Assembly: GCF_900215605.1 (NCBI RefSeq)
Contig: NZ_OBEL01000001.1
Coordinates: forward strand, 992,001 to 1,056,000
Source of the DNA: Cohaesibacter gelatinilyticus
GTDB lineage: Bacteria; Pseudomonadota; Alphaproteobacteria; Rhizobiales; Cohaesibacteraceae
Reading direction: 5' to 3'
DNA length: 64,000 nucleotides
Position numbers and translations under genes: made by a program. The notes beneath the pieces were generated by a model that was given only the letters and a program-made list of their open reading frames with translations, was not told the DNA's origin and did not search any database. The first letter of the stretch is position 1, and every line of letters begins with the position of its first letter. Below are positions 1 to 64,000 of the stretch, in pieces.

Positions 1-1929
1 TCAGCAGACGAAGCCATGTTTGCATCACAAGTTCAGGTTCTGACCAGCCGCGATCTTGCTTCTCGTGTGATTGATAAGCTTGGTATCATTGATGAACCGG
101 AATTGCAGGAAGGTTCGTTACTATCAGGTCTGGTTGCCAGTATTGGACTTGGGGGTGGAGGCAAAGATGCCAAGGAACGTGCCATCGAGAATTTCGCCAA
201 GCGTTTGAATATTGAAGCAGTTGATATGACACGGGTCATTTCTGTTCAATATAAATCGCTAAAAGCTGAAATGGCGGCGAACATCGTAAACGCCGTGATC
301 GAGGATTATCGTCTTTTGCAGCGAAATGCCAAAGTCGAGAATACCAAAGATGCGACACGGCTGTTGGAAACAGAAATCACCAAACTGCGTGAACGTGTCC
401 GTATTGCAGAATCCAAGGTTGAAGCTTTCCGGTCCACTTCCGATCTGCTGCAAACGGCTGGCGATGGATCTGACACCTTGATCGAACAGCGTCTTTCTGA
501 TGCCAATGCCCAATTGGCTCGTGTGAGAACTGAGAAAACAGAAGCAGAGGCACGTGCCAGCCGTGTGCGTGCATTGCTCAAGGATGGCGTATCAGGTCAG
601 AGTGCGACGGAAGTTGCCTCCAATCCTTTGATCCAGCGCTTGAAAGAACAGGAGCTTGCACAAGAAGGGCAGATTGCAGAATTATCAGCAACTTTGTTGC
701 CTGCGCACCCAAGGATCAAAGCACTCAAGACCCAGCTCACCCAGACCCAAAATGCTTTGCGCTCCGAAGTTCGTAACATTCTTCAGGGGCTCGAGAATGA
801 CGCAAGAATCGCAGCCGCGCGTGAGAAAGGGCTGTTGAAGGATTTGAACCGCCTCAAAATTGATGTGGCGGGTGTGAATGAACAATCCATCAAACTGCGA
901 GCATTGGAGCGTGAGGCAACGGCTCAACGCCAGTTGCTTGAGAGTTTCCTTGCCCGCTATCGTGAAGCTCTTTCTCTGCAAAATCCGGAATTTGTACCAC
1001 CGGATGCACGTATTATTGCTCGTGCGACTGTTCCGTCAGAACCGCTACCCAAGAATACAGTCGCCAAGGCCATTGTTGCTGCTATTGGCACCATGCTGAT
1101 CGGTATCATTCTGACCATGTTCAAGGCGTTCTTTTCCGGGGCTGCCTTCAGACCCGTTGAATATGTTCAGGAGTTACCACGAGAGGCAAACGCGGGTCCC
1201 GTTTTGCAAGAGCCTGTGTTGGATGATCGAATGTTGGAAAAAGCAGCCAAGCAAAAACAAGGTAGTAATTGGTCAAAAGAAGCTGACGTGACCAGAATGG
1301 CCGCAGGAGCGAGCGCTGAGCTGGAACACTCGTCTTATGAAGATGTGGTTTCGCTCGCGGCCAAAGCGGCGTTGGAAAACCTGAAAACGGGCAAGGCACG
1401 AGTTGTGATGTTGTCTCCGGGTGGCATGCATAATGACCGCACCAATGCCAAGCCGATCGCACGTGCAATTGCTCAGTCTGGTAAGAATGTGGTGCTTGTA
1501 TCGTTGGCGGATGCCAATCTGGCTGGTCGAGCTGATATAGCGTGGGAAGGTGTAAGCGATCTGATTGATGACGAAGCATCTTTCTCACAAGTGATTTATC
1601 GCGACCGATTGTCTCGCTGTCATTTGGTGCCATGTGGCAGCAGAGCATTGGAGCAGGAGGATGTGCAAACCGAAATGTTCCAGATGCTTCTTGCGGCCTT
1701 GGGCGAGGCTTACGATATTGTGTTGGTGGATACAGGACGTTTTTACAAGGATGATGAGGTTGTAGAGGGACTTGCAAACGGTACAGAAGCAATGGCATTG
1801 GTTCTGACGGCTCAGGAAAGTGACGATGGTGCTGCCGAGATTGGAAAATTCCTCAAGTCCATCGGATATGCTGATGTTGCGATCGTCATTTCCGGAGAGG
1901 CGGGAATTGAAGCGAAGGATGTAGCTTGA
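1..1929 (+). CDS. GumC/ExoP-type polysaccharide co-polymerase, 5' truncated
   Basis: Inner-membrane chain-length determinant (Wzz/GumC/ExoP class) controlling polymer length and export of an exopolysaccharide. The frame is open from base 1 through the ATG at 16, so the gene starts upstream of the window; the first Wzz segment and first membrane helix are missing. Visible are a long periplasmic coiled-coil region (about residues 80-310), the proline-rich stretch before the second membrane helix (PSEPLPKN then a hydrophobic segment near 350-370), and a cytoplasmic C-terminal domain shaped like a BY-kinase. That domain keeps a Walker-B-like strand (YDIVLVDTG), but the P-loop position reads LSPGGMHNDRTNAK with no GK[ST], so kinase activity is doubtful. 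The neighbouring acetyltransferase and deacetylase fit an exopolysaccharide locus. The family call is firm; the polymer is unknown. Confidence 0.85.
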   Translation, partial: SADEAMFASQVQVLTSRDLASRVIDKLGIIDEPELQEGSLLSGLVASIGLGGGGKDAKERAIENFAKRLNIEAVDMTRVISVQYKSLKAEMAANIVNAVIEDYRLLQRNAKVENTKDATRLLETEITKLRERVRIAESKVEAFRSTSDLLQTAGDGSDTLIEQRLSDANAQLARVRTEKTEAEARASRVRALLKDGVSGQSATEVASNPLIQRLKEQELAQEGQIAELSATLLPAHPRIKALKTQLTQTQNALRSEVRNILQGLENDARIAAAREKGLLKDLNRLKIDVAGVNEQSIKLRALEREATAQRQLLESFLARYREALSLQNPEFVPPDARIIARATVPSEPLPKNTVAKAIVAAIGTMLIGIILTMFKAFFSGAAFRPVEYVQELPREANAGPVLQEPVLDDRMLEKAAKQKQGSNWSKEADVTRMAAGASAELEHSSYEDVVSLAAKAALENLKTGKARVVMLSPGGMHNDRTNAKPIARAIAQSGKNVVLVSLADANLAGRADIAWEGVSDLIDDEASFSQVIYRDRLSRCHLVPCGSRALEQEDVQTEMFQMLLAALGEAYDIVLVDTGRFYKDDEVVEGLANGTEAMALVLTAQESDDGAAEIGKFLKSIGYADVAIVISGEAGIEAKDVA

Positions 1930-2003
1930 CTATCAGTCGTTCAAAAATTGCAGAGAAAAAGCGGCTCCATGATGAAATTGTCGTTTTTGGTTTTGACCTT
2001 TAA

Positions 2004-3209
2004 TCAGGCAACCAGTTTTTTTGCTTTACGCAACTTCTTATAGCTGGCCCAAAGCGTCTCATTTGATCGGATCGTGCGCTTCACGTCAGCAACAATGGTT
2101 GCGCCCATTGCAGCCAGCTGTCCTTTGAATGTTCTTGATTTGGTGTAGGTAAAATAGTTAATTCGAATGTCACACCATAGGTGCTTGTAACGCTCGTCCC
2201 CCATACCGAGATCGAGAAACCGGTCTCCAAGTTCGCAACGGTGGCGTATCATCTCGCCAAGCAGCATCTCTCCAGCCGACAAACGCGGCAGATAGTCTTC
2301 ATCAAAACTGTTGAAATAGGCCGAGAAACACCCATTTTGGCTGCCCCCTCCATAGGTGGCTATCAGGCGACCATCGACCTCAAGGCCATAGAAATGAAGG
2401 GCAGGGGCAAGATCCTTGCCTTGTGAGTTCGATCTTTTCAGGGCATCAATAAATGCTTGAGTGTGGTCTTGAGAAAAAATATCCTCAATTCCCAATGCAT
2501 TGAAACGTGCACTTTTCTGAGCATAGAAAGCCTCAAGGAAAGGTGCGAACTGATCGGGTTCAGCAGTTTCCACCATACGCCAGGTATGGTTTCCGCTTTC
2601 CAGAAAACGCCGCTGCCAACGATGTTTCTTGCGCATTCGTTTGCGGCTTTTTGCTTCGAATAGTTGATCAAATCCAGGGGTGAGGTCCAGGCCGAATGCA
2701 GGTGTCATTCCCGCATTTATTGCCTTGGACCCTATGACATGTGGGAACCCATCCCAGTGTTCCGGATTTGCGGAGAGTTGTATCAAATCGACATTTGAAG
2801 TCGTCAAAACATCAAGAACTGCTTGCTCCAGCCCCGAACGCTTTTGCTCTGAATGTAGAGTATCAGCGACCTGCTCGGAAAAGAGACCGAAATTAAAGTT
2901 GCTATGCTTGCCACCTGACCAGACCAGCCTGTTCAAACCTTTGTTGCATATGATAGCAAAGGGCAGGACCATAACTGGTATATTTTCCCGATAACCGATC
3001 ACGATGAAAGGGCGTGCCTTTTGTGATGCGCCAAGCGTTTCAAACCATGATTTTTGCCAGGCATGGCGTTGAAAGGTTGGGCCAACTGCGCCATTGGTCT
3101 CCAAGTTCAGCCAGTCATTTTGGCAGGCCTTCAGATCGCCCCAGGTTTTAAGCTGTAAGCCACCTGAAACGGAAAATGTCTTAATTGGTAAGTCTGGCGT
3201 TGCCAGCAT
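2004..3209 (-). CDS. CelD/BcsL-like GNAT acetyltransferase
   Basis: Predicted cytoplasmic N-acyltransferase of the FemAB/CelD-like GNAT group (Acetyltransf_6), usually found in cellulose or exopolysaccharide gene clusters and presumed to acylate a sugar precursor. It has 401 residues, a normal length. The C-terminal half carries the acyltransferase core, including the strand pattern around LHFYGLEVDGRLIATYGGG and the late FLDLGMGDERYKHLW segment typical of this group. No signal peptide or membrane helix is visible. It converges on the upstream co-polymerase gene, leaving only about 75 bp between stops. The substrate cannot be read from the sequence. The role in exopolysaccharide modification is inferred from the neighbours on both sides. 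Confidence 0.8.
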   Translation of the reverse strand: MLATPDLPIKTFSVSGGLQLKTWGDLKACQNDWLNLETNGAVGPTFQRHAWQKSWFETLGASQKARPFIVIGYRENIPVMVLPFAIICNKGLNRLVWSGGKHSNFNFGLFSEQVADTLHSEQKRSGLEQAVLDVLTTSNVDLIQLSANPEHWDGFPHVIGSKAINAGMTPAFGLDLTPGFDQLFEAKSRKRMRKKHRWQRRFLESGNHTWRMVETAEPDQFAPFLEAFYAQKSARFNALGIEDIFSQDHTQAFIDALKRSNSQGKDLAPALHFYGLEVDGRLIATYGGGSQNGCFSAYFNSFDEDYLPRLSAGEMLLGEMIRHRCELGDRFLDLGMGDERYKHLWCDIRINYFTYTKSRTFKGQLAAMGATIVADVKRTIRSNETLWASYKKLRKAKKLVA

Positions 3210-3391
3210 GGTCGTCCTCGGATTTTCTACCTCTTATTGGGTAGAGAAAAATTACTTCTTACCCCCTATATCATGGGGAGAGTAAAAGCTTTGCTGCACG
3301 TGTTAAGAAGATTCCAATATTGTGCTGCGATGGTAAAAAAAATCTTCAGTGCCGCATTAGCCGCTCGTCATTCGCCTTTGGGCAGGTTTCT

Positions 3392-4450
3392 ATGGATTTA
3401 ATTCGTTTCTTTCAGCGTTCCGTTCTGGCAACCATTGCCAATACTGGTCTTGCTCCGGTTATCAAGCCGGTTCTGGGCGGACGTGGTGCTATATTGATGT
3501 TTCATCGGGTAAAACCGGATCAAGGACATTCATTTCAACCGAACGCCCATTTGGAAATCTCTCCTGATTTTCTGGATGAGTTACTCGAATTGATGCCCCA
3601 ATGGGGATATGAATGGATTTCATTGAAGGAGATACCGGATTTTCTCGCAACAAGATCCAGGGGTGAGAGATTCGCGGCGATCACATTGGATGACGGCTAC
3701 GCGGATAATCTGGAATTTGCAGTTCCCATCTTTAAAAAGCACAAGGTTCCATACACGGTCTTTTTAGTGCCGGGATTTGTGGAAGGACAGGCACTTCCAT
3801 GGTGGATCCTGATTGAAGAAGTTATTCGCAAAAATGAAACACTGAAACTTCCTGAAATCGTGGATGGTTTGGGGGGGCAAGCAACGACCAAAACGGATGT
3901 TGAGAAAAAAAGAGCCTTCAAATATCTGGGACGTCACTATCTGACAATGGATCAGGAAAAGGTATTCGGCTCCCTGTTTGAGCTCTGTCAGGAGAACGGT
4001 GTTGAAGCCGTGAAGTTTTCTCAAGAGACTTTCTTGTCTTGGAATGATGTGAATGCTCTGGTAACTGATCCTTTATGCACTATCGGAGGCCATACTGAGC
4101 TTCATCCATCACTAGCCCGTTTATCTGACGATGCCGTGAGAGATCAGATTGTAGCGGGACTCGATCAGATAACCGACAGGATTGGCAGTGAACCCGAGGT
4201 TTTTGCCTATCCTTTTGGATTCAAAAGCACAGCCGGAAAACGAGAGTTCAGAATCGTTTCGGAGTTGGATCTGACATGTGCGGTGACTACGCGCCCGGGA
4301 TTGGTGCATGATGAGCACAATTTACATCTGTCAGCTCTGCCGCGCGTCTCTGTCAATGGTCTGTTCCAGAAGCCCGGATACGTACAGGCTCTACTCTCCG
4401 GTCTACCCTTCTTGTTGGCTAACAAAGGCAAGAGGATCGATATCGATTAG
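3392..4450 (+). CDS. polysaccharide deacetylase (NodB homology domain)
   Basis: Carbohydrate esterase 4 family enzyme that removes N- or O-acetyl groups from a polysaccharide or its precursor. The NodB motifs are readable: a TLDDGY segment with the paired metal/catalytic aspartates (ITLDDGYADN), an HxxxH zinc motif (GHTELHPSL) and the FAYPFG motif. The frame is open from 3320, but the ATG at 3392 is preferred because the homologous part begins there; this gives 352 residues. The N-terminus (MDLIRFFQRSVLATIAN) is amphipathic rather than a clear signal peptide, so location is uncertain. The position beside a CelD-like acetyltransferase and a chain-length determinant supports a role in exopolysaccharide modification. 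Confidence 0.85.
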   Translation: MDLIRFFQRSVLATIANTGLAPVIKPVLGGRGAILMFHRVKPDQGHSFQPNAHLEISPDFLDELLELMPQWGYEWISLKEIPDFLATRSRGERFAAITLDDGYADNLEFAVPIFKKHKVPYTVFLVPGFVEGQALPWWILIEEVIRKNETLKLPEIVDGLGGQATTKTDVEKKRAFKYLGRHYLTMDQEKVFGSLFELCQENGVEAVKFSQETFLSWNDVNALVTDPLCTIGGHTELHPSLARLSDDAVRDQIVAGLDQITDRIGSEPEVFAYPFGFKSTAGKREFRIVSELDLTCAVTTRPGLVHDEHNLHLSALPRVSVNGLFQKPGYVQALLSGLPFLLANKGKRIDID

Positions 4451-4470
4451 GCCGTGAATATCTGGCTTTA

Positions 4471-4692
4471 TTACTCCGCTTTTTTTCGGAAGCGTCCATG
4501 TTCCATCCAGCGGATGATGAGTCCGGCGGGGAAAATCCAAAGCAGACCTGTGATGATAAAGAACAGGATCTGAACCCAGCCTGCGGCTTTGGCTACAACA
4601 ACAGCCCCAATTGTCATTCCGATAGCAGCATAAACAACGATGAGTGCGACGAGAGCCAGCATTCCAATGAATTTGCGTGTCCGAATGGTCAT
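4471..4692 (-). CDS. DUF2842 small membrane protein
   Basis: A 73-residue protein with two hydrophobic helices (about residues 10-32 and 40-58) and a basic N-terminus beginning MTIRTRKFIGM, the conserved start of the DUF2842 family in alphaproteobacteria. The function of the family is unknown. It ends convergently, 20 bp from the polysaccharide deacetylase, and is divergent from the heme A synthase gene. It probably shares the roughly 200-bp intergenic promoter region with ctaA. The closing positively charged tail (RFRKKAE) is cytoplasmic by the positive-inside rule. The family call is fairly safe; no function is proposed. Confidence 0.8.
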   Translation of the reverse strand: MTIRTRKFIGMLALVALIVVYAAIGMTIGAVVVAKAAGWVQILFFIITGLLWIFPAGLIIRWMEHGRFRKKAE

Positions 4693-4889
4693 GATGCATC
4701 CTGATGGTTTGTTCTGCGCATTTCCTTTATCTCAGTCCGGCGATAGAGAAAAGAAAAAAGATGATCATCTTCATGTCTGCGCACCTTATCGCAGGATTTT
4801 GATACTTTTCTCTTTGGTTCCTTGGTCAGACTTTGTAGCATGCGCAAAAAAGAGACTTGAAGACTGGACTATCGAGAGAAGCAGGCATC

Positions 4890-5963
4890 ATGGAATTGAC
4901 ACAAGAGGACCGCTGGCTAAATGTAAGCAAAAAAGCTGCAGCCAGCCGAAAGGCAGTGCGCATCTGGCTCTATCTTATAGCGGCGCTGGTCTTTTTGATG
5001 GTGGTTGTCGGCGGCGCAACCCGCTTGACCGATTCTGGCCTTTCCATCACAGAATGGAAACCTATTCATGGCGCTATTCCACCCATGAGCTCTGAAGCTT
5101 GGGCAGAGGAGTTTGAGAAATACAAACAGATTCCGGAATATGAACAAGTGAACAAGGGCATGAATTTGGAGGAGTTCAAGTTCATCTTCTGGTGGGAATG
5201 GGGCCATCGCCAGCTTGGCCGCTTCATCGGTCTCGCTTTCTTCATTCCAATGCTGTTTTTCTGGCTCACAGGGCGTCTGACTGACGAGATAAAACCGAGG
5301 GTTCTGGTTCTTTTCTTCCTTGGTGGCTTGCAGGGAGCAGTTGGCTGGTGGATGGTGGCTTCTGGCCTGTCTGAGCGGGTTGATGTTAGCCAATATCGTC
5401 TGGCTTCACATCTCATAATGGCCAGTCTTATCTTCGCGGCTCTCATATGGGTAGCACGGGGCTATCGAGAAAAAGATGAAAAACCGGAATGTGTGAGCGC
5501 AGATCGTCATTGGTGGACTATGCTACTGCTGTGGATCTTTGTGATGCTGCAGATTTTCCTCGGTGCATTGGTTGCAGGCACCCATGCGGGTAAAACCTAT
5601 AATACCTGGCCGCTTATGGATGGCAGTTTTATTCCTGATCAGCTTTATGACGGATCACCTGCATGGCTCTCTGCCTTTGAAGATCACATGACCATTCAGT
5701 TCAATCATCGCATGCTGGCTTATGTCATCCTTGTGATTGCTGCTCTGGCACTGTTGCGGCTGTTCAAGGACAGTTTTGCCAACACCTTGAGGCCATGGAC
5801 TATTGCTTTGGCCAGCCTGATCGTCGCGCAAGTACTGGTAGGAATTCTGACACTCCTATTGGTCGTGCCACTTAGCCTGGCTCTGATCCATCAGGTCGGA
5901 GCAATCATCGTGTTGGCTTGTGCAACAGTGATGCTTCGCGATCTTTATGACAATAGAAGTTAG
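4890..5963 (+). CDS. ctaA: heme A synthase
   Basis: COX15/CtaA-type heme A synthase, an inner-membrane monooxygenase converting heme O to heme A for aa3-type cytochrome oxidases. The protein has about eight membrane helices. The type-2 (alphaproteobacterial/mitochondrial) signature is visible: GGATRLTDSGLSITEWKPI near the N-terminus, the histidine-bearing EWGHRQLGR segment, GTHAGKTYNTWPLMDG, and FNHRMLAY plus LIHQVGA in the second half, which supply the paired heme-ligand histidines. The frame is open from 4857, but the ATG at 4890 (MELTQED) follows a purine-rich AGAGAAGCAGG and is preferred, giving 357 residues. A bidirectional terminator follows at 5986-6013. Confidence 0.93.
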   Translation: MELTQEDRWLNVSKKAAASRKAVRIWLYLIAALVFLMVVVGGATRLTDSGLSITEWKPIHGAIPPMSSEAWAEEFEKYKQIPEYEQVNKGMNLEEFKFIFWWEWGHRQLGRFIGLAFFIPMLFFWLTGRLTDEIKPRVLVLFFLGGLQGAVGWWMVASGLSERVDVSQYRLASHLIMASLIFAALIWVARGYREKDEKPECVSADRHWWTMLLLWIFVMLQIFLGALVAGTHAGKTYNTWPLMDGSFIPDQLYDGSPAWLSAFEDHMTIQFNHRMLAYVILVIAALALLRLFKDSFANTLRPWTIALASLIVAQVLVGILTLLLVVPLSLALIHQVGAIIVLACATVMLRDLYDNRS

Positions 5964-5985
5964 AAGTTGAATAACTTCAGAACAT

Positions 5986-6013
5986 AAAAAAGGCCGGGGA
6001 ATCCCGGCCTTTT
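5986..6013. terminator. bidirectional intrinsic terminator between ctaA and metY
   Basis: Perfect 8-bp GC-rich stem (AGGCCGGG / CCCGGCCT) with a four-base loop, flanked by an A run on one side and a T run on the other. It can stop transcription from both convergent genes. Confidence 0.85.
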
Positions 6014-6038
6014 CACATTTCCAAATGGTATATCAAGC

Positions 6039-7322
6039 TTAAGCTTTCATTGCCTGATCCAGATCAGCGATGATGTCTTTGACATCTTCAATACCGATAG
6101 ACAGGCGCACGGTGTCCGGAGAGGCACCAGCTGCAATCTTTTGCTCATCGGTCAGCTGACTATGAGTGGTAGAGGCAGGGTGAATAGCCAAAGAGCGCGT
6201 GTCACCAATGTTGGCAACATGGCTGAACAGCTTCATGCTCTCAATCAATTTCACACCAGCTTCATGGCCGCCTTTCAGACCGAAAGTAAAGACGGAGCCA
6301 GCACCTTTGGGCATATATTTCTGATGCTTGGCATAATTATCGTCGCCTTCCAAGCCAGCATAGGAAACCCAGCTCACAGCCTCGTGGCTTTCCAGGAACT
6401 TGGCAACAATCAAGGCATTCTCGCAATGACGTTCCATACGCAGATGCAATGTTTCGAGGCCGGTCAGGATCTGGAAGCAGTTCATCGGAGCAATAGCTGG
6501 GCCCAGGTCACGCAGACCAAGCACACGACACGCAATGGCAAAAGCGAAGTTACCGAAAGTCTCATGCAATACAACGCCGTTATATTCCGGACGTGGCTCG
6601 CTGAGCATTGGATATTTGCCAGAAGCAGACCAGTCGAAGCTACCGCCATCAACGATTACGCCGCCCATGGAGTTGCCGTGACCACCCATGAATTTGGTCA
6701 TGGAATGCAGGACTACATCGGCACCAAAATCGATTGGCTTACAGAGGAACGGAGTTGCCATGGTGTTGTCGACGATCAGCGGAATACCAGCTTCCTTGGC
6801 AACAGCTGCCCAACCTTCGAGATCGGTGATCACGCCACCTGGGTTGGCAAGGCTCTCGATATAGATGGCTTTGGTCTTGTCATCGATCAGGGATTTGGCT
6901 GCTTGCGGATCCAGAGCATCAGCCCAGCGCACATGCCAGTCAAAGCTTTTGAAGCTGTGGTTGAACTGGTTGATGTTGCCACCATATAGCTTGTCTGCTG
7001 CAATGAAATTATCGCCCGGGCGCATGATGGCGTGGAAGGTCAGCATTGCAGCGGCGTGACCAGAAGCAACAGCCAAAGCCGCCGTGCCGCTTTCCAGAGC
7101 AGCCACACGCTCTTCCAAAGCGCCCTGGGTCGGGTTCATGATGCGGGTATAGATATTGCCAAATTCCTGAAGAGCGAACAGTTTGGCAGCATGTTCTGTG
7201 CTGTTAAATGCATAGGCTGTAGTTTGGTAAATCGGAACCGTACGTGCACCAGTGGTTGGATCTGGCTGCGCGCCTGCATGAATGGTCAAAGTGCCAAAGC
7301 CCGGTGCTGTCTCTTCGCTCAT
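6039..7322 (-). CDS. metY: O-acetylhomoserine sulfhydrylase / aminocarboxypropyltransferase
   Basis: PLP-dependent enzyme of the Cys/Met metabolism family that makes homocysteine from O-acetylhomoserine and sulfide, the direct-sulfhydrylation route to methionine. It has 427 residues from the ATG at 7322, chosen because AAGGGG lies eight bases upstream (the frame is open for 15 more codons). The N-terminal FGTLTIHAGAQPDPTTGAR is diagnostic for the OAH-sulfhydrylase branch rather than cystathionine synthases. The Schiff-base lysine sits in HSMTKFMGGHG. The gene lies downstream of a CoA-binding protein gene, but a strong terminator separates them, so it probably has its own promoter in 7323-7630. 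Confidence 0.92.
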   Translation of the reverse strand: MSEETAPGFGTLTIHAGAQPDPTTGARTVPIYQTTAYAFNSTEHAAKLFALQEFGNIYTRIMNPTQGALEERVAALESGTAALAVASGHAAAMLTFHAIMRPGDNFIAADKLYGGNINQFNHSFKSFDWHVRWADALDPQAAKSLIDDKTKAIYIESLANPGGVITDLEGWAAVAKEAGIPLIVDNTMATPFLCKPIDFGADVVLHSMTKFMGGHGNSMGGVIVDGGSFDWSASGKYPMLSEPRPEYNGVVLHETFGNFAFAIACRVLGLRDLGPAIAPMNCFQILTGLETLHLRMERHCENALIVAKFLESHEAVSWVSYAGLEGDDNYAKHQKYMPKGAGSVFTFGLKGGHEAGVKLIESMKLFSHVANIGDTRSLAIHPASTTHSQLTDEQKIAAGASPDTVRLSIGIEDVKDIIADLDQAMKA

Positions 7323-7627
7323 TTTTTTACCCCTTAGAAGATTTGCCTGAATGGTTGGGAGGGCCAACCGGCAGAAACAAGATTTCTATTTGATTACAGG
7401 GACTTTAGCCCAGAGTGCTCTTGGGAGCTATTTGAAAATTGCAAAAAAAATTCTATTTATTGCACAATTTCAGGAAAACGAACCCCCGCAATAATGCAAA
7501 TATCCTTATGGCAGCAATTTTCTTTCGTCATCGTCTCGCTGCCAATCTGGCTTCCGTTTGGGAACTAAGCATGATTGATGTCTGAAAAAGGTCAATAGAA
7601 TTGAGTGAAGGCAGCCATCGGAAAAAC
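7323..7627 (-). promoter_or_regulatory. metY upstream region with inverted repeats, no gene
   Basis: About 300 bp without a credible gene, expected to hold the metY promoter and leader. On the minus strand it contains a short hairpin (GGTTGG / CCAACC, 7353-7369) close to the start codon, an imperfect inverted repeat (CCCAAGAG...CTCTGGG, about 7409-7427) and an AT-rich stretch. The SAM-II riboswitch consensus found before some alphaproteobacterial met genes was looked for and not recognised. The regulator is unknown. Confidence 0.35.
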
Positions 7628-7662
7628 TAAAAGCCAACTGATAGAGGTATCAGTTGGCTTTC
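7628..7662 (-). terminator. intrinsic terminator after the CoA-binding protein gene
   Basis: A perfect 13-bp stem (7631-7643 with 7648-7660) with a four-base loop. Read on the minus strand it is followed by a T-rich tail. It separates the CoA-binding/enoyl-CoA hydratase run from metY. Confidence 0.85.
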
Positions 7663-7697
7663 CTTCGATCTCTAAATGGATAACAGCTGAAAGCTGA

Positions 7698-8123
7698 TCA
7701 ACCTTGCTCCAATCTCGGGATTTCAATCTTGGGGCAGCGATCCATCACCACACGAAGACCGGCCTCCTCAGCGCGCTTTGCGGCCTCTTCATTAACCACG
7801 CCGAGCTGCATCCACGCCACTTTAGCCCCGATACGAATGGCTTCATCCGTCACATTGCCTGCAGCCTCGGAGTTACGAAAGATATCGACCATATCAACCG
7901 GCACATCAATATCAGAAAGTGATGCAGCAACTTTCTGGCCAAGAATTTCTTGCCCTGCTTTGCCCGGATTAACAGGAATGACTTTGTAGCCTTGTTCCAG
8001 CAGATATTTGGTCACTCTATAGCTCGGACGCTCTTCCTTATCACTGGCTCCAACCAGAGCGATAGTCTTCACTTCATTCAGAATGTCTTGGATATACTCG
8101 TCAGGATAGGTGAGTTCAGCCAT
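7698..8123 (-). CDS. CoA-binding domain protein (YccU-like)
   Basis: A 141-residue single-domain Rossmann protein of the CoA_binding_2 family, related to the CoA-binding part of succinyl-CoA synthetase alpha. The nucleotide-binding loop [18 protein letters not shown] is at residues 19-36, and the conserved [10 protein letters not shown] and later WMQLGV strands follow. A cysteine-containing DRCPKIE motif near the C-terminus is typical. The biochemical role is not established. In alphaproteobacteria it commonly sits beside O-acetylhomoserine sulfhydrylase and an enoyl-CoA hydratase, as here. Confidence 0.85.
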
Positions 8124-8252
8124 GGGTCTGTCCGTCTATTACTGTCTCTTGGTATATTTGTCCAAGTGAATATATGAGCGAATGGCAAAAGTGCAAGTTG
8201 ATCAACTTGAGAGAGGCTAGGCGAATCTTGGAATGTCTAGCCTTGTATTGAT

Positions 8253-9098
8253 TTAGGAACCGCAAGGCCATTCTGGTTTGCGTTTCTCGAGAAAGGCCTC
8301 AATACCTTCTTCTGCGTCAGCTGCCATCATATTTTCGGTCATGGTTTTTGCGGCGAGATCATAAGCATCTGACAATGGTAACTCGACCTGCTGGTAGAAT
8401 ATTTCCTTGCCAAATTTCAGGGCTGCAGGGGATTTTTTGGCGATTTCCTCGCAATAACGGTCGACCACCAAGCGCAGGTAATCCTTGGGAACCACGCGAT
8501 TGACGATGCCATAAGCTTTGGCGGTATGAGAATCGATCTCTTCGCCGGTCACCAGCATTTCCATAGCCTGCTTGCGTGGCACATTGCGTGTCAGTGCCAC
8601 CATAGGAGTAGAGCAGAATAGGCCTATATTGACGCCCGGAGTGCAGAAGTTGGCTTCATTGACTGTAATGGCCAGATCACAGGTGGCTACCAGCTGGCAG
8701 CCTGCTGCAGTCGCAGTACCTTGTACCTCGGCAATAACAAGCTTTGGGCAATTAACAATCTGCTGCATGAGCTTGGAGCAAGTTTCCATGATCATGGCAA
8801 AATAGGCTTTGCCACCATCTTTATCCGCACGATGCGCAGTCAACTCTTTCAGGTTATGGCCAGCACAAAAGACAGGGCCATTGGCTGCAATTACAATCAG
8901 ACGCGTCACATCATCCTGGTTTGCGCGCTCCAACTCCAATGCCAGTGCCGCCATCATTTCTTCGGAAAGGGCATTGCGGCTCTTTGGGCGGTTCATGATC
9001 AAGCGGCGGGTAGGGCCGATCTGTTCGATCAGAACCGCAGCTTCCTGCACGTCATCATTGGCGGGATTATTCTTCTCGGTGCTCCCAGTAGCGTCCAC
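8253..9098 (-). CDS. enoyl-CoA hydratase/isomerase family protein
   Basis: Crotonase-fold enzyme of 281 residues acting on an acyl-CoA thioester, probably a hydratase. Crotonase hallmarks are present: RPKSRNALSEEMM near the N-terminus, the AAGHNLKEL-type oxyanion segment (VFCAGHNLKEL), and the second loop VQGTATAAGCQLVATCDLAI, whose GTATAAGCQ replaces the usual GxAxGGGxE. The usual catalytic glutamates are therefore not obvious, and the true substrate or reaction may differ from classical FadB-type hydratases. The start is taken as the GTG at 9098, because AGGAG lies eight bases upstream; the longer open frame to 9122 has no such site. Confidence 0.85.
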   Translation of the reverse strand: MDATGSTEKNNPANDDVQEAAVLIEQIGPTRRLIMNRPKSRNALSEEMMAALALELERANQDDVTRLIVIAANGPVFCAGHNLKELTAHRADKDGGKAYFAMIMETCSKLMQQIVNCPKLVIAEVQGTATAAGCQLVATCDLAITVNEANFCTPGVNIGLFCSTPMVALTRNVPRKQAMEMLVTGEEIDSHTAKAYGIVNRVVPKDYLRLVVDRYCEEIAKKSPAALKFGKEIFYQQVELPLSDAYDLAAKTMTENMMAADAEEGIEAFLEKRKPEWPCGS

Positions 9099-9462
9099 GA
9101 TAGCGTCTCCTAAATCAGGCAAAGTGCATGTCGGGGCACTGCATAGTCCGTTTTACGACCCAAATGCAAGATAAACCCTCAAACTCGCTCAAGTCTGCTG
9201 AGGGAAGGCCTGAAGGTCAAGGCCGCCGTTCGGACTATTTGGAAAAGCGAGGTTATAGAAAGGTTAAGGTTCGGAAGCTGTTGCATCGTAGCGAATTTTG
9301 GGCTTGTATTTCCTTTAACGTCAACTGATTTGGTCAGATGCCTGATCAAATGAGGAACCGGTTGGCGGAGAAGCTGCAGATCCAAAAAAGGCAGGCGCAA
9401 AGCCAAAGCTACTCTTCATATTATCAACCTGTGACAGCCGAAGACTTTCGGGGGAGGGGCTC
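9099..9462. promoter_or_regulatory. divergent intergenic region
   Basis: About 360 bp between the enoyl-CoA hydratase gene (minus) and the thioesterase gene (plus). Short open frames here lack ribosome-binding sites and protein-like composition. It presumably holds back-to-back promoters; no operator, RNA gene or repeat was recognised. Confidence 0.4.
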
Positions 9463-9894
9463 GTGAGCCTGAAAATGAACAAGGAAGAAGTTTCTGCACT
9501 TCTTGATAAGGAATTTCCGCAAATCAATCATGGTGGGCGTTGCTATCATATCGACTGGGTGGAACCGGGCGAGACACAAATGCGCCTGAAGGCAGATGAT
9601 CGTCATTTGCGTCCGGGCGGAACTGTATCCGGACCATCCATGATGTCACTGGCAGATCTGGCTGCTTATGTCATCATCTTGGCCGAAATTGGCCCTGTGG
9701 CATTGGCTGTCACCACCAGTCTCAATATCAACTTCCTCAATAAACCAGGACCGGGTGATCTGCTCGGTCATTGCAAGATCCTCAAAAAAGGCAAACGCTT
9801 GATCATTGTAGAGGTTGATATCCGATCGGAAGGACAAGAAGATCTGGTGGCGCATGCGACAGCAACCTACTCTGTGCCACCACAGGCGAATTGA
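9463..9894 (+). CDS. PaaI-family hotdog thioesterase
   Basis: A 143-residue single hotdog-fold protein of the PaaI/4HBT family, hydrolysing acyl- or aryl-CoA thioesters in the cytoplasm. The hotdog helix with HLRPGGTVSGPSMMSLADLAAY and the following TTSLNINFLNKPGPGDL strand are typical; the usual catalytic Asp/Asn region is represented by the GTVSGP...LAD stretch. The GTG at 9463 is chosen because a strong GGGGAGGGG lies just upstream. It precedes rplM-rpsI, a gene order often seen in alphaproteobacteria, but about 240 bp with a hairpin separates them. The substrate is unknown. Confidence 0.85.
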   Translation: MSLKMNKEEVSALLDKEFPQINHGGRCYHIDWVEPGETQMRLKADDRHLRPGGTVSGPSMMSLADLAAYVIILAEIGPVALAVTTSLNINFLNKPGPGDLLGHCKILKKGKRLIIVEVDIRSEGQEDLVAHATATYSVPPQAN

Positions 9895-10072
9895 ACTGCC
9901 AAAAGATGCGGATGATCGAATCCTGCTCTTGGGGAGTGACAATGGAATGAAAACGACATGATATTTTGTGGTAAAATAATACCGCAAAATTATCTCGTTG
10001 ATTTTGTTGGTGTATTCGTTTTGAAATTGCTTGACTTATGCGCAGGGATCTTTAAAAGAAGCCCAGACATTG

Positions 10073-10095
10073 CGGCGGTACGAAGTGTGCCGCCG
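10073..10095 (+). promoter_or_regulatory. hairpin in the rplM leader
   Basis: A nine-pair stem (CGGCGGTAC / GTGCCGCCG with one G-U pair) and a five-base loop, about 40 bp before the rplM start codon. It could be an autoregulatory or attenuator structure for the L13-S9 operon, as ribosomal protein leaders often are. There is no strong T run, so a plain terminator is less likely. The function is inferred only from position. Confidence 0.4.
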
Positions 10096-10136
10096 TTTCA
10101 CGTTGTCTTCACTGACACCGGAAATACGGATAAGCA

Positions 10137-10598
10137 ATGAAAACCTTTTCTGCAAATCCTTCTAACATCGAGAAGAAATGGATTCTCATCGATGCTGAAG
10201 GTCTGGTGGTTGGTCGTCTCGCTTCGCTGATCGCGATGCGTCTGCGCGGCAAACACAAAGCCACTTTCACTCCGCATATGGATTGCGGTGACAATGTTAT
10301 CGTAATTAACGCCGACAAGGTAAAACTGACCGGTCGTAAATACGAAAACAAAAAATACTATTGGCACACTGGTCATCCAGGTGGCATCAAAGAGCGCACC
10401 GCTCGTCAGATCATGGAGGGTAAATTCCCTGAGCGTGTTCTGCAGAAAGCTGTGCAGCGTATGATGCCAGGTGGTCCTCTGACCCGCGTTCAGCTGTCCA
10501 ACATGCGTGTTTATGCAGGCAGCGAGCATCCACATGAAGCTCAGGCTCCTGAGACTCTGGATGTAAAATCCCTGAACTCCAAGAATGCAAGGGGCTAA
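10137..10598 (+). CDS. rplM: 50S ribosomal protein L13
   Basis: Large-subunit ribosomal protein that assembles early on 23S rRNA. It has 153 residues, the usual alphaproteobacterial length. The family signature is clear: [18 protein letters not shown] at the N-terminus, [26 protein letters not shown], and the [18 protein letters not shown] segment followed by the MMPGGPLTR loop. It is co-transcribed with rpsI, only three bases downstream. Confidence 0.97.
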
Positions 10599-10601
10599 TC
10601 C

Positions 10602-11078
10602 ATGAGTGATCAGATCCAGTCTTTGGAAGAACTCGGTGCTGCTGTAGGCGCAGAGGAATCCGCTCCAGTTCATGTTCAGAAGCTTGACCAGTATGGCCGT
10701 GCATACGCTACTGGTAAGCGTAAAGATGCCGTTGCTCGTGTTTGGGTTAAGCCAGGCACCGGCAAAATCATCGTGAACACAAAAGAGTACACCGAATATT
10801 TCGGTCGCCCTGTTCTGCAGATGGTTCTCAAGCAGCCAATCGTTGCCGCTGACCGTGATGGTCAGTTCGACATCATCGCTACCGTTGCCGGTGGTGGTCT
10901 GTCCGGTCAGGCTGGCGCCATCCGTCACGGCATCTCCAAAGCTCTGACCTACTACGAGCCAGAGCTGCGTGCAGTGTTGAAAAAAGGTGGCTTCCTTACC
11001 CGCGACTCCCGTGTCGTTGAACGTAAGAAATACGGTCGCGCAAAAGCTCGTCGTTCGTTCCAGTTCTCCAAGCGTTAA
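10602..11078 (+). CDS. rpsI: 30S ribosomal protein S9
   Basis: Small-subunit ribosomal protein whose C-terminal tail reaches the P-site tRNA. It has 158 residues, with the N-terminal extension common in alphaproteobacteria. The core [21 protein letters not shown], the [19 protein letters not shown] motif and the basic C-terminus ending QFSKR ([17 protein letters not shown]) are all present. It is the second gene of the rplM-rpsI operon and is followed by a strong terminator at 11117-11147. Confidence 0.97.
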
Positions 11079-11116
11079 TTGCTGGGTTCTGTCGAAGTCG
11101 ACAGTTATACGAATAC

Positions 11117-11147
11117 AAAAGGGCAGCTCTTCAGCTGCCCTTTTTTG
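11117..11147 (+). terminator. intrinsic terminator of the rplM-rpsI operon
   Basis: Stem AAAAGGGCAGCT / AGCTGCCCTTTT with a four-base loop (CTTC), ending in a run of six T. It sits directly after the rpsI stop codon and before the start of the next gene. Confidence 0.9.
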
Positions 11148-11207
11148 TTGTTCAATCTTAGCGAGTGCGTTAGCGTTTCATCTATACTGAAACGTCAGAG
11201 ACACACT

Positions 11208-11582
11208 ATGAAACCTTTTGCTTTTGCCTATTTTTTTCTCTTACTTTTGCTGGCATCAAACACTGCAATAGCAAAGAAGATAGATATTCTGGAAATCTAT
11301 AATCGTTTTTATCTTACGCAGGGCGTGGCACAAAAATGCGGCATGTCGGATAAGGCCTTGAAGAAAAAGTTCTCAAGGAATTTTGCAATAGTCAAAATAA
11401 GAGCTCAAGAACGTGTTCAGCAAAGGCGGCCTGATTTTAGTGAGCAAAAAGTTCATGCTTCATTCAGAGTCATGAATAGGCGGTTGGACAAGGTAGTTGA
11501 AGCGCTCGGGTGTAAAAGCACCGAAGCTGAACAGCTTATGAAGTTGTTCAAATTTCATGCGAACTGGGATATGCGCCGATAA
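11208..11582 (+). CDS. small exported protein of unknown function
   Basis: A 124-residue protein with a clear signal peptide: MKPFAFAYFFLLLLLASNTAIA, with likely cleavage after AIA near residue 22. The mature part is basic and mostly helical, with cysteines near residues 44 and 100, which could form a disulfide in the periplasm. No family is recognised. The frame is open from 11079, but the upstream part runs across the rpsI terminator, so the ATG at 11208 is chosen. Whether it is expressed, and its role, are unknown. Confidence 0.6.
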   Translation: MKPFAFAYFFLLLLLASNTAIAKKIDILEIYNRFYLTQGVAQKCGMSDKALKKKFSRNFAIVKIRAQERVQQRRPDFSEQKVHASFRVMNRRLDKVVEALGCKSTEAEQLMKLFKFHANWDMRR

Positions 11583-11632
11583 ATTCGTGCCGATCAGTGC
11601 CCAGTCATTGTTGCTCAAAGAGAGCAAGTTGA

Positions 11633-12061
11633 TCAATGAGCAGCAACACTATTTACACGATAGCTTTGCTCAAATCGTTTCGGCAGGAAGTAGGCAAGGC
11701 TCACGCCTGCGCCATCCAGAATCCAACGTGTGATTAGAACGAACACAGCTCCAGAGCAGTTGGCGGCGATGTCTGCAATGGAAAAGAGGCGATTGGGCAT
11801 GAATATCTGAATGACTTCTACACCGGTTCCGGCAATCAGAACCAGAATGGCCGCAACTACATAAGCATGAAAGAAACGCCCGAATAAGAAGGTGAACAGA
11901 GCGAAGCCGATGAAATGCGCGGCTTTATCGATTGGGTGAGGAATATGAAAACCTGTATTTGCTGTTCCCATGACTGCACCCGATATAACGACGGCCATGA
12001 GACAAATCCCAGTCAAAATATGGGCAATTTCCGCTCGCTTGCTTCCCCTGAATAATGTCAT
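11633..12061 (-). CDS. VanZ-like membrane protein
   Basis: A 142-residue inner-membrane protein with four predicted helices and the VanZ-family pattern: a KAAHFIGFALFTFL segment in helix two and the VEVIQIFMPNRLFSIADIAANCSGA motif, whose polar residues at a helix start are the most conserved part of the family. VanZ in Gram-positives gives low-level teicoplanin resistance, but alphaproteobacterial members have no assigned role. It converges on the small exported protein gene. No co-transcribed partner is evident. Confidence 0.75.
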   Translation of the reverse strand: MTLFRGSKRAEIAHILTGICLMAVVISGAVMGTANTGFHIPHPIDKAAHFIGFALFTFLFGRFFHAYVVAAILVLIAGTGVEVIQIFMPNRLFSIADIAANCSGAVFVLITRWILDGAGVSLAYFLPKRFEQSYRVNSVAAH

Positions 12062-12185
12062 GCCCCTGCCTTTACCCCTGTATGTTTGGGAGCAATGGTG
12101 ACAAATAGTCCCTAACGGCTGGCAAATACTGAGATGATCTGGTTTTATTTCAACAAACAGACTTAAGATTATCTTAGCCTGAAAG

Positions 12186-12218
12186 AGAAAAGCGTGATGC
12201 TGAGCACCACGCTTTCTA
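12186..12218 (-). terminator. intrinsic terminator of the RND efflux operon
   Basis: Stem AAAGCGTG / CACGCTTT with an inner GCT/AGC pair set; read on the minus strand it is followed by a T-rich tail. It lies about 30 bp after the stop codon of the RND permease gene. Confidence 0.75.
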
Positions 12219-12248
12219 TTCTAACAAATGGTCGCTTTGATGAAGCGA

Positions 12249-15200
12249 TCAGATTTCGCCCCGATGATAGGAAATGCGATAGAAAATCGCAAACAACACT
12301 GGCAAGACGATCAGCGTCAGAACGGTTGCAAAGCCAAGACCGAACATGATCGTCACAGCCAATGGGGCAAAGAATACATCGGTCAGCAGTGGGATTAGGC
12401 CCAGAACTGTCGTGATTGCCGCCATGGTCACCGGTCGCATGCGGCTGACCGCTGCTTGAGCAATCGCATCATGCATATTCACGCCTTCTTCTTCATTCAG
12501 CCGTTTGATCTCCTCGATCAGCACGATACCGTTCTTGAGAAGCATGCCTGACAAGCTCAGGAAACCAAGCAGAGCGGTGAAACTGAAAGGCTGGTTGAAT
12601 AGCAACAGACCAGATGCCACACCAATGACTGCCAACGGTACCGTTAGCCACACCACGACGGTCTGGCGGAAAGAGTTGAACAGCATCACTGTGATAGCGA
12701 GCATCACAACAATGCCCAGCGGAACGAACTGGAAGACAGCCACATTGGCTTTCTGCTGTGCTTCAAACTCACCACCCCAAGTCAATTCATATCCGGCCGG
12801 TAAATCCAATGCTTCCACTTTTGGATGTAAATTATCGAAGAGTTGAAACGAGTTTATCGGGGAGTTGGGCGCAGGGTCGACCCAAACCTGAATGGTACGC
12901 TTCCGATCACGCCGCATGATCAGGCTATCTTCCCAACCCAAATCGATGGAATGTACCACCTGATCAATATTGACATAGCGGTTCAAGGCGGGGCTGAAGA
13001 CTTGAATATCACCCAGTTGCTCAACGCTTGAGCGTTCTTCATATGGCGGACGCAGAAAAATGGGTAGAATATCTGCTCCATCCCGCAATTTGGCTATTTC
13101 AATGCCTCTCACATTTAGAAGCAGGGCGTTATCGATATCAGATTTGGAGATACCCAAGCGGCGTGCTTCTGCTTCTGCAAATTGCGGCAGCAACACCTTG
13201 GTTCGTTCACGCCAATCATGACGAATGTTGGTGACATTGTCTTCCGTGCGATAAATGTCCTTCACTTTCTGTGCCAATTCGCGCAGAACCGCACGATCAG
13301 GACCGGAAATGCGGGCCTCAATCTTGGCCTTGGTGCCTGGCCCTAACTCAAAACGGGAAGCCTTTGCAAAAGCTTGCGGTGCCCTCTCTGAAATCGAGGT
13401 TAGAACCCGATCAATGATAGCTGGCATTTTGTCAAAGTCATTCACCTCAATGATATACTGGCCGTAGGAGGGAAAGTCTCGTTCGCCCGCATAGGTCAGC
13501 ATGAAACGCTCAGATCCAGTGCCAATTGTTGTGGTGATCTGACGGATGTCTGGATCTTCCAGCAAGTCGCCTTCCAATTCCGCCATATCCTTAATGGTTG
13601 AGCGAATGTCGGACCCTTGCGGGAGCCAGAAATCAACCGTGAAAGCGGGAAGGTTGGATGGTGGAAAAAAGGCCTGACTGACAAAGCCGAAACCATAGAT
13701 GGCAAGTGCCAAGGCCCCTACGGTCAATCCAGCCGTAATCCAGCGGAAGCGCAGGGCAAGTAGCAGGATGCCTTTATAGATTTGATAGACAATACCACGA
13801 TAAGGGTCGGATTCTTCCTCCGAATCTTGTGCCGCCGCTCGCTCTTCTTTGCTCAATTCCTTGAACAGAATTGAGGCAAAGAATGGGGTGAGCGTGATTG
13901 CAAAGAGCCAGCTGATCATCAAAGAAATCAACAAGATCCAGAAAAGGGCACCGGTGAACTCCCCGGACGCGTCAGGGGACAATCCGATTGGCGCGAAGGC
14001 CGTGACAGAAATGACGGTTGCACCAAACAGCGGCCAGATCGTCTGAGAAACAATGCGCTTGGCTGCGTCTACTCGGCTCAAACCACGCTTCAAACCAATC
14101 AAAATACCATCGGTAATCACAATGGCATTATCGACGAGCATACCCAAGGCAATGATCAGGGCACCCAGCGAGATGCGATGCAGATCAATTGCATAGATAT
14201 TCATGATGATAAAGGTGCCAAGAATGGTCAGGAGTAGAATCCCGCTCATCAAGATTCCGGATCGTAATCCCATGGTCAGAAGCAAGACGACAATCACAAT
14301 ACCGATGGCCTGAGCAAGGCTGATAAGGAAGTCATTGACGGATTTATCAACCTGACCAGGCTGGTCATAGATTACGCTCAAATTCACGCCAATCGGGCGT
14401 GTATATTCCAACTCGGCCAAGCGGTCCTTAACAGCCTTTCCGACTTCAACCACATTCACGCCAGAGGAGAAGGAAATGCCAAGCGTGAGGGCCTCCTGCC
14501 CATTGAAGCGATAGACGTGACGCGGCGGGTCAGCAAATTCCACTGACACATTGGCAACGTCAGAAAGGTAGACAATCTGACCATTGGCTTGACCCAGCAT
14601 CAGATCGCGTAATTGTTCGGCTTGATTGTAGTTACCAGTAGAAGCAATACGGATATATTCACTGCCGACCTTCAATTTGCCGGCATTGGAGATCAGATTC
14701 TGGCTTTGCAGCAATTGCTGAAGCGCGCTGACAGACAGATTGAGAGATGCCAACTTGGAACGGTTGACTTCCAGAATGATCTGTTTTTGCAAGGTGCCAC
14801 CAACGGATACTTTGCCAACGCCTTTGACCAGGACCAACTCACGACGCAACAGATCGGCATAATTGCCCATTTCTTCCTGACTATAGCCTTTGCCCGTGAT
14901 AGCGAAGAACATGCCATAAACATCACTGAAATCATCATTGACACGGGGTGGGTGTGCCCCTGGTGGCAGGTTGCCCGCCATATCGCGGATCTTGCGGCGC
15001 ATTTCGTCCCAGATCTGTGCGAGATCGTTCTTGCGGTAAATAGACTTCATCTCGACGGTGACCTGCGATAGGCCACTGGAGGAAATGGAAGTCACATTAT
15101 CCAGATAAGGAAGTTGCTGCAGGGCAGTTTCAATCGGGAGAGTGATCTCTTCTTCTACTTCCAGTGCCGATGCGCCGGGATATTGAGTAACGATCACAGC

Positions 15201-15332
15201 CTGTTTGATTGTAAATTCAGGATCTTCCAATCGGCCAAGACCGGTAAAGGCCAGAACACCGCCGACCAGCAGAAAGACCGTAACCATCCAGCTGACCGCC
15301 TGGTTCTTGATGGCATAATCAGTCAAATTCAT
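12249..15332 (-). CDS. RND-family efflux permease
   Basis: Inner-membrane proton-driven exporter of the AcrB/HAE1-like RND superfamily. It has 1027 residues, with the expected duplicated layout: helix 1 near residue 15, a large periplasmic loop, helices 2-6 around 335-480, helix 7 near 535, a second loop, and helices 8-12 after 860. The helix-4 segment ALGMLVDNAIVITDGI holds the proton-relay aspartate. The N-terminal GLGRLEDPEFTIKQA and the PGASALEVEEEIT stretch are typical of drug and solvent exporters rather than metal pumps. It lies 23 bp downstream of its adaptor gene. No outer-membrane channel gene is in the window, so a TolC-like partner must be elsewhere. Confidence 0.9.
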   Translation of the reverse strand: MNLTDYAIKNQAVSWMVTVFLLVGGVLAFTGLGRLEDPEFTIKQAVIVTQYPGASALEVEEEITLPIETALQQLPYLDNVTSISSSGLSQVTVEMKSIYRKNDLAQIWDEMRRKIRDMAGNLPPGAHPPRVNDDFSDVYGMFFAITGKGYSQEEMGNYADLLRRELVLVKGVGKVSVGGTLQKQIILEVNRSKLASLNLSVSALQQLLQSQNLISNAGKLKVGSEYIRIASTGNYNQAEQLRDLMLGQANGQIVYLSDVANVSVEFADPPRHVYRFNGQEALTLGISFSSGVNVVEVGKAVKDRLAELEYTRPIGVNLSVIYDQPGQVDKSVNDFLISLAQAIGIVIVVLLLTMGLRSGILMSGILLLTILGTFIIMNIYAIDLHRISLGALIIALGMLVDNAIVITDGILIGLKRGLSRVDAAKRIVSQTIWPLFGATVISVTAFAPIGLSPDASGEFTGALFWILLISLMISWLFAITLTPFFASILFKELSKEERAAAQDSEEESDPYRGIVYQIYKGILLLALRFRWITAGLTVGALALAIYGFGFVSQAFFPPSNLPAFTVDFWLPQGSDIRSTIKDMAELEGDLLEDPDIRQITTTIGTGSERFMLTYAGERDFPSYGQYIIEVNDFDKMPAIIDRVLTSISERAPQAFAKASRFELGPGTKAKIEARISGPDRAVLRELAQKVKDIYRTEDNVTNIRHDWRERTKVLLPQFAEAEARRLGISKSDIDNALLLNVRGIEIAKLRDGADILPIFLRPPYEERSSVEQLGDIQVFSPALNRYVNIDQVVHSIDLGWEDSLIMRRDRKRTIQVWVDPAPNSPINSFQLFDNLHPKVEALDLPAGYELTWGGEFEAQQKANVAVFQFVPLGIVVMLAITVMLFNSFRQTVVVWLTVPLAVIGVASGLLLFNQPFSFTALLGFLSLSGMLLKNGIVLIEEIKRLNEEEGVNMHDAIAQAAVSRMRPVTMAAITTVLGLIPLLTDVFFAPLAVTIMFGLGFATVLTLIVLPVLFAIFYRISYHRGEI

Positions 15333-15355
15333 GATTTTTGTCCCTTATCTCTGTC

Positions 15356-16450
15356 TTAAAGACCACGTTCTTTTTCAAAGGGACGAACCTTTTGGCCCTC
15401 GACAATGTGGGTTACACCAACGGCGATAAGTCGATCTCCTTCGTTTAAGCCATCGGTAATGCGCAACATACCATGATCAATGCCTTGAACGCTGACTTCC
15501 GTCTTGTGGGCAACATTGTCGGCATCCAGTTTCCAGACCCAGCGCTTGGTATCTTGATCAAAAACAGATTCCAGAGGGATCAGCAGGCCTTTTTGTGCCT
15601 GCTGTTTGACAAGCTTGCCCAAATCGAAGGAAACATTGACACTCATACCCGGCAAAACACTGAGCTGGGTTGGATGTGGCATGCTGACTGTGATCTTGAA
15701 GGAGCGAGTCGCGGCATCTGGCACGCTTTCATGCTTGCGATACCAAGCTGTGAATTTTTGATCAGGAAATGCGTCGAAGGCGACCGAAACCTCATTGTTT
15801 TTCTCGGCTTTGTCCCGATCCAGCATCAGAAAAAGGCTCTCGGGAACATTGAAGGTAACATCGATATTTTTGTTGCCATGATATTCGGCAATGGATGCGC
15901 CTGCCTGAATGTTCTGAAAGCGTTCTGCCTGAGTTTGGGCCACCACGCCATCATAAGGAGCAACGAGGCTTGTATAGCCAAGGTCGTCCTTCGCGCGTTT
16001 AAGAGCTGCTGCAGCGATATCAAATTGGGATTGAACCTTGTCCAATCCGGCCTTGGACAGATGTTTTTTCTCGAACAAGGCCTTGCTTCGCTTCAATTCC
16101 GTTTGTGCCAGATCATAGCTTGCCTGACGTTCGGCAAGAGTGTTGAGAAACGGTGTTTCATCAAGCTTGGCAATGAGAGTGCCCTTTTTCAGCTCTTGGC
16201 CGGATAGGGCAGGGAAGCTGGAAATCTGTCCTGATACACGAAAGGCAAGTACAGATTTTCGACTGGCTTCGGTAATTCCTGGAAATGTCTTTTCCAGATT
16301 ATTGAGCGAGGATTTGGCTGTAATGATTTTCGCAGGTCGGACGATGTTTGATTTGGTCTGATCGACATCTTCCTGAGTGCCTTGATCCATGCATCCTGCC
16401 AAAGTGAGCAAGGCGCCAACGACCAGAATTGAAGAACTGACTTTTGCCAT
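15356..16450 (-). CDS. RND periplasmic adaptor lipoprotein
   Basis: Membrane-fusion protein that links the RND permease to an outer-membrane channel. It is a lipoprotein: the N-terminus ends in LTLAGC, a lipobox with the acylated cysteine at residue 20. Order of parts: beta-barrel/lipoyl half (ESVLAFRVSGQISSFPALSG...LIAKLD, residues 65-112), an alpha-helical hairpin (about 113-158), the second lipoyl half (YTSLVAPYDGVVAQ), then barrel and membrane-proximal domains. It has 364 residues, a normal length, and is the first gene of the efflux operon. It is divergent from a tetR gene with a candidate operator between them, which suggests repression by that regulator. Confidence 0.9.
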   Translation of the reverse strand: MAKVSSSILVVGALLTLAGCMDQGTQEDVDQTKSNIVRPAKIITAKSSLNNLEKTFPGITEASRKSVLAFRVSGQISSFPALSGQELKKGTLIAKLDETPFLNTLAERQASYDLAQTELKRSKALFEKKHLSKAGLDKVQSQFDIAAAALKRAKDDLGYTSLVAPYDGVVAQTQAERFQNIQAGASIAEYHGNKNIDVTFNVPESLFLMLDRDKAEKNNEVSVAFDAFPDQKFTAWYRKHESVPDAATRSFKITVSMPHPTQLSVLPGMSVNVSFDLGKLVKQQAQKGLLIPLESVFDQDTKRWVWKLDADNVAHKTEVSVQGIDHGMLRITDGLNEGDRLIAVGVTHIVEGQKVRPFEKERGL

Positions 16451-16518
16451 TAGATATAACCACCGGAGAAAAAAGGCCGCATAGAGCGGCTTTCGGCTGT
16501 AAACTGAATTTTTAATAT

Positions 16519-16542
16519 AAATACATACAGGAATGTATATTT
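16519..16542. promoter_or_regulatory. candidate TetR operator
   Basis: Inverted repeat ATACAT-N6-ATGTAT inside an AT-rich stretch between the efflux operon and the divergent tetR gene. It resembles the TACAT...ATGTA half-sites bound by AcrR/TtgR-type repressors. The position and symmetry fit binding by the adjacent regulator; this is inferred, not shown. Confidence 0.55.
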
Positions 16543-16606
16543 GTCTACTGGTAATTTTCTGCGCTCTGGTTTATGCAGAAAAAAGTAAGGACAAAGGTGA
16601 CCCCAA

Positions 16607-17239
16607 ATGGCGCGTAAAACCAAAGAAGAAGCAGAGAAAACCTATCAGGCCCTTTTGCAGGCTGCGGCAAATCTGTTCATCAAAAACGGTATCGCTGAAA
16701 CCACATTGAATCAGATTGCCAAGGAAGCCGGTGTAACAAGAGGCGCATTCTATTGGCATTTTGAGGATAAGAATGACGTGGTACGTGCACTATGGGAATC
16801 TTATGCAAAACCACAATTGGAGCCTTTGAGGCAGAATCTTGTCAGCTCTTTTCAGACAAACCCGGTAGACAGCTTGCGTCATGTAACATCGCAATTGCTG
16901 GATCGTTTGATCAATGATGAGCGGTTGGGGCAGGCTCTTCGTATCGTAATGCATAATGTGGAACTAAGCGAGAATCATACAGCATTACGCGAATATCTGA
17001 TGGAAGAGCACAAGATGATGATTGAAAGCTTCACAGCTGCGTTTGAGAGGATAAATGTTGCGGGTTTATTGAGAACAGACCGGGCAGTGGAAACCATCGC
17101 TTGGGGCTATATCTGTCTGATGGGTGGATTGGTCGAAAAGCATTTTATGCCGGGTACGCCTCTTATGCTGCCCGATCAAGGGCAGAATATTCTCGATATG
17201 TATCTGGATGGTGTGGTGATGGTGCAACCTGACACCTGA
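16607..17239 (+). CDS. TetR-family repressor of the RND pump (AcrR/TtgR-like)
   Basis: DNA-binding regulator of 210 residues. The N-terminal TetR helix-turn-helix is textbook: MARKTKEEAEKTYQALLQAA, then GIAETTLNQIAKEAGVTRGAFYWHFEDKNDV, closest to the AcrR/TtgR/NalC branch that controls RND pumps. The C-terminal domain is all-helical and presumably binds a drug or solvent ligand. It is transcribed away from the adaptor-permease operon across a 156-bp region with a palindromic candidate operator, so it probably represses both itself and the pump. A bidirectional terminator follows. Confidence 0.88.
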   Translation: MARKTKEEAEKTYQALLQAAANLFIKNGIAETTLNQIAKEAGVTRGAFYWHFEDKNDVVRALWESYAKPQLEPLRQNLVSSFQTNPVDSLRHVTSQLLDRLINDERLGQALRIVMHNVELSENHTALREYLMEEHKMMIESFTAAFERINVAGLLRTDRAVETIAWGYICLMGGLVEKHFMPGTPLMLPDQGQNILDMYLDGVVMVQPDT

Positions 17240-17265
17240 TATGTTCAACATATCTCACTGTCAAA

Positions 17266-17312
17266 ATAAAAATCCCGCCGCAATATTGAAGTTGCGCCGG
17301 GATTTTTTTTTG
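17266..17312. terminator. bidirectional intrinsic terminator
   Basis: A 13-position stem (AATCCCGcCGCAA / TTGCGcCGGGATT, one mismatch) with an AAAATAAA flank on the left and a run of nine T on the right. It serves the convergent tetR and yceI genes. Confidence 0.85.
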
Positions 17313-17343
17313 TTTTGGGGCACTGATTGAGAAATCAGCTTGG

Positions 17344-17937
17344 TTATTTGCGAACGCCCTCAACATGCAAAGACAGGTCAACAGTCTGGGAAGCTGGACC
17401 AAGATCCATCTTGATGCCGAAATCTTTCAAAGCAATCTGAGTGGTTGCTTCAAAGCCCTGACGGAAACCGCCCCAGGGATCTTTACCGCCACCAACATAT
17501 TTGGTGTCCAGAACAACTGATTTGGTGACACCATGCAAGGTCAGATCACCATGGATCTTGGCTGTCTTATCACCCGTGACTTCTACTTTGGTGCTTTTGA
17601 AGCTTGCCGTCGGGAACTTGTCGACTTCAAGAAAATCAGCGCTGCGCAGGTGCTTGTCGCGAGCAGCATGATTTGAGTTGACACTGTTGGTGTCAATTTC
17701 CACCATCACATTGCTGGCTGCAGGATCTTTCTCATCAAAGCTGAAATTGCCGGAGAAAGTATCGAAACGACCGGTCAGCCAGCTATAGCCTAGATGCTGA
17801 ATTTTGAAATTGATGGAAGCATGAGCGCCCTTGGTATCAATCACATAATCTGCTGCCAAAGCTGGAAGTGCAGCAACTGAGCTGGCGGCGATAGCTGCTG
17901 CAGCAACAAAGGTGGTCTTGATTTTTGAAAGAGTCAT
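17344..17937 (-). CDS. YceI-family periplasmic protein
   Basis: Periplasmic lipocalin-like beta-barrel of the YceI family, which binds long isoprenoid or amide lipids. It has 197 residues from the ATG at 17937, chosen for the CAGGAGCC site upstream. A Sec signal peptide ends in ALPALAA at about residue 28. The family pattern follows: [53 protein letters not shown], and [17 protein letters not shown]. It lies 72 bp downstream of a cytochrome b561 gene in the same direction. YceI and b561 genes are often paired, which suggests joint action in membrane redox or isoprenoid handling. Confidence 0.9.
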
Positions 17938-18009
17938 TGGTTGGCTCCTGTTGAGGGTAAATTGGAGTAATCGGGGGATGGCGCGGGGATGGAAAATACC
18001 CCGCAACCT

Positions 18010-18555
18010 TTATGTTTCTCCTTGCGTCATACGACGCAAGGTAGGATCTTTGTCGATAAAATGGTGCTTGATTGCGGCAAGAGCATGAAGAGCAACCAGT
18101 GCTATGGCGCCATAGGCAACATATTCATGAATAAATCCTGCAACATTCTCCATGCCCTGCACCTGAATGAGAGAAGGCAGACTGAAGAGGCCAAATATAT
18201 CCAGAGGGCGCCCATCGGCGGTAAAAATCAGATAGCCTGATACAATGAGCACAGCCAGTCCGGCATAAAGCAGCAAATGAACCACGTGAGAGGCCAGACG
18301 TTCATGCCATGGCAGATAGCTGGAATCGGGTTCGACGCTCAGTAAACGCCAGATGAAACGAATAGGCAGCATCAAAGCCACCACCATGCCAATGCTGATA
18401 TGAAGGTTGGGAGCGGTCTTGTAATAGGGGCTGTAATAGGTCAGTTCGACCATCCACCAGCCAAGACCGAACATGCCAAAAAACAAAAGAGCCATGCTCC
18501 AATGCAGGAAGCGCGAAAGGGAGCCATATCCGTTTTCTGTATTTTTCAATGCCAT
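18010..18555 (-). CDS. cytochrome b561 family protein
   Basis: Four-helix inner-membrane b-type cytochrome (CybB/b561 family), thought to pass electrons between quinol and periplasmic acceptors such as superoxide. It has 181 residues. Candidate heme ligands: His in LSRFLHWSMAL (helix 1), the APNLHISIGMVVAL segment (helix 2), and the FIHEYVAYGAIALVALHALAAIKHHF segment (helices 3-4). The ATG at 18555 is chosen because GGAGTG lies directly upstream; the frame is open four codons further. It is likely co-transcribed with yceI and divergent from a LysR gene that may regulate the pair. Confidence 0.88.
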   Translation of the reverse strand: MALKNTENGYGSLSRFLHWSMALLFFGMFGLGWWMVELTYYSPYYKTAPNLHISIGMVVALMLPIRFIWRLLSVEPDSSYLPWHERLASHVVHLLLYAGLAVLIVSGYLIFTADGRPLDIFGLFSLPSLIQVQGMENVAGFIHEYVAYGAIALVALHALAAIKHHFIDKDPTLRRMTQGET

Positions 18556-18728
18556 GAGGCACTCCATTTAAACATGACAAAGGCAGCGCTCTTCCCCGTG
18601 GGCCTGTCTTGGGAAAATCCATCACGGGTAAGGGCAGCTACCAATTCCAAGGATCAATTTGGGTTTGCCTTGTTCAAAGATAAAGAAGGGAATTGACATT
18701 ACATTCTCAACATGGCGTTGATAATAAT

Positions 18729-19628
18729 ATGGATACCTTGATCGGAATGCGCACTTTCTGTGCGGTAGTTGAAGAAGAAAGCTTTGTGCGCGCAGCTGCG
18801 AAACTTGAGCTTTCTGCAGCACTTACCAGTAAATATGTGGCTCAATTGGAGGAACGGCTGCAGGTGCGGTTGCTCAATCGGACCACTCGAAGTCTGGCTG
18901 TGACACAAGAGGGGCAGGCTTACTATGAGCGTTGCTCACAAATAATTGATCAGTTTGACGAGATGGAAAATTTGATCCGTGAACAAAAGGGTGTCCCGAC
19001 CGGACGTCTACGCATTTCTGCACCGATCACCTTGGCTGAGCAACATCTGGCACATGCGACCAGTCGTTTCATGGAACTCTATCCGGATGTCTCAGTCGAA
19101 TTGAAGTTGGCTGATCGTTATATCAATCTGGTTGATGAAGGGTATGATCTTGCTATCCGAATGGGAACACTGGAAGACTCAAGTCTGATTGCGCGTAAAC
19201 TGGCTCCAATGCGTGTGTCGGTGGTGGCGTCGCCAGGATATCTTGCCAAGCATGGCACGCCGGAGCATCCCCATGATCTCGCTCAGCATCAGTGTATTCA
19301 TGATACCAACTATCTGGGTGGCAAGATGTGGGGCTTCACCGAGAATGGCAAAGATTTCACCGTTCCCATCAATGGTAGACTGACAACAAACAGCATCTTG
19401 GCTGTCCGTGCCGCTCTCTTGGAAGACGGTGGGATCGGTTCCGTGCCACGCTATGTCGTCAAGGACGATATCAAAAAGGGACTACTAAAGGAGATCCTGC
19501 CTGACTATCTAAGGGATGGTGGGGCGGTCTATGCTGTCTACCCTCACAATCGCCATCTTGCGGCTAAAGTTCGCGTCTATGTTGAATTCATCGCGAGCTA
19601 TTTTGCCAACCAAAAGGATTGGCAATAG
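18729..19628 (+). CDS. LysR-family transcriptional regulator
   Basis: LTTR of 299 residues. The N-terminal winged helix-turn-helix (MDTLIGMRTFCAVVEEESFVRAAAKLELSAALTSKYVAQLEERLQVRLLNRTTRSL) belongs to the CrgA/AaeR-like group, followed by the GRLRISAPITLAEQHL effector-domain start and a periplasmic-binding-like ligand domain. The start at 18729 gives the standard N-terminus; the longer frame from 18693 adds 12 residues with no family match. It is divergent from the cytochrome b561-yceI pair, the usual arrangement for an LTTR controlling its neighbour. The effector is unknown. Confidence 0.88.
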   Translation: MDTLIGMRTFCAVVEEESFVRAAAKLELSAALTSKYVAQLEERLQVRLLNRTTRSLAVTQEGQAYYERCSQIIDQFDEMENLIREQKGVPTGRLRISAPITLAEQHLAHATSRFMELYPDVSVELKLADRYINLVDEGYDLAIRMGTLEDSSLIARKLAPMRVSVVASPGYLAKHGTPEHPHDLAQHQCIHDTNYLGGKMWGFTENGKDFTVPINGRLTTNSILAVRAALLEDGGIGSVPRYVVKDDIKKGLLKEILPDYLRDGGAVYAVYPHNRHLAAKVRVYVEFIASYFANQKDWQ

Positions 19629-19647
19629 ATTGACAGTTTAAAGACAT

Positions 19648-19674
19648 CATAATTTCATTGTAAATGAAATTATG
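19648..19674. repeat. inverted repeat between lysR and selO
   Basis: A perfect 11-bp stem CATAATTTCAT / ATGAAATTATG with a five-base loop. It overlaps the SelO stop codon (19670-19672). It is AT-rich with no T run, so it may only protect transcript 3' ends. Confidence 0.4.
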
Positions 19675-21151
19675 TGCCGCAGAAGGTTGCGTGCACCATT
19701 TCATTGTCACTGGGCTCTGCCTCATATTCCTCAGCCCCCGCCTGTTCAGTGTAAGGCTTTGAGAGCACTTCGCTCAATCGGCGAAAAACTTCGAAATTGC
19801 CGTGATAGGCGGCATTGATCGCTGCTTCGACTTGATGATTGCGCGGAATATAGATCGGATTGGCCTTGCGCATGGCTTGATAACGATCTGACGGATCATT
19901 GACCTGCTGTCCCATCAACATCAACCAATTGTCCAGCCAAACGGCAACAGCACGGCGATTGGCGAACAGATTGGCTAAGCCTTCATGCTGGTTATCACGG
20001 GCAAATTCGCTTAGATGTCTGAAGAAGAGAGTGAAATCAATCTGATGTTTGGTGAGAAGCTCAAGAGTGGTATTCAGAAAGGCTTCTTCCTGTTCTTCTT
20101 TTAAGACAAGACCCAGCTTTTGCCCAAAGCGCTGCAAATAACTTTGATTGAACTGCTCTGCGAAGCCATCCAGAACCTCTTGCGCCAGTTGCATGGCGTC
20201 AGATTGATCCTCCGCCAATATTGGCACCAGTGCGGTGGCCAATTGTGCCAAATTCCAATGTGCCATATGGGGCTGGTTACCCCAGCTGTAGCGGCCATGA
20301 CGATCAATGGAGCTGAAGGTTTTGGCAGCATGAAAACGATCCATGAAGGCGCATGGGCCATAATCTATCGTTTCACCTGAAATGGCCATGTTGTCAGTAT
20401 TCATGACGCCATGGATGAAGCCTAGACTTAGCCAATGAGCAACCAATGTTGCTTGCTTTTCAACGACCTTCGCCAGGAGGGCTTGAACGGGGTTATCGGC
20501 ATTTCGACAATCGGGATAGAGACGGTCAATGCAAAAATCTGCTAGTTGTTGCAGTGCCTCATGATCCTGATTGGCATAGAAATATTGGAAGGTGCCAACC
20601 CGCACATGACTGCGAGCGATTCGGGTCAGAACTGCGCCTTCCAGAGCTTCTTCACGGCGTACATTATCTCCGGTGGTGACGACAGCCAAACTCCGCGTGG
20701 TCGGCACATCCAGTGCATGCATGGCTTCGGAGACAACATATTCCCGTATCACCGGCCCCAAAGCCGCCAGACCGTCGCCATTGCGAGAATAGGGGGTTGG
20801 ACCCGATCCTTTCAGATGAATATCCCACAGCGTGCCGGAGCTATCTTTCACTTCACCAGCCAACAGTGCACGCCCGTCACCAAGACGTGGAACCCAATTG
20901 CCAAATTGATGGCCCGCATAAACCATGGCAAGAGGATCGGCATGCTTTGGAAAACGGGAACCGGAAAGAAAACGGGCTGTTGCCTCTGTATCATGAAAAT
21001 GATTGGCAATGCGCAATTCCTCTGCCAGTCCTTGATTGAATTCAACCAGATATGGGCTTCTGGCGGCAATCGGTGACAGGCGCGAGTAGAATTTGCCAGG
21101 CAATCGGCCATAGCTGTTGTCAAAAGGCAGATTGGCAAATGGTTCCGACAC
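19670..21151 (-). CDS. selO: protein adenylyltransferase SelO (YdiU)
   Basis: SelO/YdiU pseudokinase-fold enzyme that transfers AMP from ATP to Ser, Thr or Tyr of target proteins, linked to oxidative stress in other bacteria. It has 493 residues, the normal length. Family marks are the FARLPxxFYSR-like N-terminus (GRLPGKFYSRLSPIAARSPYLV), VYAGHQFGNWVPRLGDGRA, the HLKGSGPTPYSRNGDG segment (nucleotide-binding lysine), and the catalytic MNTDNMAISGETIDYGPCAFMD. The C-terminus ends in CGT; a CXXU selenocysteine is not present, as usual for bacteria. Confidence 0.93.
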   Translation of the reverse strand: MSEPFANLPFDNSYGRLPGKFYSRLSPIAARSPYLVEFNQGLAEELRIANHFHDTEATARFLSGSRFPKHADPLAMVYAGHQFGNWVPRLGDGRALLAGEVKDSSGTLWDIHLKGSGPTPYSRNGDGLAALGPVIREYVVSEAMHALDVPTTRSLAVVTTGDNVRREEALEGAVLTRIARSHVRVGTFQYFYANQDHEALQQLADFCIDRLYPDCRNADNPVQALLAKVVEKQATLVAHWLSLGFIHGVMNTDNMAISGETIDYGPCAFMDRFHAAKTFSSIDRHGRYSWGNQPHMAHWNLAQLATALVPILAEDQSDAMQLAQEVLDGFAEQFNQSYLQRFGQKLGLVLKEEQEEAFLNTTLELLTKHQIDFTLFFRHLSEFARDNQHEGLANLFANRRAVAVWLDNWLMLMGQQVNDPSDRYQAMRKANPIYIPRNHQVEAAINAAYHGNFEVFRRLSEVLSKPYTEQAGAEEYEAEPSDNEMVHATFCGT

Positions 21152-21295
21152 GGCTCATCCTTTGGGCGATTCTGATTGAGCATCAATTCTAGCACGGCGA
21201 TGCTGGAGCTAGATAGCAAGAGACGTGAGCGAGGTAACCAAATTCTCTAGATATCCAAATGTGTGGGTTCTCGAACCGGAAAGAAACACAATTCG

Positions 21296-22333
21296 TCAGG
21301 AAGCGGCTTTCTTACGTTCCATTTTATCATCGAAGGCCAAAACCATTGGAGCAAAGAAGCTCAAAAAGAACAAGCGGAACACGTGCTGGGCGGCAACAAA
21401 GGTCGTGTCGACATCCATGATGACAGCCATGGCAGCCATGGCCTCCAATCCACCGGGCGCAAAGGCGATGAGGAGCTGAGGCAGAGGTAGGCCAAGAAGC
21501 CAGCTGGCGAGGAAGCCCGCACTGATCGCGATAATGGCGGCCCAGCTTACCGCAACGAGGCCTGCTCCCGCAGATCTTTTCAATTGATTGATACTCACAT
21601 CAGCAAACCGTGTGCCAATCAGGCTACCCATGATGGCGAAGGCGATGATACTCAGCCAATCGGGAATTTGGCCGGTAACAGTGCCAGTGACATGGGTGAG
21701 GGTGGAGACCAGCATACCGCCCAACAAAAAAGCAGCTGGAAAGTTGAGCTTGATGAATAGCCATCCAACAAGACCTGCAGCAGGTATGAGAAGACCAAGT
21801 TCCCAATAGGACATGAACAATCGTGCTGTTGATGATGGCTCTCCAGCCAATCCCATGAAACTGACAACAAAAGGAACGGCGACAGTAAGCACCATCACTC
21901 TGATCGACTGAACAATACTGACGGCTGCTACATCGACATTGCTTTGGCTTGAAAGCCCTAAGATGAAACTCAGATGACCGGGAGAGGACGCCAGTGTGGC
22001 CGACTTGGCATCAAAGTGCCAAAAGCGCCTTAGCAATATCCGACAGCCGAAAAATGTCCCAAGCAGTGAGACAACGAGAATGACGAAGGCAAAAGGCCAA
22101 AGACTGATTGTCTCGAGAACATTGGGGGTTACGCCCGATCCCATGGACAAACCAATTCCAATGAAACAAGCATTTCGGATGAGATTGGGGATATTCAATG
22201 TAAGGCCGGATAAACAGCCAATAGTGACCGCAATGGCCGAGCCGGTCAGAAAAGGAGCGGGGAATCCTGCCAAATAGGCCAGGATCCCCCCAACTGCTCC
22301 GATGCTCAAAGTCAAAATGACTTGCTTGGTCAT
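21296..22333 (-). CDS. AbrB-family membrane protein (putative transporter)
   Basis: Polytopic inner-membrane protein of the PF05145 (AbrB/ammonia-monooxygenase-like) family. It has 345 residues, about ten hydrophobic helices, and the internal duplication typical of the family: the GAVGGILAYLAGFPAPFLTGS motif near the N-terminus recurs as LVGWLFIKLNFPAAFLLGG near residue 205. The function is not established; despite the family name it is not the Bacillus DNA-binding AbrB. It lies 24 bp after tctA in the same direction, so it is probably the last gene of the tricarboxylate transporter operon. Confidence 0.8.
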   Translation of the reverse strand: MTKQVILTLSIGAVGGILAYLAGFPAPFLTGSAIAVTIGCLSGLTLNIPNLIRNACFIGIGLSMGSGVTPNVLETISLWPFAFVILVVSLLGTFFGCRILLRRFWHFDAKSATLASSPGHLSFILGLSSQSNVDVAAVSIVQSIRVMVLTVAVPFVVSFMGLAGEPSSTARLFMSYWELGLLIPAAGLVGWLFIKLNFPAAFLLGGMLVSTLTHVTGTVTGQIPDWLSIIAFAIMGSLIGTRFADVSINQLKRSAGAGLVAVSWAAIIAISAGFLASWLLGLPLPQLLIAFAPGGLEAMAAMAVIMDVDTTFVAAQHVFRLFFLSFFAPMVLAFDDKMERKKAAS

Positions 22334-22357
22334 TTGATCTCCTGTTTGGATGCCGCT

Positions 22358-23896
22358 CTAGTCCGCTGTTGGTGTTTCGACTGGTTTTGCCTTTCGCAAT
22401 TTGGCGAAAAGTGGTGAGACCATCGGAACAATCAGACACAGGCCGGCAATAACAAGGATGCTGAGGGTCAGCGGGCGTTCCCAGAGGAAGGACCAGCTGT
22501 CATTATTGATCAACAATGCCCGGCGCAGATTCTCTTCCATCATACCACCTAAAATGAAACCTAGAATCATCGGAGCCATGGGGAAATCGAGGAAGCGAAG
22601 GAATAGAGCCACCGCGCCAAACAACACCATCAATTGAATATCGAACGTGTTGAAGCTGACAAAATACACACCAATCAAGGAGAAGAATAGAATGAATGGC
22701 AGAAGGAAACGAGAAGGAATGGCCAGCACCTTGGCGATATACGGGATTAAGGGCAGATTCAAAATCAGAAGGATGATATTGCCAATCCACATGGATACGA
22801 TCACGGACCAGAAAACTTCTGGCTGATCAATGTAAAGACGTGGTCCAGGTTGAATACCATAGCCAATCAGGGCTCCCAGCATGATGGCGGTGGTACCAGA
22901 GCCAGGAATGCCAAGGGTCAGAAGAGGCACAAAGGAGCCAGTAGCAGCGGCGTTGTTGGCGGTCTCAGGTGCAGACAAACCACGTACGGAACCTTTACCA
23001 AACAGCTTGCCTTTTTCCGCACCGGCAATGCGCTGCTCTGTACCATAGGCAAGGAATGAGGCGATGGTTGCACCTGCACCGGGAAGAACGCCAATCAGGA
23101 AGCCAAGAACTGACGAGCGGCCAATGACTGGAGCCATTTCCTTCACTTCTTCCTTGCTGACAGCCATGGAGCCCAAGTGGCTGGAGGCATCTTTCTCTTC
23201 TTGGCGTTTGGAATCATCATTTGGCTTCAGAATGGCAATCAAAGCTTCTGACAAAGCAAATGTTGCCATCACCAGCAGAAGGAAGGAAATGCCATCGGTC
23301 AGATCCAGAATGCCCAATGTAAAGCGTGGTACACCTTGAGTTTGGTCGGTGCCAACGGTGGAGAGCATCAGGCCAATCACGGTCATCAGCAAGGCTTTCA
23401 GCACATCGCCCTTGCTGGCAAAGGCAGCCACTGCGGTCAGACCCAGCACCATGAGAGCAAAATAGTCGGTTGATTGAAAAGCCAGTGAAACACTTGCCAA
23501 AAAAGGAGCCGCAACAAGCAGGAAGATAGCTGCAATCACACCACCGGAGAAAGACGAATAAGCGGCAATGGCCAAAGCTTTGCCTGCCTTTCCTTGTTTG
23601 GCCATGGGAAAGCCGTCAAAGGAAGTCGCAACGGTCGAGGCAACGCCGGGAGCATTGATCAGAATGGAGGATGTTGACCCTCCGAAGATAGCACCATAAT
23701 AAACGGCAGCCATCAGGATGATACCAGCCGAAGGTTCCAGCGTTGAAGCGATCGGGATCATCAAAGCAATGGCAGACATGGGGCCAAGGCCTGGCAACAT
23801 ACCAATGAATGTGCCGACGAAACATCCAATCATCACAAAGATCAAATTCATCGGGGTGAGGGCGGTGCCCAAACCAATCAGGATACCGTCAAGCAT
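22358..23896 (-). CDS. tctA: tripartite tricarboxylate transporter large permease TctA
   Basis: Large membrane subunit of a TTT-family transporter that imports citrate-like carboxylates using a periplasmic binding protein and an ion gradient. It has 512 residues and about 12 helices. Signature stretches are the LPGLGPMSAIALMIP motif near residue 36, the GSTSSILINAPG stretch, and ETANNAAATGSFVPLLTLGIPGSGTTAIMLGAL in the second half. Its start lies one base from the tctB stop, so the two are translated together. Substrate cannot be read. Confidence 0.93.
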   Translation of the reverse strand: MLDGILIGLGTALTPMNLIFVMIGCFVGTFIGMLPGLGPMSAIALMIPIASTLEPSAGIILMAAVYYGAIFGGSTSSILINAPGVASTVATSFDGFPMAKQGKAGKALAIAAYSSFSGGVIAAIFLLVAAPFLASVSLAFQSTDYFALMVLGLTAVAAFASKGDVLKALLMTVIGLMLSTVGTDQTQGVPRFTLGILDLTDGISFLLLVMATFALSEALIAILKPNDDSKRQEEKDASSHLGSMAVSKEEVKEMAPVIGRSSVLGFLIGVLPGAGATIASFLAYGTEQRIAGAEKGKLFGKGSVRGLSAPETANNAAATGSFVPLLTLGIPGSGTTAIMLGALIGYGIQPGPRLYIDQPEVFWSVIVSMWIGNIILLILNLPLIPYIAKVLAIPSRFLLPFILFFSLIGVYFVSFNTFDIQLMVLFGAVALFLRFLDFPMAPMILGFILGGMMEENLRRALLINNDSWSFLWERPLTLSILVIAGLCLIVPMVSPLFAKLRKAKPVETPTAD

Positions 23897-23897
23897 A

Positions 23898-24359
23898 TCA
23901 GGATCCTTTCATAAATTGCGGCAGAGGCTCGATGAAAACATCAAGGCCATAGGTCATCAGCGCCCAAAAGGCGAAGACGGTTGGAACAGCAACAGCCAAA
24001 AGACGCCACCATTTGCGCTCACCCAGAAGCGCAAAACCGATCATCAGGAATAAAGATGTTGCGATCAGAAAGCCCATTGGGCGTACCATCAATCCATATG
24101 CAGACATCAGGGCGAGAAATAAGGCACCAAGACCCCAGTTCAGTCCGGCAAAGCGGGGCTTCTCATCAGATCCGGGGAATAGAATGATCAGAACTGATAG
24201 TCCAATTGCCAGAACCGATAATACCTCTGGCATGGTGCGAGCATGGAAAGCGGAGTTGGCCTGAAATGGTAGCAGATGGATCTGTTGGCTTAGCAGGCCA
24301 TAGGTAATGCTGAAGATCAGCAAAAGCATCCCGCCAATACGGTCCTTAACGAAGAGCAT
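23898..24359 (-). CDS. tctB: tripartite tricarboxylate transporter small subunit TctB
   Basis: Small membrane subunit of the TTT transporter: 153 residues, four hydrophobic helices, and the loosely conserved TctB pattern beginning KDRIGGMLLLIFSITYGL. The frame is open far upstream to 24554, but that part has no TctB character and crosses the intergenic hairpin region; the ATG at 24359 is chosen. It is followed by tctA one base later and preceded by tctC with a hairpin between them. Confidence 0.85.
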   Translation of the reverse strand: MLFVKDRIGGMLLLIFSITYGLLSQQIHLLPFQANSAFHARTMPEVLSVLAIGLSVLIILFPGSDEKPRFAGLNWGLGALFLALMSAYGLMVRPMGFLIATSLFLMIGFALLGERKWWRLLAVAVPTVFAFWALMTYGLDVFIEPLPQFMKGS

Positions 24360-24514
24360 GATAGGGTTCCCAGAGGTCTTGTATGAAATTTCCGCCCAAA
24401 TGCTGTGTCTCTGAGAGCCTTTTAGCGACGAAATCGTCATCAAACATATTGTGCTTGATTGCGCACTGGACGAAGCGCATTCAACAGCAATTATACAAGC
24501 GGGTTTGCATTCAA

Positions 24515-24547
24515 TAAAGCTCGGGGAGAGTGTCCAGCTCTCCCCGA
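24515..24547 (-). terminator. hairpin between tctC and tctB (attenuator-like)
   Basis: A perfect 10-bp stem TCGGGGAGAG / CTCTCCCCGA (24521-24547) with a seven-base loop; on the minus strand it is followed by a modestly T-rich GCTTTATT. It lies directly after tctC, so it probably lets the binding protein be made in excess over the permeases. Confidence 0.6.
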
Positions 24548-24587
24548 CAGGCAAGCCAGAGAACCGGCTATGCCTTGGGAGTGTTCC

Positions 24588-25568
24588 CTAGAGGAAACCA
24601 AGTTCCTTCATCAACGCAGAAACTTCCTCTTCCTGGGTTTCCAGGAATTTGACGAATTTGTCATCAGGATTGAAGATTTCTACCCAACCGTTGCGGTCAC
24701 GAACGGTCACCCAATCGGAAGTCGTATACATTTCCTGCAATGCTTTCACGAACATGGCCTTCTTCTCGTCTGGTAGACCAGGAGCTGCGAAGAAACCGCG
24801 CCAGTTCACAAAATAAGTCCCATCAGACCCGGCCTCTGAGCAGGTAGGTGTATCTTTGGATGCTTCCACACGAGCATTTGAAGTGACGCAAAGGATTTTC
24901 ACTTCACCTTGACGAGCGAGCTCGATTGCCTCACCAAAACCCGTTGTCAACGCCTTGATCTCACCAGACAGCAGACCTGCCATTGCTTTACCACCTGCGT
25001 CATATGGGATATATTTCACGGTCGTCGGATCGGCACCGGCATTTTTCATGACCATGGAGGCAATCAGATGATCCATGCCACCTGCAACGGAACCGCCGCC
25101 AATAGCAACATTCTTTGGATCGGCATTGTAAGCTGCAAGCAGATCACCAAAGCTCTTATGCGGTGAATCCTTACCGACTACGATAGCACCAAAATCGCCG
25201 ATCGTACCTGCGATTGGGGTCAGATCACGGAAGGACTGAGGGAAGACCTTCTGCAAGGAACGAATAACGATTGGAGTGGAGTTGACCATCAAGGTGCTCT
25301 GATCTTTGGTTTCGATCAGATGAGCAATGGCTTTGCCACCGCCGCCTCCAGACATGTTTTCATAGGATGCGGCGCCTACGATGCCCGACTTTGTCAGAGC
25401 TTCGCCGGTTCCGCGGGCAGTCCCATCCCAGCCACCGCCAGCACCACCAGGAATCAGGAACTTGATTTCATCAAGCACCTTGTGACCATCGGCTTTGGCA
25501 GACACAGAAAGACCGGCTGCAGATACAGAAAAAACGGCAGCACAAAGGGCTGCTTTCAAAAATTTCAT
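24588..25568 (-). CDS. tctC: tripartite tricarboxylate transporter binding protein TctC
   Basis: Periplasmic solute receptor of the TTT family (Bug family). It has 326 residues from the ATG at 25568, chosen for the GGGAGGAAAA site upstream. A signal peptide (MKFLKAALCAAVFSVSAAGLSVSAKA) is followed by the Bug-family core IKFLIPGGAGGGWDGTARGTG, the glycine-rich SGGGGGKAIAHL loop, and the AIGGGSVAGGMDHLIASM segment. It is the first gene of the tctC-tctB-tctA run. A divergent tctDE two-component pair nearby probably controls it. Confidence 0.92.
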   Translation of the reverse strand: MKFLKAALCAAVFSVSAAGLSVSAKADGHKVLDEIKFLIPGGAGGGWDGTARGTGEALTKSGIVGAASYENMSGGGGGKAIAHLIETKDQSTLMVNSTPIVIRSLQKVFPQSFRDLTPIAGTIGDFGAIVVGKDSPHKSFGDLLAAYNADPKNVAIGGGSVAGGMDHLIASMVMKNAGADPTTVKYIPYDAGGKAMAGLLSGEIKALTTGFGEAIELARQGEVKILCVTSNARVEASKDTPTCSEAGSDGTYFVNWRGFFAAPGLPDEKKAMFVKALQEMYTTSDWVTVRDRNGWVEIFNPDDKFVKFLETQEEEVSALMKELGFL

Positions 25569-25718
25569 CAGATTTTCCTCCCAGTTCAAATCCAATCGGC
25601 CCACCTTGATGGTGAGCGTGATCGGCATGAACACAGTCAAACAGATGAACCTGACACGAAGCTGTCATTGCAGTGCAATAAAACATGGAAACTGCGGGAT
25701 ACTTGTTTTTTACAGAAA

Positions 25719-26834
25719 TTACTGATCACGCAACGCTTCGTTCCATTTCTTGACGATGCGGGCACGCTTCACCTGATCAAGATAAACCATCAGGCTGGGG
25801 CGAACCGCGATTGGACGCAGTTGGCTGCCATGATTACTAGCCAGATGATGCGCTGTGCGTTCTCCCCGGATATCGGGGTGAAGGACGGGAATACGTACCT
25901 GGTCGGATAAAACCGATTGGCCTTCCTTGCTCATTAGAAAGGCCAGAAACCGCGTTCCCAGTTCTGGATTGCGCGCAACACGAGGAACAAAGGCTATGCG
26001 AGACATGACGATGGTATAATCTGAAGGCAAAATAATACCGAGGTCGGGATGGTTCTCCGCCCAGTTGCTGGCATACGACCCAAGAATATTATAACCCAGC
26101 GCAAACTGACCTTCCGAGACCCGTTGCAAAATGGCGGACGAGTTGGAATAGAGTTTCACACCTGCACTTCCCAGGGCGCTGACAAGATCCCAGATATTTC
26201 GGTGATTTTTCTCGTCCATCGCTAAAAACAGGTAACCAACCCCTGCGCGTTCAATGTCATAGGTCGCAACACGCCCAAAAAATTTATCGCTGCTCTCTCG
26301 CAAGAGCTTGGTGAGCTCCGCACGAGAGTTGGGTGGTATCAGATTGGCAAATGTAGGTTTGTGATATACGAGAACGGAAGGTTCAAACGTGAAAGCAAAA
26401 GCTGTATCGCGCCATTGTGCCCAACTCGGCCAATTTTCGAGATCGGGCAGATTGACAGGCTGAGCATAACCATCATTGGCCAGCTTCATTTGCAGATCCA
26501 TCGCAGACGAAAGAGTAAGATCAGCGGTCGCGCCTGATTGATCGCTCTCGTTTACAACCCGCTCATAGACGTCCTGCGTTTGCATTTCTTCATAAACAAT
26601 CGAAATGTTCGGATTCAATTTCTGAAATGCCTTGATCAGCGGTTCTGACAGATGAGTATCCAAAGAAGAATAAATAGTTAGTGTTTCGCCATCAGCGCCC
26701 GGTGCAGGGGCCTCAAATAGAGTTTCTGCTGATGATGGTTGCGCGTTGAAAACTCCGTAAACTAATGCAATAAAAAGGAAAATTCCAGTGTTGGTAAGTC
26801 GATTTATCCAATTGTGCAATCGATCCTGTTTCAT
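25719..26834 (-). CDS. orphan periplasmic binding protein next to tctDE
   Basis: ABC-type (iron/polyamine-like cluster) extracellular solute-binding protein of 371 residues, with a signal peptide ending near PSSAETLF (about residue 36). The body starts with LTIYSSLDTHLSEPLIKAFQKLNPNISIVYEEM, the typical SBP_bac fold opening. No ABC permease or ATPase gene is adjacent. It is divergent from tctD and upstream of tctC in the same direction. Binding proteins in this place may act as periplasmic sensors for the TctE kinase; that is inferred from context. The ATG at 26834 follows GGAGGAAATT and is preferred over the frame's open end at 26894. Confidence 0.85.
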   Translation of the reverse strand: MKQDRLHNWINRLTNTGIFLFIALVYGVFNAQPSSAETLFEAPAPGADGETLTIYSSLDTHLSEPLIKAFQKLNPNISIVYEEMQTQDVYERVVNESDQSGATADLTLSSAMDLQMKLANDGYAQPVNLPDLENWPSWAQWRDTAFAFTFEPSVLVYHKPTFANLIPPNSRAELTKLLRESSDKFFGRVATYDIERAGVGYLFLAMDEKNHRNIWDLVSALGSAGVKLYSNSSAILQRVSEGQFALGYNILGSYASNWAENHPDLGIILPSDYTIVMSRIAFVPRVARNPELGTRFLAFLMSKEGQSVLSDQVRIPVLHPDIRGERTAHHLASNHGSQLRPIAVRPSLMVYLDQVKRARIVKKWNEALRDQ

Positions 26835-26935
26835 GGAATTTCCTCCTCCCAAATGCTTGAGCAGACAAGTCAGACATAATTTGGACCTAGGCACAAGAGC
26901 AATCTTGCTCTTAGAATGTCTCTTGGGAGGAGTTT

Positions 26936-27613
26936 ATGCGTATTCTGATTATCGAAGATAATGAGGCACTGTCACAGGGCTTGAGCAAGATTATGCTGAC
27001 CAATGGTTATGCTGTTGATGCGGTGACGACGGGCGATGAAGCTGACGCCGTGCTGGCTGCTCAAAGCTATGATCTGGCATTGCTGGATTTGAACCTTCCC
27101 AATATGGATGGATTTGAGATCTTGCGCAATTTGCGGGCTCGACGGAATGATACACCTGTGCTTGTGCTTACCGCTCGCGATGGTCTGGATGATCGCATCA
27201 AAGGATTGGATTTGGGGGCGGATGACTATCTTACCAAACCCTTTGAAATCCCGGAGTTGGAGGCGCGTGTTCGGGCTTTGTTACGCCGTCGATCCGGAGC
27301 TATGGCTGCAAAATTGGAAATAGGCAAAATCTGTCTGGATATGAGCGCCCAAACGCTTCATCTGGATGAGCAACCTGAAGATATCCCGGCTCGAGAATTT
27401 CATGTCCTGCAAGCATTGATGCTGGCTAATGGGCGAGTGTTGTCCAAAACACAGATCTTGGAATCCCTTTCCTCTTTTGATGATGAATTGAGTGAAAATG
27501 CCGTGGAACAATATATTTCTCGTCTTAGAAAACGCTTGGCTCCATTTGCGGTGACCATCAAAACAGCACGGGGTTTGGGTTACTTCCTTAAAAGTGATGA
27601 TGAAAGCCCATGA
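26936..27613 (+). CDS. tctD: TctD-like response regulator
   Basis: OmpR-family response regulator of 225 residues. The receiver domain holds the acidic pair (IIEDNEA), the phospho-accepting aspartate in LALLDLNLPNMDG (about residue 51), and the KPFE lysine. The C-terminal winged helix (residues 125-220) has the LSKTQILESLSSFDDELSENAVEQYISRLRKRL recognition region typical of the TctD/QseB group. It overlaps tctE by four bases (ATGA). It is probably an activator of the divergent binding-protein/tctCBA genes. The start has GGGAGGAG directly before it. Confidence 0.92.
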   Translation: MRILIIEDNEALSQGLSKIMLTNGYAVDAVTTGDEADAVLAAQSYDLALLDLNLPNMDGFEILRNLRARRNDTPVLVLTARDGLDDRIKGLDLGADDYLTKPFEIPELEARVRALLRRRSGAMAAKLEIGKICLDMSAQTLHLDEQPEDIPAREFHVLQALMLANGRVLSKTQILESLSSFDDELSENAVEQYISRLRKRLAPFAVTIKTARGLGYFLKSDDESP

Positions 27614-29019
27614 ACGAGCAGCCCACTCCATATTCTCTACGTCGACGACTTTTGCTGTGGCTGCTGATTCCACTTGGCCTGATCGCCTTGCTGGCTTTGG
27701 TAGATAGCTATTTCAACGCGCGTCAAACCGCGAATGATGCTGCTGACAGAGTTCTGGCCGGGTCTGTGCAAGCGATTTCCGAGCGTGTTTTTGTCAATGA
27801 TAGCGGGCAATTGGAAGTCGACATTCCCTATGTTGCTTTGGATATGCTGACTTCTGCGGCTCAAGACCGTGTCTTTTATCGTATTGACGGACCTGATAAC
27901 GAATTTGTCACCGGTTATCGTCAATTGCCGGTAACGTTGCAAAAGCCCCAGAGTCTTGCGACGAGAGATGCCATCCAGTTTGATGACACTCGATACAAAC
28001 GGGACAAAATTCGGTTGGCTGTCATGTATACAGCGGCATCTTCTGGCCTCCGTTCTATTCCGTTCAGAGTGGCAGTGGCTGAGACCATGATTGCCCGGCA
28101 ACGCCTTACTCAGGAAATCCTTATCCGTTCTGCCTTGAGACAGGCAGTTCTGGTTCTTTCTGCTGCAATCATCGTCTGGTTTGCTGTTACACGTGGTTTG
28201 AGACCTTTGATCAAGCTTGAAGCGGCAATTGGGCGACGTAGTCCGGATGATCTGAGGCCCATATTGCATCATGTTCCTCATGAGGTAAGTGGTCTTGTGT
28301 TACGGATCAATGACTTCATGGCTCGTTTGTCATCATCTATCCATGCACTTAAGAACTTTACGGGGAATGCCAGCCATCAGATTCGCACTCCTCTGGCGAT
28401 AATCCGCACTCAGATTACGCTGGCCCAGCGGGCAGACCAAATGGAAGATGCCAAGCACGCATTGATCACCTGCAATCATGCCATCAGCGATGCTGAGCGG
28501 ACATTATCGCAGTTGATGCTTTTGGCCCGCCTTGATCACAGCGCAAGAGATGACATTCAAAGATCGGAAATCAATCTCAGTCAGATTGCGAAGACAGTGA
28601 CCACATCCTTTGTTCCACCAGCCCATGAAGCCGGATTTGACCTGGGATTTGAGGGAGAGGAGGATCTAATCTGCAACGGAGACGAGATTCTGATCAGCGA
28701 GTTGCTCAAGAATTTGATTGATAACGCCATCAAACATGCAAAAGGTGGATCAGAAATTACCGTTCGTGTGCAATCTGTTAAACGTGACAAGCAGGACTAT
28801 GCCCGGCTGGAAGTACAGGATGATGGTGTGGGAATACCGCATGAGATTGCGAACCAGATGGAGCGTTTCAATCATTATGTGAACTTGTCCGAAGGCAATG
28901 GTTTGGGATTGGCAATCGCTAACGAGATCGCCAATCTTTTCAAAGCCAAACTGGCGATCCAGCCGATCGATGCAGGTGAGGGCGGCTTGATCCGACTGGA
29001 TCTGGAGCGATCAAGCTGA
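27610..29019 (+). CDS. tctE: TctE-like sensor histidine kinase
   Basis: Inner-membrane sensor kinase of 469 residues: helix 1 (about 15-33), a periplasmic 2CSK-type sensor domain (about 35-172), helix 2 (about 177-197), a HAMP-like linker, the phospho-acceptor GNASHQIRTPLA (His near 257), then the HATPase domain with NLIDNAIKHA (N box), DDGVGIP and GNGLGLAIANEIA (G boxes). It partners with the overlapping tctD. It probably senses an extracellular carboxylate, perhaps through the neighbouring binding protein. Its end overlaps the convergent RidA gene by nine bases. Confidence 0.92.
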   Translation: MNEQPTPYSLRRRLLLWLLIPLGLIALLALVDSYFNARQTANDAADRVLAGSVQAISERVFVNDSGQLEVDIPYVALDMLTSAAQDRVFYRIDGPDNEFVTGYRQLPVTLQKPQSLATRDAIQFDDTRYKRDKIRLAVMYTAASSGLRSIPFRVAVAETMIARQRLTQEILIRSALRQAVLVLSAAIIVWFAVTRGLRPLIKLEAAIGRRSPDDLRPILHHVPHEVSGLVLRINDFMARLSSSIHALKNFTGNASHQIRTPLAIIRTQITLAQRADQMEDAKHALITCNHAISDAERTLSQLMLLARLDHSARDDIQRSEINLSQIAKTVTTSFVPPAHEAGFDLGFEGEEDLICNGDEILISELLKNLIDNAIKHAKGGSEITVRVQSVKRDKQDYARLEVQDDGVGIPHEIANQMERFNHYVNLSEGNGLGLAIANEIANLFKAKLAIQPIDAGEGGLIRLDLERSS

Positions 29020-29484
29020 TCTGATACGAAATACGGCTTCAATCTCTACCGCTGCATTTGAAGGTAGGCTCGCACTGCCCACAGCAAAGCGTACGTGGTT
29101 GGCTTTCTCAATTCCCATAACCTGAACCATGAAATCCGATGCTCCATTGACGACTTCAGGGTGAGAGGCGAAATCTGGAGCAGCATTGACAAATGCACCC
29201 AGCTTGAGGAGCTTTTCAATGCGATCCAAATCTCCACCAAGAGCTGCCTTTGCGCGAGCTAAAATTCCGATTGCACAATAACGAGCAGATTCTTGACCTT
29301 GCTCCAGACTGACATCATTGCCAAGTTTGCCTGTCAGGATTTTGCCGCCCAAATCAACTGAAATCTGACCGGATATATAGAGATAATCTCCATCAATCAG
29401 ATAGGGTGCAAAATTGCCCAGTGGCTTTGGTGCAGACGGTAGTTTTATTCCAAGCTCACTCAATGCCTGATCAATCACGCTCAT
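29011..29484 (-). CDS. RidA family protein (TdcF/YjgF-like)
   Basis: A 157-residue protein of the RidA/YER057c/UK114 superfamily, whose core members hydrolyse reactive enamines or imines from PLP enzymes. Visible features are DYLYISGQISVDLGGKILTGKLG, the LKLGAFVNAAPDFASHPEVVNGASD helix region and HVRFAVGSASLPSNAAVEIEAV, which contains the arginine that matches the catalytic Arg of RidA. The opening segment is longer than in RidA proper, as in the separate YjgF-like group seen in rhizobia. It is convergent with tctE, overlapping by nine bases. Confidence 0.87.
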   Translation of the reverse strand: MSVIDQALSELGIKLPSAPKPLGNFAPYLIDGDYLYISGQISVDLGGKILTGKLGNDVSLEQGQESARYCAIGILARAKAALGGDLDRIEKLLKLGAFVNAAPDFASHPEVVNGASDFMVQVMGIEKANHVRFAVGSASLPSNAAVEIEAVFRIRSA

Positions 29485-29777
29485 CGATATGACTTTCCTG
29501 TTTTGACCGTAGATTTTTAAGGGAAGAGCAGCACTTTAACTGGTGTGGCTTTTGTTTCCAAAGCCGGAAATCGGGGTCGGAATGAAGCCTATTGAGGCCT
29601 AAAGTCTCTAGAATTGCAAATGAAATATCTGTATTTGCAGACTCGTCAACTCGAAAGAATTTGAAAATGAGCTATATAGTTTTCACTCTTTTTTATGACA
29701 GAAAAATTTGCTTCTACCAAATTCATCGCATTGATGAGTTTCTGCCTTACTGCGTATTCCTGAAAAGTTGAAGTGCT

Positions 29778-30308
29778 TTAAAAGATAGCATTTTTTGATT
29801 TCAGCTCTTTCACGCGGGCACGATCTATATCAAACGGTTGCCCGAATTGATCAAATGGTATTTTGAAGGTGAAAGCAAAGGAAGAGGGGCCGTGGTCATG
29901 AAGATACTCGAGCCGTTCGACACCTTCGCACCATTGCGGATTGTCCCGCCTTTCATGCCACCACAAGACCAGAGGCGGCCATTTGGGAGATTGAAACCAT
30001 TCCCGTCCGTGTTTCAGCGCCTTTGCGTGAAGGCCTGAATATGTGAAGACATAAAGGGATTCAATATCCCTCCAAAGAGAGAGAGTTGCCGGAGACCACC
30101 CATCTCCGCGCTCATTGTAAAAGCGAGGATAGACCTCTTCGCCCCAAGGACTTGGTCCTTCGTCTGACGCATAGCCAGATCGGGCTATGAGGCCGGGGGC
30201 CTTGTCAACAACCTCAAAGACTGGATCATTCAGCTCATGAAATCCATCATTGGATGGATTGTCGGCTGGTTCAATAAATTGGCCAAATGTGTACAGAGCT
30301 AGCGGCAT
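29778..30308 (-). CDS. DUF3291 domain protein
   Basis: A 176-residue cytoplasmic protein matching the DUF3291 pattern: LALYTFGQFIEPADNPSNDGF at the start, the SLWRDIESLYVFTYSGLHAKALKHGREWF segment, and PLVLWWHERRDNPQWCEGVERLEYLHDHGPSSFAFTF. This is a ferredoxin-like (dimeric alpha/beta barrel) fold of unknown function, distantly like antibiotic monooxygenases. No catalytic claim is made. It is preceded by about 100 bp and followed by about 290 bp with no gene. Confidence 0.8.
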   Translation of the reverse strand: MPLALYTFGQFIEPADNPSNDGFHELNDPVFEVVDKAPGLIARSGYASDEGPSPWGEEVYPRFYNERGDGWSPATLSLWRDIESLYVFTYSGLHAKALKHGREWFQSPKWPPLVLWWHERRDNPQWCEGVERLEYLHDHGPSSFAFTFKIPFDQFGQPFDIDRARVKELKSKNAIF

Positions 30309-30408
30309 TTAAAAGACATGCATGTGGAAATCAGATTGAATTGTACATAACATAACCAATCGAACACAGCGGCTCCAGGGAAGAATCTGGTATGGTCTTT
30401 GCGTGACC

Positions 30409-30801
30409 CTATTCTTCGATGGCTGCGATAACGCGAATTTCGACAACGGCTCCTTCACGCCTCAAGCCAGCAACTTCAATTGCAGTCCAAGTGGGGTATG
30501 GAGCACTAACATATTCGGAACGTATTCTGTTGAACAGGTCAAAATGTTCTCGCAAACCAATATGGTAAGATGTCATTTCCACGATTGATCCATGTGTTAA
30601 TCCCGCTTCATTCAAAACAAGCCCAATTTTGTCAAAGGCGCTGCGAAACTGTTCTTCCAAATTGCTTGGCATTGATCCGTCAGGAAGGCTGCCTGTCAAT
30701 CCAGTCAAAAACACATGATTCCCGGATATTATCCCTGGGGAGACTTTGATCTGTTCTGCTGAAATTTTGGAGTTTTTGGGAAACAGAGGTTTTCTTATCA
30801 T
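30409..30801 (-). CDS. RidA family protein
   Basis: A second RidA-superfamily protein of 130 residues: ISGNHVFLTGLTGSLPDGSMPSNLEEQFRSAFDKIGLVLNEAGLTHGSIVEMTSYHI, ending with YPTWTAIEVAGLRREGAVVEIRVIAA. The position where RidA has its catalytic arginine reads RREG-AVVEI after AIEVAGL, so activity as an imine deaminase is uncertain. The start at 30801 has GGAGAAA upstream; the frame is open to 30942, but that part has no RidA character. Not closely related to the RidA gene at 29.0 kb. Confidence 0.82.
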   Translation of the reverse strand: MIRKPLFPKNSKISAEQIKVSPGIISGNHVFLTGLTGSLPDGSMPSNLEEQFRSAFDKIGLVLNEAGLTHGSIVEMTSYHIGLREHFDLFNRIRSEYVSAPYPTWTAIEVAGLRREGAVVEIRVIAAIEE

Positions 30802-31509
30802 TTTAAAGTTTTCTCCATACATTTTATGGGCAAAACAGGTGTGCAGGTTATCCGATCCTATATTTCCCGGGCAATTTGGCTTCAGTCCAAGAGTGAAGGT
30901 CTTTGCGAACATTTTCAAGCCTGATTGGGGTGCCTTCTGCAAGATCGACGGAAATGAGGGTACGGCAAGCGTTGCGCTCAGTGTTTGTCGAGTTTGCCCT
31001 TTGCAAGACCGGCTATATCCAGTCGCTTTTATTGTTGTTTTGTTCTATGGTTTGTCATGTAAATCCTGGAGCCGGTTTAAGGGCGCATATAGCAGCGGAT
31101 TTGGCCGAAGAAAGTGCTTGTTACTGCTATTTCAGCTGATTGGTAGGTGATCATGTCCCAGCTGGGTTTTCCTGATGCCTGTGGGTGGCGCTTACGGATT
31201 AGATCTGCAAGGCAGAGAACTCATTTTGCTGTCCAAGATATCTCTCTAAGAGCGCTTAATTTTTTGTATGTATCAAGGGTTGCTTCATGCCTCCCAAAAA
31301 GCAGTAAACCACTGTCAGAACTGATCTCGGAGACGTGGAATTTCCAATCGCGCACGAGGCTTGAAATCCATTCGAACATCACCCTCAGCATCTGAATCGG
31401 CTAGCTTTTAATGATCGAAAAGTGGTCGAGCCAAAAGTCTTCCAAGCCAAAGTCTCGACAGGAGAGCGGTATCCCCGACGCATGGTTGAACTTGAAGATG
31501 TTTTCCGGG
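30802..31509. other. about 700 bp with no supported gene
   Basis: Open frames here are short, overlap each other on both strands and lack ribosome-binding sites. The most protein-like is a 56-codon minus-strand frame at 31221-31391 (starts MLRVMFEWIS), of doubtful reality. The right end holds an 11-bp inverted repeat (31501-31530) that includes the stop codon of the TRAP permease gene. It may be a decayed gene region. Confidence 0.4.
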
Positions 31510-33294
31510 CTAGAATGCCAGCCCGGAAAAGACAATGCCCAATCCCAGAGCACTCAAGCCAAGCTTGGGCAAGAGTGAGCGGGCTGCAATCAGACCATAG
31601 CTCAGAAGGCTCAGACCGATCGCGACACGAACAAAGCCAAAGAGAGCATTTGCAGGATTGTCCATGAGCTGCAAAAGCTCAGGATTGGCAATCATGCCAA
31701 GCGGGATCACATAAAGTCCCACGCCCAGCGCCATGGCTGTCAGTGCCACTTTGATCCAATTCTCCTCAATCATGCCAGCAGCAATGAAAACTGCGCCACA
31801 GACTGGCGGAGTGATGGTTGATAACAAAGCGAACCAGAAGACAAACAGATGGGCTTGTAGAGGGGCCAAACCTTGCTGGATCAGGGCAGGGCCGGCAACC
31901 GATACACAGATCACATAAGCCGCTGTGGTCGGGACTTCCATGCCCAGAATAAGGCAGGCCAGCGCGGTCAAGAACAGTGATGGCCAGAGCATTCCGCCCG
32001 ACCCAGCCAAAATCAGGGATGTGATCTTTACGCCCAAACCTGTAATGGACAGGACGCCAATGATGATCGAAGCACAAAAGATGATGGATGCGATCATCGA
32101 CACCTGACGGGCAGAGTTCAAAAGAGCAGAGGAAAAACGCTCATTTATCAATGCGAGATCAAACTTTGCCGAGCGATTGAAAAGCAACAGAACAGCACCG
32201 GCCAGAATGGCCATGCAGGCCGCATATTGTGGAGAAAAACCAGCACCGAACATGCCCCATAGCAAGACTGTGAATGGGATCAGAAAGAAGGCGGATGTGA
32301 TCAGTACATCTCTTGAAGAGGGGTGCTCGCTCTTGTCAACGGCCCGAAGTTCGAAGCGGCGGGCATAGGCATTGATGCCCATCCAGACGGCAAAGAAAAA
32401 CAGGACGGCAGGTAAAATGGCTGCGGACATGATCCCGGTATAGGGAACACCGGTCAACTCAACCATGACAAAGGCACCGGCGCCCATGAGAGGCGGCATG
32501 ATTTGTCCACCTGAGGAAGCAACGGCTTCTACTGCGGCGGCAAGTCGTTTGGGATAGCCCAGCTTGGTCATGGCAGGGAGAGTAATAGCACCAGTAGATG
32601 CAACATTGGCGGATGCTGAACCTGAGATGGATCCGAATAGTGCCGATGAAATGACGGAGACCTTTGCAGCGCCACCTTTCAGGCGTCCGGCAGCGGCGGT
32701 TGCAACATTCATGAAGCCCTGCCCGGCTTCACCTGCATTAAGAACTGCACCAAAAATCACGAAGATCGATACCACTCCGACGGATACCGCAGTCAGGCTT
32801 CCCCAAATGCCGCCTTCTGCAATGGTGAGCGTGCCCAGAAAGCTTTGCAACGGAGTGCCGGAATGGCCAAACTCACCGGGAATATGTTGCCCAAACAGGG
32901 CATAAAGAAGCGCAACAACTGCGACCATTGGCAAAGGCCAGCCAATCGCACGACGTGCCGCTTCTATCACGCAGATCAACAGCACCAGTGCGACACCAAT
33001 CTGGAAGTCACCTTCCAGAAACCCATATTGATCGCCCAGCATATTGTGATTGAGAGCAATCCAGATGGAGGCGGCTACGCCAAGAAGAGCCAATATGCTG
33101 CCACTCATCAGTTCAAAACCGGATTTTGCGCCATAAACAAACACCCATGGCAACACGAAAGCCAAGTGAAGAGGGCGGCTGACCAGGTTGGGCACAAGTC
33201 CTGAAAAGATCAGACCAAGGTGGAAGGCAACCATAACCAAGGCCAAAAACAGCCAGAATAGCTTGATTGGTTTCGGCCAACTGACTTCGGTCAT
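31510..33294 (-). CDS. TAXI-type TRAP transporter fused permease (4TM/12TM)
   Basis: Fused small and large membrane subunits of a TRAP transporter (DctQM fusion class), 594 residues with roughly 16 helices. The fused permease signature is visible: GAVLNAGEAGQGFMNVATAAAGRLKGGAAKVSVISSALFGSISGSASANVASTGAITLPAM, and the later GGQIMPPLMGAGAFVMVELTGVPY and MEVPTTAAYVI...FWFALLSTITPPVCGAVF. This class pairs with TAXI binding proteins; one lies directly upstream with a hairpin between them. It imports an organic acid of unknown identity with sodium or protons. Confidence 0.9.
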   Translation of the reverse strand: MTEVSWPKPIKLFWLFLALVMVAFHLGLIFSGLVPNLVSRPLHLAFVLPWVFVYGAKSGFELMSGSILALLGVAASIWIALNHNMLGDQYGFLEGDFQIGVALVLLICVIEAARRAIGWPLPMVAVVALLYALFGQHIPGEFGHSGTPLQSFLGTLTIAEGGIWGSLTAVSVGVVSIFVIFGAVLNAGEAGQGFMNVATAAAGRLKGGAAKVSVISSALFGSISGSASANVASTGAITLPAMTKLGYPKRLAAAVEAVASSGGQIMPPLMGAGAFVMVELTGVPYTGIMSAAILPAVLFFFAVWMGINAYARRFELRAVDKSEHPSSRDVLITSAFFLIPFTVLLWGMFGAGFSPQYAACMAILAGAVLLLFNRSAKFDLALINERFSSALLNSARQVSMIASIIFCASIIIGVLSITGLGVKITSLILAGSGGMLWPSLFLTALACLILGMEVPTTAAYVICVSVAGPALIQQGLAPLQAHLFVFWFALLSTITPPVCGAVFIAAGMIEENWIKVALTAMALGVGLYVIPLGMIANPELLQLMDNPANALFGFVRVAIGLSLLSYGLIAARSLLPKLGLSALGLGIVFSGLAF

Positions 33295-33312
33295 AAGAAT
33301 GCTTCCTCAAGT

Positions 33313-33341
33313 AAAAGGGCCAGTACATTACTGGCCCTTAT
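33313..33341 (-). terminator. hairpin between TAXI receptor and TRAP permease genes
   Basis: A perfect 11-bp stem AAGGGCCAGTA / TACTGGCCCTT with a three-base loop, followed on the minus strand by TT. It lies between receptor and permease genes, where a partial terminator would raise receptor levels over permease. Confidence 0.6.
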
Positions 33342-33361
33342 CATTGTTGAATGGATGGCTA

Positions 33362-34315
33362 TTACATCTGAGCGTCTGTCAGAGTGATGCCTGCTTCCTT
33401 GTAATAACGAACAGCACCTGGGTGGATTTTGCCAGTAATGTTTGTCATCAGGCTGCTGTCGACACCGTTCCACCATGGGGCAGCGGAGCCCATGGACTTC
33501 TTGCCTTCCCAGAAGGTTTTGGTCAGCGCATAGGCGGTGTCGTCATCCATTTTTGTGGTGGTGTAAGCAGCAACTGGCAGAGATGTCGTTACGATGTCTT
33601 CTTTCTGACCAGCATAGGTGCCTGCAGGAATGGTCAGACGCGTGCGCTTGCTTTTCTTGATCTGCTCGTCATTCAGTGTCAGAACTTTCACACCAGTGCT
33701 TGCGGCAGCTTCGATCACATTTGGTGCAGGATAGGAACCGGCAGTAACAAAGCCATCGATCTGTCCATTTTTCAGCGCTTGAACTGCGCCGGAAAGTTCA
33801 ACGTCGGCAATCTTCACTTTGCCTTCCAGACCGAACAGCTTCAGATATTTCGCGCCTTCACGAGCACCGAAAGAGCCTTTGCCCAATAGGATGGTCTTGC
33901 CTTCCAAACCGGCGAAATCCTTGATGTCGGAGCCTTCAGAGACAACAAAATGCATGGTCAGGGATGGGATAGGGAAGAGAGCACGGATGTCGTTGAAAGC
34001 AGGGTTGCCCTTGTCCTTGAACATCGCCTTGCCGCCTTGCGCCAGCTTTACCAGAACAGGAGGCGTTGTGAAGACATAGTCACCGCCACGGGCGCGGACT
34101 TCCATCACATTCTGAACGGACCCTTGGCTTTCCTCGACGGTCACAATGATATCGCCATTTGAGCCTGCTTTCATCGCCTCAGAAATCTGCACACCCATCT
34201 GATAATAGGATGAGGTGGATTTTGCGGATTTATAGGTGACCCGTGTTTCTGCGAGGGAAGCCGTAGAGCCGACTGCGATCAGAGCTGCAGCAGAAATTAT
34301 CTGTTTCAATGTCAT
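33362..34315 (-). CDS. TAXI-family TRAP transporter solute receptor
   Basis: Periplasmic solute receptor of the TAXI TRAP family. It has 317 residues from the ATG at 34315, which follows GGAGGAAAC. A signal peptide (MTLKQIISAAALIAVGSTASLA) is followed by the receptor core: YKSAKSTSSYYQMGVQISEAM, GGDYVFTTPPVLVKLAQGG, IKDFAGLEGKTILLGKGSFGAR and LKNGQIDGFVTAGSYPAPNV. TAXI receptors bind dicarboxylates or glutamate-like ligands, but the ligand here is not predictable. First gene of the two-gene TRAP operon. Confidence 0.9.
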   Translation of the reverse strand: MTLKQIISAAALIAVGSTASLAETRVTYKSAKSTSSYYQMGVQISEAMKAGSNGDIIVTVEESQGSVQNVMEVRARGGDYVFTTPPVLVKLAQGGKAMFKDKGNPAFNDIRALFPIPSLTMHFVVSEGSDIKDFAGLEGKTILLGKGSFGAREGAKYLKLFGLEGKVKIADVELSGAVQALKNGQIDGFVTAGSYPAPNVIEAAASTGVKVLTLNDEQIKKSKRTRLTIPAGTYAGQKEDIVTTSLPVAAYTTTKMDDDTAYALTKTFWEGKKSMGSAAPWWNGVDSSLMTNITGKIHPGAVRYYKEAGITLTDAQM

Positions 34316-34864
34316 TTTTATGTTTCCTCCTGAATATTTGAACAAATACTCACCTGTTTGAATGACGATGTCGAGACTGGAATGTGTTTGATTGTGTGCA
34401 GCCATATGAAACGGCTACGTAGGGAAGGGATGCTCTATCTTGTCTATACAAAACAGGGTTTTAGTCAAGGTTGTTTTATTTATGCTATCCCGATTACCCG
34501 TTGGTGGAGTAACCAGCGCCTATTTGTCGAGCTGAAGTAGAGTATACGAGGCTTGTCATTCCCAATCATGATGTTTGGGAGAAAATGTTTTGCTTGCTTT
34601 TCGACTAGATGCTAGCGCTACGTTGAAATTTGGTAAGATATTCAACGAGAAAGAGAGCACACTCACCCATGTCGAAGCATGCTTAATATCTAAAGCTTTT
34701 TATATGCTGGATTGAACCGGTGAGAGCTTTGGATAGACTGACAAAGGATAAGTGAAACAGAATGAATGCATGCCGGATAGCATGAAAGCAGACATGCGTT
34801 AGATTCTGATCTCCACTCATGCGGCATTGTATCTTGAACAAAGGAGCGTGGACGTGCGGCCTCG
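34316..34864. promoter_or_regulatory. intergenic region with TRAP promoter, no gene
   Basis: About 550 bp upstream of the TAXI receptor gene and downstream of the SGNH hydrolase gene. It should hold the TRAP operon promoter close to 34330-34400. Open frames on both strands are short and unconvincing. No RNA gene or repeat was recognised. Confidence 0.4.
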
Positions 34865-34902
34865 AAAAAGAACGGGAGAGCTCATTATCAATTGAGCTCT
34901 CC
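34865..34902 (-). terminator. intrinsic terminator of the carbamoyltransferase cassette
   Basis: A perfect 10-bp stem GGAGAGCTCA / TGAGCTCTCC with an eight-base loop; on the minus strand it is followed by GTTCTTTTTC. It lies 17 bp after the SGNH hydrolase stop codon. Confidence 0.75.
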
Positions 34903-34918
34903 GCTGAGCTGATTTTGA

Positions 34919-36130
34919 CTAGTGTATAGTTGATACCAGGCAATCTGATATAAGCGTGCCAACTAGTTTTGCACCCGCCTCATTGAAGTGACAATCATCA
35001 GTAAGATATTTGATACTTGCAGGGACGTTTTGGGAGATTGGGCAGGCCTTCAAATGCTCACTGTTCCGAGCGAAAGATATAAGCCAGGAATTGTAGGTAT
35101 TTGATATATCGGTCAGATTGTTCAGTGACAACGTGTAGGCCTCGTTCGGAGGCGTCATCCATAGGCGTTCCCGCAAGCCCTGTTCAATCTCAGCTTGATA
35201 GGCTACAGGCTGATCAATGAAAATGCAGTTCAAACCCCATTCCTTACATCCGTCACTGATTTTCTGAACCCAGTTTTTATAGCGTTCACTGACAGTTTTG
35301 AAGGTCACATCCACTTTTTCAGGGCGATTTAAACTATCATTCTGCTTCGAATAGTAATCACCCCGCTCAATCGTTAAATTGTCCGGTGCCTTTGGGCGGA
35401 AGCTATTGGCAATATTGAAAGCATTTTCCAAGCCATAGCGAAGCGGAGTGTTGCGAAATCCAAGTTCTGGAAAAGGGATTGCAGATTGTAGTGCCTTGAT
35501 GTCCTTGTTCCAGTCATTGATGCCCATCATGAACAAAACCATGTCTGGTTGATAGTTTTTGATCTCTTCCAAAGTGGCGTAATGCTGACGCGAGGTCAGA
35601 CCAGAGACACCAGTATTGATGACTTCGACGTCTCGCCCTGTTTTTTGTTCCAACAATTCCTGTAGAACTGAGGTCCAGGTCTCATGATCATCAAGGGCCA
35701 ATTGTTCTGTTGTACTGCCACCAATTGCAAAGACCCGGAATGGTTCCTTGTCTGAATAATCGATTTTCTTGGTCGTACGGAAGCCTTTGGAGTCGGTTGT
35801 GATGGATTCAACCCCGCTAAATCCCGGCAATACATCGCCGACAATTTGGATTTTCGTGTCCAAGTTAGGCGGTAGAGTTATATAGTCCACCTTCATGAAC
35901 AAAGCCAACGGCGTGTTCAGCCCCATTAGCAAAAGAAATGTGATGGCAATCTGCTGCATTTTTTCAAACATCAGCAGAGCTAGAGAAACAAGGAACAGAC
36001 ACGCCAATATGGCGTAAAGGGCTTTTCTTTTTGCGCCGATCAAATCCCATTCTTCGTTGTAGACCGAAAATAGGAAAGAAAACAGACATAAAGCCCAAAA
36101 GCCGAGTTTGAACGAATTAGTCGAGCTCAT
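34919..36130 (-). CDS. SGNH/GDSL-type hydrolase with N-terminal membrane helices
   Basis: Membrane-anchored esterase-like protein of 403 residues. Three hydrophobic helices occupy about residues 8-80, then an SGNH hydrolase domain begins near residue 125. Block I reads FAIGGSTTEQL (catalytic Ser in GGST instead of GDS), block II/III residues appear in VINTGVSGLTS and FMMGINDWN, and the closing DDCHFNE gives the Asp/His pair. It overlaps the upstream carbamoyltransferase gene by 14 bp, so translation is coupled. Likely removes or transfers an acyl group on a cell-surface or secreted glycan or metabolite; the substrate is unknown. Confidence 0.8.
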   Translation of the reverse strand: MSSTNSFKLGFWALCLFSFLFSVYNEEWDLIGAKRKALYAILACLFLVSLALLMFEKMQQIAITFLLLMGLNTPLALFMKVDYITLPPNLDTKIQIVGDVLPGFSGVESITTDSKGFRTTKKIDYSDKEPFRVFAIGGSTTEQLALDDHETWTSVLQELLEQKTGRDVEVINTGVSGLTSRQHYATLEEIKNYQPDMVLFMMGINDWNKDIKALQSAIPFPELGFRNTPLRYGLENAFNIANSFRPKAPDNLTIERGDYYSKQNDSLNRPEKVDVTFKTVSERYKNWVQKISDGCKEWGLNCIFIDQPVAYQAEIEQGLRERLWMTPPNEAYTLSLNNLTDISNTYNSWLISFARNSEHLKACPISQNVPASIKYLTDDCHFNEAGAKLVGTLISDCLVSTIH

Positions 36131-37955
36131 ATTTTTCCTCGTAATTTTCTTTCAGGTTGGCGTCTTGGTCTTCCTTTTTCAGAATGAAATTTCCGACAAC
36201 CAGAACGTCGAGTTCGGTTCCCATGAAGCACCGGAATGCGTCTTCAGGAGTGCAAACAATTGGTTCCCCACGGACATTGAAAGAGGTGTTTACAACGACA
36301 GGGCAGCCCGAGAGCTCCTTGAAGCGACTGATTACCGCATGATATTTAGGATTGGTTTCCTTATGCACCGTCTGAATACGTGCACTGTAATCAACATGTG
36401 TGATGGCCGGTATTTCTGAACGGGGCACATTCAGTTTGTCGATTCCGAATAGGCTTTCTTCATCTTCAGACATCTGGCGGCGCTTCTCTTTGGCAACATT
36501 CGCCACTAGAAGCATGTAAGGGCTGTCATTCTCAATCTCGAACCAGTTGTGAACGTCTTCCCGCAAAACGCTAGGAGCGAATGGCCTGAAAGACTCGCGA
36601 TATTTCACTTTTAGGTTCAGCAGCTTCTGCATTGACGGAGAGCGAGGATCTGCAATGATACTGCGCCCACCCAGAGCTCGTGGTCCAAACTCCATACGTC
36701 CATTCATCCAACCAATTGCTTTGCCATCTGCGAGAGCTTGAGCGGTGGCGTCGACAATGCTTTGGTCGGAATGTTCAACAAAAATTGCACCAGATTTTGT
36801 CAAACTCTCGCGTATCTGGTCGGCATTGAAATCTGGCCCGAGATATGAGCCGCGCATGCTGTCTGTATGATTGCTAACCGATCTAGGATTGTTAAAGGCG
36901 ATGTGATGAGCCGCAAGAGCTGCTCCCAATGCTCCCCCAGCATCCCCAGCAGCGGGTTGAATCCAGATGTTTTCAAACAAACCCTCTCGAAGCAGATGTC
37001 CATTCGCGACACAGTTCAAAGCAACACCACCAGCGAGACACAGGTTTTTCTGGCCAGTTTCCTTTGCTATGTTTTTACATAGTTTCAGAACAACTTCTTC
37101 AGTGACTTTCTGAACTGAAGCAGCGAGATCCATCTCGCGTTGAGTCAATTCCGATTCAGGTTCGCGGGCAGGGCCACCAAACAAGTCGTCAAACTTCTTG
37201 TTTGTCATACGTAGGCCGGTGCAATAGTCAAAATACGACATGTCGAGCTGGAAAGATCCGTCTTCTCGAATGTCAATCACGTTCTCTTTGAGCTTGTCCG
37301 CAAAGCGTGGTTCCCCGTAGGGGGCCAGACCCATCACTTTATACTCACCCGAATTCACTCTGAACCCGGTGTAATATGTCAGAGCTGAATATAGCAGCCC
37401 AAGAGAATGCGGGAAGTGCAGCTCTTTATGAACGTTGAGCTGGTTCTCATTTCCAATTGCGAGGGAGGTGGTGGTCCACTCGCCAACTCCATCCATCGTC
37501 AAAACAGCGGCATCTTCAAAAGGTGAAGGAAAGTATGCGCTCGCGGCATGGCTGAGATGGTGTTCGGAAAACAGAAGTTTCTCTGACCAGTCCACGGTGT
37601 CGCCAAAAGCTGTTTTGAACTCATCAGCAATGACTGACTTCTGAAATAGCTTGTCCTTGATCCAAACAGGCATTGAGGTGACGAAACTTTTAAAGCCCCG
37701 AGGTGCAAATGCCAGATAGGTTTCCAGCAAACGCTCGAACTTCAAAAAAGGTTTGTCATAGAAAACAATATTATCAACCTGATCCGCCCGAATACCAGCT
37801 TCCGCGAGACAGTATTTGATTGCCTTCACGGGAAAGCCAGGATCGTGCTTGGTTCGCGTGAAGCGCTCTTCTTGAGCTGCAGCTACAATTTCGCCGTTCT
37901 TGAGCAAACAGGCCGCGCTGTCATGATAAAATGCTGAAACGCCAAGTATGTACAT
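36117..37955 (-). CDS. NodU/CmcH/SxtI-family carbamoyltransferase
   Basis: O-carbamoyltransferase of 612 residues using carbamoyl phosphate and ATP to carbamoylate a hydroxyl group. The N-terminal Kae1-like domain opens with MYILGVSAFYHDSAACLLKNGEIVAAAQEERFTRTKHDPGFP, carries the metal-binding EHHLSHAASAYF motif, and has GVGEWTTTSLAIGN. The C-terminal domain includes the GRMEFGPRALGGRSI and SFRPFAPSVLRED stretches. It sits in a cassette with an SxtJ-like protein, a DUF5989 protein and an SGNH hydrolase, as in saxitoxin sxtI-J-K and many uncharacterised clusters. The acceptor may be a polysaccharide or a small metabolite. Confidence 0.92.
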   Translation of the reverse strand: MYILGVSAFYHDSAACLLKNGEIVAAAQEERFTRTKHDPGFPVKAIKYCLAEAGIRADQVDNIVFYDKPFLKFERLLETYLAFAPRGFKSFVTSMPVWIKDKLFQKSVIADEFKTAFGDTVDWSEKLLFSEHHLSHAASAYFPSPFEDAAVLTMDGVGEWTTTSLAIGNENQLNVHKELHFPHSLGLLYSALTYYTGFRVNSGEYKVMGLAPYGEPRFADKLKENVIDIREDGSFQLDMSYFDYCTGLRMTNKKFDDLFGGPAREPESELTQREMDLAASVQKVTEEVVLKLCKNIAKETGQKNLCLAGGVALNCVANGHLLREGLFENIWIQPAAGDAGGALGAALAAHHIAFNNPRSVSNHTDSMRGSYLGPDFNADQIRESLTKSGAIFVEHSDQSIVDATAQALADGKAIGWMNGRMEFGPRALGGRSIIADPRSPSMQKLLNLKVKYRESFRPFAPSVLREDVHNWFEIENDSPYMLLVANVAKEKRRQMSEDEESLFGIDKLNVPRSEIPAITHVDYSARIQTVHKETNPKYHAVISRFKELSGCPVVVNTSFNVRGEPIVCTPEDAFRCFMGTELDVLVVGNFILKKEDQDANLKENYEEKYELD

Positions 37956-38066
37956 TGGATGGTCCTGATCAATTATCTGCTCGCGGCATTGCTTGAAGCG
38001 ATCTCACAACGCCGCGAAATCAATTAGTTAGAGAGCCTGGCTGAATTATGCAGGTCGAATTTTGCT

Positions 38067-38216
38067 TTAGAACAAGGTATAGATAAATGGTGCGACAACG
38101 GATCCCTTGGCCAGGATCAGCAAACCACCCATGATGATCATGACCGTAATTACGGGTGCCAACCAAAGTTTTTTACGTACTCGTAAAAAAGCCCACATTT
38201 CGGCTACGAAAGACAT
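38067..38216 (-). CDS. DUF5989 small membrane protein (SxtK-like)
   Basis: A 49-residue protein too short for ordinary gene calling. It reads MSFVAEMWAFLRVRKKLWLA, then one hydrophobic helix (about residues 20-36), and ends APFIYTLF, the hallmark C-terminus of DUF5989. It lies between the SxtJ-like gene and the carbamoyltransferase gene in the same direction, exactly where SxtK-like proteins occur. Its start is about 12 bp after the SxtJ-like stop. It is probably a membrane partner of the carbamoyltransferase or of its product's export. No function is known. Confidence 0.8.
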   Translation of the reverse strand: MSFVAEMWAFLRVRKKLWLAPVITVMIIMGGLLILAKGSVVAPFIYTLF

Positions 38217-38228
38217 AGTTGAGTTCCT

Positions 38229-38630
38229 TTAGTGCTGGTTCTTGAAAGAATTCGGTTCAGGGCCGACTGGATTGCGAATGATCCAATGAGATGAAACATT
38301 TCTGCGTTTCAGACGTAGTTCGTCACGACCAAATATTTTGGTCACGAGTGCGATCGGAGTGATGAGCAAGAAAAAAATGAATCCGAGAACAATGGGACTT
38401 ACGATTTTGCTCAACAGGATGCCGAACTTGAACCAGAGTTTGTTTGGTAGAGTGAGCCAATCAGGAGCAACGGATGCGAGGCCACCAAAACCAGCAGCTA
38501 AAACGACTGAAACAGTGGCTGACATATTGGATTCTGACCAGAAAAGGTAGGCGCTCAAGCAAATAAAAATTATAGCAAAAAAATAGCCGAACTTTCTGTT
38601 CGACGGTAAAGGGATTTCTTTATCAAGCAT
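38229..38630 (-). CDS. SxtJ-family membrane protein
   Basis: A 133-residue protein with three to four hydrophobic helices (about residues 14-30, 37-57, 72-100) and the SxtJ-like segment SNRKFGYFFAIIF near the N-terminus and WLTLPNKLWFKFGILLSKIVSPIVLGFIFF in the middle. The ATG at 38630 follows GAGGCGAG and is preferred over the open frame to 38672. It is the first gene of a four-gene cassette. SxtJ is of unknown function but is repeatedly found with carbamoyltransferases. The host promoter should lie in 38631-38900. Confidence 0.8.
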   Translation of the reverse strand: MLDKEIPLPSNRKFGYFFAIIFICLSAYLFWSESNMSATVSVVLAAGFGGLASVAPDWLTLPNKLWFKFGILLSKIVSPIVLGFIFFLLITPIALVTKIFGRDELRLKRRNVSSHWIIRNPVGPEPNSFKNQH

Positions 38631-38907
38631 ACTCGCCTCATATGATACGCAACTTCTAAATGTTGCGAGCAAGTTGCTTTCTGCGAATTAATTTTGAATG
38701 AATTTAACTTGGAAACGCTCTATAAAGTCCAGTTTTGGTTAAGAATTGCTGAGCACGAAAGATTTTTAGAAATCAGTAAGAAAGGATGTGAAAGAGCAGC
38801 GGATAAATAGAACTTTGCTCACGCCATCATATGATGCGAATTACATCGAATGGTAGTAGAGTATCAGGGAATTCCTGAACCACATAAAGCATTCAAAGAA
38901 AGGTAAA

Positions 38908-39015
38908 GTGGCGGACCTAGATGTATTAGGTTCGAACCAATTATTCGACGAGCTTACCCGTTGGAATGAAGTTTTACAACACCACAAAAATGACTTGCGG
39001 GGGCCTTGCCCATGA
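38908..39015 (+). CDS. 35-codon frame at attL; alternative recombinase C-terminus
   Basis: A short frame starting GTG at the attachment core, preceded by AAAGG, encoding MADLDVLGSNQLFDELTRWN and 15 more residues. Its TGA overlaps the mobC ATG (ATGA). When the element ends are joined through TGGCGGA, this frame continues in phase from the serine recombinase gene (codon 505), so it is probably the recombinase C-terminus in the circular form rather than an independent gene. In the integrated state the frame is open back to 38860, so a separate product cannot be excluded. Composition looks protein-like (acidic-hydrophobic helix). Confidence 0.45.
   Translation: MADLDVLGSNQLFDELTRWNEVLQHHKNDLRGPCP
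38909..38915. repeat. candidate left attachment core (attL)
   Basis: TGGCGGA, identical to the last seven bases of the tRNA-Ser at the other end. It lies between the last host gene (SxtJ-like) and mobC. Inverted repeats CCTA...TAGG (38916-38930) and GGTTCGAACC (38929-38938) lie just inside. Confidence 0.6.
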
Positions 39016-39392
39016 GGTCTTTGCATTCGAAACCGATTAAGCGTCCGCCACCATTTTCCATTCGCTTTACGCCTGAAGAGCGTGATCAGGTTGAACAGGC
39101 TGCGGGCGGGATGCCACTTGCGTCCTATATTAAATCCGTCGTTCTTTCTGATAATGCGCCTGTCTATCGCAAGCGACGCAAGCCGCCTGTTGTTGACCAA
39201 AAGCTTCTCGCAGAAATCCTTGCGCGACTTGGTGGAAGCCGCACGGCAAGTAATCTCAATCAGATCGCCAAACATTTGAATCAAGGGACATTGATTGTCG
39301 ATCCTGATTTGGAAGTGGATTTACATCGCGCCATCGCGGAAATGGCGTGGATGCGAGCAAGTTTGATGCGGGCTTTGGGGATCAAATTATGA
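39012..39392 (+). CDS. mobC: MobC-like relaxosome accessory protein
   Basis: A 126-residue DNA-binding accessory factor that helps the relaxase open the transfer origin. RHH-like N-terminal part PFSIRFTPEERDQVEQAAGGMPLASYIKSVVL is followed by the MobC signature LAEILARLGGSRTASNLNQIAKHLNQGTLIVDPDLEVDLHRAIAEMAWMRASLMRALG. The ATG at 39012 overlaps the stop of a short upstream frame (ATGA), and its own stop overlaps the relaxase ATG (ATGA), so a translationally coupled run is likely. The origin of transfer is expected nearby but was not identified with certainty. Confidence 0.85.
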   Translation: MRSLHSKPIKRPPPFSIRFTPEERDQVEQAAGGMPLASYIKSVVLSDNAPVYRKRRKPPVVDQKLLAEILARLGGSRTASNLNQIAKHLNQGTLIVDPDLEVDLHRAIAEMAWMRASLMRALGIKL

Positions 39393-40666
39393 TCCTTAAA
39401 GGCTCACAACGTGCGGGTGCATCCGCTCTTGCTAATCATCTAATGAATGAGCGTGACAACGATCACATTACATTGTTAGAGTTGCATGGATTCGCTTCCA
39501 GCAACCTAAACGATGCACTGTTGGAAACGCATGCCATTTCTAAGGCAACGCGGTGTAAGCAGTATATGTTTTCTTTGAGTTTAAACCCACCCAAGGACTG
39601 TATTGCGACCGAAGATGATTACATCGAGGCCGCTGATCGTGCAGAAAAAACATTGGGATTGGATGGGCAACCCCGTGCCATTGTTATTCATGAAAAAGAA
39701 GGTCGCCGCCACGCACATGTGGTGTGGTCACGCATTGATGGGCAGGAGTTAAAGGCAATTAATCTCCCTCATTATAAGAACAAGCTGCGTGATTTATCGC
39801 GTGATTTGTTTTTGGATCATGGATGGGATTTACCCAATGGACTGAAGACTTATGGTGGCAAAAGCCCTCTCAACTTCACCCTGGAAGAATGGCAGCAAGC
39901 CAAACGACAAAATATCGACCCTCGTGAGATCAAACAGGCATTTCAGCAAGCGTGGGAACGATCTGACAGTTTGGTTGGCCTAGTAAACGCCTTAGAGGAT
40001 CGCGGATATTTTCTAGCTCGCGGTGATCGACGTGGCTTTGTCGCTATAGACGTCGATGGGAATGTCTACGCGCTTTCGAAATGGTCTGGTGTACGCGCTA
40101 AAGATTTAAAATCCAAACTTGGATCTCCTGACCAGTTGCCCTCTGTTGATGAGACAAAGGACACCATCCGATCCAAGGTTTCAGATCAAATGCGGGATTA
40201 TATCTCGCAAGTGAAAGACCGTCAGCGCCGCGATTTTGATCCGCTACGTGAAACCCACGACGCAATGAAACAAGCACATCGAGAAGAACGACAAAAGCTG
40301 CATGATGGGCAAACTAAACGCTGGACAAACGAAACCAAGTTGCGTTTTGAGCGGCTGAATAAAGGGCTACGCGGTCTGTTTGATCGCCTGACTGGTAAAG
40401 CAAAATCCATTCAAAAGCAGAATGAAATGGAAGCGAGGGCTTGCGCGGCACGTGATCAGAAACAACGTGATTTTATGGTCATGGCACAAATGGCAGAGCG
40501 CCAAAAACTCCAAAGACAGATCGATACACTGCGCGCCAAACACAAAAGGGACCGAAAAATACTCGCGAATGATGTTGCGCGATCTTTGCAACGCCAACGT
40601 AAATTCAAAGATATTGAACACAATCACGGCCTCAATATTAGGCCTCACCCCACTCTATCTCTATGA
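39389..40666 (+). CDS. relaxase (VirD2/MobP-like group)
   Basis: DNA-nicking relaxase of 425 residues. The metal-binding motif III is clear: IVIHEKEGRRHAHVVWSRID (His 101, 108, 110). The N-terminal motif I region (MILKGSQRAGASALANHLMN) has no tyrosine; the first Tyr is at residue 59, so the nucleophile may not be the usual N-terminal tyrosine. Residues 270-425 are highly charged and helical. Start chosen at 39389 because ATGA overlaps the mobC stop. It is followed after 14 bp by the coupling protein gene. Members of this group are common on alphaproteobacterial islands. Confidence 0.85.
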   Translation: MILKGSQRAGASALANHLMNERDNDHITLLELHGFASSNLNDALLETHAISKATRCKQYMFSLSLNPPKDCIATEDDYIEAADRAEKTLGLDGQPRAIVIHEKEGRRHAHVVWSRIDGQELKAINLPHYKNKLRDLSRDLFLDHGWDLPNGLKTYGGKSPLNFTLEEWQQAKRQNIDPREIKQAFQQAWERSDSLVGLVNALEDRGYFLARGDRRGFVAIDVDGNVYALSKWSGVRAKDLKSKLGSPDQLPSVDETKDTIRSKVSDQMRDYISQVKDRQRRDFDPLRETHDAMKQAHREERQKLHDGQTKRWTNETKLRFERLNKGLRGLFDRLTGKAKSIQKQNEMEARACAARDQKQRDFMVMAQMAERQKLQRQIDTLRAKHKRDRKILANDVARSLQRQRKFKDIEHNHGLNIRPHPTLSL

Positions 40667-40680
40667 TTTAGGATATATCT

Positions 40681-42447
40681 ATGAAACTGAACTATTTGAT
40701 TTCAGCTACAATTACTGGAATGCTCGCTATTGTCTTGTTTACAACCAGCACCGAGGCACAATCCATATTTTTTGGCATTGATGATTATGGAAGGCGAACG
40801 AACCCAATCGGCTTAAAGCTCCTAACAATGTTGATCCCGATTTGTTTAGGGTTTTGCATAGGTTGGTTTTTCTCGCCAGGAGCAAGCAGAGTCAGAGGTG
40901 CGACCCTGATTTTTAGTGCCGTTTCTATAATTTTAGTAGCAATCGCCAACGATGGGGTCTTAGGCGGAAGCTCCGCCCTGCTTGTTGCTGTCGTAGGCTT
41001 TTTTGGTGCACTTGGTTTTTGGCTTAAAAGGGGAATCTCTGCGCTTGGTGAAGCGCCAAGAACTTTTGGGTCAAGCCGTTGGGCTACTCAAGAAGATTTA
41101 GAAATACACAACATTATTGGTGATGATGGGATTAGAATAGGACAAGCCTATCACCAAGCTCCGACAGACGTGATTTCATATAAAGGTGACCGACATCTTT
41201 TAACTGTTGCCCCAACACGATCAGGTAAAGGCACAACCCAAATCATCCCGAATTTATTGAGCTATACAGGCTCTACGCTTGTGATTGATCCTAAAGGCGA
41301 AAATGCCATGATTACAACAGGGCATCGTAAGGCTATGGGCCAAGATGTTTATATTGTTGATCCGTGGGGCATTGCAAATATTGAAGGCATAGAAACGGCA
41401 CATTTTAATCCTCTTGATTGGCTCGATATTACTGATGTTGATATTACGGAAAATGCTATGTTGCTTGCTGACGCATTGGTTGTTGGTGAAAACCACGCAG
41501 ATAGTTTTTGGATCGAAGAGGCGAAAGCCTTGTTGCAGGGACTTATTCTTTATGTTGCGACTGATGAAAATGAGGCAGACCAACGCCATTTGGGTCGAGT
41601 TCGGGATTTGCTCTTGTTGGATGGCGAAGACATGCCAAAACAGTTTAAAAGAATGACCCAATCCCCTCACCATATTGTCGCCAGCACTGGCGCGCGATGC
41701 TTACAGAAAGAACCCAAACTTATTGCCAATGTCCTTGCGGCAGCGCAGGCACAAACTCATTTTCTTGATAGTGCGCGAATACGTGAAAGTCTTTCTATGT
41801 CTGACTTTAAGTTTGAGGACTTGAAGACAAAACCGATGTCAATATATTTGGTTTTACCAGCAGATCGTCTTAATGCGTTTGGTCGATGGCTGCGGTTGCT
41901 CGTGCAACAAGCCATTACAGTCAATGCTAGGAATATCGCCAAGAAGCCTGAAAAACCGATCTTGTTTATTTTGGATGAGTTCGCGGCATTAGGGCGGCTA
42001 AGTATGGTTGAGCAAGCGTATGGATTGATGGCGGGCTTCGGGCTTCAAATATGGGGTATTGTTCAGGACTTCAATCAGTTGGAGCGTATCTATGGCGGTG
42101 GTTGGCAATCTTTCGTCTCGAATTCAGGCATGATTAACTACTTCGGCTCGAGTGACAAAATGACGGCTGAGTATTTCTCGTCCATGTGTGGTGAAACAAC
42201 AGTTTGGAACTTTAGCTCCGCTGTTGCTAATGCCTTTTCTCCAAGCTCGGGGGACAAGTCGACAACAGAAACGGACAACAGATCAGCAGCACAACGTAAA
42301 CTTGCTTATCCCGATGAGTTAATGCGTATAAACACGACTAAACAGATCGTTTTTATTGAGAATATGTATCCACTTCAGGCATTTAAAACACCATGGTTTA
42401 AAGATGAAGCCCTGAAATCCAAAGGTGTTAACCTGCATGATCAATAA
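40681..42447 (+). CDS. VirD4/TraG-type coupling protein
   Basis: Type IV coupling protein of 588 residues that delivers the relaxase-DNA complex to a mating pore. N-terminal membrane helices occupy about residues 5-22, 46-64, 74-92 and 96-114. Walker A is APTRSGKGTT (177-186) and Walker B is LFILDEFAALGRL near residue 420; the TraG/VirD4 DPKGE motif (STLVIDPKGENA) is present. The element has no VirB genes, so it must use a pore from another plasmid or conjugative element. It follows the relaxase by 14 bp. Confidence 0.92.
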   Translation: MKLNYLISATITGMLAIVLFTTSTEAQSIFFGIDDYGRRTNPIGLKLLTMLIPICLGFCIGWFFSPGASRVRGATLIFSAVSIILVAIANDGVLGGSSALLVAVVGFFGALGFWLKRGISALGEAPRTFGSSRWATQEDLEIHNIIGDDGIRIGQAYHQAPTDVISYKGDRHLLTVAPTRSGKGTTQIIPNLLSYTGSTLVIDPKGENAMITTGHRKAMGQDVYIVDPWGIANIEGIETAHFNPLDWLDITDVDITENAMLLADALVVGENHADSFWIEEAKALLQGLILYVATDENEADQRHLGRVRDLLLLDGEDMPKQFKRMTQSPHHIVASTGARCLQKEPKLIANVLAAAQAQTHFLDSARIRESLSMSDFKFEDLKTKPMSIYLVLPADRLNAFGRWLRLLVQQAITVNARNIAKKPEKPILFILDEFAALGRLSMVEQAYGLMAGFGLQIWGIVQDFNQLERIYGGGWQSFVSNSGMINYFGSSDKMTAEYFSSMCGETTVWNFSSAVANAFSPSSGDKSTTETDNRSAAQRKLAYPDELMRINTTKQIVFIENMYPLQAFKTPWFKDEALKSKGVNLHDQ

Positions 42448-42456
42448 TCATTATTT

Positions 42457-42479
42457 GGTGGCGGGAAATTTCCGCCACT
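42457..42479 (+). repeat. hairpin after the coupling protein gene
   Basis: GTGGCGG / CCGCCAC, seven pairs, loop GAAATTT, just after the coupling protein stop codon. No T run follows; it may be a weak terminator or translation-control hairpin for the next gene. Confidence 0.35.
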
Positions 42480-42511
42480 ACCCATTTATGAGAACTTCAA
42501 GGATTGTTGCT

Positions 42512-43063
42512 GTGAGTGACGAGGACAAAAACAACCGTTCGAAAAATCCGTTCAACTTAAACGCCCAACCTCAAAAGAAGACAAACATTAGGGATCAAGA
42601 TAACGTAGCCAAAGAACATAGCCCTCCAAATAATGAAAGCCATCCACGCCCCAATACTGCACCGCGCGGCATGAAAGGCATAAAGACAAAAGAACAACAG
42701 CAACAAGCGTATGATGTCGAGTTTGAGTTTGATCTTCTTGTAGAAAAAAGTGACATGGAATGGCATCGCGTAATCGACGGTAACTTTGATCATTCCGAAA
42801 ATCTGAAAGGCTTTAGTTTCGAGTTGACGCTCAGCGAAGACAATAAAAGCAAAACGATTGAGGGAAGTAATATTGAACAACTTGATTTGAAGAAGGATGG
42901 TCTGATCGTTTCACGTTTTGATAAAGGCTGGAAACATAAATCCAACATGCCGAAGGCAAACAAAGCAATAGAACAACTAAAAGAGAAATTCCCCGAGCAA
43001 AAGAAGGAGTTTAAATCCTTTGCCGATATGAACCCTAATGACGATAGGGATATTGATTTATAA
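42512..43063 (+). CDS. hypothetical hydrophilic protein of the transfer region
   Basis: A 183-residue protein with no recognised domain. The first 70 residues are Asn/Lys/Pro-rich and probably disordered (KNPFNLNAQPQKK); the C-terminal half (about 75-183) looks folded, with KGFSFELTLSEDNKSKTIEGSNIEQ and a lysine-rich tail ending DDRDIDL. The GTG at 42512 is chosen because AAGGA lies eight bases upstream and the sequence turns protein-like there; an ATG at 42488 is the alternative. It follows the coupling protein in the same direction and may be a transfer accessory factor. Confidence 0.5.
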   Translation: MSDEDKNNRSKNPFNLNAQPQKKTNIRDQDNVAKEHSPPNNESHPRPNTAPRGMKGIKTKEQQQQAYDVEFEFDLLVEKSDMEWHRVIDGNFDHSENLKGFSFELTLSEDNKSKTIEGSNIEQLDLKKDGLIVSRFDKGWKHKSNMPKANKAIEQLKEKFPEQKKEFKSFADMNPNDDRDIDL

Positions 43064-43107
43064 GATAATTTTGTGGAAATGATAGTCGATATTTGTTATT
43101 ATTTAGA

Positions 43108-43407
43108 ATGGATTACTTAGATAAACACTTATTTCCCGAACACGAACCTGTTGGTCGAACAGTCACCAATTGTCTCGGGTCACGAGAGATCGTTGTTCTC
43201 CCAAAAGGCTATTGGGATTATTTAGATTTCCTAGCAAACCAAGGGCTTGATGTGCGTAAATGGGTCAAAAAAGTTGACTCCAAACGCCCTAAAGATAAAT
43301 CGTTCGGCGAATTTTTGATGGAACGCATTTGGATAGACGAATGCGAGCGTTATCGTCGTGGTGATCCATGCCCTCCGTCGTCTCCTCCTGAAGGTTATTG
43401 TGAGTAG
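43108..43407 (+). CDS. small hypothetical protein
   Basis: A 99-residue protein (MDYLDKHLFPEHEPVGRTVT...) with a central stretch REIVVLPKGYWDYLDFLANQGLDVRKWVKK resembling the strand-helix-helix layout of ribbon-helix-helix DNA-binding proteins, followed by FGEFLMERIWIDECER. The match is weak and no family is claimed. No clear ribosome-binding site precedes the ATG at 43108. It is convergent with the next gene, eight bases away. Confidence 0.45.
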   Translation: MDYLDKHLFPEHEPVGRTVTNCLGSREIVVLPKGYWDYLDFLANQGLDVRKWVKKVDSKRPKDKSFGEFLMERIWIDECERYRRGDPCPPSSPPEGYCE

Positions 43408-43414
43408 ACACCTC

Positions 43415-43846
43415 TCACCACAATCCAAACAAATCTCCTTGCTGGTTGAGAAGTTCATCAATAAGGATCAGATGGGCAAAGCCATTGACCAGATGATTAT
43501 GTTTGAGGCTCATTGCTGTGTGGATGTCATCCGAGCAAACAGGAGTTTCAGGCGTTCCGCGCTGTTTGCGATAGCGATGCAATGTCAAAGCCATCCGCCG
43601 ATAGAAGCGTAAATCCTTTTTCAGATCAGCTTCGAACTTCTCTCTAAACTGTCTCAATGTGGCAGATCGCTGTGGCTCAGCTTTCCTGTCTGCTGCATGA
43701 ATGTCATCGCGTGCATAGCCTTGATAGCCGCTTTGACATGTTGCGTCTCTGATCTGCTTGGGAGTGAGAACTTTCCCACCCAAAAGATAATACCAAGAAT
43801 GCCCCGCGCTGTATCCGCCATGCGTGTGAGGGTTTGAGTATGTCAT
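43415..43846 (-). CDS. hypothetical protein of the mobile element
   Basis: A 143-residue protein, rich in His, Tyr and Arg, with a short glycine/histidine N-terminus (SNPHTHGGYSAGHSWYYLLGG) and a helical middle (LRQFREKFEADLKKDLRFYRRMALTLHRYRKQ). No family recognised. It lies 13 bp downstream of ardA in the same direction and is probably co-transcribed with it. Role unknown. Confidence 0.5.
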   Translation of the reverse strand: MTYSNPHTHGGYSAGHSWYYLLGGKVLTPKQIRDATCQSGYQGYARDDIHAADRKAEPQRSATLRQFREKFEADLKKDLRFYRRMALTLHRYRKQRGTPETPVCSDDIHTAMSLKHNHLVNGFAHLILIDELLNQQGDLFGLW

Positions 43847-43859
43847 GGTTCACCCTCCC

Positions 43860-44369
43860 TTACGCCATGCGATAAACGCAGGTTTCACCTGTGATGGTGG
43901 TTTCGGCATAATCATGCCCCAGATCACGGGCAATCGCGTCATAATCAAGATAGAATGCCAACCGCTCGGGAATGTCTCCGAATAAACCGTCTTCAATGAA
44001 GTGACGAGCAAGATCGTTTAGATCCATGCCTGCATAAAGATCAATATCCAGATCGTCTGGATCATCGCTTTCCAGATCAAAGCTATAGCCACATTCGCCA
44101 ACGGCAATCACAATATCGGTCTTGTTCCAATCTTCCCATTTATCCAGCTTTTCCATGAAGGGCAGTATCGTTGCCTGACTGATGCAAAGTGCCTTGAACA
44201 ATTCCGCATCAATGGCATCACCATCAATGAATTGCAGCTCGAATTCTTCGACTGGATCCCCATAGCGATTGGTGATCTTGCCAATGGTTTCCTTGTAGGT
44301 CTCCGCATCACTAAAATAAAAACCTGTCGCATCGATATCGTAGGGCTGGGCGTAAAAAGTCACTGTCAT
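43860..44369 (-). CDS. ardA: ArdA-like antirestriction protein
   Basis: A 169-residue acidic DNA-mimic protein that blocks type I restriction enzymes when a mobile element enters a new host. Typical ArdA features: VTFYAQPYDIDATGFYFSDAETYKE at the N-terminus, a strongly acidic composition (WEDWNKTDIV, LESDDPDDLDIDLYAGMDLNDLA) and the ending IPERLAFYLDYDAIARDLGHDY. The ATG at 44369 follows GAAGGAGAAG and is preferred over the open frame to 44444. Typical cargo of plasmids and integrative elements. First gene of a two-gene minus-strand unit. Confidence 0.87.
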   Translation of the reverse strand: MTVTFYAQPYDIDATGFYFSDAETYKETIGKITNRYGDPVEEFELQFIDGDAIDAELFKALCISQATILPFMEKLDKWEDWNKTDIVIAVGECGYSFDLESDDPDDLDIDLYAGMDLNDLARHFIEDGLFGDIPERLAFYLDYDAIARDLGHDYAETTITGETCVYRMA

Positions 44370-44556
44370 TTGTCTTCTCCTTTTTGGACTTGGGTTGCGC
44401 TTACAACCCTTGCCCTCTGGCGAAGACGGAGATGGGAGGGGCAAAGCGGAATCGACTTGGGTGGTGCGGGCGCAACAAAGTGAGCCACGGCCATGTCTAT
44501 TCCGCTTTATGGGGAGAGAAGAGGCTGGTCTCTCGGCTTCCCCTTAACACAACAAA

Positions 44557-44596
44557 AAAAGAGCCCTGATTGCATTCAAGCACTCAAGGCTCCTGC
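44557..44596 (-). terminator. terminator after the small membrane protein gene
   Basis: Stem GAGCC(TTGA) / (TCAG)GGCTC with a loop of about 18 bases; on the minus strand it is followed by a run of seven T. It lies about 5 bp after the stop codon of the 44601-44990 gene. Confidence 0.65.
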
Positions 44597-44600
44597 TGAT

Positions 44601-44990
44601 TTATTCCTTAGCAAGCTGTGGAGCGGGGGGCTTGCGTGATGCAATAATCAACCCGCCACCAACCAATAAGAAAAACGCACCGACATAAGTAAAGATCGCC
44701 GAGTAGCCGCCAATGGGGCAAGATCGCGAACCAAACCGCGATACCAAGCAAGTGGCATGCTGCGTTTGGACCTCACGGCGTTGCATGACATAAACCCGAT
44801 AGCTTCCTGGATTGCGGCGTTTGAGTTGCACACCAAAATGCGTCTGAGGACGACTATATTGCTTGGCCCATTTCTTCCATTCCTGCTCAGAAATAATATC
44901 AGGAGCAGTCCAGTAAACAGAAATGAGTGAGAGAGCGAGGATAATCGCGCCAGCAGCAGCGATGATTTTACCAAACACTGGAATATTCAT
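44601..44990 (-). CDS. small membrane protein of unknown function
   Basis: A 129-residue protein with an N-terminal helix (about residues 8-28) and a C-terminal helix (about 97-118) around a basic extracytoplasmic loop with two cysteines (ATCLVSRFGSRSCPIGG). This is a DUF-type layout with no assigned family. It begins just inside an inverted-repeat site (44993-45007) that may be an operator. It is divergent from the resolvase-like gene. Role unknown. Confidence 0.5.
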   Translation of the reverse strand: MNIPVFGKIIAAAGAIILALSLISVYWTAPDIISEQEWKKWAKQYSRPQTHFGVQLKRRNPGSYRVYVMQRREVQTQHATCLVSRFGSRSCPIGGYSAIFTYVGAFFLLVGGGLIIASRKPPAPQLAKE

Positions 44991-44992
44991 GA

Positions 44993-45127
44993 AAAAGGGT
45001 TCCCTTTCTCAGTATAGCAAATTTGTACCCTTCCTGTTCTTGAATTTGGCAGAAAACCTTGATTCAATAAGGTCTACATTCATCCGCAAATTCACTGTCA
45101 CAGACGCTTTCAAAAGGGAACCCTTTT
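44993..45127. promoter_or_regulatory. pair of inverted repeat sites between divergent genes
   Basis: AAAAGGGTTCCCTTT at 44993-45007 and its reverse complement, AAAGGGAACCCTTTT, at 45113-45127. Each copy is itself an interrupted near-palindrome (AAAGGG..CCCTTT). They bracket about 105 bp between the membrane protein gene (minus) and the resolvase-like gene (plus), as expected for an operator pair or recombination sites. Confidence 0.55.
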
Positions 45128-45188
45128 GAGCATGCATTTGCATGGGTATGAAATTTTATAAATCGCTGTAACTGTGGGAGTTTTTGGT

Positions 45189-45662
45189 ATGGGTGCGAAG
45201 CAATCATTACAACCAAAACAGGGGCAAAAAGTTGGGTATGTTCGGGTTTCTGACGAAGATCAGAGCGAAAATCTACAAATAGACGCCCTGAAAGCGGCGG
45301 GATGCGATGTGATCTATGGTGATCACGGTGTGTCGGGCGCAATCCCTCATCGCAAGGGATTGGAGGAAATGCTCGCCAGTCTTGAAGATGGAGACACACT
45401 TGTGGTCTGGAAACTGGATAGGCTTGGGCGCTCCACCATTCACTTGCTGCAATTGCTGGATGATCTTCGCAAGCGCGGTGTTGATTTCCAAGCCATCACC
45501 CAAGGCATCGACACAACAACGGCAGTGGGGCGCATGCTCTATGGGCAACTTGCCGTATTTGCTGAATTCGAACGTGAACAAATATCCGAACGCACCAAAG
45601 CAGGCATGAAAGCCGCCAAAAAACGCGGCATCCACATCGGAAGACCGAGAAAAGCAAGCTGA
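45189..45662 (+). CDS. short serine resolvase without a helix-turn-helix
   Basis: Small serine recombinase of the resolvase/invertase type, 157 residues. The catalytic domain is complete: GYVRVSDEDQSENLQ (nucleophile Ser), KLDRLGRSTIHLLQLLDDL, and the long E-helix region FAEFEREQISERTKAGMKAAKKRG. It stops at HIGRPRKAS, where resolvases normally continue with a 40-45 residue helix-turn-helix, so the DNA-binding domain is missing. It may be a natural short form, a truncation, or rely on a partner. ATG at 45189 chosen; 45174 is an alternative. Confidence 0.85.
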   Translation: MGAKQSLQPKQGQKVGYVRVSDEDQSENLQIDALKAAGCDVIYGDHGVSGAIPHRKGLEEMLASLEDGDTLVVWKLDRLGRSTIHLLQLLDDLRKRGVDFQAITQGIDTTTAVGRMLYGQLAVFAEFEREQISERTKAGMKAAKKRGIHIGRPRKAS

Positions 45663-45932
45663 AACTGTACCTCTAATAGCGCAGTATGGACAAACTAGAT
45701 CTATGTTGTAGATGTAAAAGGAATCAATATCTGAAGATAATAGTTATTGTGAAAAAAATGGCCTTTGCAACCGTAGTGTGTCCTATGTTTTTCGGCTTTT
45801 TTGTTCTGAAACGAGGCTGTCACCATACTGATTTGTTTTAATAATTACAGCAAGTGCTCTCCTTTAAAAAAACGCGTGCATTCAATTATAAAAAATGCTT
45901 TTCTCTCGAAGTACAACTAAAAGGCGATTTCC
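45663..45932 (+). promoter_or_regulatory. A+T-rich region upstream of the SIR2-HerA pair
   Basis: About 270 bp rich in A+T with no gene. It probably holds the promoter of the SIR2-HerA operon. No operator or repeat was recognised. Confidence 0.35.
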
Positions 45933-47048
45933 GTGTCAAAAATAAATAAGTCAGAGATCTATGAAAAAAATTTGAATTTCTTGCTTGGTTCAGGTGCTTC
46001 TTTTGGCTTATTGCCAACTCTTGCTTTAGAAGTGAAACAACACGGAACTGAAGATGCCCACACCGTCGAAACTTTGGCTACCAAGTTCGCAGGAAATGAT
46101 GATTTCAAAGCACATCTTTTCTCTTGGTACGTTCGCAACGTCATTCTTCCAGCAGCTCAATACAATCCTGATTTGTCATTTTTAAATACCGATAAACAAA
46201 GCAAGGCGATTGAAAATTACCGTCAATTCGTCGAAACGGTTTTGAAGATACTCAGCAAGAAAAGCCATAAGAAGCGAGTTAATGTATTCACGACCAACTA
46301 TGACGGGATGGTTGCACATACTGCCGAGGCTCTTCTAAGGCTTGGTTCGTATGATTTTCATCTGAATGACGGGACTGACGGATTTGTTAAGCGCACTTTG
46401 AATGCACGGAACTTTGGGAGATATTTTCAAGATCACGGGGTTTTCGATCGCCATTCCAAGAGCGTTCCCCAAATAAATCTGATTGAGATGCATGGGAGCG
46501 TTTACTGGTATAAAGATGGTGAAAAAATCGAAGTATCTTATGATTTGAATCGTGCAAAAAAGCGAATTGAGGACGTTCCTCTAAGAGAGGATCATGATTT
46601 TTTTGCGATCTTATCGGATGAAACAAAGACCGACGAGGATCTCAATCCCCCATCAGGCCCAACTGGTACGGAAAATGAAGCATTTCAAAATGCGTATAAT
46701 GCTCTTCCAATTGTGAACCCAACAAAATGGAAATTCCACGAGACAGTTTTCGAGGAACATTATTACCAGATGTTGCGGCTTCTGAGCTACGAGCTAGAGA
46801 AGCCTGACACCGTATTCATCGCATTTGGGTTCTCATTCGCGGATGAGCATATCCTGAACCTAGTAAAGCGTTCGCTTTCGAACCCCTCCCTTCATATGTA
46901 CGTTTGCTGCTTTGACGACAACGAGAAGCATTCAATGGAACAAAAATTTCTTGGCTTTGCAAATGTTGAGTTGATTCGGGTAGATGGGTTCCTTGACTTT
47001 ACAGCATTCAATGATGAAGTCTTCACAACCAAGCCAACGAGTGCATAG
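45933..47048 (+). CDS. SIR2-domain defence protein
   Basis: SIR2-like effector of 371 residues, probably an NAD+ hydrolase triggered by phage infection. SIR2 landmarks: NFLLGSGASFG (residues 15-25, NAD-binding loop), VFTTNYDGMV (Asn in TTNYD, 120-124), and the HGS motif in IEMHGSVYWY (187-189). The C-terminal part contains VFIAFGFSFADEHI, the conserved SIR2_2 element. The GTG at 45933 follows AAGGCG. The next gene (HerA-like ATPase) starts two bases after its stop, giving the SIR2-HerA arrangement known from phage defence systems that deplete NAD+. Confidence 0.88.
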   Translation: MSKINKSEIYEKNLNFLLGSGASFGLLPTLALEVKQHGTEDAHTVETLATKFAGNDDFKAHLFSWYVRNVILPAAQYNPDLSFLNTDKQSKAIENYRQFVETVLKILSKKSHKKRVNVFTTNYDGMVAHTAEALLRLGSYDFHLNDGTDGFVKRTLNARNFGRYFQDHGVFDRHSKSVPQINLIEMHGSVYWYKDGEKIEVSYDLNRAKKRIEDVPLREDHDFFAILSDETKTDEDLNPPSGPTGTENEAFQNAYNALPIVNPTKWKFHETVFEEHYYQMLRLLSYELEKPDTVFIAFGFSFADEHILNLVKRSLSNPSLHMYVCCFDDNEKHSMEQKFLGFANVELIRVDGFLDFTAFNDEVFTTKPTSA

Positions 47049-47050
47049 CC

Positions 47051-48847
47051 ATGAGTATTCAAATTGGCGAAGTCGTAGCGGTAATGGGTGTCGAAGTTTC
47101 TGTCAGAGCCTTCGAGAACTCAAACCATGAGACACACTTTTTCAATGGCAAGAAGTTCAAAGGCATCTCAATCCGCGAGTTCGTATCTATTTCGCACGGC
47201 TTCCGCGAAATTGTCTGTACCGTTGAAGGTGAATACTTGGACGAGCAAAACTACGAACTTGAGGCAAGCGAGAAGTTATTTACTCGAAAGTTAAAGCTGC
47301 GGCCTATTGGGTATTTTGAGGATGACAAGTTTAAGGACGGGATCAAGTATCTACCTAAGATCGGTGATATTGCTCGACTTCTATCTGAACAACAGGTTGG
47401 CAGCATTTTTGAGAGCAAATCGACGGGCGGATATGTAATTGGCAAACTCTTGAAGGAAGACTTGCCTGTATCCCTCCCTTGGCAAAAGCTATTCAATTCG
47501 CATCTGGGTATTTTCGGTAATACAGGCAGCGGAAAGTCGAACACGTTGACGAAGCTGTTTACAGTGCTCTTCGACAACAAGCTCCAAAGTATCGGAAACA
47601 CCAGCAAGTTTGTGGTCCTCGATTTCAATGGTGAATATACAGGAGAACAAATTGTTGGAGTTGACCACAAGAAGGTTGTCCGGCTGAATACCCGCAATAC
47701 CGTAGGAGACCGATTTACGATCCGCGACGATGAGTTTTGGGACGCAGAAACACTTGGTATTCTATTTCAAGCTACGGCGAACACCCAGAAACCATTTCTG
47801 CGACGCGTCACTTCAGGTCGCAAGACATTCTTGGAGTTACCGAATAGTCTTACCCGGTTTGCACAAGCAACTTTGAGGCGCGTACTTCGCTCAACGGATC
47901 CTAGCGCTGAAGCCCTTGAACAAATCAAGGCTCTTGTTAGTAATCTTCCCAATGCTAGTGATCTAGCTGAGATAGTTGGCTCTGTTGGGTTGCGAAGCAC
48001 GGCTAACGCGCACAGTTTTCATGTTGGTGTGCCTCCGACATGGCAGTTTTTGGCTGACGAAAACGGCTATTTTGAAGAGCAATTTGAACCATTAATTGCG
48101 GCCCTTGATCTGTCTGACCTTTCTGGGTTTTCTGAATTGCAAGTCCGCGCAGGCCTGCAGATCATTCGAGATGTCCTATCCGGCTCCGCGCAATACGAAC
48201 ATATTCAACCGCTCCTGCGGAGAGTGGACGCCCTGAAAGAAGAATTTTCGAGGGTCATTTCTGTTGGAGATATTGGCGACGATATTGATAAGCTCGTGAC
48301 CGTGATTTCTCTGCGTGAGTGCAAACAGGACGTGAAGAAAATACTGCCTATTCTCATCGCAAAACACTTCTATGAGCAGCATAGACGCGCAGTCGCAAGT
48401 CCACCTACGACTACTCTGCATTTGATTGTTGATGAAGCACACAACATACTCTCCCAGCAGTCAAATCGAGAAGCTGAAAGCTGGAAAGACTATCGCCTAG
48501 AGCTGTTCGAAGAGATTATTAAAGAGGGTCGGAAGTTTGGTGTATTCCTTACGCTTGCAAGTCAAAGACCTGCAGATATTTCACCAACCGTGGTCTCGCA
48601 ATTGCACAACTATTTCATTCATCGTCTTGTGAATGACAGAGACCTTGCGCTTTTGGAAAACACGATTTCGACACTAGACAGTCTTTCTCGCGGACAGATA
48701 CCAACGCTGCCTCAAGGGGCTTGTGTGGTCACAGGAACCAGTTTTGATATTCCAATGCTTATGCAGGTCGATAAGCTTCCTGCAGAACGTGAACCCGATA
48801 GTAGCGATGTAGACCTGAGCGATCTATGGGGGGATGGAACTGACTGA
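47051..48847 (+). CDS. HerA-like ATPase (DUF87) of SIR2-HerA
   Basis: FtsK/HerA-family hexameric ATPase of 598 residues. An N-terminal HAS-barrel-like beta domain (residues 1-130) precedes Walker A IFGNTGSGKSNT (155-165). Walker B is LHLIVDEAHNIL (DEAH 461-464), followed by the HerA arginine/sensor region FLTLASQRPADISPTVVSQLHNYFIHRLVND. It forms an operon with the SIR2 gene (two-base gap). In SIR2-HerA systems the ATPase ring assembles with SIR2 into a large complex; the same is inferred here. Confidence 0.88.
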   Translation: MSIQIGEVVAVMGVEVSVRAFENSNHETHFFNGKKFKGISIREFVSISHGFREIVCTVEGEYLDEQNYELEASEKLFTRKLKLRPIGYFEDDKFKDGIKYLPKIGDIARLLSEQQVGSIFESKSTGGYVIGKLLKEDLPVSLPWQKLFNSHLGIFGNTGSGKSNTLTKLFTVLFDNKLQSIGNTSKFVVLDFNGEYTGEQIVGVDHKKVVRLNTRNTVGDRFTIRDDEFWDAETLGILFQATANTQKPFLRRVTSGRKTFLELPNSLTRFAQATLRRVLRSTDPSAEALEQIKALVSNLPNASDLAEIVGSVGLRSTANAHSFHVGVPPTWQFLADENGYFEEQFEPLIAALDLSDLSGFSELQVRAGLQIIRDVLSGSAQYEHIQPLLRRVDALKEEFSRVISVGDIGDDIDKLVTVISLRECKQDVKKILPILIAKHFYEQHRRAVASPPTTTLHLIVDEAHNILSQQSNREAESWKDYRLELFEEIIKEGRKFGVFLTLASQRPADISPTVVSQLHNYFIHRLVNDRDLALLENTISTLDSLSRGQIPTLPQGACVVTGTSFDIPMLMQVDKLPAEREPDSSDVDLSDLWGDGTD

Positions 48848-49276
48848 ATAGGCTTTGATCAGCTTAACGTGGATATGCCAATGTGCCGATGGATTGCAAA
48901 GGAAAGCTGAAACCTCTTTGCTCTCGATGAAATCGTCATGGGGGTATCGGGGGAGCAGGAACGCTCCTCTGATTGGTGCTCAAAAGACCAATCGTTTGTG
49001 CATGGTTCGGTGCAGGTGGAGAGGCATATCTCCAAGTCCTGTGAGAGATCAAACAGCGATATGTTTGAATGGATCAGATTGGGTTCAATACCCATTTCTG
49101 ATCCACAACGTGAGGGATAAAACGGGAGAGTGTAACGTCTCCCTTTTCAAGATCGTATGGTACTACCATACACATCTTGCGATCAGCGTTAGTGAGTGAG
49201 GCACGGATGAAGTAACTCCTCGGGCGGTCAAATCGACTTGAGCAATAGAAGTCCAGATGACACTTCAACTTACAAG
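48848..49276. other. 430-bp region without a supported gene
   Basis: Between the ends of herA (plus) and the GHKL-nuclease gene (minus). Open frames on both strands are short and lack start signals. A stem GGGAGA / TCTCCC with TTTT on the right (49124-49147) may be a terminator for the converging genes. No transposase or repeat could be identified. Confidence 0.35.
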
Positions 49277-51034
49277 CTATTTGAGGGTGTTAAGAAGCCA
49301 ATCGATTTCATTTCGAGCGGTGGAGATCAAGCTATTATATGAGTGGATCGAAATATTGGGATTGAGGCTGTCAGGAGATATTATGGGATCTCTTCCTTTG
49401 CCAACAACCATAATTTCAAACGCTGCTGTTGAATCAAGCTGACATGCTAGTTCGTCTACATAACGCTGAGCTTGATTGACTTCATCTCGTCCAATTATTT
49501 TACTTGGACGTTTAAACTCAATCAATAAATAGCGACCGTTAAAGCCCTGCGTCAGAAGAAGGTCTGGTCGTCTGCTGGCGTTTTTACCTGAATACGCTTT
49601 GTCACAAAACCTGCGAACAATTGTGCTTAGGGACGTATTAGAAGCCATCAGAGAATAGCGCGATCCGAATACCCATAGGTTTGAATCTAAAGCTTTGTGC
49701 ATTGTGTCTTCGAGCGTGTCAGGGTTGAATGCTAACTGGTCTAAGTAATCCAAAAACTCCGTACGGCGGCGTGCTTGAGAATGTATGTGGGACATTTCCA
49801 ATAAGCCAAATTCACTGAGAGCTTCAGCAAAATGCTGTACCTCACCATTGCTGGCTTCATTAATTTTGTCTAAGACTTCCCAATATCCGTCAAACTCCAT
49901 CGCATCCAGTGCGACATAGGCGATCACTTGAGCACGCTCATCGCTTTCTGAGTAGTACTTCATAAGAATTTTATTGAGCGCTTTTTCGGCGTATTTACGG
50001 CGATGTTCAGGAAGATTTTCAAGCCGCTTATTAATTTGTTTTTGAAGTCGAGCTTTTTGGAGGTTTAGCTGATTGCTGTGCGTTTCTTTAAGCTTGGATT
50101 TAATTTCGTTTCTCAAAAATTCGCACAGTTCTTCATAAGCTTTGCTGCTTTCATTGACGCCTCCCCAGTCTGCTGTAACCATACCTTCCGTATCGGGAAC
50201 AGAAATCTCGCCTGTTAAATTTTTGAGAAGCTTGGGCGGAATTTCTTCGTCGTTTTCCAATCCGTAAAACGAGGGTGCGCCAACAATTTTTCCGTCAACT
50301 CTTAAGCTAATTCCAGCAGTTTTAGGTTTGGATTTTGAATGCGCAATAGTGAAATGTAAGCTTACATCACCCGCATTCTTCAAGTTCTTCTGTTTTTTGA
50401 CATTATGGCCTGGTAAATCCGAAATACTCAGTAGATCACCATTAACGTGAATTTGGAAAAGCCTCTCCTGTCCATATTCCCTAAACAAAAGCTCTTTGAG
50501 TTTTTCTGCTGTTGGATAGTTTAGATTTTGGTCAAGATCCCGTAGTTCCACAAGGGATCCTGCTTCCTCGCCATTAGACGCTTCAACCTGCAAGTCTAAA
50601 GGTATTTTTTCCAGATCATTATCAGCTTCAAGAATTACTTTCTTATCAAGGTCTAATGTGCATTTGCTGCTGCCATTATTCGATATGATTTTCATTTTTG
50701 AGGCCAGTGTCAGTCCCGCAAACTTTCCAATACCTTTGCGCCCCTTAACTTTCCTTTTGAGTCTTGCAGTAATTTCACCTGATCTGCGCCGCTTATCGCT
50801 TGCAATATCTAGATAGTTCTTCTCGATTTGCTGATCACTCATTCCAACACCATCGTCCTTTACAACAATTGGAGCTGTTACAAGAGCTGACGGTACTTCA
50901 ATCCAGACATTTAGTGCGTCAGCATCCCACGCATTGTCTACGAGTTCTTTGAGTGCGGCTTCACTTGAGCGATACGTTTCACCCAAGAGACGTGTCAAAC
51001 GTGGATTGACTAGGAAATGAGCAGTTTTTTTCAT
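49277..51034 (-). CDS. GHKL ATPase fused to a Shedu-like PD-(D/E)XK nuclease
   Basis: A 585-residue two-domain protein. The N-terminal HSP90/MutL/MORC-type GHKL ATPase has the N-box KELVDNAWDADA (Glu 30, Asp 33, Asn 34), the DDGVGM box (60-65) and the KGRKGIGKFAGL lid (98-108). A helical transducer-like middle follows (305-430). The C-terminal 130 residues look like a DUF4263/Shedu nuclease: RRPDLLL (Asp 491), YLLIEFKRPS (Glu 506, Lys 508) and QAQRYVDEL (Gln 522). It probably cuts nucleic acid under control of ATP-driven dimerisation. It is divergent from a metallopeptidase gene. Start taken at the ATG at 51034. The domain calls are by motif; the pairing is the odd feature. Confidence 0.75.
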   Translation of the reverse strand: MKKTAHFLVNPRLTRLLGETYRSSEAALKELVDNAWDADALNVWIEVPSALVTAPIVVKDDGVGMSDQQIEKNYLDIASDKRRRSGEITARLKRKVKGRKGIGKFAGLTLASKMKIISNNGSSKCTLDLDKKVILEADNDLEKIPLDLQVEASNGEEAGSLVELRDLDQNLNYPTAEKLKELLFREYGQERLFQIHVNGDLLSISDLPGHNVKKQKNLKNAGDVSLHFTIAHSKSKPKTAGISLRVDGKIVGAPSFYGLENDEEIPPKLLKNLTGEISVPDTEGMVTADWGGVNESSKAYEELCEFLRNEIKSKLKETHSNQLNLQKARLQKQINKRLENLPEHRRKYAEKALNKILMKYYSESDERAQVIAYVALDAMEFDGYWEVLDKINEASNGEVQHFAEALSEFGLLEMSHIHSQARRRTEFLDYLDQLAFNPDTLEDTMHKALDSNLWVFGSRYSLMASNTSLSTIVRRFCDKAYSGKNASRRPDLLLTQGFNGRYLLIEFKRPSKIIGRDEVNQAQRYVDELACQLDSTAAFEIMVVGKGRDPIISPDSLNPNISIHSYNSLISTARNEIDWLLNTLK

Positions 51035-51109
51035 ACGCAAAAGAGTATCATAGGTTGAAATTGAATCAACTTAAACCACTGCGAAAAACTTGTGAAATTT
51101 GAGATATTA

Positions 51110-52024
51110 ATGGATCTTCAGAATATCAAATTTGATCTTGAGTACATTAAAATTGATTGGGTCTCTAGGCAGGGAAACTCTCACGTTTTTGAAGACGTGT
51201 ATGGGAACTTACATGTCGAAATATGCTCAAGTATTTTTGAAAGAGCTATCCTCCTTTCACGTTCCTTGGCACTGTGCCCGCGCGATAAAAATACAAAGTC
51301 AAATTTTAATGGGTTTGACGTCAGGGCGTGTCTCGACTGGGTCATCCTTCACGAGCTTCAACATTGGAAACTGGGGCATTTTGAGTTGTTGAATGGTGTT
51401 CCAACATTGCATTTGATATCTCGTTCTAAGCGCAGCTCCAATCCGATCAATAGCATGCCTAAAGAGCTATGGCACAAGGTCGAACCGTGCCTTGAATTAC
51501 AAGCTGATCACGATGCGATTGACTTCATGTTGGATAGATATTCGACTGATGGCTGGCAGGGAATCCGCACTAAAGCCACTAGCATTGCGGCAGCAATGGT
51601 CTTGATTGAGAAAATTGATACAGAGAATGGGATCAAGCACTCAACCCATCCCAAAGCAGCAACGCGGATTTTTCAACTTCTGGGCCATCTAACGGAAATG
51701 TGGTCAATCCCCGCCCATATCATTGCACGAAATCGCAACTTAAAAGAGGTTTCAGAAGGTGATCTGCCTTCTAAAGAGGAACAACAAGCATTCGGCAAAG
51801 AAGTGATCCTGCCTGCATTTTGGGATGCAGTTGCTCTAGCAGAAATTGCGGATGCCAAAACCATTGTCGCTGATTTAGGCTCACCAGAAGATTTCTTTGC
51901 TGATATCTCATGCGCAAAACTTGGGCGATTGACAGATCTTCAAACGACTGGTGCGAAAGAATGGGCAGATTTAAAAAATACAAATGCAGCCATTCTCAAT
52001 CTTCTTGATTACTCTTCATTCTGA
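51110..52024 (+). CDS. putative zinc metallopeptidase (HExxH)
   Basis: A 304-residue protein with a gluzincin-type active site: ILHELQHWKLGH (HExxH at 81-85) and a downstream CLELQADHDAIDF whose ELQAD (Glu 129, Asp 133) would supply the third zinc ligand, as in M48-like enzymes. No signal peptide or membrane helix, so it acts in the cytoplasm. It is divergent from the GHKL-nuclease gene (75 bp apart) and overlaps the convergent HEPN-like gene by 16 bp. In defence systems such peptidases often activate or remove a partner protein. The ATG at 51110 is preferred; a GTG at 51092 is possible. Confidence 0.65.
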   Translation: MDLQNIKFDLEYIKIDWVSRQGNSHVFEDVYGNLHVEICSSIFERAILLSRSLALCPRDKNTKSNFNGFDVRACLDWVILHELQHWKLGHFELLNGVPTLHLISRSKRSSNPINSMPKELWHKVEPCLELQADHDAIDFMLDRYSTDGWQGIRTKATSIAAAMVLIEKIDTENGIKHSTHPKAATRIFQLLGHLTEMWSIPAHIIARNRNLKEVSEGDLPSKEEQQAFGKEVILPAFWDAVALAEIADAKTIVADLGSPEDFFADISCAKLGRLTDLQTTGAKEWADLKNTNAAILNLLDYSSF

Positions 52025-52557
52025 GAATTTTGCATCTTGTTTACTTGGGCGCGACAATTGATGAATAGAGATTCTGTCAGCTCTTTGGTGATATCAAGCT
52101 GATTTAATGCGTCATTAGGGCCGAGTAATAATGCTCCGTCTTTGTGACTGACAAAATTACGAAGTTGCCGAGATGCATTCCAGCGCCTTGCTTCATCGTC
52201 ATTAATCAAACCCTCTTCATGCGCCCACGTTTGCAGATCAGCATATCTTTTCTTGAGCAGGGATTGGGGTGGTTTTGCTTCCTTTATGGCTTCTCTGAAT
52301 GCACTCTCTCCAAATCTAAAAAGCTCTTCTTTGCCAAGAGTAAACAACGGGTAGTGATAGCATCCATAGACCATGCAAGCCTGAGCGCGCTCAAACATTT
52401 CTTGTAGGAATGGCGGGAGGTTAATATCGATTGAAACTGCTAAAATCAACTTGATCCAATCATTGGTTGAGTGTGTGCCGCCACCAAGACCGTTTATATT
52501 CCAAGCATCTAGGCGTGTATCTCGATCAAGGTGGTTTTCTAATGTAAGTTTTGTCAA
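52009..52557 (-). CDS. HEPN-like protein with an RNFVSH motif
   Basis: A 182-residue, mostly helical protein. Residues 125-140 read RRWNASRQLRNFVSHKD, containing R-N-F-V-S-H (Rx4H, Arg 133, His 138), the catalytic signature of HEPN RNases and of the helix-pair proteins used in abortive infection and toxin-antitoxin modules. The middle (MFERAQACMVYGCYHYPLFTLG) is helical. Convergent with the metallopeptidase gene, overlapping by 16 bp. The start is a TTG at 52557, uncertain. HEPN is inferred from the motif only; some RNxxxH proteins of this kind are not RNases. Confidence 0.5.
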   Translation of the reverse strand: MTKLTLENHLDRDTRLDAWNINGLGGGTHSTNDWIKLILAVSIDINLPPFLQEMFERAQACMVYGCYHYPLFTLGKEELFRFGESAFREAIKEAKPPQSLLKKRYADLQTWAHEEGLINDDEARRWNASRQLRNFVSHKDGALLLGPNDALNQLDITKELTESLFINCRAQVNKMQNSQNEE

Positions 52558-52620
52558 AACGTGGTCATTTCTAATTCAATTGTCCTAATTAGGATCTCAG
52601 ATTCGCTTGTAAAATTGATA

Positions 52621-53352
52621 TCAAGTAACAAACTTAACTTGTGTCACGTGTATTGCTACGACTCTTTCGCATGATGGGGGTAGGTCTTGTGTCGGGAGCC
52701 TTGAGCAATCATCTGCAATGCAAATGATGAATTGATGGTGTCCCGCATCCTCTGTTTCCGATAATACTTCTGGCCGCCCTGTCTCATCAATGGGAAGAAA
52801 CTGCTCTCCCAAATTGATCTTGATGCTTGGTTCATCATTCAGACCAAGAGGCAGAGGATGGGTTTTGCCTTTGTATCGCTGGAAAGCCACAGCATAGCCA
52901 TCGATATCACTGTCGAGGTGAAAACAGAATTCTTCTCCTAACCTCAGCGTTTCTTCTGGCTTTGGTTGCCGTCTCGGTCTTTGTACGAGGTTCATGGATT
53001 TGTCAAAACGAGCAATTCGCAATGTACCTTGAATCGCATAATCTTTCAGATAATCACCCCATGCATCTGTATGCTGCCACGTAAAGAGAGACGGTGCGAT
53101 TGTGCTGGCATTAGCAGCGTGATTTTCGCTTATCCAAGCATGAATAAGCTTGGCATATGAACGCCGAATTTTCCCACGCCGAAAGGTCGAAATATAATCC
53201 GTTCCCATGAGAACTTTGCGACCAAGCGCAGCGTCCATGATCTCTTCAACGCTTGTATCACAAGCATCTGCGACTGCTCTGGTTGCGATATAGAGTATCT
53301 TTCTTTGCTCTTCGGTTGTCTGCAACCAGTCGATTTCACTGACATATGTCAT
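52621..53352 (-). CDS. hypothetical protein, possible HTH plus DUF4384-like domain
   Basis: A 243-residue protein. The N-terminal 75 residues are helical and basic (ILYIATRAVADACDTSVEEIMDAALGRKV...FRRGKIRRSYAKLIHAWISENH) and may bind nucleic acid. The middle (LRLGEEFCFHLDSDIDGYAVAFQRYKGKTHPLPLG) resembles the DUF4384 pattern seen in peptidase- or kinase-associated defence proteins, but the match is loose. It lies upstream of the HEPN-like gene in the same direction, 63 bp away, so the two may be one unit. No function is claimed. Confidence 0.45.
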   Translation of the reverse strand: MTYVSEIDWLQTTEEQRKILYIATRAVADACDTSVEEIMDAALGRKVLMGTDYISTFRRGKIRRSYAKLIHAWISENHAANASTIAPSLFTWQHTDAWGDYLKDYAIQGTLRIARFDKSMNLVQRPRRQPKPEETLRLGEEFCFHLDSDIDGYAVAFQRYKGKTHPLPLGLNDEPSIKINLGEQFLPIDETGRPEVLSETEDAGHHQFIICIADDCSRLPTQDLPPSCERVVAIHVTQVKFVT

Positions 53353-53565
53353 GGAATGTACTACCCGAATATACCCGCATTCTGCATCCTGACGGAAAGA
53401 TGGCTGACTTCTATTCTGAGGTCAAACACAGACACATTTTTTGCAAATTCCGTTTGGTGAAATGGGAATAACATCCTATAATGTTCTCTTTACGTTCTCA
53501 ATCACTGAGGCACAAAAAGGAGTATCCCCAAACAGAAAAACGCCAAGCAGCAGAAAGACAAAGCC

Positions 53566-53847
53566 ATGACCTTAGACCCAACCAAACCACCTTCACTGAC
53601 CATTGATTGGGATACCTATGGCGAATTGCTGGAGAATAGTGATTTGAGCGATGAACAGAAACATGAGTTCATTCAAACGCTTTGGTCGATTGTCGTGAGT
53701 TTTGTTGATCTGGGGTTTGGAACGCACCCTCTGCAACAGCTTGAGGGGAAAGAAATCTCTTTTGATGCATTGAATCCCGACGATGTGATAAGCTTATCGG
53801 ACAGCACACCCAATTTGAAAACTGAACAGGACACAACTTCGCAATAA
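53566..53847 (+). CDS. small acidic hypothetical protein upstream of the recombinase
   Basis: A 93-residue acidic protein (MTLDPTKPPSLTIDWDTYGELL...). Helical centre SDEQKHEFIQTLWSIVVSFVDLGFGTHPLQQLEG. No recognised domain, but similar small proteins often precede large serine recombinases on alphaproteobacterial islands. Its stop is 30 bp before the recombinase start, so both are likely on one transcript. A recombination directionality factor is one possibility; nothing in the sequence proves it. Confidence 0.55.
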   Translation: MTLDPTKPPSLTIDWDTYGELLENSDLSDEQKHEFIQTLWSIVVSFVDLGFGTHPLQQLEGKEISFDALNPDDVISLSDSTPNLKTEQDTTSQ

Positions 53848-53877
53848 TTGCGATTAACGGAGAAGGAGTCTTTGACA

Positions 53878-55500
53878 ATGCCACAAGAAAAACAAAAACA
53901 AGCCGTCATTTATTGTCGGATTTCAAGCACCGCGCAATTGAAAAAGGGGGACGGCCTTGCCTCGCAAGAATCGCGTTGCCGTGAATATGCGCGATATAAG
54001 AATTATGATGTCCTGGAAACCTTTCATGACAATAAATCTGGCGGGGATATGGATCGCCCTGCGATGAAAGCACTTTTGGAATTTCTCTCCAAACAAGATG
54101 ACACTTGCGTGGTTGTGATCGATGATATTAATCGTTTTGCCCGTGATATTGTCGGGCATTGGCAATTACGGGCAATGCTCGCCGAAGCGGGCGGCAAGCT
54201 TGAAAGCCCGTCCATTGAGTTTGGCGAGGACTCTGATTCCATTCTTGTTGAGAACTTGCTGGCTTCTGTGTCTCAACACCAACGCCAGAAGAATGGCGAG
54301 CAAACGAAGAACCGTATGCGCGGTCGAGCCTTGAATGGCTATTGGCCTTTCCGTTCAACACTTGGCTACAAGTTTGAGCGGGTTTCTGGTCATGGGAATA
54401 TATTGGTTCGGGATGAACCGATTGCATCGATCATCCAAGAAGCCTTGGAAGGATTTGCAACGGGTCGGTTTGATACTCAAAGTGAGGTCAAGCGTTTCTT
54501 GGAATCCCAACCAGCCTTTCCAAAAGACAAGCCAGACGGTACTCTTCGTTTTGAAACCATCATCCGCCTGATGAACCGCATTATCTATACGGGGCATATC
54601 GAAGTTCCCCAATGGGATGTATCCTTGCGCAAAGGGCATCACGAGGCGATTATCTCACTTGAGACATATGAACTGATCCAGCAACGGATCAAAGAAGGCT
54701 CACGCGCACCAGCCCGCAAAGATATCAGTACTGACTTTCCCTTGCGTGGTTTTGTTTGCTGTGATGATTGCGGCACTGCATTGACTGCGTGCTGGTCAAC
54801 CAGCAAATCGGGCAAGAAACATCCGTATTACCTGTGCCACTCAAAAGGCTGTCCAAGCTATCGCAAATCTATTCGCCGCGATGTGTTGGAAGGGGAGTTC
54901 TCGACCTTATTGCAAGATCTCAAGCCGTCTGAGAGCATGTTTATTTTTGTTAAGCGGATGTTCCAAGATGCGTGGTCTCAACGCCTACGGCAATCTGAGG
55001 CTAATCTAGAGCATATTCGCAAAGAGCACCGCCAGATCGAATCTAAGATCGAAGGGTTATTGGATCGGATTGTTGAAACCAATAATACATCGATCATTGC
55101 AGCGTATGAGAAACGCATTGCAGAAATGGATCGGCAGAAGCATATTCTGGCTGAAAAGATGGAAAATCAGGCAAAGCCAAAGCACACTATTGAGGAGATG
55201 TTCGAACACGCCTTTGCATTCCTGTCAAACCCTTGGAAACTCTGGGAAAGTGGAAATCTAATCATGCAAAAAATCGTGCTGAGATTAGCTTTTGCAGAGA
55301 GAATTTCTTACTCGCGAAGCGAAGGACTTCGAACACCAAAAACCACCTTGCCATTCAAGGTGTTAGGGTTGATTTGCGATGATGGGAAGGAAATGGCGGA
55401 GAGGAAGGGATTCGAACCCTCGAGACGGTTCGACACCGCCTACTCCCTTAGCAGGGGAGCGCCTTCAGCCACTCGGCCACCTCTCCGCAGACCGGTTTAA
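53878..55500 (+). CDS. large serine recombinase (integrase) reading into tRNA-Ser
   Basis: Site-specific integrase of 540 residues. N-terminal resolvase domain with nucleophile in AVIYCRISSTAQ (residues 9-20) and VVVIDDINRFARDI; a Recombinase domain (about 160-280) with GYWPFRSTLGYKFERV; a zinc ribbon CCDDCGTALTACW...YLCHSKGC (residues 290-320); and a coiled-coil region (about 375-435). The ATG at 53878 follows AGAAGGAG. After codon 505 the frame crosses the attachment core and runs antisense through tRNA-Ser, giving a 35-residue tail (MAERKGFEPSRRF...). In the excised circle that tail would be replaced by the frame at 38908-39015. It should catalyse integration and, with a directionality factor, excision. 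Confidence 0.92.
   Translation: MPQEKQKQAVIYCRISSTAQLKKGDGLASQESRCREYARYKNYDVLETFHDNKSGGDMDRPAMKALLEFLSKQDDTCVVVIDDINRFARDIVGHWQLRAMLAEAGGKLESPSIEFGEDSDSILVENLLASVSQHQRQKNGEQTKNRMRGRALNGYWPFRSTLGYKFERVSGHGNILVRDEPIASIIQEALEGFATGRFDTQSEVKRFLESQPAFPKDKPDGTLRFETIIRLMNRIIYTGHIEVPQWDVSLRKGHHEAIISLETYELIQQRIKEGSRAPARKDISTDFPLRGFVCCDDCGTALTACWSTSKSGKKHPYYLCHSKGCPSYRKSIRRDVLEGEFSTLLQDLKPSESMFIFVKRMFQDAWSQRLRQSEANLEHIRKEHRQIESKIEGLLDRIVETNNTSIIAAYEKRIAEMDRQKHILAEKMENQAKPKHTIEEMFEHAFAFLSNPWKLWESGNLIMQKIVLRLAFAERISYSRSEGLRTPKTTLPFKVLGLICDDGKEMAERKGFEPSRRFDTAYSLSRGAPSATRPPLRRPV
55394..55400. repeat. candidate right attachment core (attR) in the tRNA 3' end
   Basis: TGGCGGA, the plus-strand image of the tRNA terminus TCCGCCA, also present at 38909-38915. 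It lies inside the serine recombinase reading frame at codon 505. Confidence 0.6.
55394..55486 (-). tRNA. tRNA-Ser(GCT)
   Basis: Starts GGAGAGGTGGCCGAGTGG, has a long variable arm typical of class II tRNA-Ser, anticodon loop CTGCTAA (anticodon GCT), T-loop TTCGAAT and ends CCTCTCC-G-CCA with CCA encoded. The 7-bp acceptor stem pairs perfectly. It is the integration site of the mobile element, whose core is its last seven bases. Confidence 0.95.
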
Positions 55501-55585
55501 AGATTTGAGGCGTTAGCCGCAACCGCTTTTTTGTCAGGACAATGACATTTCCACACTATCGATAGAAACAGCATAAAAAGTTGCC

Positions 55586-55652
55586 GGTGTTTTTTCGTGC
55601 CTATGGTCGACATGAAAAAACACCCTTGGCATTTGAGGATATCAAGGGTGTT
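55586..55652 (-). terminator. lldD terminator with a competing hairpin
   Basis: On the minus strand CACCCTTG / CAAGGGTG (55650-55621) is followed by TTTTTT, a normal terminator for lldD. The segment GGTGTTTTTTC (55624-55614) can instead pair with GAAAAAACACC (55596-55586), 11 perfect pairs, so two structures exclude each other. The tRNA-Ser gene lies about 100 bp further on in the same direction. Confidence 0.7.
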
Positions 55653-55696
55653 TTCGGGCATTGCTAGTTTTATAATTGTTTGATTTTTATAGCGCT

Positions 55697-56836
55697 TTAT
55701 TTGCGATAGAGATTGTGTTTGCCGATATTGTTGACATCCCGCTCCCCACATAAAGCCATGGTGATATCCAGCTCATTGCGCAGGATATCAATGGCTTTGG
55801 CGACGCCAGGCTTGCCCATGGCGCCAAGGCCATAAAGCAGAGGACGGCCGACATACGTGCCTTTTGCACCCAACGCCAGAGCTTTCAGGATATCCTGACC
55901 GGAGCGAATGCCGCCATCCATATGGACTTCAACATCCTTGCCTACGGCATCGACAATCTCTTCCAGAACAGCGATGGAGGATGGGGCCCCATCCAACTGA
56001 CGGCCGCCATGGTTGGAAACGATGATGGCGTCTGCACCAGTCTTCAGGGACATCTGAGCGTCTTCGACATCCAGAATGCCTTTCAGAATCAGCGGGCCGC
56101 CCCAGCGTTCTTTGATCCATTCCACATCATCCCAGTTCAGCTTCGGGTCGAACTGTTCTGCGGTCCAGGAGGAAAGGGAGGAGAGGTCTTCCACGCCCTT
56201 GGCATGACCAACAATGTTGCGGAAGGTCTTGTACTTTGTTCCCATCATGCCAAGGCACCAGAGAGGGCGCGTTGCCATCTGCCAGATGTGGTTGGGCGTG
56301 AATTTTGGTGGGGTAGAAAGACCGTTGCGCAAATCCTTGTGGCGCTGGCCGAGGATCTGCAGATCAAGGGTCAGAACCAACGCAGAGCAACCAGCAGCCT
56401 TGGCACGGTCAATCAGGTTTCCTGCAAATTCTTTGTCCTTCATCACATAGAGCTGAAACCAGAAGGGCTTCTTGGTATGCTCTGCCACATCCTCAATGGA
56501 ACAGACGCTCATGGTGGAGAGGGTATAGGGAATGCCAGCTTCTTCGCAGGCCTGTGCCACCAGAATTTCGCCACCTGCATGCTGCATGCCCGTCAGGCCA
56601 GTTGGAGCCATCGCCAATGGCATGGAGATATCCTGCCCAATCATCTGCGACTTCAGCGTCCGGTTTGTCATGTCGACCGCTACGCGCTGGCGGAGCTTGA
56701 TCTTTTGAAAATCGCTCTCATTGGCGCGATAGGTGCTTTCAGTCCAGGAACCACTGTCAGCATAGTCAAAGAACATGCGCGGCACGCGACGGCGGGCCAG
56801 ATTTTTCAGATCATTGATTTCGAGGATGGGTTTCAT
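55697..56836 (-). CDS. lldD: FMN-dependent L-lactate dehydrogenase
   Basis: Quinone-linked L-lactate dehydrogenase of the alpha-hydroxy-acid oxidase family, oxidising lactate to pyruvate at the membrane. It has 379 residues. The N-terminus RRVPRMFFDYADSGSWTE, LAMAPTGLTGMQHAGGE, FWFQLYVMKD and the active-site IVSNHGGRQLDGAPSS (catalytic His and Arg) followed by MDGGIRSGQDILKALALGAKG are all typical. The ATG at 56836 is chosen because GAGGAAAAG lies directly upstream. Followed by a terminator and the tRNA-Ser gene. The element boundary lies between the tRNA and the lldD side, so lldD is host. Confidence 0.93.
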   Translation of the reverse strand: MKPILEINDLKNLARRRVPRMFFDYADSGSWTESTYRANESDFQKIKLRQRVAVDMTNRTLKSQMIGQDISMPLAMAPTGLTGMQHAGGEILVAQACEEAGIPYTLSTMSVCSIEDVAEHTKKPFWFQLYVMKDKEFAGNLIDRAKAAGCSALVLTLDLQILGQRHKDLRNGLSTPPKFTPNHIWQMATRPLWCLGMMGTKYKTFRNIVGHAKGVEDLSSLSSWTAEQFDPKLNWDDVEWIKERWGGPLILKGILDVEDAQMSLKTGADAIIVSNHGGRQLDGAPSSIAVLEEIVDAVGKDVEVHMDGGIRSGQDILKALALGAKGTYVGRPLLYGLGAMGKPGVAKAIDILRNELDITMALCGERDVNNIGKHNLYRK

Positions 56837-57010
56837 CTTTTCCTCCACTCCGGCAGATTGTCAGATAGACAAGAGAAGCAATGCCGGAAACGAGCAACTA
56901 GACAAGTTGCATCTTTATAAAATTAGCGTGCGTGCAATGTGCCAAATCCGCTCCCAAAGATCAAAGAGAGTGGAGTGAAAAGCTGCGTATTTTTGGTCGT
57001 AATACTGCAC

Positions 57011-57057
57011 AAAAGATAACTGCCCGCCAGATTTATCATATCTGACAGGCAGTTAGA
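57011..57057 (-). terminator. terminator of the CysJ-like gene
   Basis: A 16-bp stem (57017-57032 with 57040-57055), fully paired on the minus strand if two G-U pairs are allowed, but with two C-A mismatches on the plus strand. Followed on the minus strand by CTTTTG. Confidence 0.7.
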
Positions 57058-57094
57058 CTTTACCAATTTGACGAAACACGTCTGAAAAACGCTC

Positions 57095-58852
57095 TTAATA
57101 AACGTCGCGCACGTAACGCTTTTCCTTCTTCATCTTGTTCACATAATCCTTGGCGGCATCCAAAGACAAACCGCCTTCCTTTGCGATGATAGTGTGAAGG
57201 GCAGTATCGACATCTTTCGCCATGCGCGTGGCATCGCCACAAACATAGAAATGACCACCGTCCTGTAGTGCAGAAAACAGGTCTTTGGACTGCTCCTGCA
57301 TGCGGGTCTGAACATAGATCTTCTGTGCCTGATCGCGAGAGAAGGCCAGATCAAGGCGGTTCAGGATGCCGGAGGACTGCATGGCGGAGAGCTCATCCTT
57401 GTAGATGAAGTCTGTTGCTGCATGCTGATCACCAAAGAACAACCAGTTCATGCCCTTGGCACCAATCGCCTCACGTTCCTGGAGGAAGGCACGGAATGGC
57501 GCGATACCGGTGCCAGGACCAACCATGACCATCGGCACATCATTGTTGGATGGCACGCGGAAGCTCTTGTTCGGTGTCATGAAGACTTTGGAAGGCTGGT
57601 CACCAACCCGGTCTGCAAGGAAGCAAGAGGCAACACCGCCATGATCGCGGCCATGGCTGTTATAGCGAACCGATGCGATGGTCAGATGCACGCTGTCCGG
57701 ATGCCGCTTGGAGCTGGAAGAAATGGAATAGGCGCGATGCTGCAAAGGTTTCAGCAGGCCGACCAGCTCTTCAACGGAGAGCGAGATATGCGGATAGAGG
57801 TTGAGTAGATCCAGAGCATCCTTGGACCACAGGAAGGCTTCCATGGCTTCCTTGTCGCCATGCTCTACAATATGGGTCAGATGCTCGTCATTCGCACGCG
57901 CTTCAATCGCTTTGACAAAATCAGAAGACGGCGTGGAGATCTCAAAATCGCTGAACATGGCTTCTGCCAATGAGACATCCTTGCCAGGAACGGCTTCTTC
58001 ACCGTTAAAGCCACAACGCTCTAGGAAAGAAGAGACCAAGGCCGGATCATTGGTCGGGATCACGCCCATTGCATCGCCTGCCTCATAAGTTGGACCATCA
58101 TTGGAGAGGTCAAACTCGAAATGGCGAATTTCCTTGGCGGAGCCTTCACCAGACAGCAGACGGTTGCAGGTGACCGGTGCAGAGAATGGCGTCTTGCGAG
58201 TCCATTTGGACTTGGCAGCTTTCGGTGCTGCACCAGCAGCAGGAGCCGCTGCACCATTGGAGGCGCCTTCCGGCTTGCGTTTGGCAAGCTCCTCAACGAT
58301 GCCAGCGGTCCAGCCTTCGGCTGCTTCTTCAAAATCGACATCGCAATCGACGCGCGGCTGGATGCGCTTGGCACCCAATTGCTCCAGTCGCAAGTCGAAC
58401 TGTTTGCCAGCCTCACAGAACTCGTCATAGGCGGTATCGCCCAGCGCGAGAACGGAGAATTGCAGGCTTTCGAGGCGAGGGGCACCAGTGTCTTTCAGTG
58501 CTTCCCAGAACATTTCGGCATTGTCCGGCATCTCGCCTTCACCATAGGTAGAGGTGACAATCAGGATATAATCCATCTCGGTAAGGGCTTCGACTTCGGT
58601 CTCGTCAAGAGAGGCAAGTACCGCATTGGAGCCACCAGCACGGATAGCGTCACACACTTCTTCAGCCACCGTCTCGGAATTACCGGTCTGGGTACCATAG
58701 AAGACATTGACGGTCAGGGCTTGCGCGGACTCAGCGCTGGAAGCACTGGCATCCTTGGTCATTTGCGTATGAAGGCCAGCATAGAAGCCGGAAAGCCAGG
58801 AGCGTTGGTCCTCGGAAAATGGGGTCTCTTTTGGTATGAACAGAGCTGACAT
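57095..58852 (-). CDS. CysJ-like sulfite reductase flavoprotein / diflavin reductase
   Basis: Diflavin reductase of 585 residues: a flavodoxin-like FMN domain (VNVFYGTQTGNSETVAEEV at 48-66, then STYGEGEMPDNA), a long Ala-rich linker, an FAD domain (RAYSISSSSKRHPDSVHLTIASVRY and GVASCFLADRV) and an NADPH domain (VGPGTGIAPFRAFLQER...FYVCGDATRMAKDVDTAL, ending YVRDVY). In CysJ it feeds sulfite reductase, but no cysI is beside it. Instead it lies 62 bp after a GltB-like gene in the same direction, so it may supply electrons from NADPH to that glutamate synthase-like protein. Confidence 0.87.
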   Translation of the reverse strand: MSALFIPKETPFSEDQRSWLSGFYAGLHTQMTKDASASSAESAQALTVNVFYGTQTGNSETVAEEVCDAIRAGGSNAVLASLDETEVEALTEMDYILIVTSTYGEGEMPDNAEMFWEALKDTGAPRLESLQFSVLALGDTAYDEFCEAGKQFDLRLEQLGAKRIQPRVDCDVDFEEAAEGWTAGIVEELAKRKPEGASNGAAAPAAGAAPKAAKSKWTRKTPFSAPVTCNRLLSGEGSAKEIRHFEFDLSNDGPTYEAGDAMGVIPTNDPALVSSFLERCGFNGEEAVPGKDVSLAEAMFSDFEISTPSSDFVKAIEARANDEHLTHIVEHGDKEAMEAFLWSKDALDLLNLYPHISLSVEELVGLLKPLQHRAYSISSSSKRHPDSVHLTIASVRYNSHGRDHGGVASCFLADRVGDQPSKVFMTPNKSFRVPSNNDVPMVMVGPGTGIAPFRAFLQEREAIGAKGMNWLFFGDQHAATDFIYKDELSAMQSSGILNRLDLAFSRDQAQKIYVQTRMQEQSKDLFSALQDGGHFYVCGDATRMAKDVDTALHTIIAKEGGLSLDAAKDYVNKMKKEKRYVRDVY

Positions 58853-58914
58853 GAAAATAAATCCAACTGGAATTGATAAGTCCGGGTGAGAGGAGGGGCA
58901 CCAGGCCCCGCCCG

Positions 58915-61900
58915 CTATGACATGTTTTTGACCATTTCCATGCTGGCCGAAGACGCGAACAGTGCTTCGTAATCCGGCAAGTCACCCATTGCGGCCCGGT
59001 TCAACCGGTCTTGCAGCAAGATCCAGCCATAGGTGCCGATGCTGTCCATCAGGCGTACGTTACGGTTGGACAAGGCTGTCTTATAGTCTCTCATCCGTTT
59101 GTCAGAGACCATCACGGCCAGCTGCTCATCGTTGTAATTGGCAAGCGCATTGCGAGCAATCGCTGCCAGTTTGACCATGAGACCGAAGTCCTCGGTCAAG
59201 ATCAGTTTGCGAACGCCGCCATTCAGTTCGTATTCAGAGATATCCTCTTTGCCGCGATATCGTGCTTTCACCACCTGCTGCGCTGCATTGACAACTGCGA
59301 AGTTGTTGATCAGCTCATGCATCAGGCTGCTATCCACTTCACCATAGCCCGGGATGGCACCACCAGCGATAATCTTGCCATCGCGATAAGCCACTTTGAA
59401 CTTGCGGATCTGGTAGGACACCAGAGCCTGGGCCAGCTCTTCTACCAGCTCCTTACGAGGAGCGGCCTTCAGAATGGCCTCATAGTTCTGATAAGTTTCC
59501 AGAGCCAGCGGTGTTGCAAAGCGGAAGTTGGAAACCTCGGTCTCCCAGTTTTCCAGTATGAAACGCGCCTTGGCAGAGTTGGTGAACTTGATATGACGTT
59601 CAAGCAAAGCTTTCACTGCCAGACGGTGGATCGCAGCGCGATCATTGTCTGTATCCAGCTTGTGCAGCTTCACGGAATCGTCGGAATAGAGCTTTTCGAG
59701 CTGATCATATGGATCATACTGGTAAGCCACACCGCCGGACATGCCGTTACAGAAGCCTTTGCCGAAGCCACCAAGGTTCATCACTGCACCATTGGTCATA
59801 TATTCGCAGCAGAAATCGCCAACGCCTTCGACGACAGCTGTCGCACCGGAGTTGCGCACTGCAAAGCGGTCACCCGCGCCGCCTTCTACGAAGAGAGCAG
59901 AACCGGTTGCACCAAACAGGGCGAAGTTACCGATCAGGTAGTTCTCTTTCTCGCCACCACCTGGAGACAGGATGGCAATGTTACCGCCAGAAGCGCCCTT
60001 GCCAACACCATCGTTACAGGTGCCGGTATGATGGAAGACCATGCCGGAGTTGCAGAAGGCAGCGAAAGACTGGCCAGCAGAGCCATGCGTATGGATATGC
60101 AGCATTTCCGGCTTGATCAGGGTGCGACCACGATCATCGGTATAGACAATCGGCATGGTGCTGAGATGCTTGTCGGACAGCTCATGCTGCAACATACGCT
60201 CGATGTCGATGGCAAACTGGCCACCGACAGTTTTGTTGCGGTTATCCAGCTTGCGCTTGACCACCAGCTTGACGCGAGCCTGATGCTGCTGAACAGCCTT
60301 GTTCTTGAACTCCTTGATGAGCTTGTCATCAATATCGAAGTTGGCGTCCAGATATACCGGTTCCTTGATGATGACTTCCGGCACCACGGTGAGCATGTTG
60401 CGAAGATCCATCTGACCGATTGCGCGCTCATGCTTGACCAGATGCAGATAATCCGCACGGCCACGTGCTTCACGCAGAGATGAGAAACCAAGATCAGCCA
60501 AAATTTCACGGGTCTCGTGAGCAATATTCATCAGATATTGCGCCAGCGCGCGTGGATCGCCTTCAAAGGTCTCGGCATTGGTTGTCAGGCCTGCAGGACA
60601 TTTGATGTTGCAATTCTTGGCCATCACGCATTTCAGCATCATCAGGGCGGTTGTACCGAATTCGAAGCTGTCGCCACCAAGCAGGCAGGATTTGACAACA
60701 TCGGATGCAGTCTGATGCGCACCAGAACAACGCAAGATCACTTTCTCGCGCAGACCATTGGCACAAAGTGCTTGATGAACCTCAGCAAGGCCAATCTCAG
60801 CCGCACGACCGGTATTCTTCAAAGACGTCACCGCTGCAGCACCCGTACCGCCGGTGTTACCAGCCACGTTGATGACATCAGCACCAGCCTTGGCTACGCC
60901 GACTGCAATCGTTCCGATACCCTCAGAGGATACCAGTTTGACGATCACGCGAACACGGGCAGCTTTTGCATCATGGATCAGCTGAGCCAGATCCTCGATG
61001 GAATAGGTATCGTGATGCGGAGGAGGAGAAATCAGTTCAACACCAGGCGTACCGCCACGGGCTGCAGCAATCTCAACCGTTACCTTCGGTGCTGGGAGCT
61101 GGCCGCCTTCACCGGGCTTTGCACCCTGGGCAATCTTGATTTCCAGCTCTTCCAGCGTCGGGTCAGCGAGATAACCGGTCCAGACACCAAAACGACCAGA
61201 CGCCAGCTGCTTGATACGGCTGGAGCGAATGGTGCCATAGCGGGTGAAATGCTCACCACCTTCACCAGAGTTGGAGAAGCCACCAGCCATATTGGTGCCA
61301 TGTGCCACAGCTTCGTGAGCAGGGGTCACCAACGCACCATGGGACATCGCGCCGGACGCAAGCGTTGCGGTAATCTCGTGGGCTGGCTGGACGTCATCCA
61401 GTTCGATCTTTGGATTGCAGGCCTTGATATTGGAGAAGTAGAAGAGGGCTTGGCCCTGTGCCTCCAGCGCAATCTCATTGCCATGGGTCTCCAAATGGAG
61501 AAGATCGTCACCAAACTTTTCTTTCAGGGCAACGGACAGGGCGACCACACGTTCCGGCTTGCCACAATCAACCAAGGTCAGCGTGAAGGCGGCATCGCCT
61601 TTGGCAACAACATCCAGACCACGAACAACAAAGCAATTGTTGCCGACCAGATCATGCCAGAACAGCTCGGTTGCAAACTCTTCTGAGCTACGAGCCCAAT
61701 TCACATCTGCCGGGAAAGAGAGTACATCGCGCAGAGCCGCGGGGCGCTTCTCACGCTCCAGTGCCAGATCGTGAGAGAATTCACGATATTGACGAGTGAT
61801 CTTGAAGGCATCGATCTCTTCGGGCTTGCGGCGAGCAAAGCTGGTGTGACGATAGGCTTCAGCTCCTTTGCCATAAGCATCATTGAGCTTGGAGACTGGT

Positions 61901-64000
61901 AGAAGACGCAAATCGTCATCATTGGCGTCCCCTTTTTCAGGTGCACCTTCACCAGACTGAATGCCTTCTTCGGTCATTTCCACGAAGCCACGAACAGCGG
62001 TGGTACCATAAGAGTGACCAGCACCTTCCGAACGCTCCTTGAAGAGGCCAAGAAGAGGAATGTCGCCATCCGCTTTGATCTCACAAGCGCGGATATGCCA
62101 AGCATTAACGCTGTCGGCAATAGCTGCGAAGTCTACACCGCCAACGGTATTTTTCATGTTCGGGAAGTATCGGGCCAGAACTTCATTGTCCGTATCGAGG
62201 AAGTTTGGTTCGAAGAATTCACCGCCGATATAGCTCTCCGCAGTACAAAGGCCGACCTTACCCATGGTTTTCATCAGTGATTTGTCAGCAGCTTTGTTAT
62301 AGCGTTTGATACAGGCCTTGATCTCGTCTGCATCACCTTTGGCCATATCCTCGGCACGGGCAACCACACTAAGCGGCATCACGGCAGCTGCGCCAAAGCC
62401 AAGTGCGGTAGCAACCTGGTGGGAAGATGCGATCTGACCACTTTCAGCGATCAGGGAGGCGCGGAAACGCAGCCCTTGCTCAATAAGGCGTTGGTTGGCG
62501 GCGGAAATGGCCATCACAAGGGGGATAGCAGCATTCTGCTGGCTGACCATGGCGTCAGAAAGGATGATGATGCCGCCTTTTTCACGGGCAGCAGCTTCAA
62601 CTTTGTCGCAAACAGCATCAATTGCAGCAACCAGATCAGCCTGCTGTTTGGCATTGTCGCCGTCATGATCAATGGCGTAGATAGTCTCGATATTGGTAAC
62701 CGGAACATTGCCCTGATTGCGCAGAGCTGCCAGTTCCCAAGGTGCAAGAATTGGACTTTCAATAACGATCTGTTTGGTTTCATCTTCATTGAAATGAGGC
62801 TTGGCTCCCAGTGCGACACGAAGCGTCATGCCATCGGCTTCACGCAAGCTGTCCAATGGCGGGTTGGTCACCTGAGCAAAACGCTGGGAGAAATATTTCG
62901 CCATGCCGCCTTCCTGATCGGTCAGCGCGTTAATGGCAACACCATAACCCATGGCAGAAATTTTCTCCGAACCCTTCTGCATCATGGGATCCATCAGGAA
63001 CTTGAAGCTTTCCTGATTCAGGCCATAGGCAACAGCACGCTGTGGCTCGGAGAAATCGGGTGCCAGATCAGCGCTATCGGCGCTAGCTGGCAGATCGCCC
63101 ATATTGATACGGGCTTTTTCCAGCAGGCTGCGATAGTCGCGCTTGGATGCCAGCATCTCTAATGCTTCACTGGAGGTGTAGGACTGGCCGGTGCTATGAT
63201 CGAAATACAGCATGCCACCGGCTTCAATGCGGCCACGACGCGTGATACTGTCTGCTGGGAAATCAATCTGGCCAGCCTCAGACATGACGCAAAGATATTC
63301 ATCAGTTTCTACCGAACGAAGAGGACGCAGACCCAAACGGTCAAGGCGCGCTCCAACGACAGTACCGTTACCAAAAATAAGCGCAGCCGGGCCGTCATTC
63401 TTCTCTTCATAGAGAGAGAAATATTCCAGCATCACTTTGACGTCGTCAGAGAAGCGGGAGTCATTTTCCCAAGCCGGAGGCATCATTGCCACAACAGCGG
63501 TGATCAGATCCAGATCATCTTCGATCAGGCGGCGCTCCAGGGTCTGGTCGAGGCGGCAGGAATCGGACTGGCCAGGAGGAGAATAGATCTGGCTATTCTT
63601 CATCTGCGCAATCGCTGCCTCTGACAAGCGGTTTTTCTTATCCGTGTTCAGCTCACCATTATGTGCCATGATGCGGAAGGGCTGCGCCATGCTTGGATGA
63701 GGCTCGGTATTGGTCGAGAAACGCGTATGGAAGAACATGGAATGGATCTTGTGATCCTCATCCATCAGATCTTCAAAATATGGAATCACCTCATTGGAGT
63801 TCAGGCGGCCCTTATAAACTTGCGTATGCGCTGACAGAGACAGCGGATACAGGCCTTTGAGAGTTGGTTCCAGATAAGCCGTCTTCTCGATCGCCATCAG
63901 GGCATCGTGAATGGTCCGGTCAAACTCTTTTGCGCCCATGCTCTCAGGCTTGGCGAACACCACCTGATGGATGGTCTGCATATATTTCACGGCAGCTGGG
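58915..64000 (-). CDS. GltB-like glutamate synthase large subunit, 5' truncated
   Basis: Large multi-domain protein cut by the window edge; 1694 codons are visible and the frame is open to base 64000, so the N-terminal catalytic cysteine of the amidotransferase is outside. Visible are the rest of the GATase type 2 domain (FHTRFSTNTEPHPSMAQPFRIMAHNGELNT), the central domain, the FMN-binding synthase domain (VKLVSSEGIGTIAVGVAKAGADVINVAGNTGGTGAA), an Fe-S segment CVMAKNCNIKCPAG and a C-terminal GXGXG helix (GGAGDRFAVRNSGATAVVEGVGD). The usual gltD is not next to it; a CysJ-like gene is. It belongs to the glutamate synthase-related group whose role is unsettled. Confidence 0.88.
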   Translation of the reverse strand, partial: PAAVKYMQTIHQVVFAKPESMGAKEFDRTIHDALMAIEKTAYLEPTLKGLYPLSLSAHTQVYKGRLNSNEVIPYFEDLMDEDHKIHSMFFHTRFSTNTEPHPSMAQPFRIMAHNGELNTDKKNRLSEAAIAQMKNSQIYSPPGQSDSCRLDQTLERRLIEDDLDLITAVVAMMPPAWENDSRFSDDVKVMLEYFSLYEEKNDGPAALIFGNGTVVGARLDRLGLRPLRSVETDEYLCVMSEAGQIDFPADSITRRGRIEAGGMLYFDHSTGQSYTSSEALEMLASKRDYRSLLEKARINMGDLPASADSADLAPDFSEPQRAVAYGLNQESFKFLMDPMMQKGSEKISAMGYGVAINALTDQEGGMAKYFSQRFAQVTNPPLDSLREADGMTLRVALGAKPHFNEDETKQIVIESPILAPWELAALRNQGNVPVTNIETIYAIDHDGDNAKQQADLVAAIDAVCDKVEAAAREKGGIIILSDAMVSQQNAAIPLVMAISAANQRLIEQGLRFRASLIAESGQIASSHQVATALGFGAAAVMPLSVVARAEDMAKGDADEIKACIKRYNKAADKSLMKTMGKVGLCTAESYIGGEFFEPNFLDTDNEVLARYFPNMKNTVGGVDFAAIADSVNAWHIRACEIKADGDIPLLGLFKERSEGAGHSYGTTAVRGFVEMTEEGIQSGEGAPEKGDANDDDLRLLPVSKLNDAYGKGAEAYRHTSFARRKPEEIDAFKITRQYREFSHDLALEREKRPAALRDVLSFPADVNWARSSEEFATELFWHDLVGNNCFVVRGLDVVAKGDAAFTLTLVDCGKPERVVALSVALKEKFGDDLLHLETHGNEIALEAQGQALFYFSNIKACNPKIELDDVQPAHEITATLASGAMSHGALVTPAHEAVAHGTNMAGGFSNSGEGGEHFTRYGTIRSSRIKQLASGRFGVWTGYLADPTLEELEIKIAQGAKPGEGGQLPAPKVTVEIAAARGGTPGVELISPPPHHDTYSIEDLAQLIHDAKAARVRVIVKLVSSEGIGTIAVGVAKAGADVINVAGNTGGTGAAAVTSLKNTGRAAEIGLAEVHQALCANGLREKVILRCSGAHQTASDVVKSCLLGGDSFEFGTTALMMLKCVMAKNCNIKCPAGLTTNAETFEGDPRALAQYLMNIAHETREILADLGFSSLREARGRADYLHLVKHERAIGQMDLRNMLTVVPEVIIKEPVYLDANFDIDDKLIKEFKNKAVQQHQARVKLVVKRKLDNRNKTVGGQFAIDIERMLQHELSDKHLSTMPIVYTDDRGRTLIKPEMLHIHTHGSAGQSFAAFCNSGMVFHHTGTCNDGVGKGASGGNIAILSPGGGEKENYLIGNFALFGATGSALFVEGGAGDRFAVRNSGATAVVEGVGDFCCEYMTNGAVMNLGGFGKGFCNGMSGGVAYQYDPYDQLEKLYSDDSVKLHKLDTDNDRAAIHRLAVKALLERHIKFTNSAKARFILENWETEVSNFRFATPLALETYQNYEAILKAAPRKELVEELAQALVSYQIRKFKVAYRDGKIIAGGAIPGYGEVDSSLMHELINNFAVVNAAQQVVKARYRGKEDISEYELNGGVRKLILTEDFGLMVKLAAIARNALANYNDEQLAVMVSDKRMRDYKTALSNRNVRLMDSIGTYGWILLQDRLNRAAMGDLPDYEALFASSASMEMVKNMS

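Follow-up and report, generated by a model that had tools for sequence, protein, structure and literature searches.

A putative integrative and mobilizable element with its attachment site inside its own serine recombinase gene: a proposed circle-specific switch of enzyme tail and mobilization genes in Alphaproteobacteria

A stretch of 64,000 nucleotides from the genome of Cohaesibacter gelatinilyticus (hereafter the window) was found to contain an element of 16,485 bp (~16.5 kb, 38909-55400) bounded by copies of TGGCGGA at 38909 and 55394. Judged by its genes, this is an integrative element that encodes a relaxase and relies on a large serine recombinase for its movement; integrase and relaxase genes both lie between the attachment sites (38909-55400), as expected of integrative and mobilizable elements. 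The features referred to below are the following.

38908-39015, forward strand: predicted native (circle-state) recombinase tail at the left end, 35 codons plus TGA, with the family consensus (M/V/L)(A/V)......SN.LF..L..W and coding-type conservation
38909-38915, forward strand: left core copy TGGCGGA, with the crossover predicted at GG 38913-38914 from left/right end identity in 31 pairs
38930-38938, forward strand: GTTCGAACC, putative zinc-domain motif of the attP arm, positions 16-24 from the crossover, geometry as in the accessible part of PMC3783163
39012-39392, forward strand: mobC (NikA/MobC-like; Pfam NikA-like 1.4e-5, MobC 6.9e-4), its ATG overlapping the tail stop (ATGA)
39389-40666, forward strand: relaxase (Pfam Relaxase 1.4e-13), its start (ATG 39389) overlapping the mobC stop (ATGA)
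40681-42447, forward strand: VirD4/TraG-type coupling protein (Pfam T4SS-DNA_transf 1.2e-83)
53566-53847, forward strand: small ORF of 93 aa directly upstream of the recombinase, with a homologous ORF in 94/98 loci
53878-55500, forward strand: large serine recombinase in its integrated form, 540 aa plus stop (Pfam Resolvase 4.4e-23, Zn_ribbon_recom 1e-7, Recombinase 3.9e-4)
55393-55497, forward strand: integrated-state tail, 35 codons on the antisense strand of tRNA-Ser, in the same phase at the tRNA end in 31/31 paired elements
55394-55400, forward strand: right core copy TGGCGGA (tRNA-Ser 3' end), with the crossover predicted at GG 55398-55399 from left/right end identity
55394-55486, reverse strand: tRNA-Ser(GCT), the integration target, which remains intact (ARAGORN)
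55410-55418, forward strand: ATTCGAACC, tRNA T-arm, putative zinc-domain motif of attB, positions 11-19 (31 pairs)

The recombinase carries the Resolvase catalytic, Recombinase and zinc ribbon domains of large serine recombinases (Pfam), the Recombinase domain scoring exactly at the cut-off, and a predicted coiled coil, for which the basis is a pair of long helices (316-364 and 368-394) in the structure model of a relative, L117. Both Pfam scores of the window mobC, NikA-like and MobC, are slightly under the curated cut-off. The small ORF upstream of the recombinase contains ..LWSIVVSFVDLGFG.. and matched no NCBIfam family; the 94/98 loci with a homologous ORF were counted by profile search among loci where the recombinase start was complete and 700 nt of preceding sequence were available, and its product is a candidate recombination directionality factor or antagonist. 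The cargo includes a SIR2 and HerA pair (45933-48847) matching PADLOC defence models (4.7e-53 and 4.8e-173), proteins like BbrUII/HgiDII-type restriction enzymes (49277-51040; 1.9e-49, under cut-off) and like Lit (51092-52024; 1.1e-7, under cut-off), an ArdA-like antirestriction protein (43860-44444) and a small serine resolvase (45174-45662). A second element of the same family is present in the same genome (L229, G000:C7:215000-234875; 17.3 kb) at tRNA-Arg(CCG), and it carries tail, mobC, relaxase, coupling protein and recombinase.

The recombinase frame, starting at ATG 53878, enters the reverse strand of tRNA-Ser(GCT) and stops at 55500, so that residues 506-540 form an antisense tail. The initial annotation had described a frame that crosses the attachment core and ends in a 35-residue antisense-tRNA tail; the raw sequence agrees on both points, except that the core is crossed at codon 506 and not at codon 505. 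It had also proposed that joining the right end to the left end through TGGCGGA keeps the frame open into another 35-residue tail, and this too was found in the raw sequence and in 31/31 paired elements. When 53878-55393 is joined to 38909 onward the frame is kept and again gives 540 residues, the last 35 of which (MADLDVLGSNQLFDELTRW...) are the tail MADLDVLGSNQLFDELTRWNEVLQHHKNDLRGPCP; the sequence predicted across the joined ends (55394/38909) is GAAATGGCGGACCTAGAT. The stop codon of the restored tail (TGA 39013-39015) overlaps the mobC start (ATG 39012) as ATGA, and mobC overlaps the relaxase start in the same manner, both as the annotation had it; the coupling protein starts 14 nt past the relaxase stop. 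The joined sequence shows the recombinase-mobC-relaxase run that a circle would restore. Only the last 35 of the 540 residues are exchanged, and the Pfam domains finish at residue 343.

Relatives of the recombinase were sought in a collection of 84,980 species genomes, yielding 84 confirmed relatives at 79 distinct loci. An intact tRNA gene lay near the recombinase end at 63/79 loci, on the opposite strand in all 63. At 61/79 loci (57 identified by script and four, L053, L058, L062 and L079, by hand) the recombinase ran in frame into the 3' end of the intact tRNA, and at 2/79 (L044, L078) the tRNA was intact beside the recombinase but the frame was lost. The smaller classes, which were sorted by eye, comprised recombinases running into truncated tRNA-like sequence (5/79; L013, L026, L041, L063, L086), into other sequence without native tail (6/79; L015, L016, L028, L049, L054, L082) or into the native tail (1/79; L037), loci at contig ends (2/79; L056, L071) and truncated recombinases (2/79; L074, L076). 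The targets at the 79 loci were tRNA genes for Ser, Arg, Thr, Ala, Phe, Leu and Lys, to which the end pairs of the class sample described below add Val and Tyr. Tails written by intact tRNAs ranged from 11 residues (L048) to at least 40, and the sequences support the view that the antisense tail is dictated by whichever tRNA was hit.

For the left-end tail, a profile was built from five left ends (the window, L012, L037, L058 and L074) and searched against 49 genomes representing 50 recombinase loci. Matches were obtained in 40/49 genomes at E up to 1 and in 36 at E up to 1e-4, four of the latter having supplied profile rows. Including loci from earlier steps, 52 distinct left-end tails were read; three, which carry an insertion between SN and LF, were set aside for a profile start off NTG, and redundant ones were removed, leaving 44 non-redundant tails. 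Over 33 tails L and W were invariant and S, N, L, F and L near-invariant (consensus SN.LF..L..W), although the motif is not strict, L185 and L189 being without W. Mean information at codon positions 1/2/3 was 0.85/1.19/0.34 bits over the 14 codons after SN, and over 13 codons the tails had pS 0.81 and pN 0.39, a ratio of 0.48 compared with 0.80 and 1.64 in the two shifted frames. In-frame stops within the first 23 codons were seen in 0/44 tails, against 33/44 and 37/44 in the other two frames, the first of these figures being partly built in, since searching for tails by protein profile selects for open frames. As a check independent of the profile, tblastn with the window mobC matched four loci (L012, L037, L058, L074), and the tail stood directly upstream of mobC in 4/4. 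By this pattern of sequence change the left-end tail is coding and conserved, and its presence across the family with coding-type conservation bears out the suggestion, made from the window sequence, that it is the native C-terminus of the recombinase.

The DNA around the start of the tail bears on whether the integrated tail might instead be an independent small peptide, started at the junction NTG and acting alone, for example on MobC or the recombinase, with the fusion in the circle being secondary. TGG was invariant in the 44 left ends, the invariance of TG being partly built in because TG after the first base was required for entry among the 44; TTCGAAC occupied +22 to +28, and codon-periodic conservation followed. 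The junction does provide an NTG whose first base is A in 64% of the 44 left ends, and the seven bases before it (-7 to -1) lean to A/G at 0.3-0.9 bits (n=44). That first base is host-derived, however, and CTG occurs in four left ends (L058, L106, L132, L061); no column beyond -8 exceeded 0.26 bits in the 44 non-redundant left ends, the maximum being 0.25 bits over -12 to -8, the place expected for a ribosome-binding site, and the frame of the tail is always that of the recombinase. We therefore consider an independent peptide improbable.

The tail and the recombinase also occur together. Among 387 genomes sampled from the same class, the recombinase was found in 27 (E up to 1e-60) and the tail in 28 (E up to 1e-3), with both in 23/387 compared with about 2 expected (p 2.5e-28); leaving out the window's own genome the counts were 26, 27 and 22. 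In every listed pair within 60 kb on one contig (17 cases including the window, examined by eye) the tail lay to the left and the recombinase to the right on the same strand, and two further cases (G410, G462) fit this order across the chromosome start. In a sample of 397 genomes from the phylum the tail was found in 14 (E up to 1e-4), all from the same class, the Alphaproteobacteria. Five genomes of the class sample had a tail without recombinase (G254, G212, G427, G090, G290): G254 has a broken recombinase, G212 is eroded-looking beside tRNA-Arg and G427 beside tRNA-Thr, the tail match in G090 is doubtful and that in G290 is only to the antisense tail. The recombinase occurred without the tail in G156, G173, G205 and G247.

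Thirty-one end pairs with a right-end tRNA were compiled. The first set contributed 18 and the class sample 13, the latter being 11 of the 17 tail-left cases and the two at chromosome starts; of the 17, the window had been counted with the first set and the remaining five did not enter the pairs. The tails of the 13 class-sample pairs were absent from the tail profile. Two pairs, L095/L015 and L101/L049, were left out of the counts for having no tRNA after the recombinase. Ends were joined at the tRNA's own TGG and the inferred crossover, and the junction was in phase and open for 25 to 81 residues in 31/31 pairs. With indices counted from the T of TGG (index 0), the two ends were identical at indices 0-5 in 30, 30, 31, 30, 31 and 31 of 31 pairs, where about 16/31 would be expected at indices 3 and 5 between ends of different elements; at index 6 identity fell to 16/31 compared with 13 expected. 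The crossover is placed at indices 4-5 because L100/L059 differs at index 3 and L167/L193 at indices 0-1. A crossover inside TGG, for which the index 3 difference of L100/L059 would speak, was rejected on the differences of L167/L193 at 0-1 and on the distance to the zinc-domain motif, which is 16-24 with indices 4-5. Large serine recombinases exchange strands at an identical, non-palindromic two-base crossover. Indices 4-5 were identical in 31/31 pairs, being GG in the window element and the palindromic GC in Arg, Thr and Leu targets; a palindromic GC would not be expected to dictate orientation alone, yet each of the 63 loci with a tRNA near the recombinase end has it on the opposite strand. 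In the tRNA-Val pair L167/L193 the left end reads AAGCGCACC and the right end TGGCGCACC, and the CCA end of this tRNA gene may come from the element.

In 31/31 pairs the left end repeated the T-arm motif of the tRNA, displaced outward by exactly 5 bp; motif identity was 0.90 at that shift and did not exceed 0.31 at shifts of 0-4 or 6 bp. For the Listeria LI integrase, the accessible part of the source places the zinc-domain motif at attP 16-24 and attB 11-19 (PMC3783163). The pairs show the same difference between attP and attB that is characteristic of large serine recombinases, a 5 bp shift of the zinc motif (31/31). The repetition of the T-arm sequence TTCGAAC of attB in attP, farther from the crossover by 5 bp, makes it probable that the T-arm is what the zinc domain of the recombinase recognizes and that attP imitates it. 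The T-arm-like DNA motif of attP also encodes the Ser-Asn of the tail. As read from the paired ends, integration enters the CCA end of the tRNA gene, and attP sits inside the element's own operon, within the recombinase gene (codon 506) and some 100 bp ahead of mobC. No inverted zinc motif was found by eye in the other attP arm.

TGGCGGA is itself common in the window, with 17 copies compared with 9.3 expected, a count matched or exceeded by 3/100 shuffles. The repeat alone is thus weak evidence, and it is the comparative data that carry the case. An open frame that merely happened to cross a 7-bp repeat would have to be reconciled with a conserved tail, in-phase junctions in 31/31 pairs and the 5 bp motif shift in 31/31; because the 31/31 paired elements share the same phase and an open junction, a chance layout is ruled out, and we give this explanation next to no credence.

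No empty site was recovered: the left flank (34000-38915) matched 0/24 loci, and the right flank was conserved in relatives. With the left flank unmatched, the site resembles a hot spot of stacked insertions, and it is conservation across the family that supports the left boundary. At the same tRNA-Ser in another genome of the genus, L158 (G058:C3) holds a remnant of a recombinase C-terminus and a left-end-like stretch with TTCGAACC; this locus is a case of stacked insertions at the tRNA-Ser site.

Homologues lacking a tRNA insertion had been predicted to bear the native tail. This was so for two contigs, L037 and L117, in which the native tail is in frame with the recombinase; for the six of the 79 loci that run into other sequence the prediction did not hold. 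In L037 (uncultured Kordiimonas) recombinase, native tail, mobC (ATGA) and relaxase (ATGA) follow one another on one contig, and in L117 recombinase, native tail and a following ORF (ATGA) lie near the contig end. Internal TAG stops interrupt both (two in L037, one in L117), so these contigs show that the frame is kept, and no intact native-tail enzyme was observed. The TAG falls at about codon 133 of the recombinase in L012 and L037 and at about codon 37 in L117; in L012 and L037 it is at the same glutamine codon (..LLASVS*HQRQK), by coincidence or as something selected. Degraded native-tail versions were present at L099, L109, L095, L136 and L158, L099 being on the contig of L021 as expected for stacked elements. 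A search for circular copies gave 0/72,556 plasmid records covering 80% of the recombinase with native tail. A replicating-plasmid form was rejected, as plasmid records contained no full-length one and the left-end DNA was unmatched there too. Viral contigs yielded one partial relative only (L161).

Behind the tail, 46/52 left ends had an ORF of at least 70 aa starting -40 to +60 nt from the tail stop, 29 of them via ATGA, and 6/52 had no following ORF of 70 aa. Among the 46 following ORFs, 33 matched Pfam NikA-like and 31 MobC (E up to 0.01). The relaxase came next after mobC in the window, L037 and L074, and in the circle the run would accordingly be small ORF, recombinase, native tail, mobC and then relaxase (window, L037, L074). 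Were the layout real but without any switch, with mobC-relaxase transcribed from its own or host promoters in both states and the tail exchange neutral, the tail and its stop/start coupling would hardly be expected to persist in distant relatives as they do; this we regard as very improbable.

A stronger competitor holds that coupling is the whole story: translated as a leader, the tail would tie recombinase to mobC in the circle and contribute nothing to the enzyme itself, so that the switch concerns mob expression alone. The ATGA overlap in 29/52 left ends is what such a leader would show, tRNA-written tails of 11 (L048) to at least 40 residues suggest that excision tolerates many tails, and the helix formed by the tail is undocked in the structure model. 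A pure leader, on the other hand, would not need invariant L and W with near-invariant S, N, L, F and L in 33 tails, nor synonymous sites that differ far more than amino acids (pS 0.81, pN 0.39), and the N-terminus of the ORF behind the tail shows no consensus comparable to that of the tail. On balance we think it rather unlikely that the tail serves coupling only.

The reading that we favour, and hold to be likely if by no means certain, is that the native tail and mobilization run restored in the circle and lost on integration act as a circle-specific recombinase and mobilization switch. Since the joining site lies inside the end of the recombinase gene, integration cuts off the conserved tail and the mobilization genes behind it. 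The native tail (SN.LF..L..W) would be replaced with a host-specified antisense-tRNA tail, and mobC, relaxase and coupling protein would be moved to the far end, behind host DNA. In the circle the recombinase transcript would read through the native tail into mobC and relaxase, translation would be handed over at ATGA by translational coupling, and mobilization proteins would be made mainly after excision. The recombinase with the full tail would be the circle-specific form and the integrated form would carry a neutral tail. As the integrated tail is host-written and varies from 11 to at least 40 residues, no particular one is needed for excision; as the native tail is kept by selection, it should act in the circle.

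What the native tail does there is a guess. AlphaFold2 gave it as an isolated, undocked helix (474-493 of the L117 fragment) with low confidence (pLDDT about 45-59), the fold alignment having 51 rows, three with the tail and separate tail fragments left out; this model neither supports nor excludes docking of the tail. It is possible, and we put it forward tentatively, that DNA state determines two isoforms, with the native tail setting direction or coupling the enzyme to MobC/relaxase, that integration both flips the enzyme and cuts the operon, and that T-arm mimicry in attP (the 5 bp shift in DNA that part-encodes the tail) lets the family spread to many tRNA genes.

Parts of this scheme have precedents. 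In Myxococcus phage Mx8 (and Mx9), attP is within int and integration gives the gene a new 3' end; the change was reported to alter specificity and not to inactivate the enzyme (PMC6070905, accessible part). The window element is similar in having attP inside the recombinase gene and a new C-terminus once integrated, and differs in being mobilizable where Mx8 is a phage, the accessible part of that source describing no mob operon behind the Mx8 tail. In Tn916, transfer genes are expressed from the circle (PMC11658703, accessible part), and, as orientation and junction suggest here, an outward gene at one end would read into transfer genes of the other end. Tn916, however, uses AT-rich sites and makes the link by transcription with terminators and antitermination, whereas here the recombinase reading frame itself crosses the junction with its stop overlapping mobC. 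Archaeal suicidal integrases (SSV, pTN3, pT26-2) have the recombination site inside the integrase gene, and in the portion available the review names archaea as the only organisms with recombinases that disrupt their own gene (PMC8371274). The archaeal enzymes are tyrosine recombinases, their gene being divided into an N and a C part; in the present element the catalytic part is not split off, only residues 506-540 changing. With the Listeria LI/A118 integrase the family shares the large serine recombinase type and the 5 bp attP/attB zinc-motif shift, and the family profile matched 12 solved sequences, A118 integrase among them (6dnw, E 4e-8), but the accessible part of the source gives neither a tRNA target nor a tail swap for that integrase (PMC3783163). 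Rewriting of an integrase 3' end by integration (Mx8) and transfer genes expressed from the circle (Tn916) are thus already known. In the open-licence literature, as far as accessible, we found no serine-recombinase family with attP inside a recombinase-mobC operon and no T-arm recognition shifted by 5 bp.

If the proposal is correct, the element would represent a compact device in which one recombination event rewrites the C-terminus of the enzyme and disconnects or reconnects the mobilization operon. Among the serine recombinases of bacteria it would be the counterpart of self-modifying integrases, present in 23 to 28 of 387 class genomes, and would explain why some recombinase proteins end in peptides of antisense-tRNA origin such as GFEP; a recombinase cloned from an integrated copy would bear a foreign tail. 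The family supplies natural attB/attP pairs for testing the 5 bp rule, and reading of the T-arm suggests how one family could use tRNA-Ser, Arg, Thr, Ala, Phe, Leu, Lys, Val and Tyr genes.
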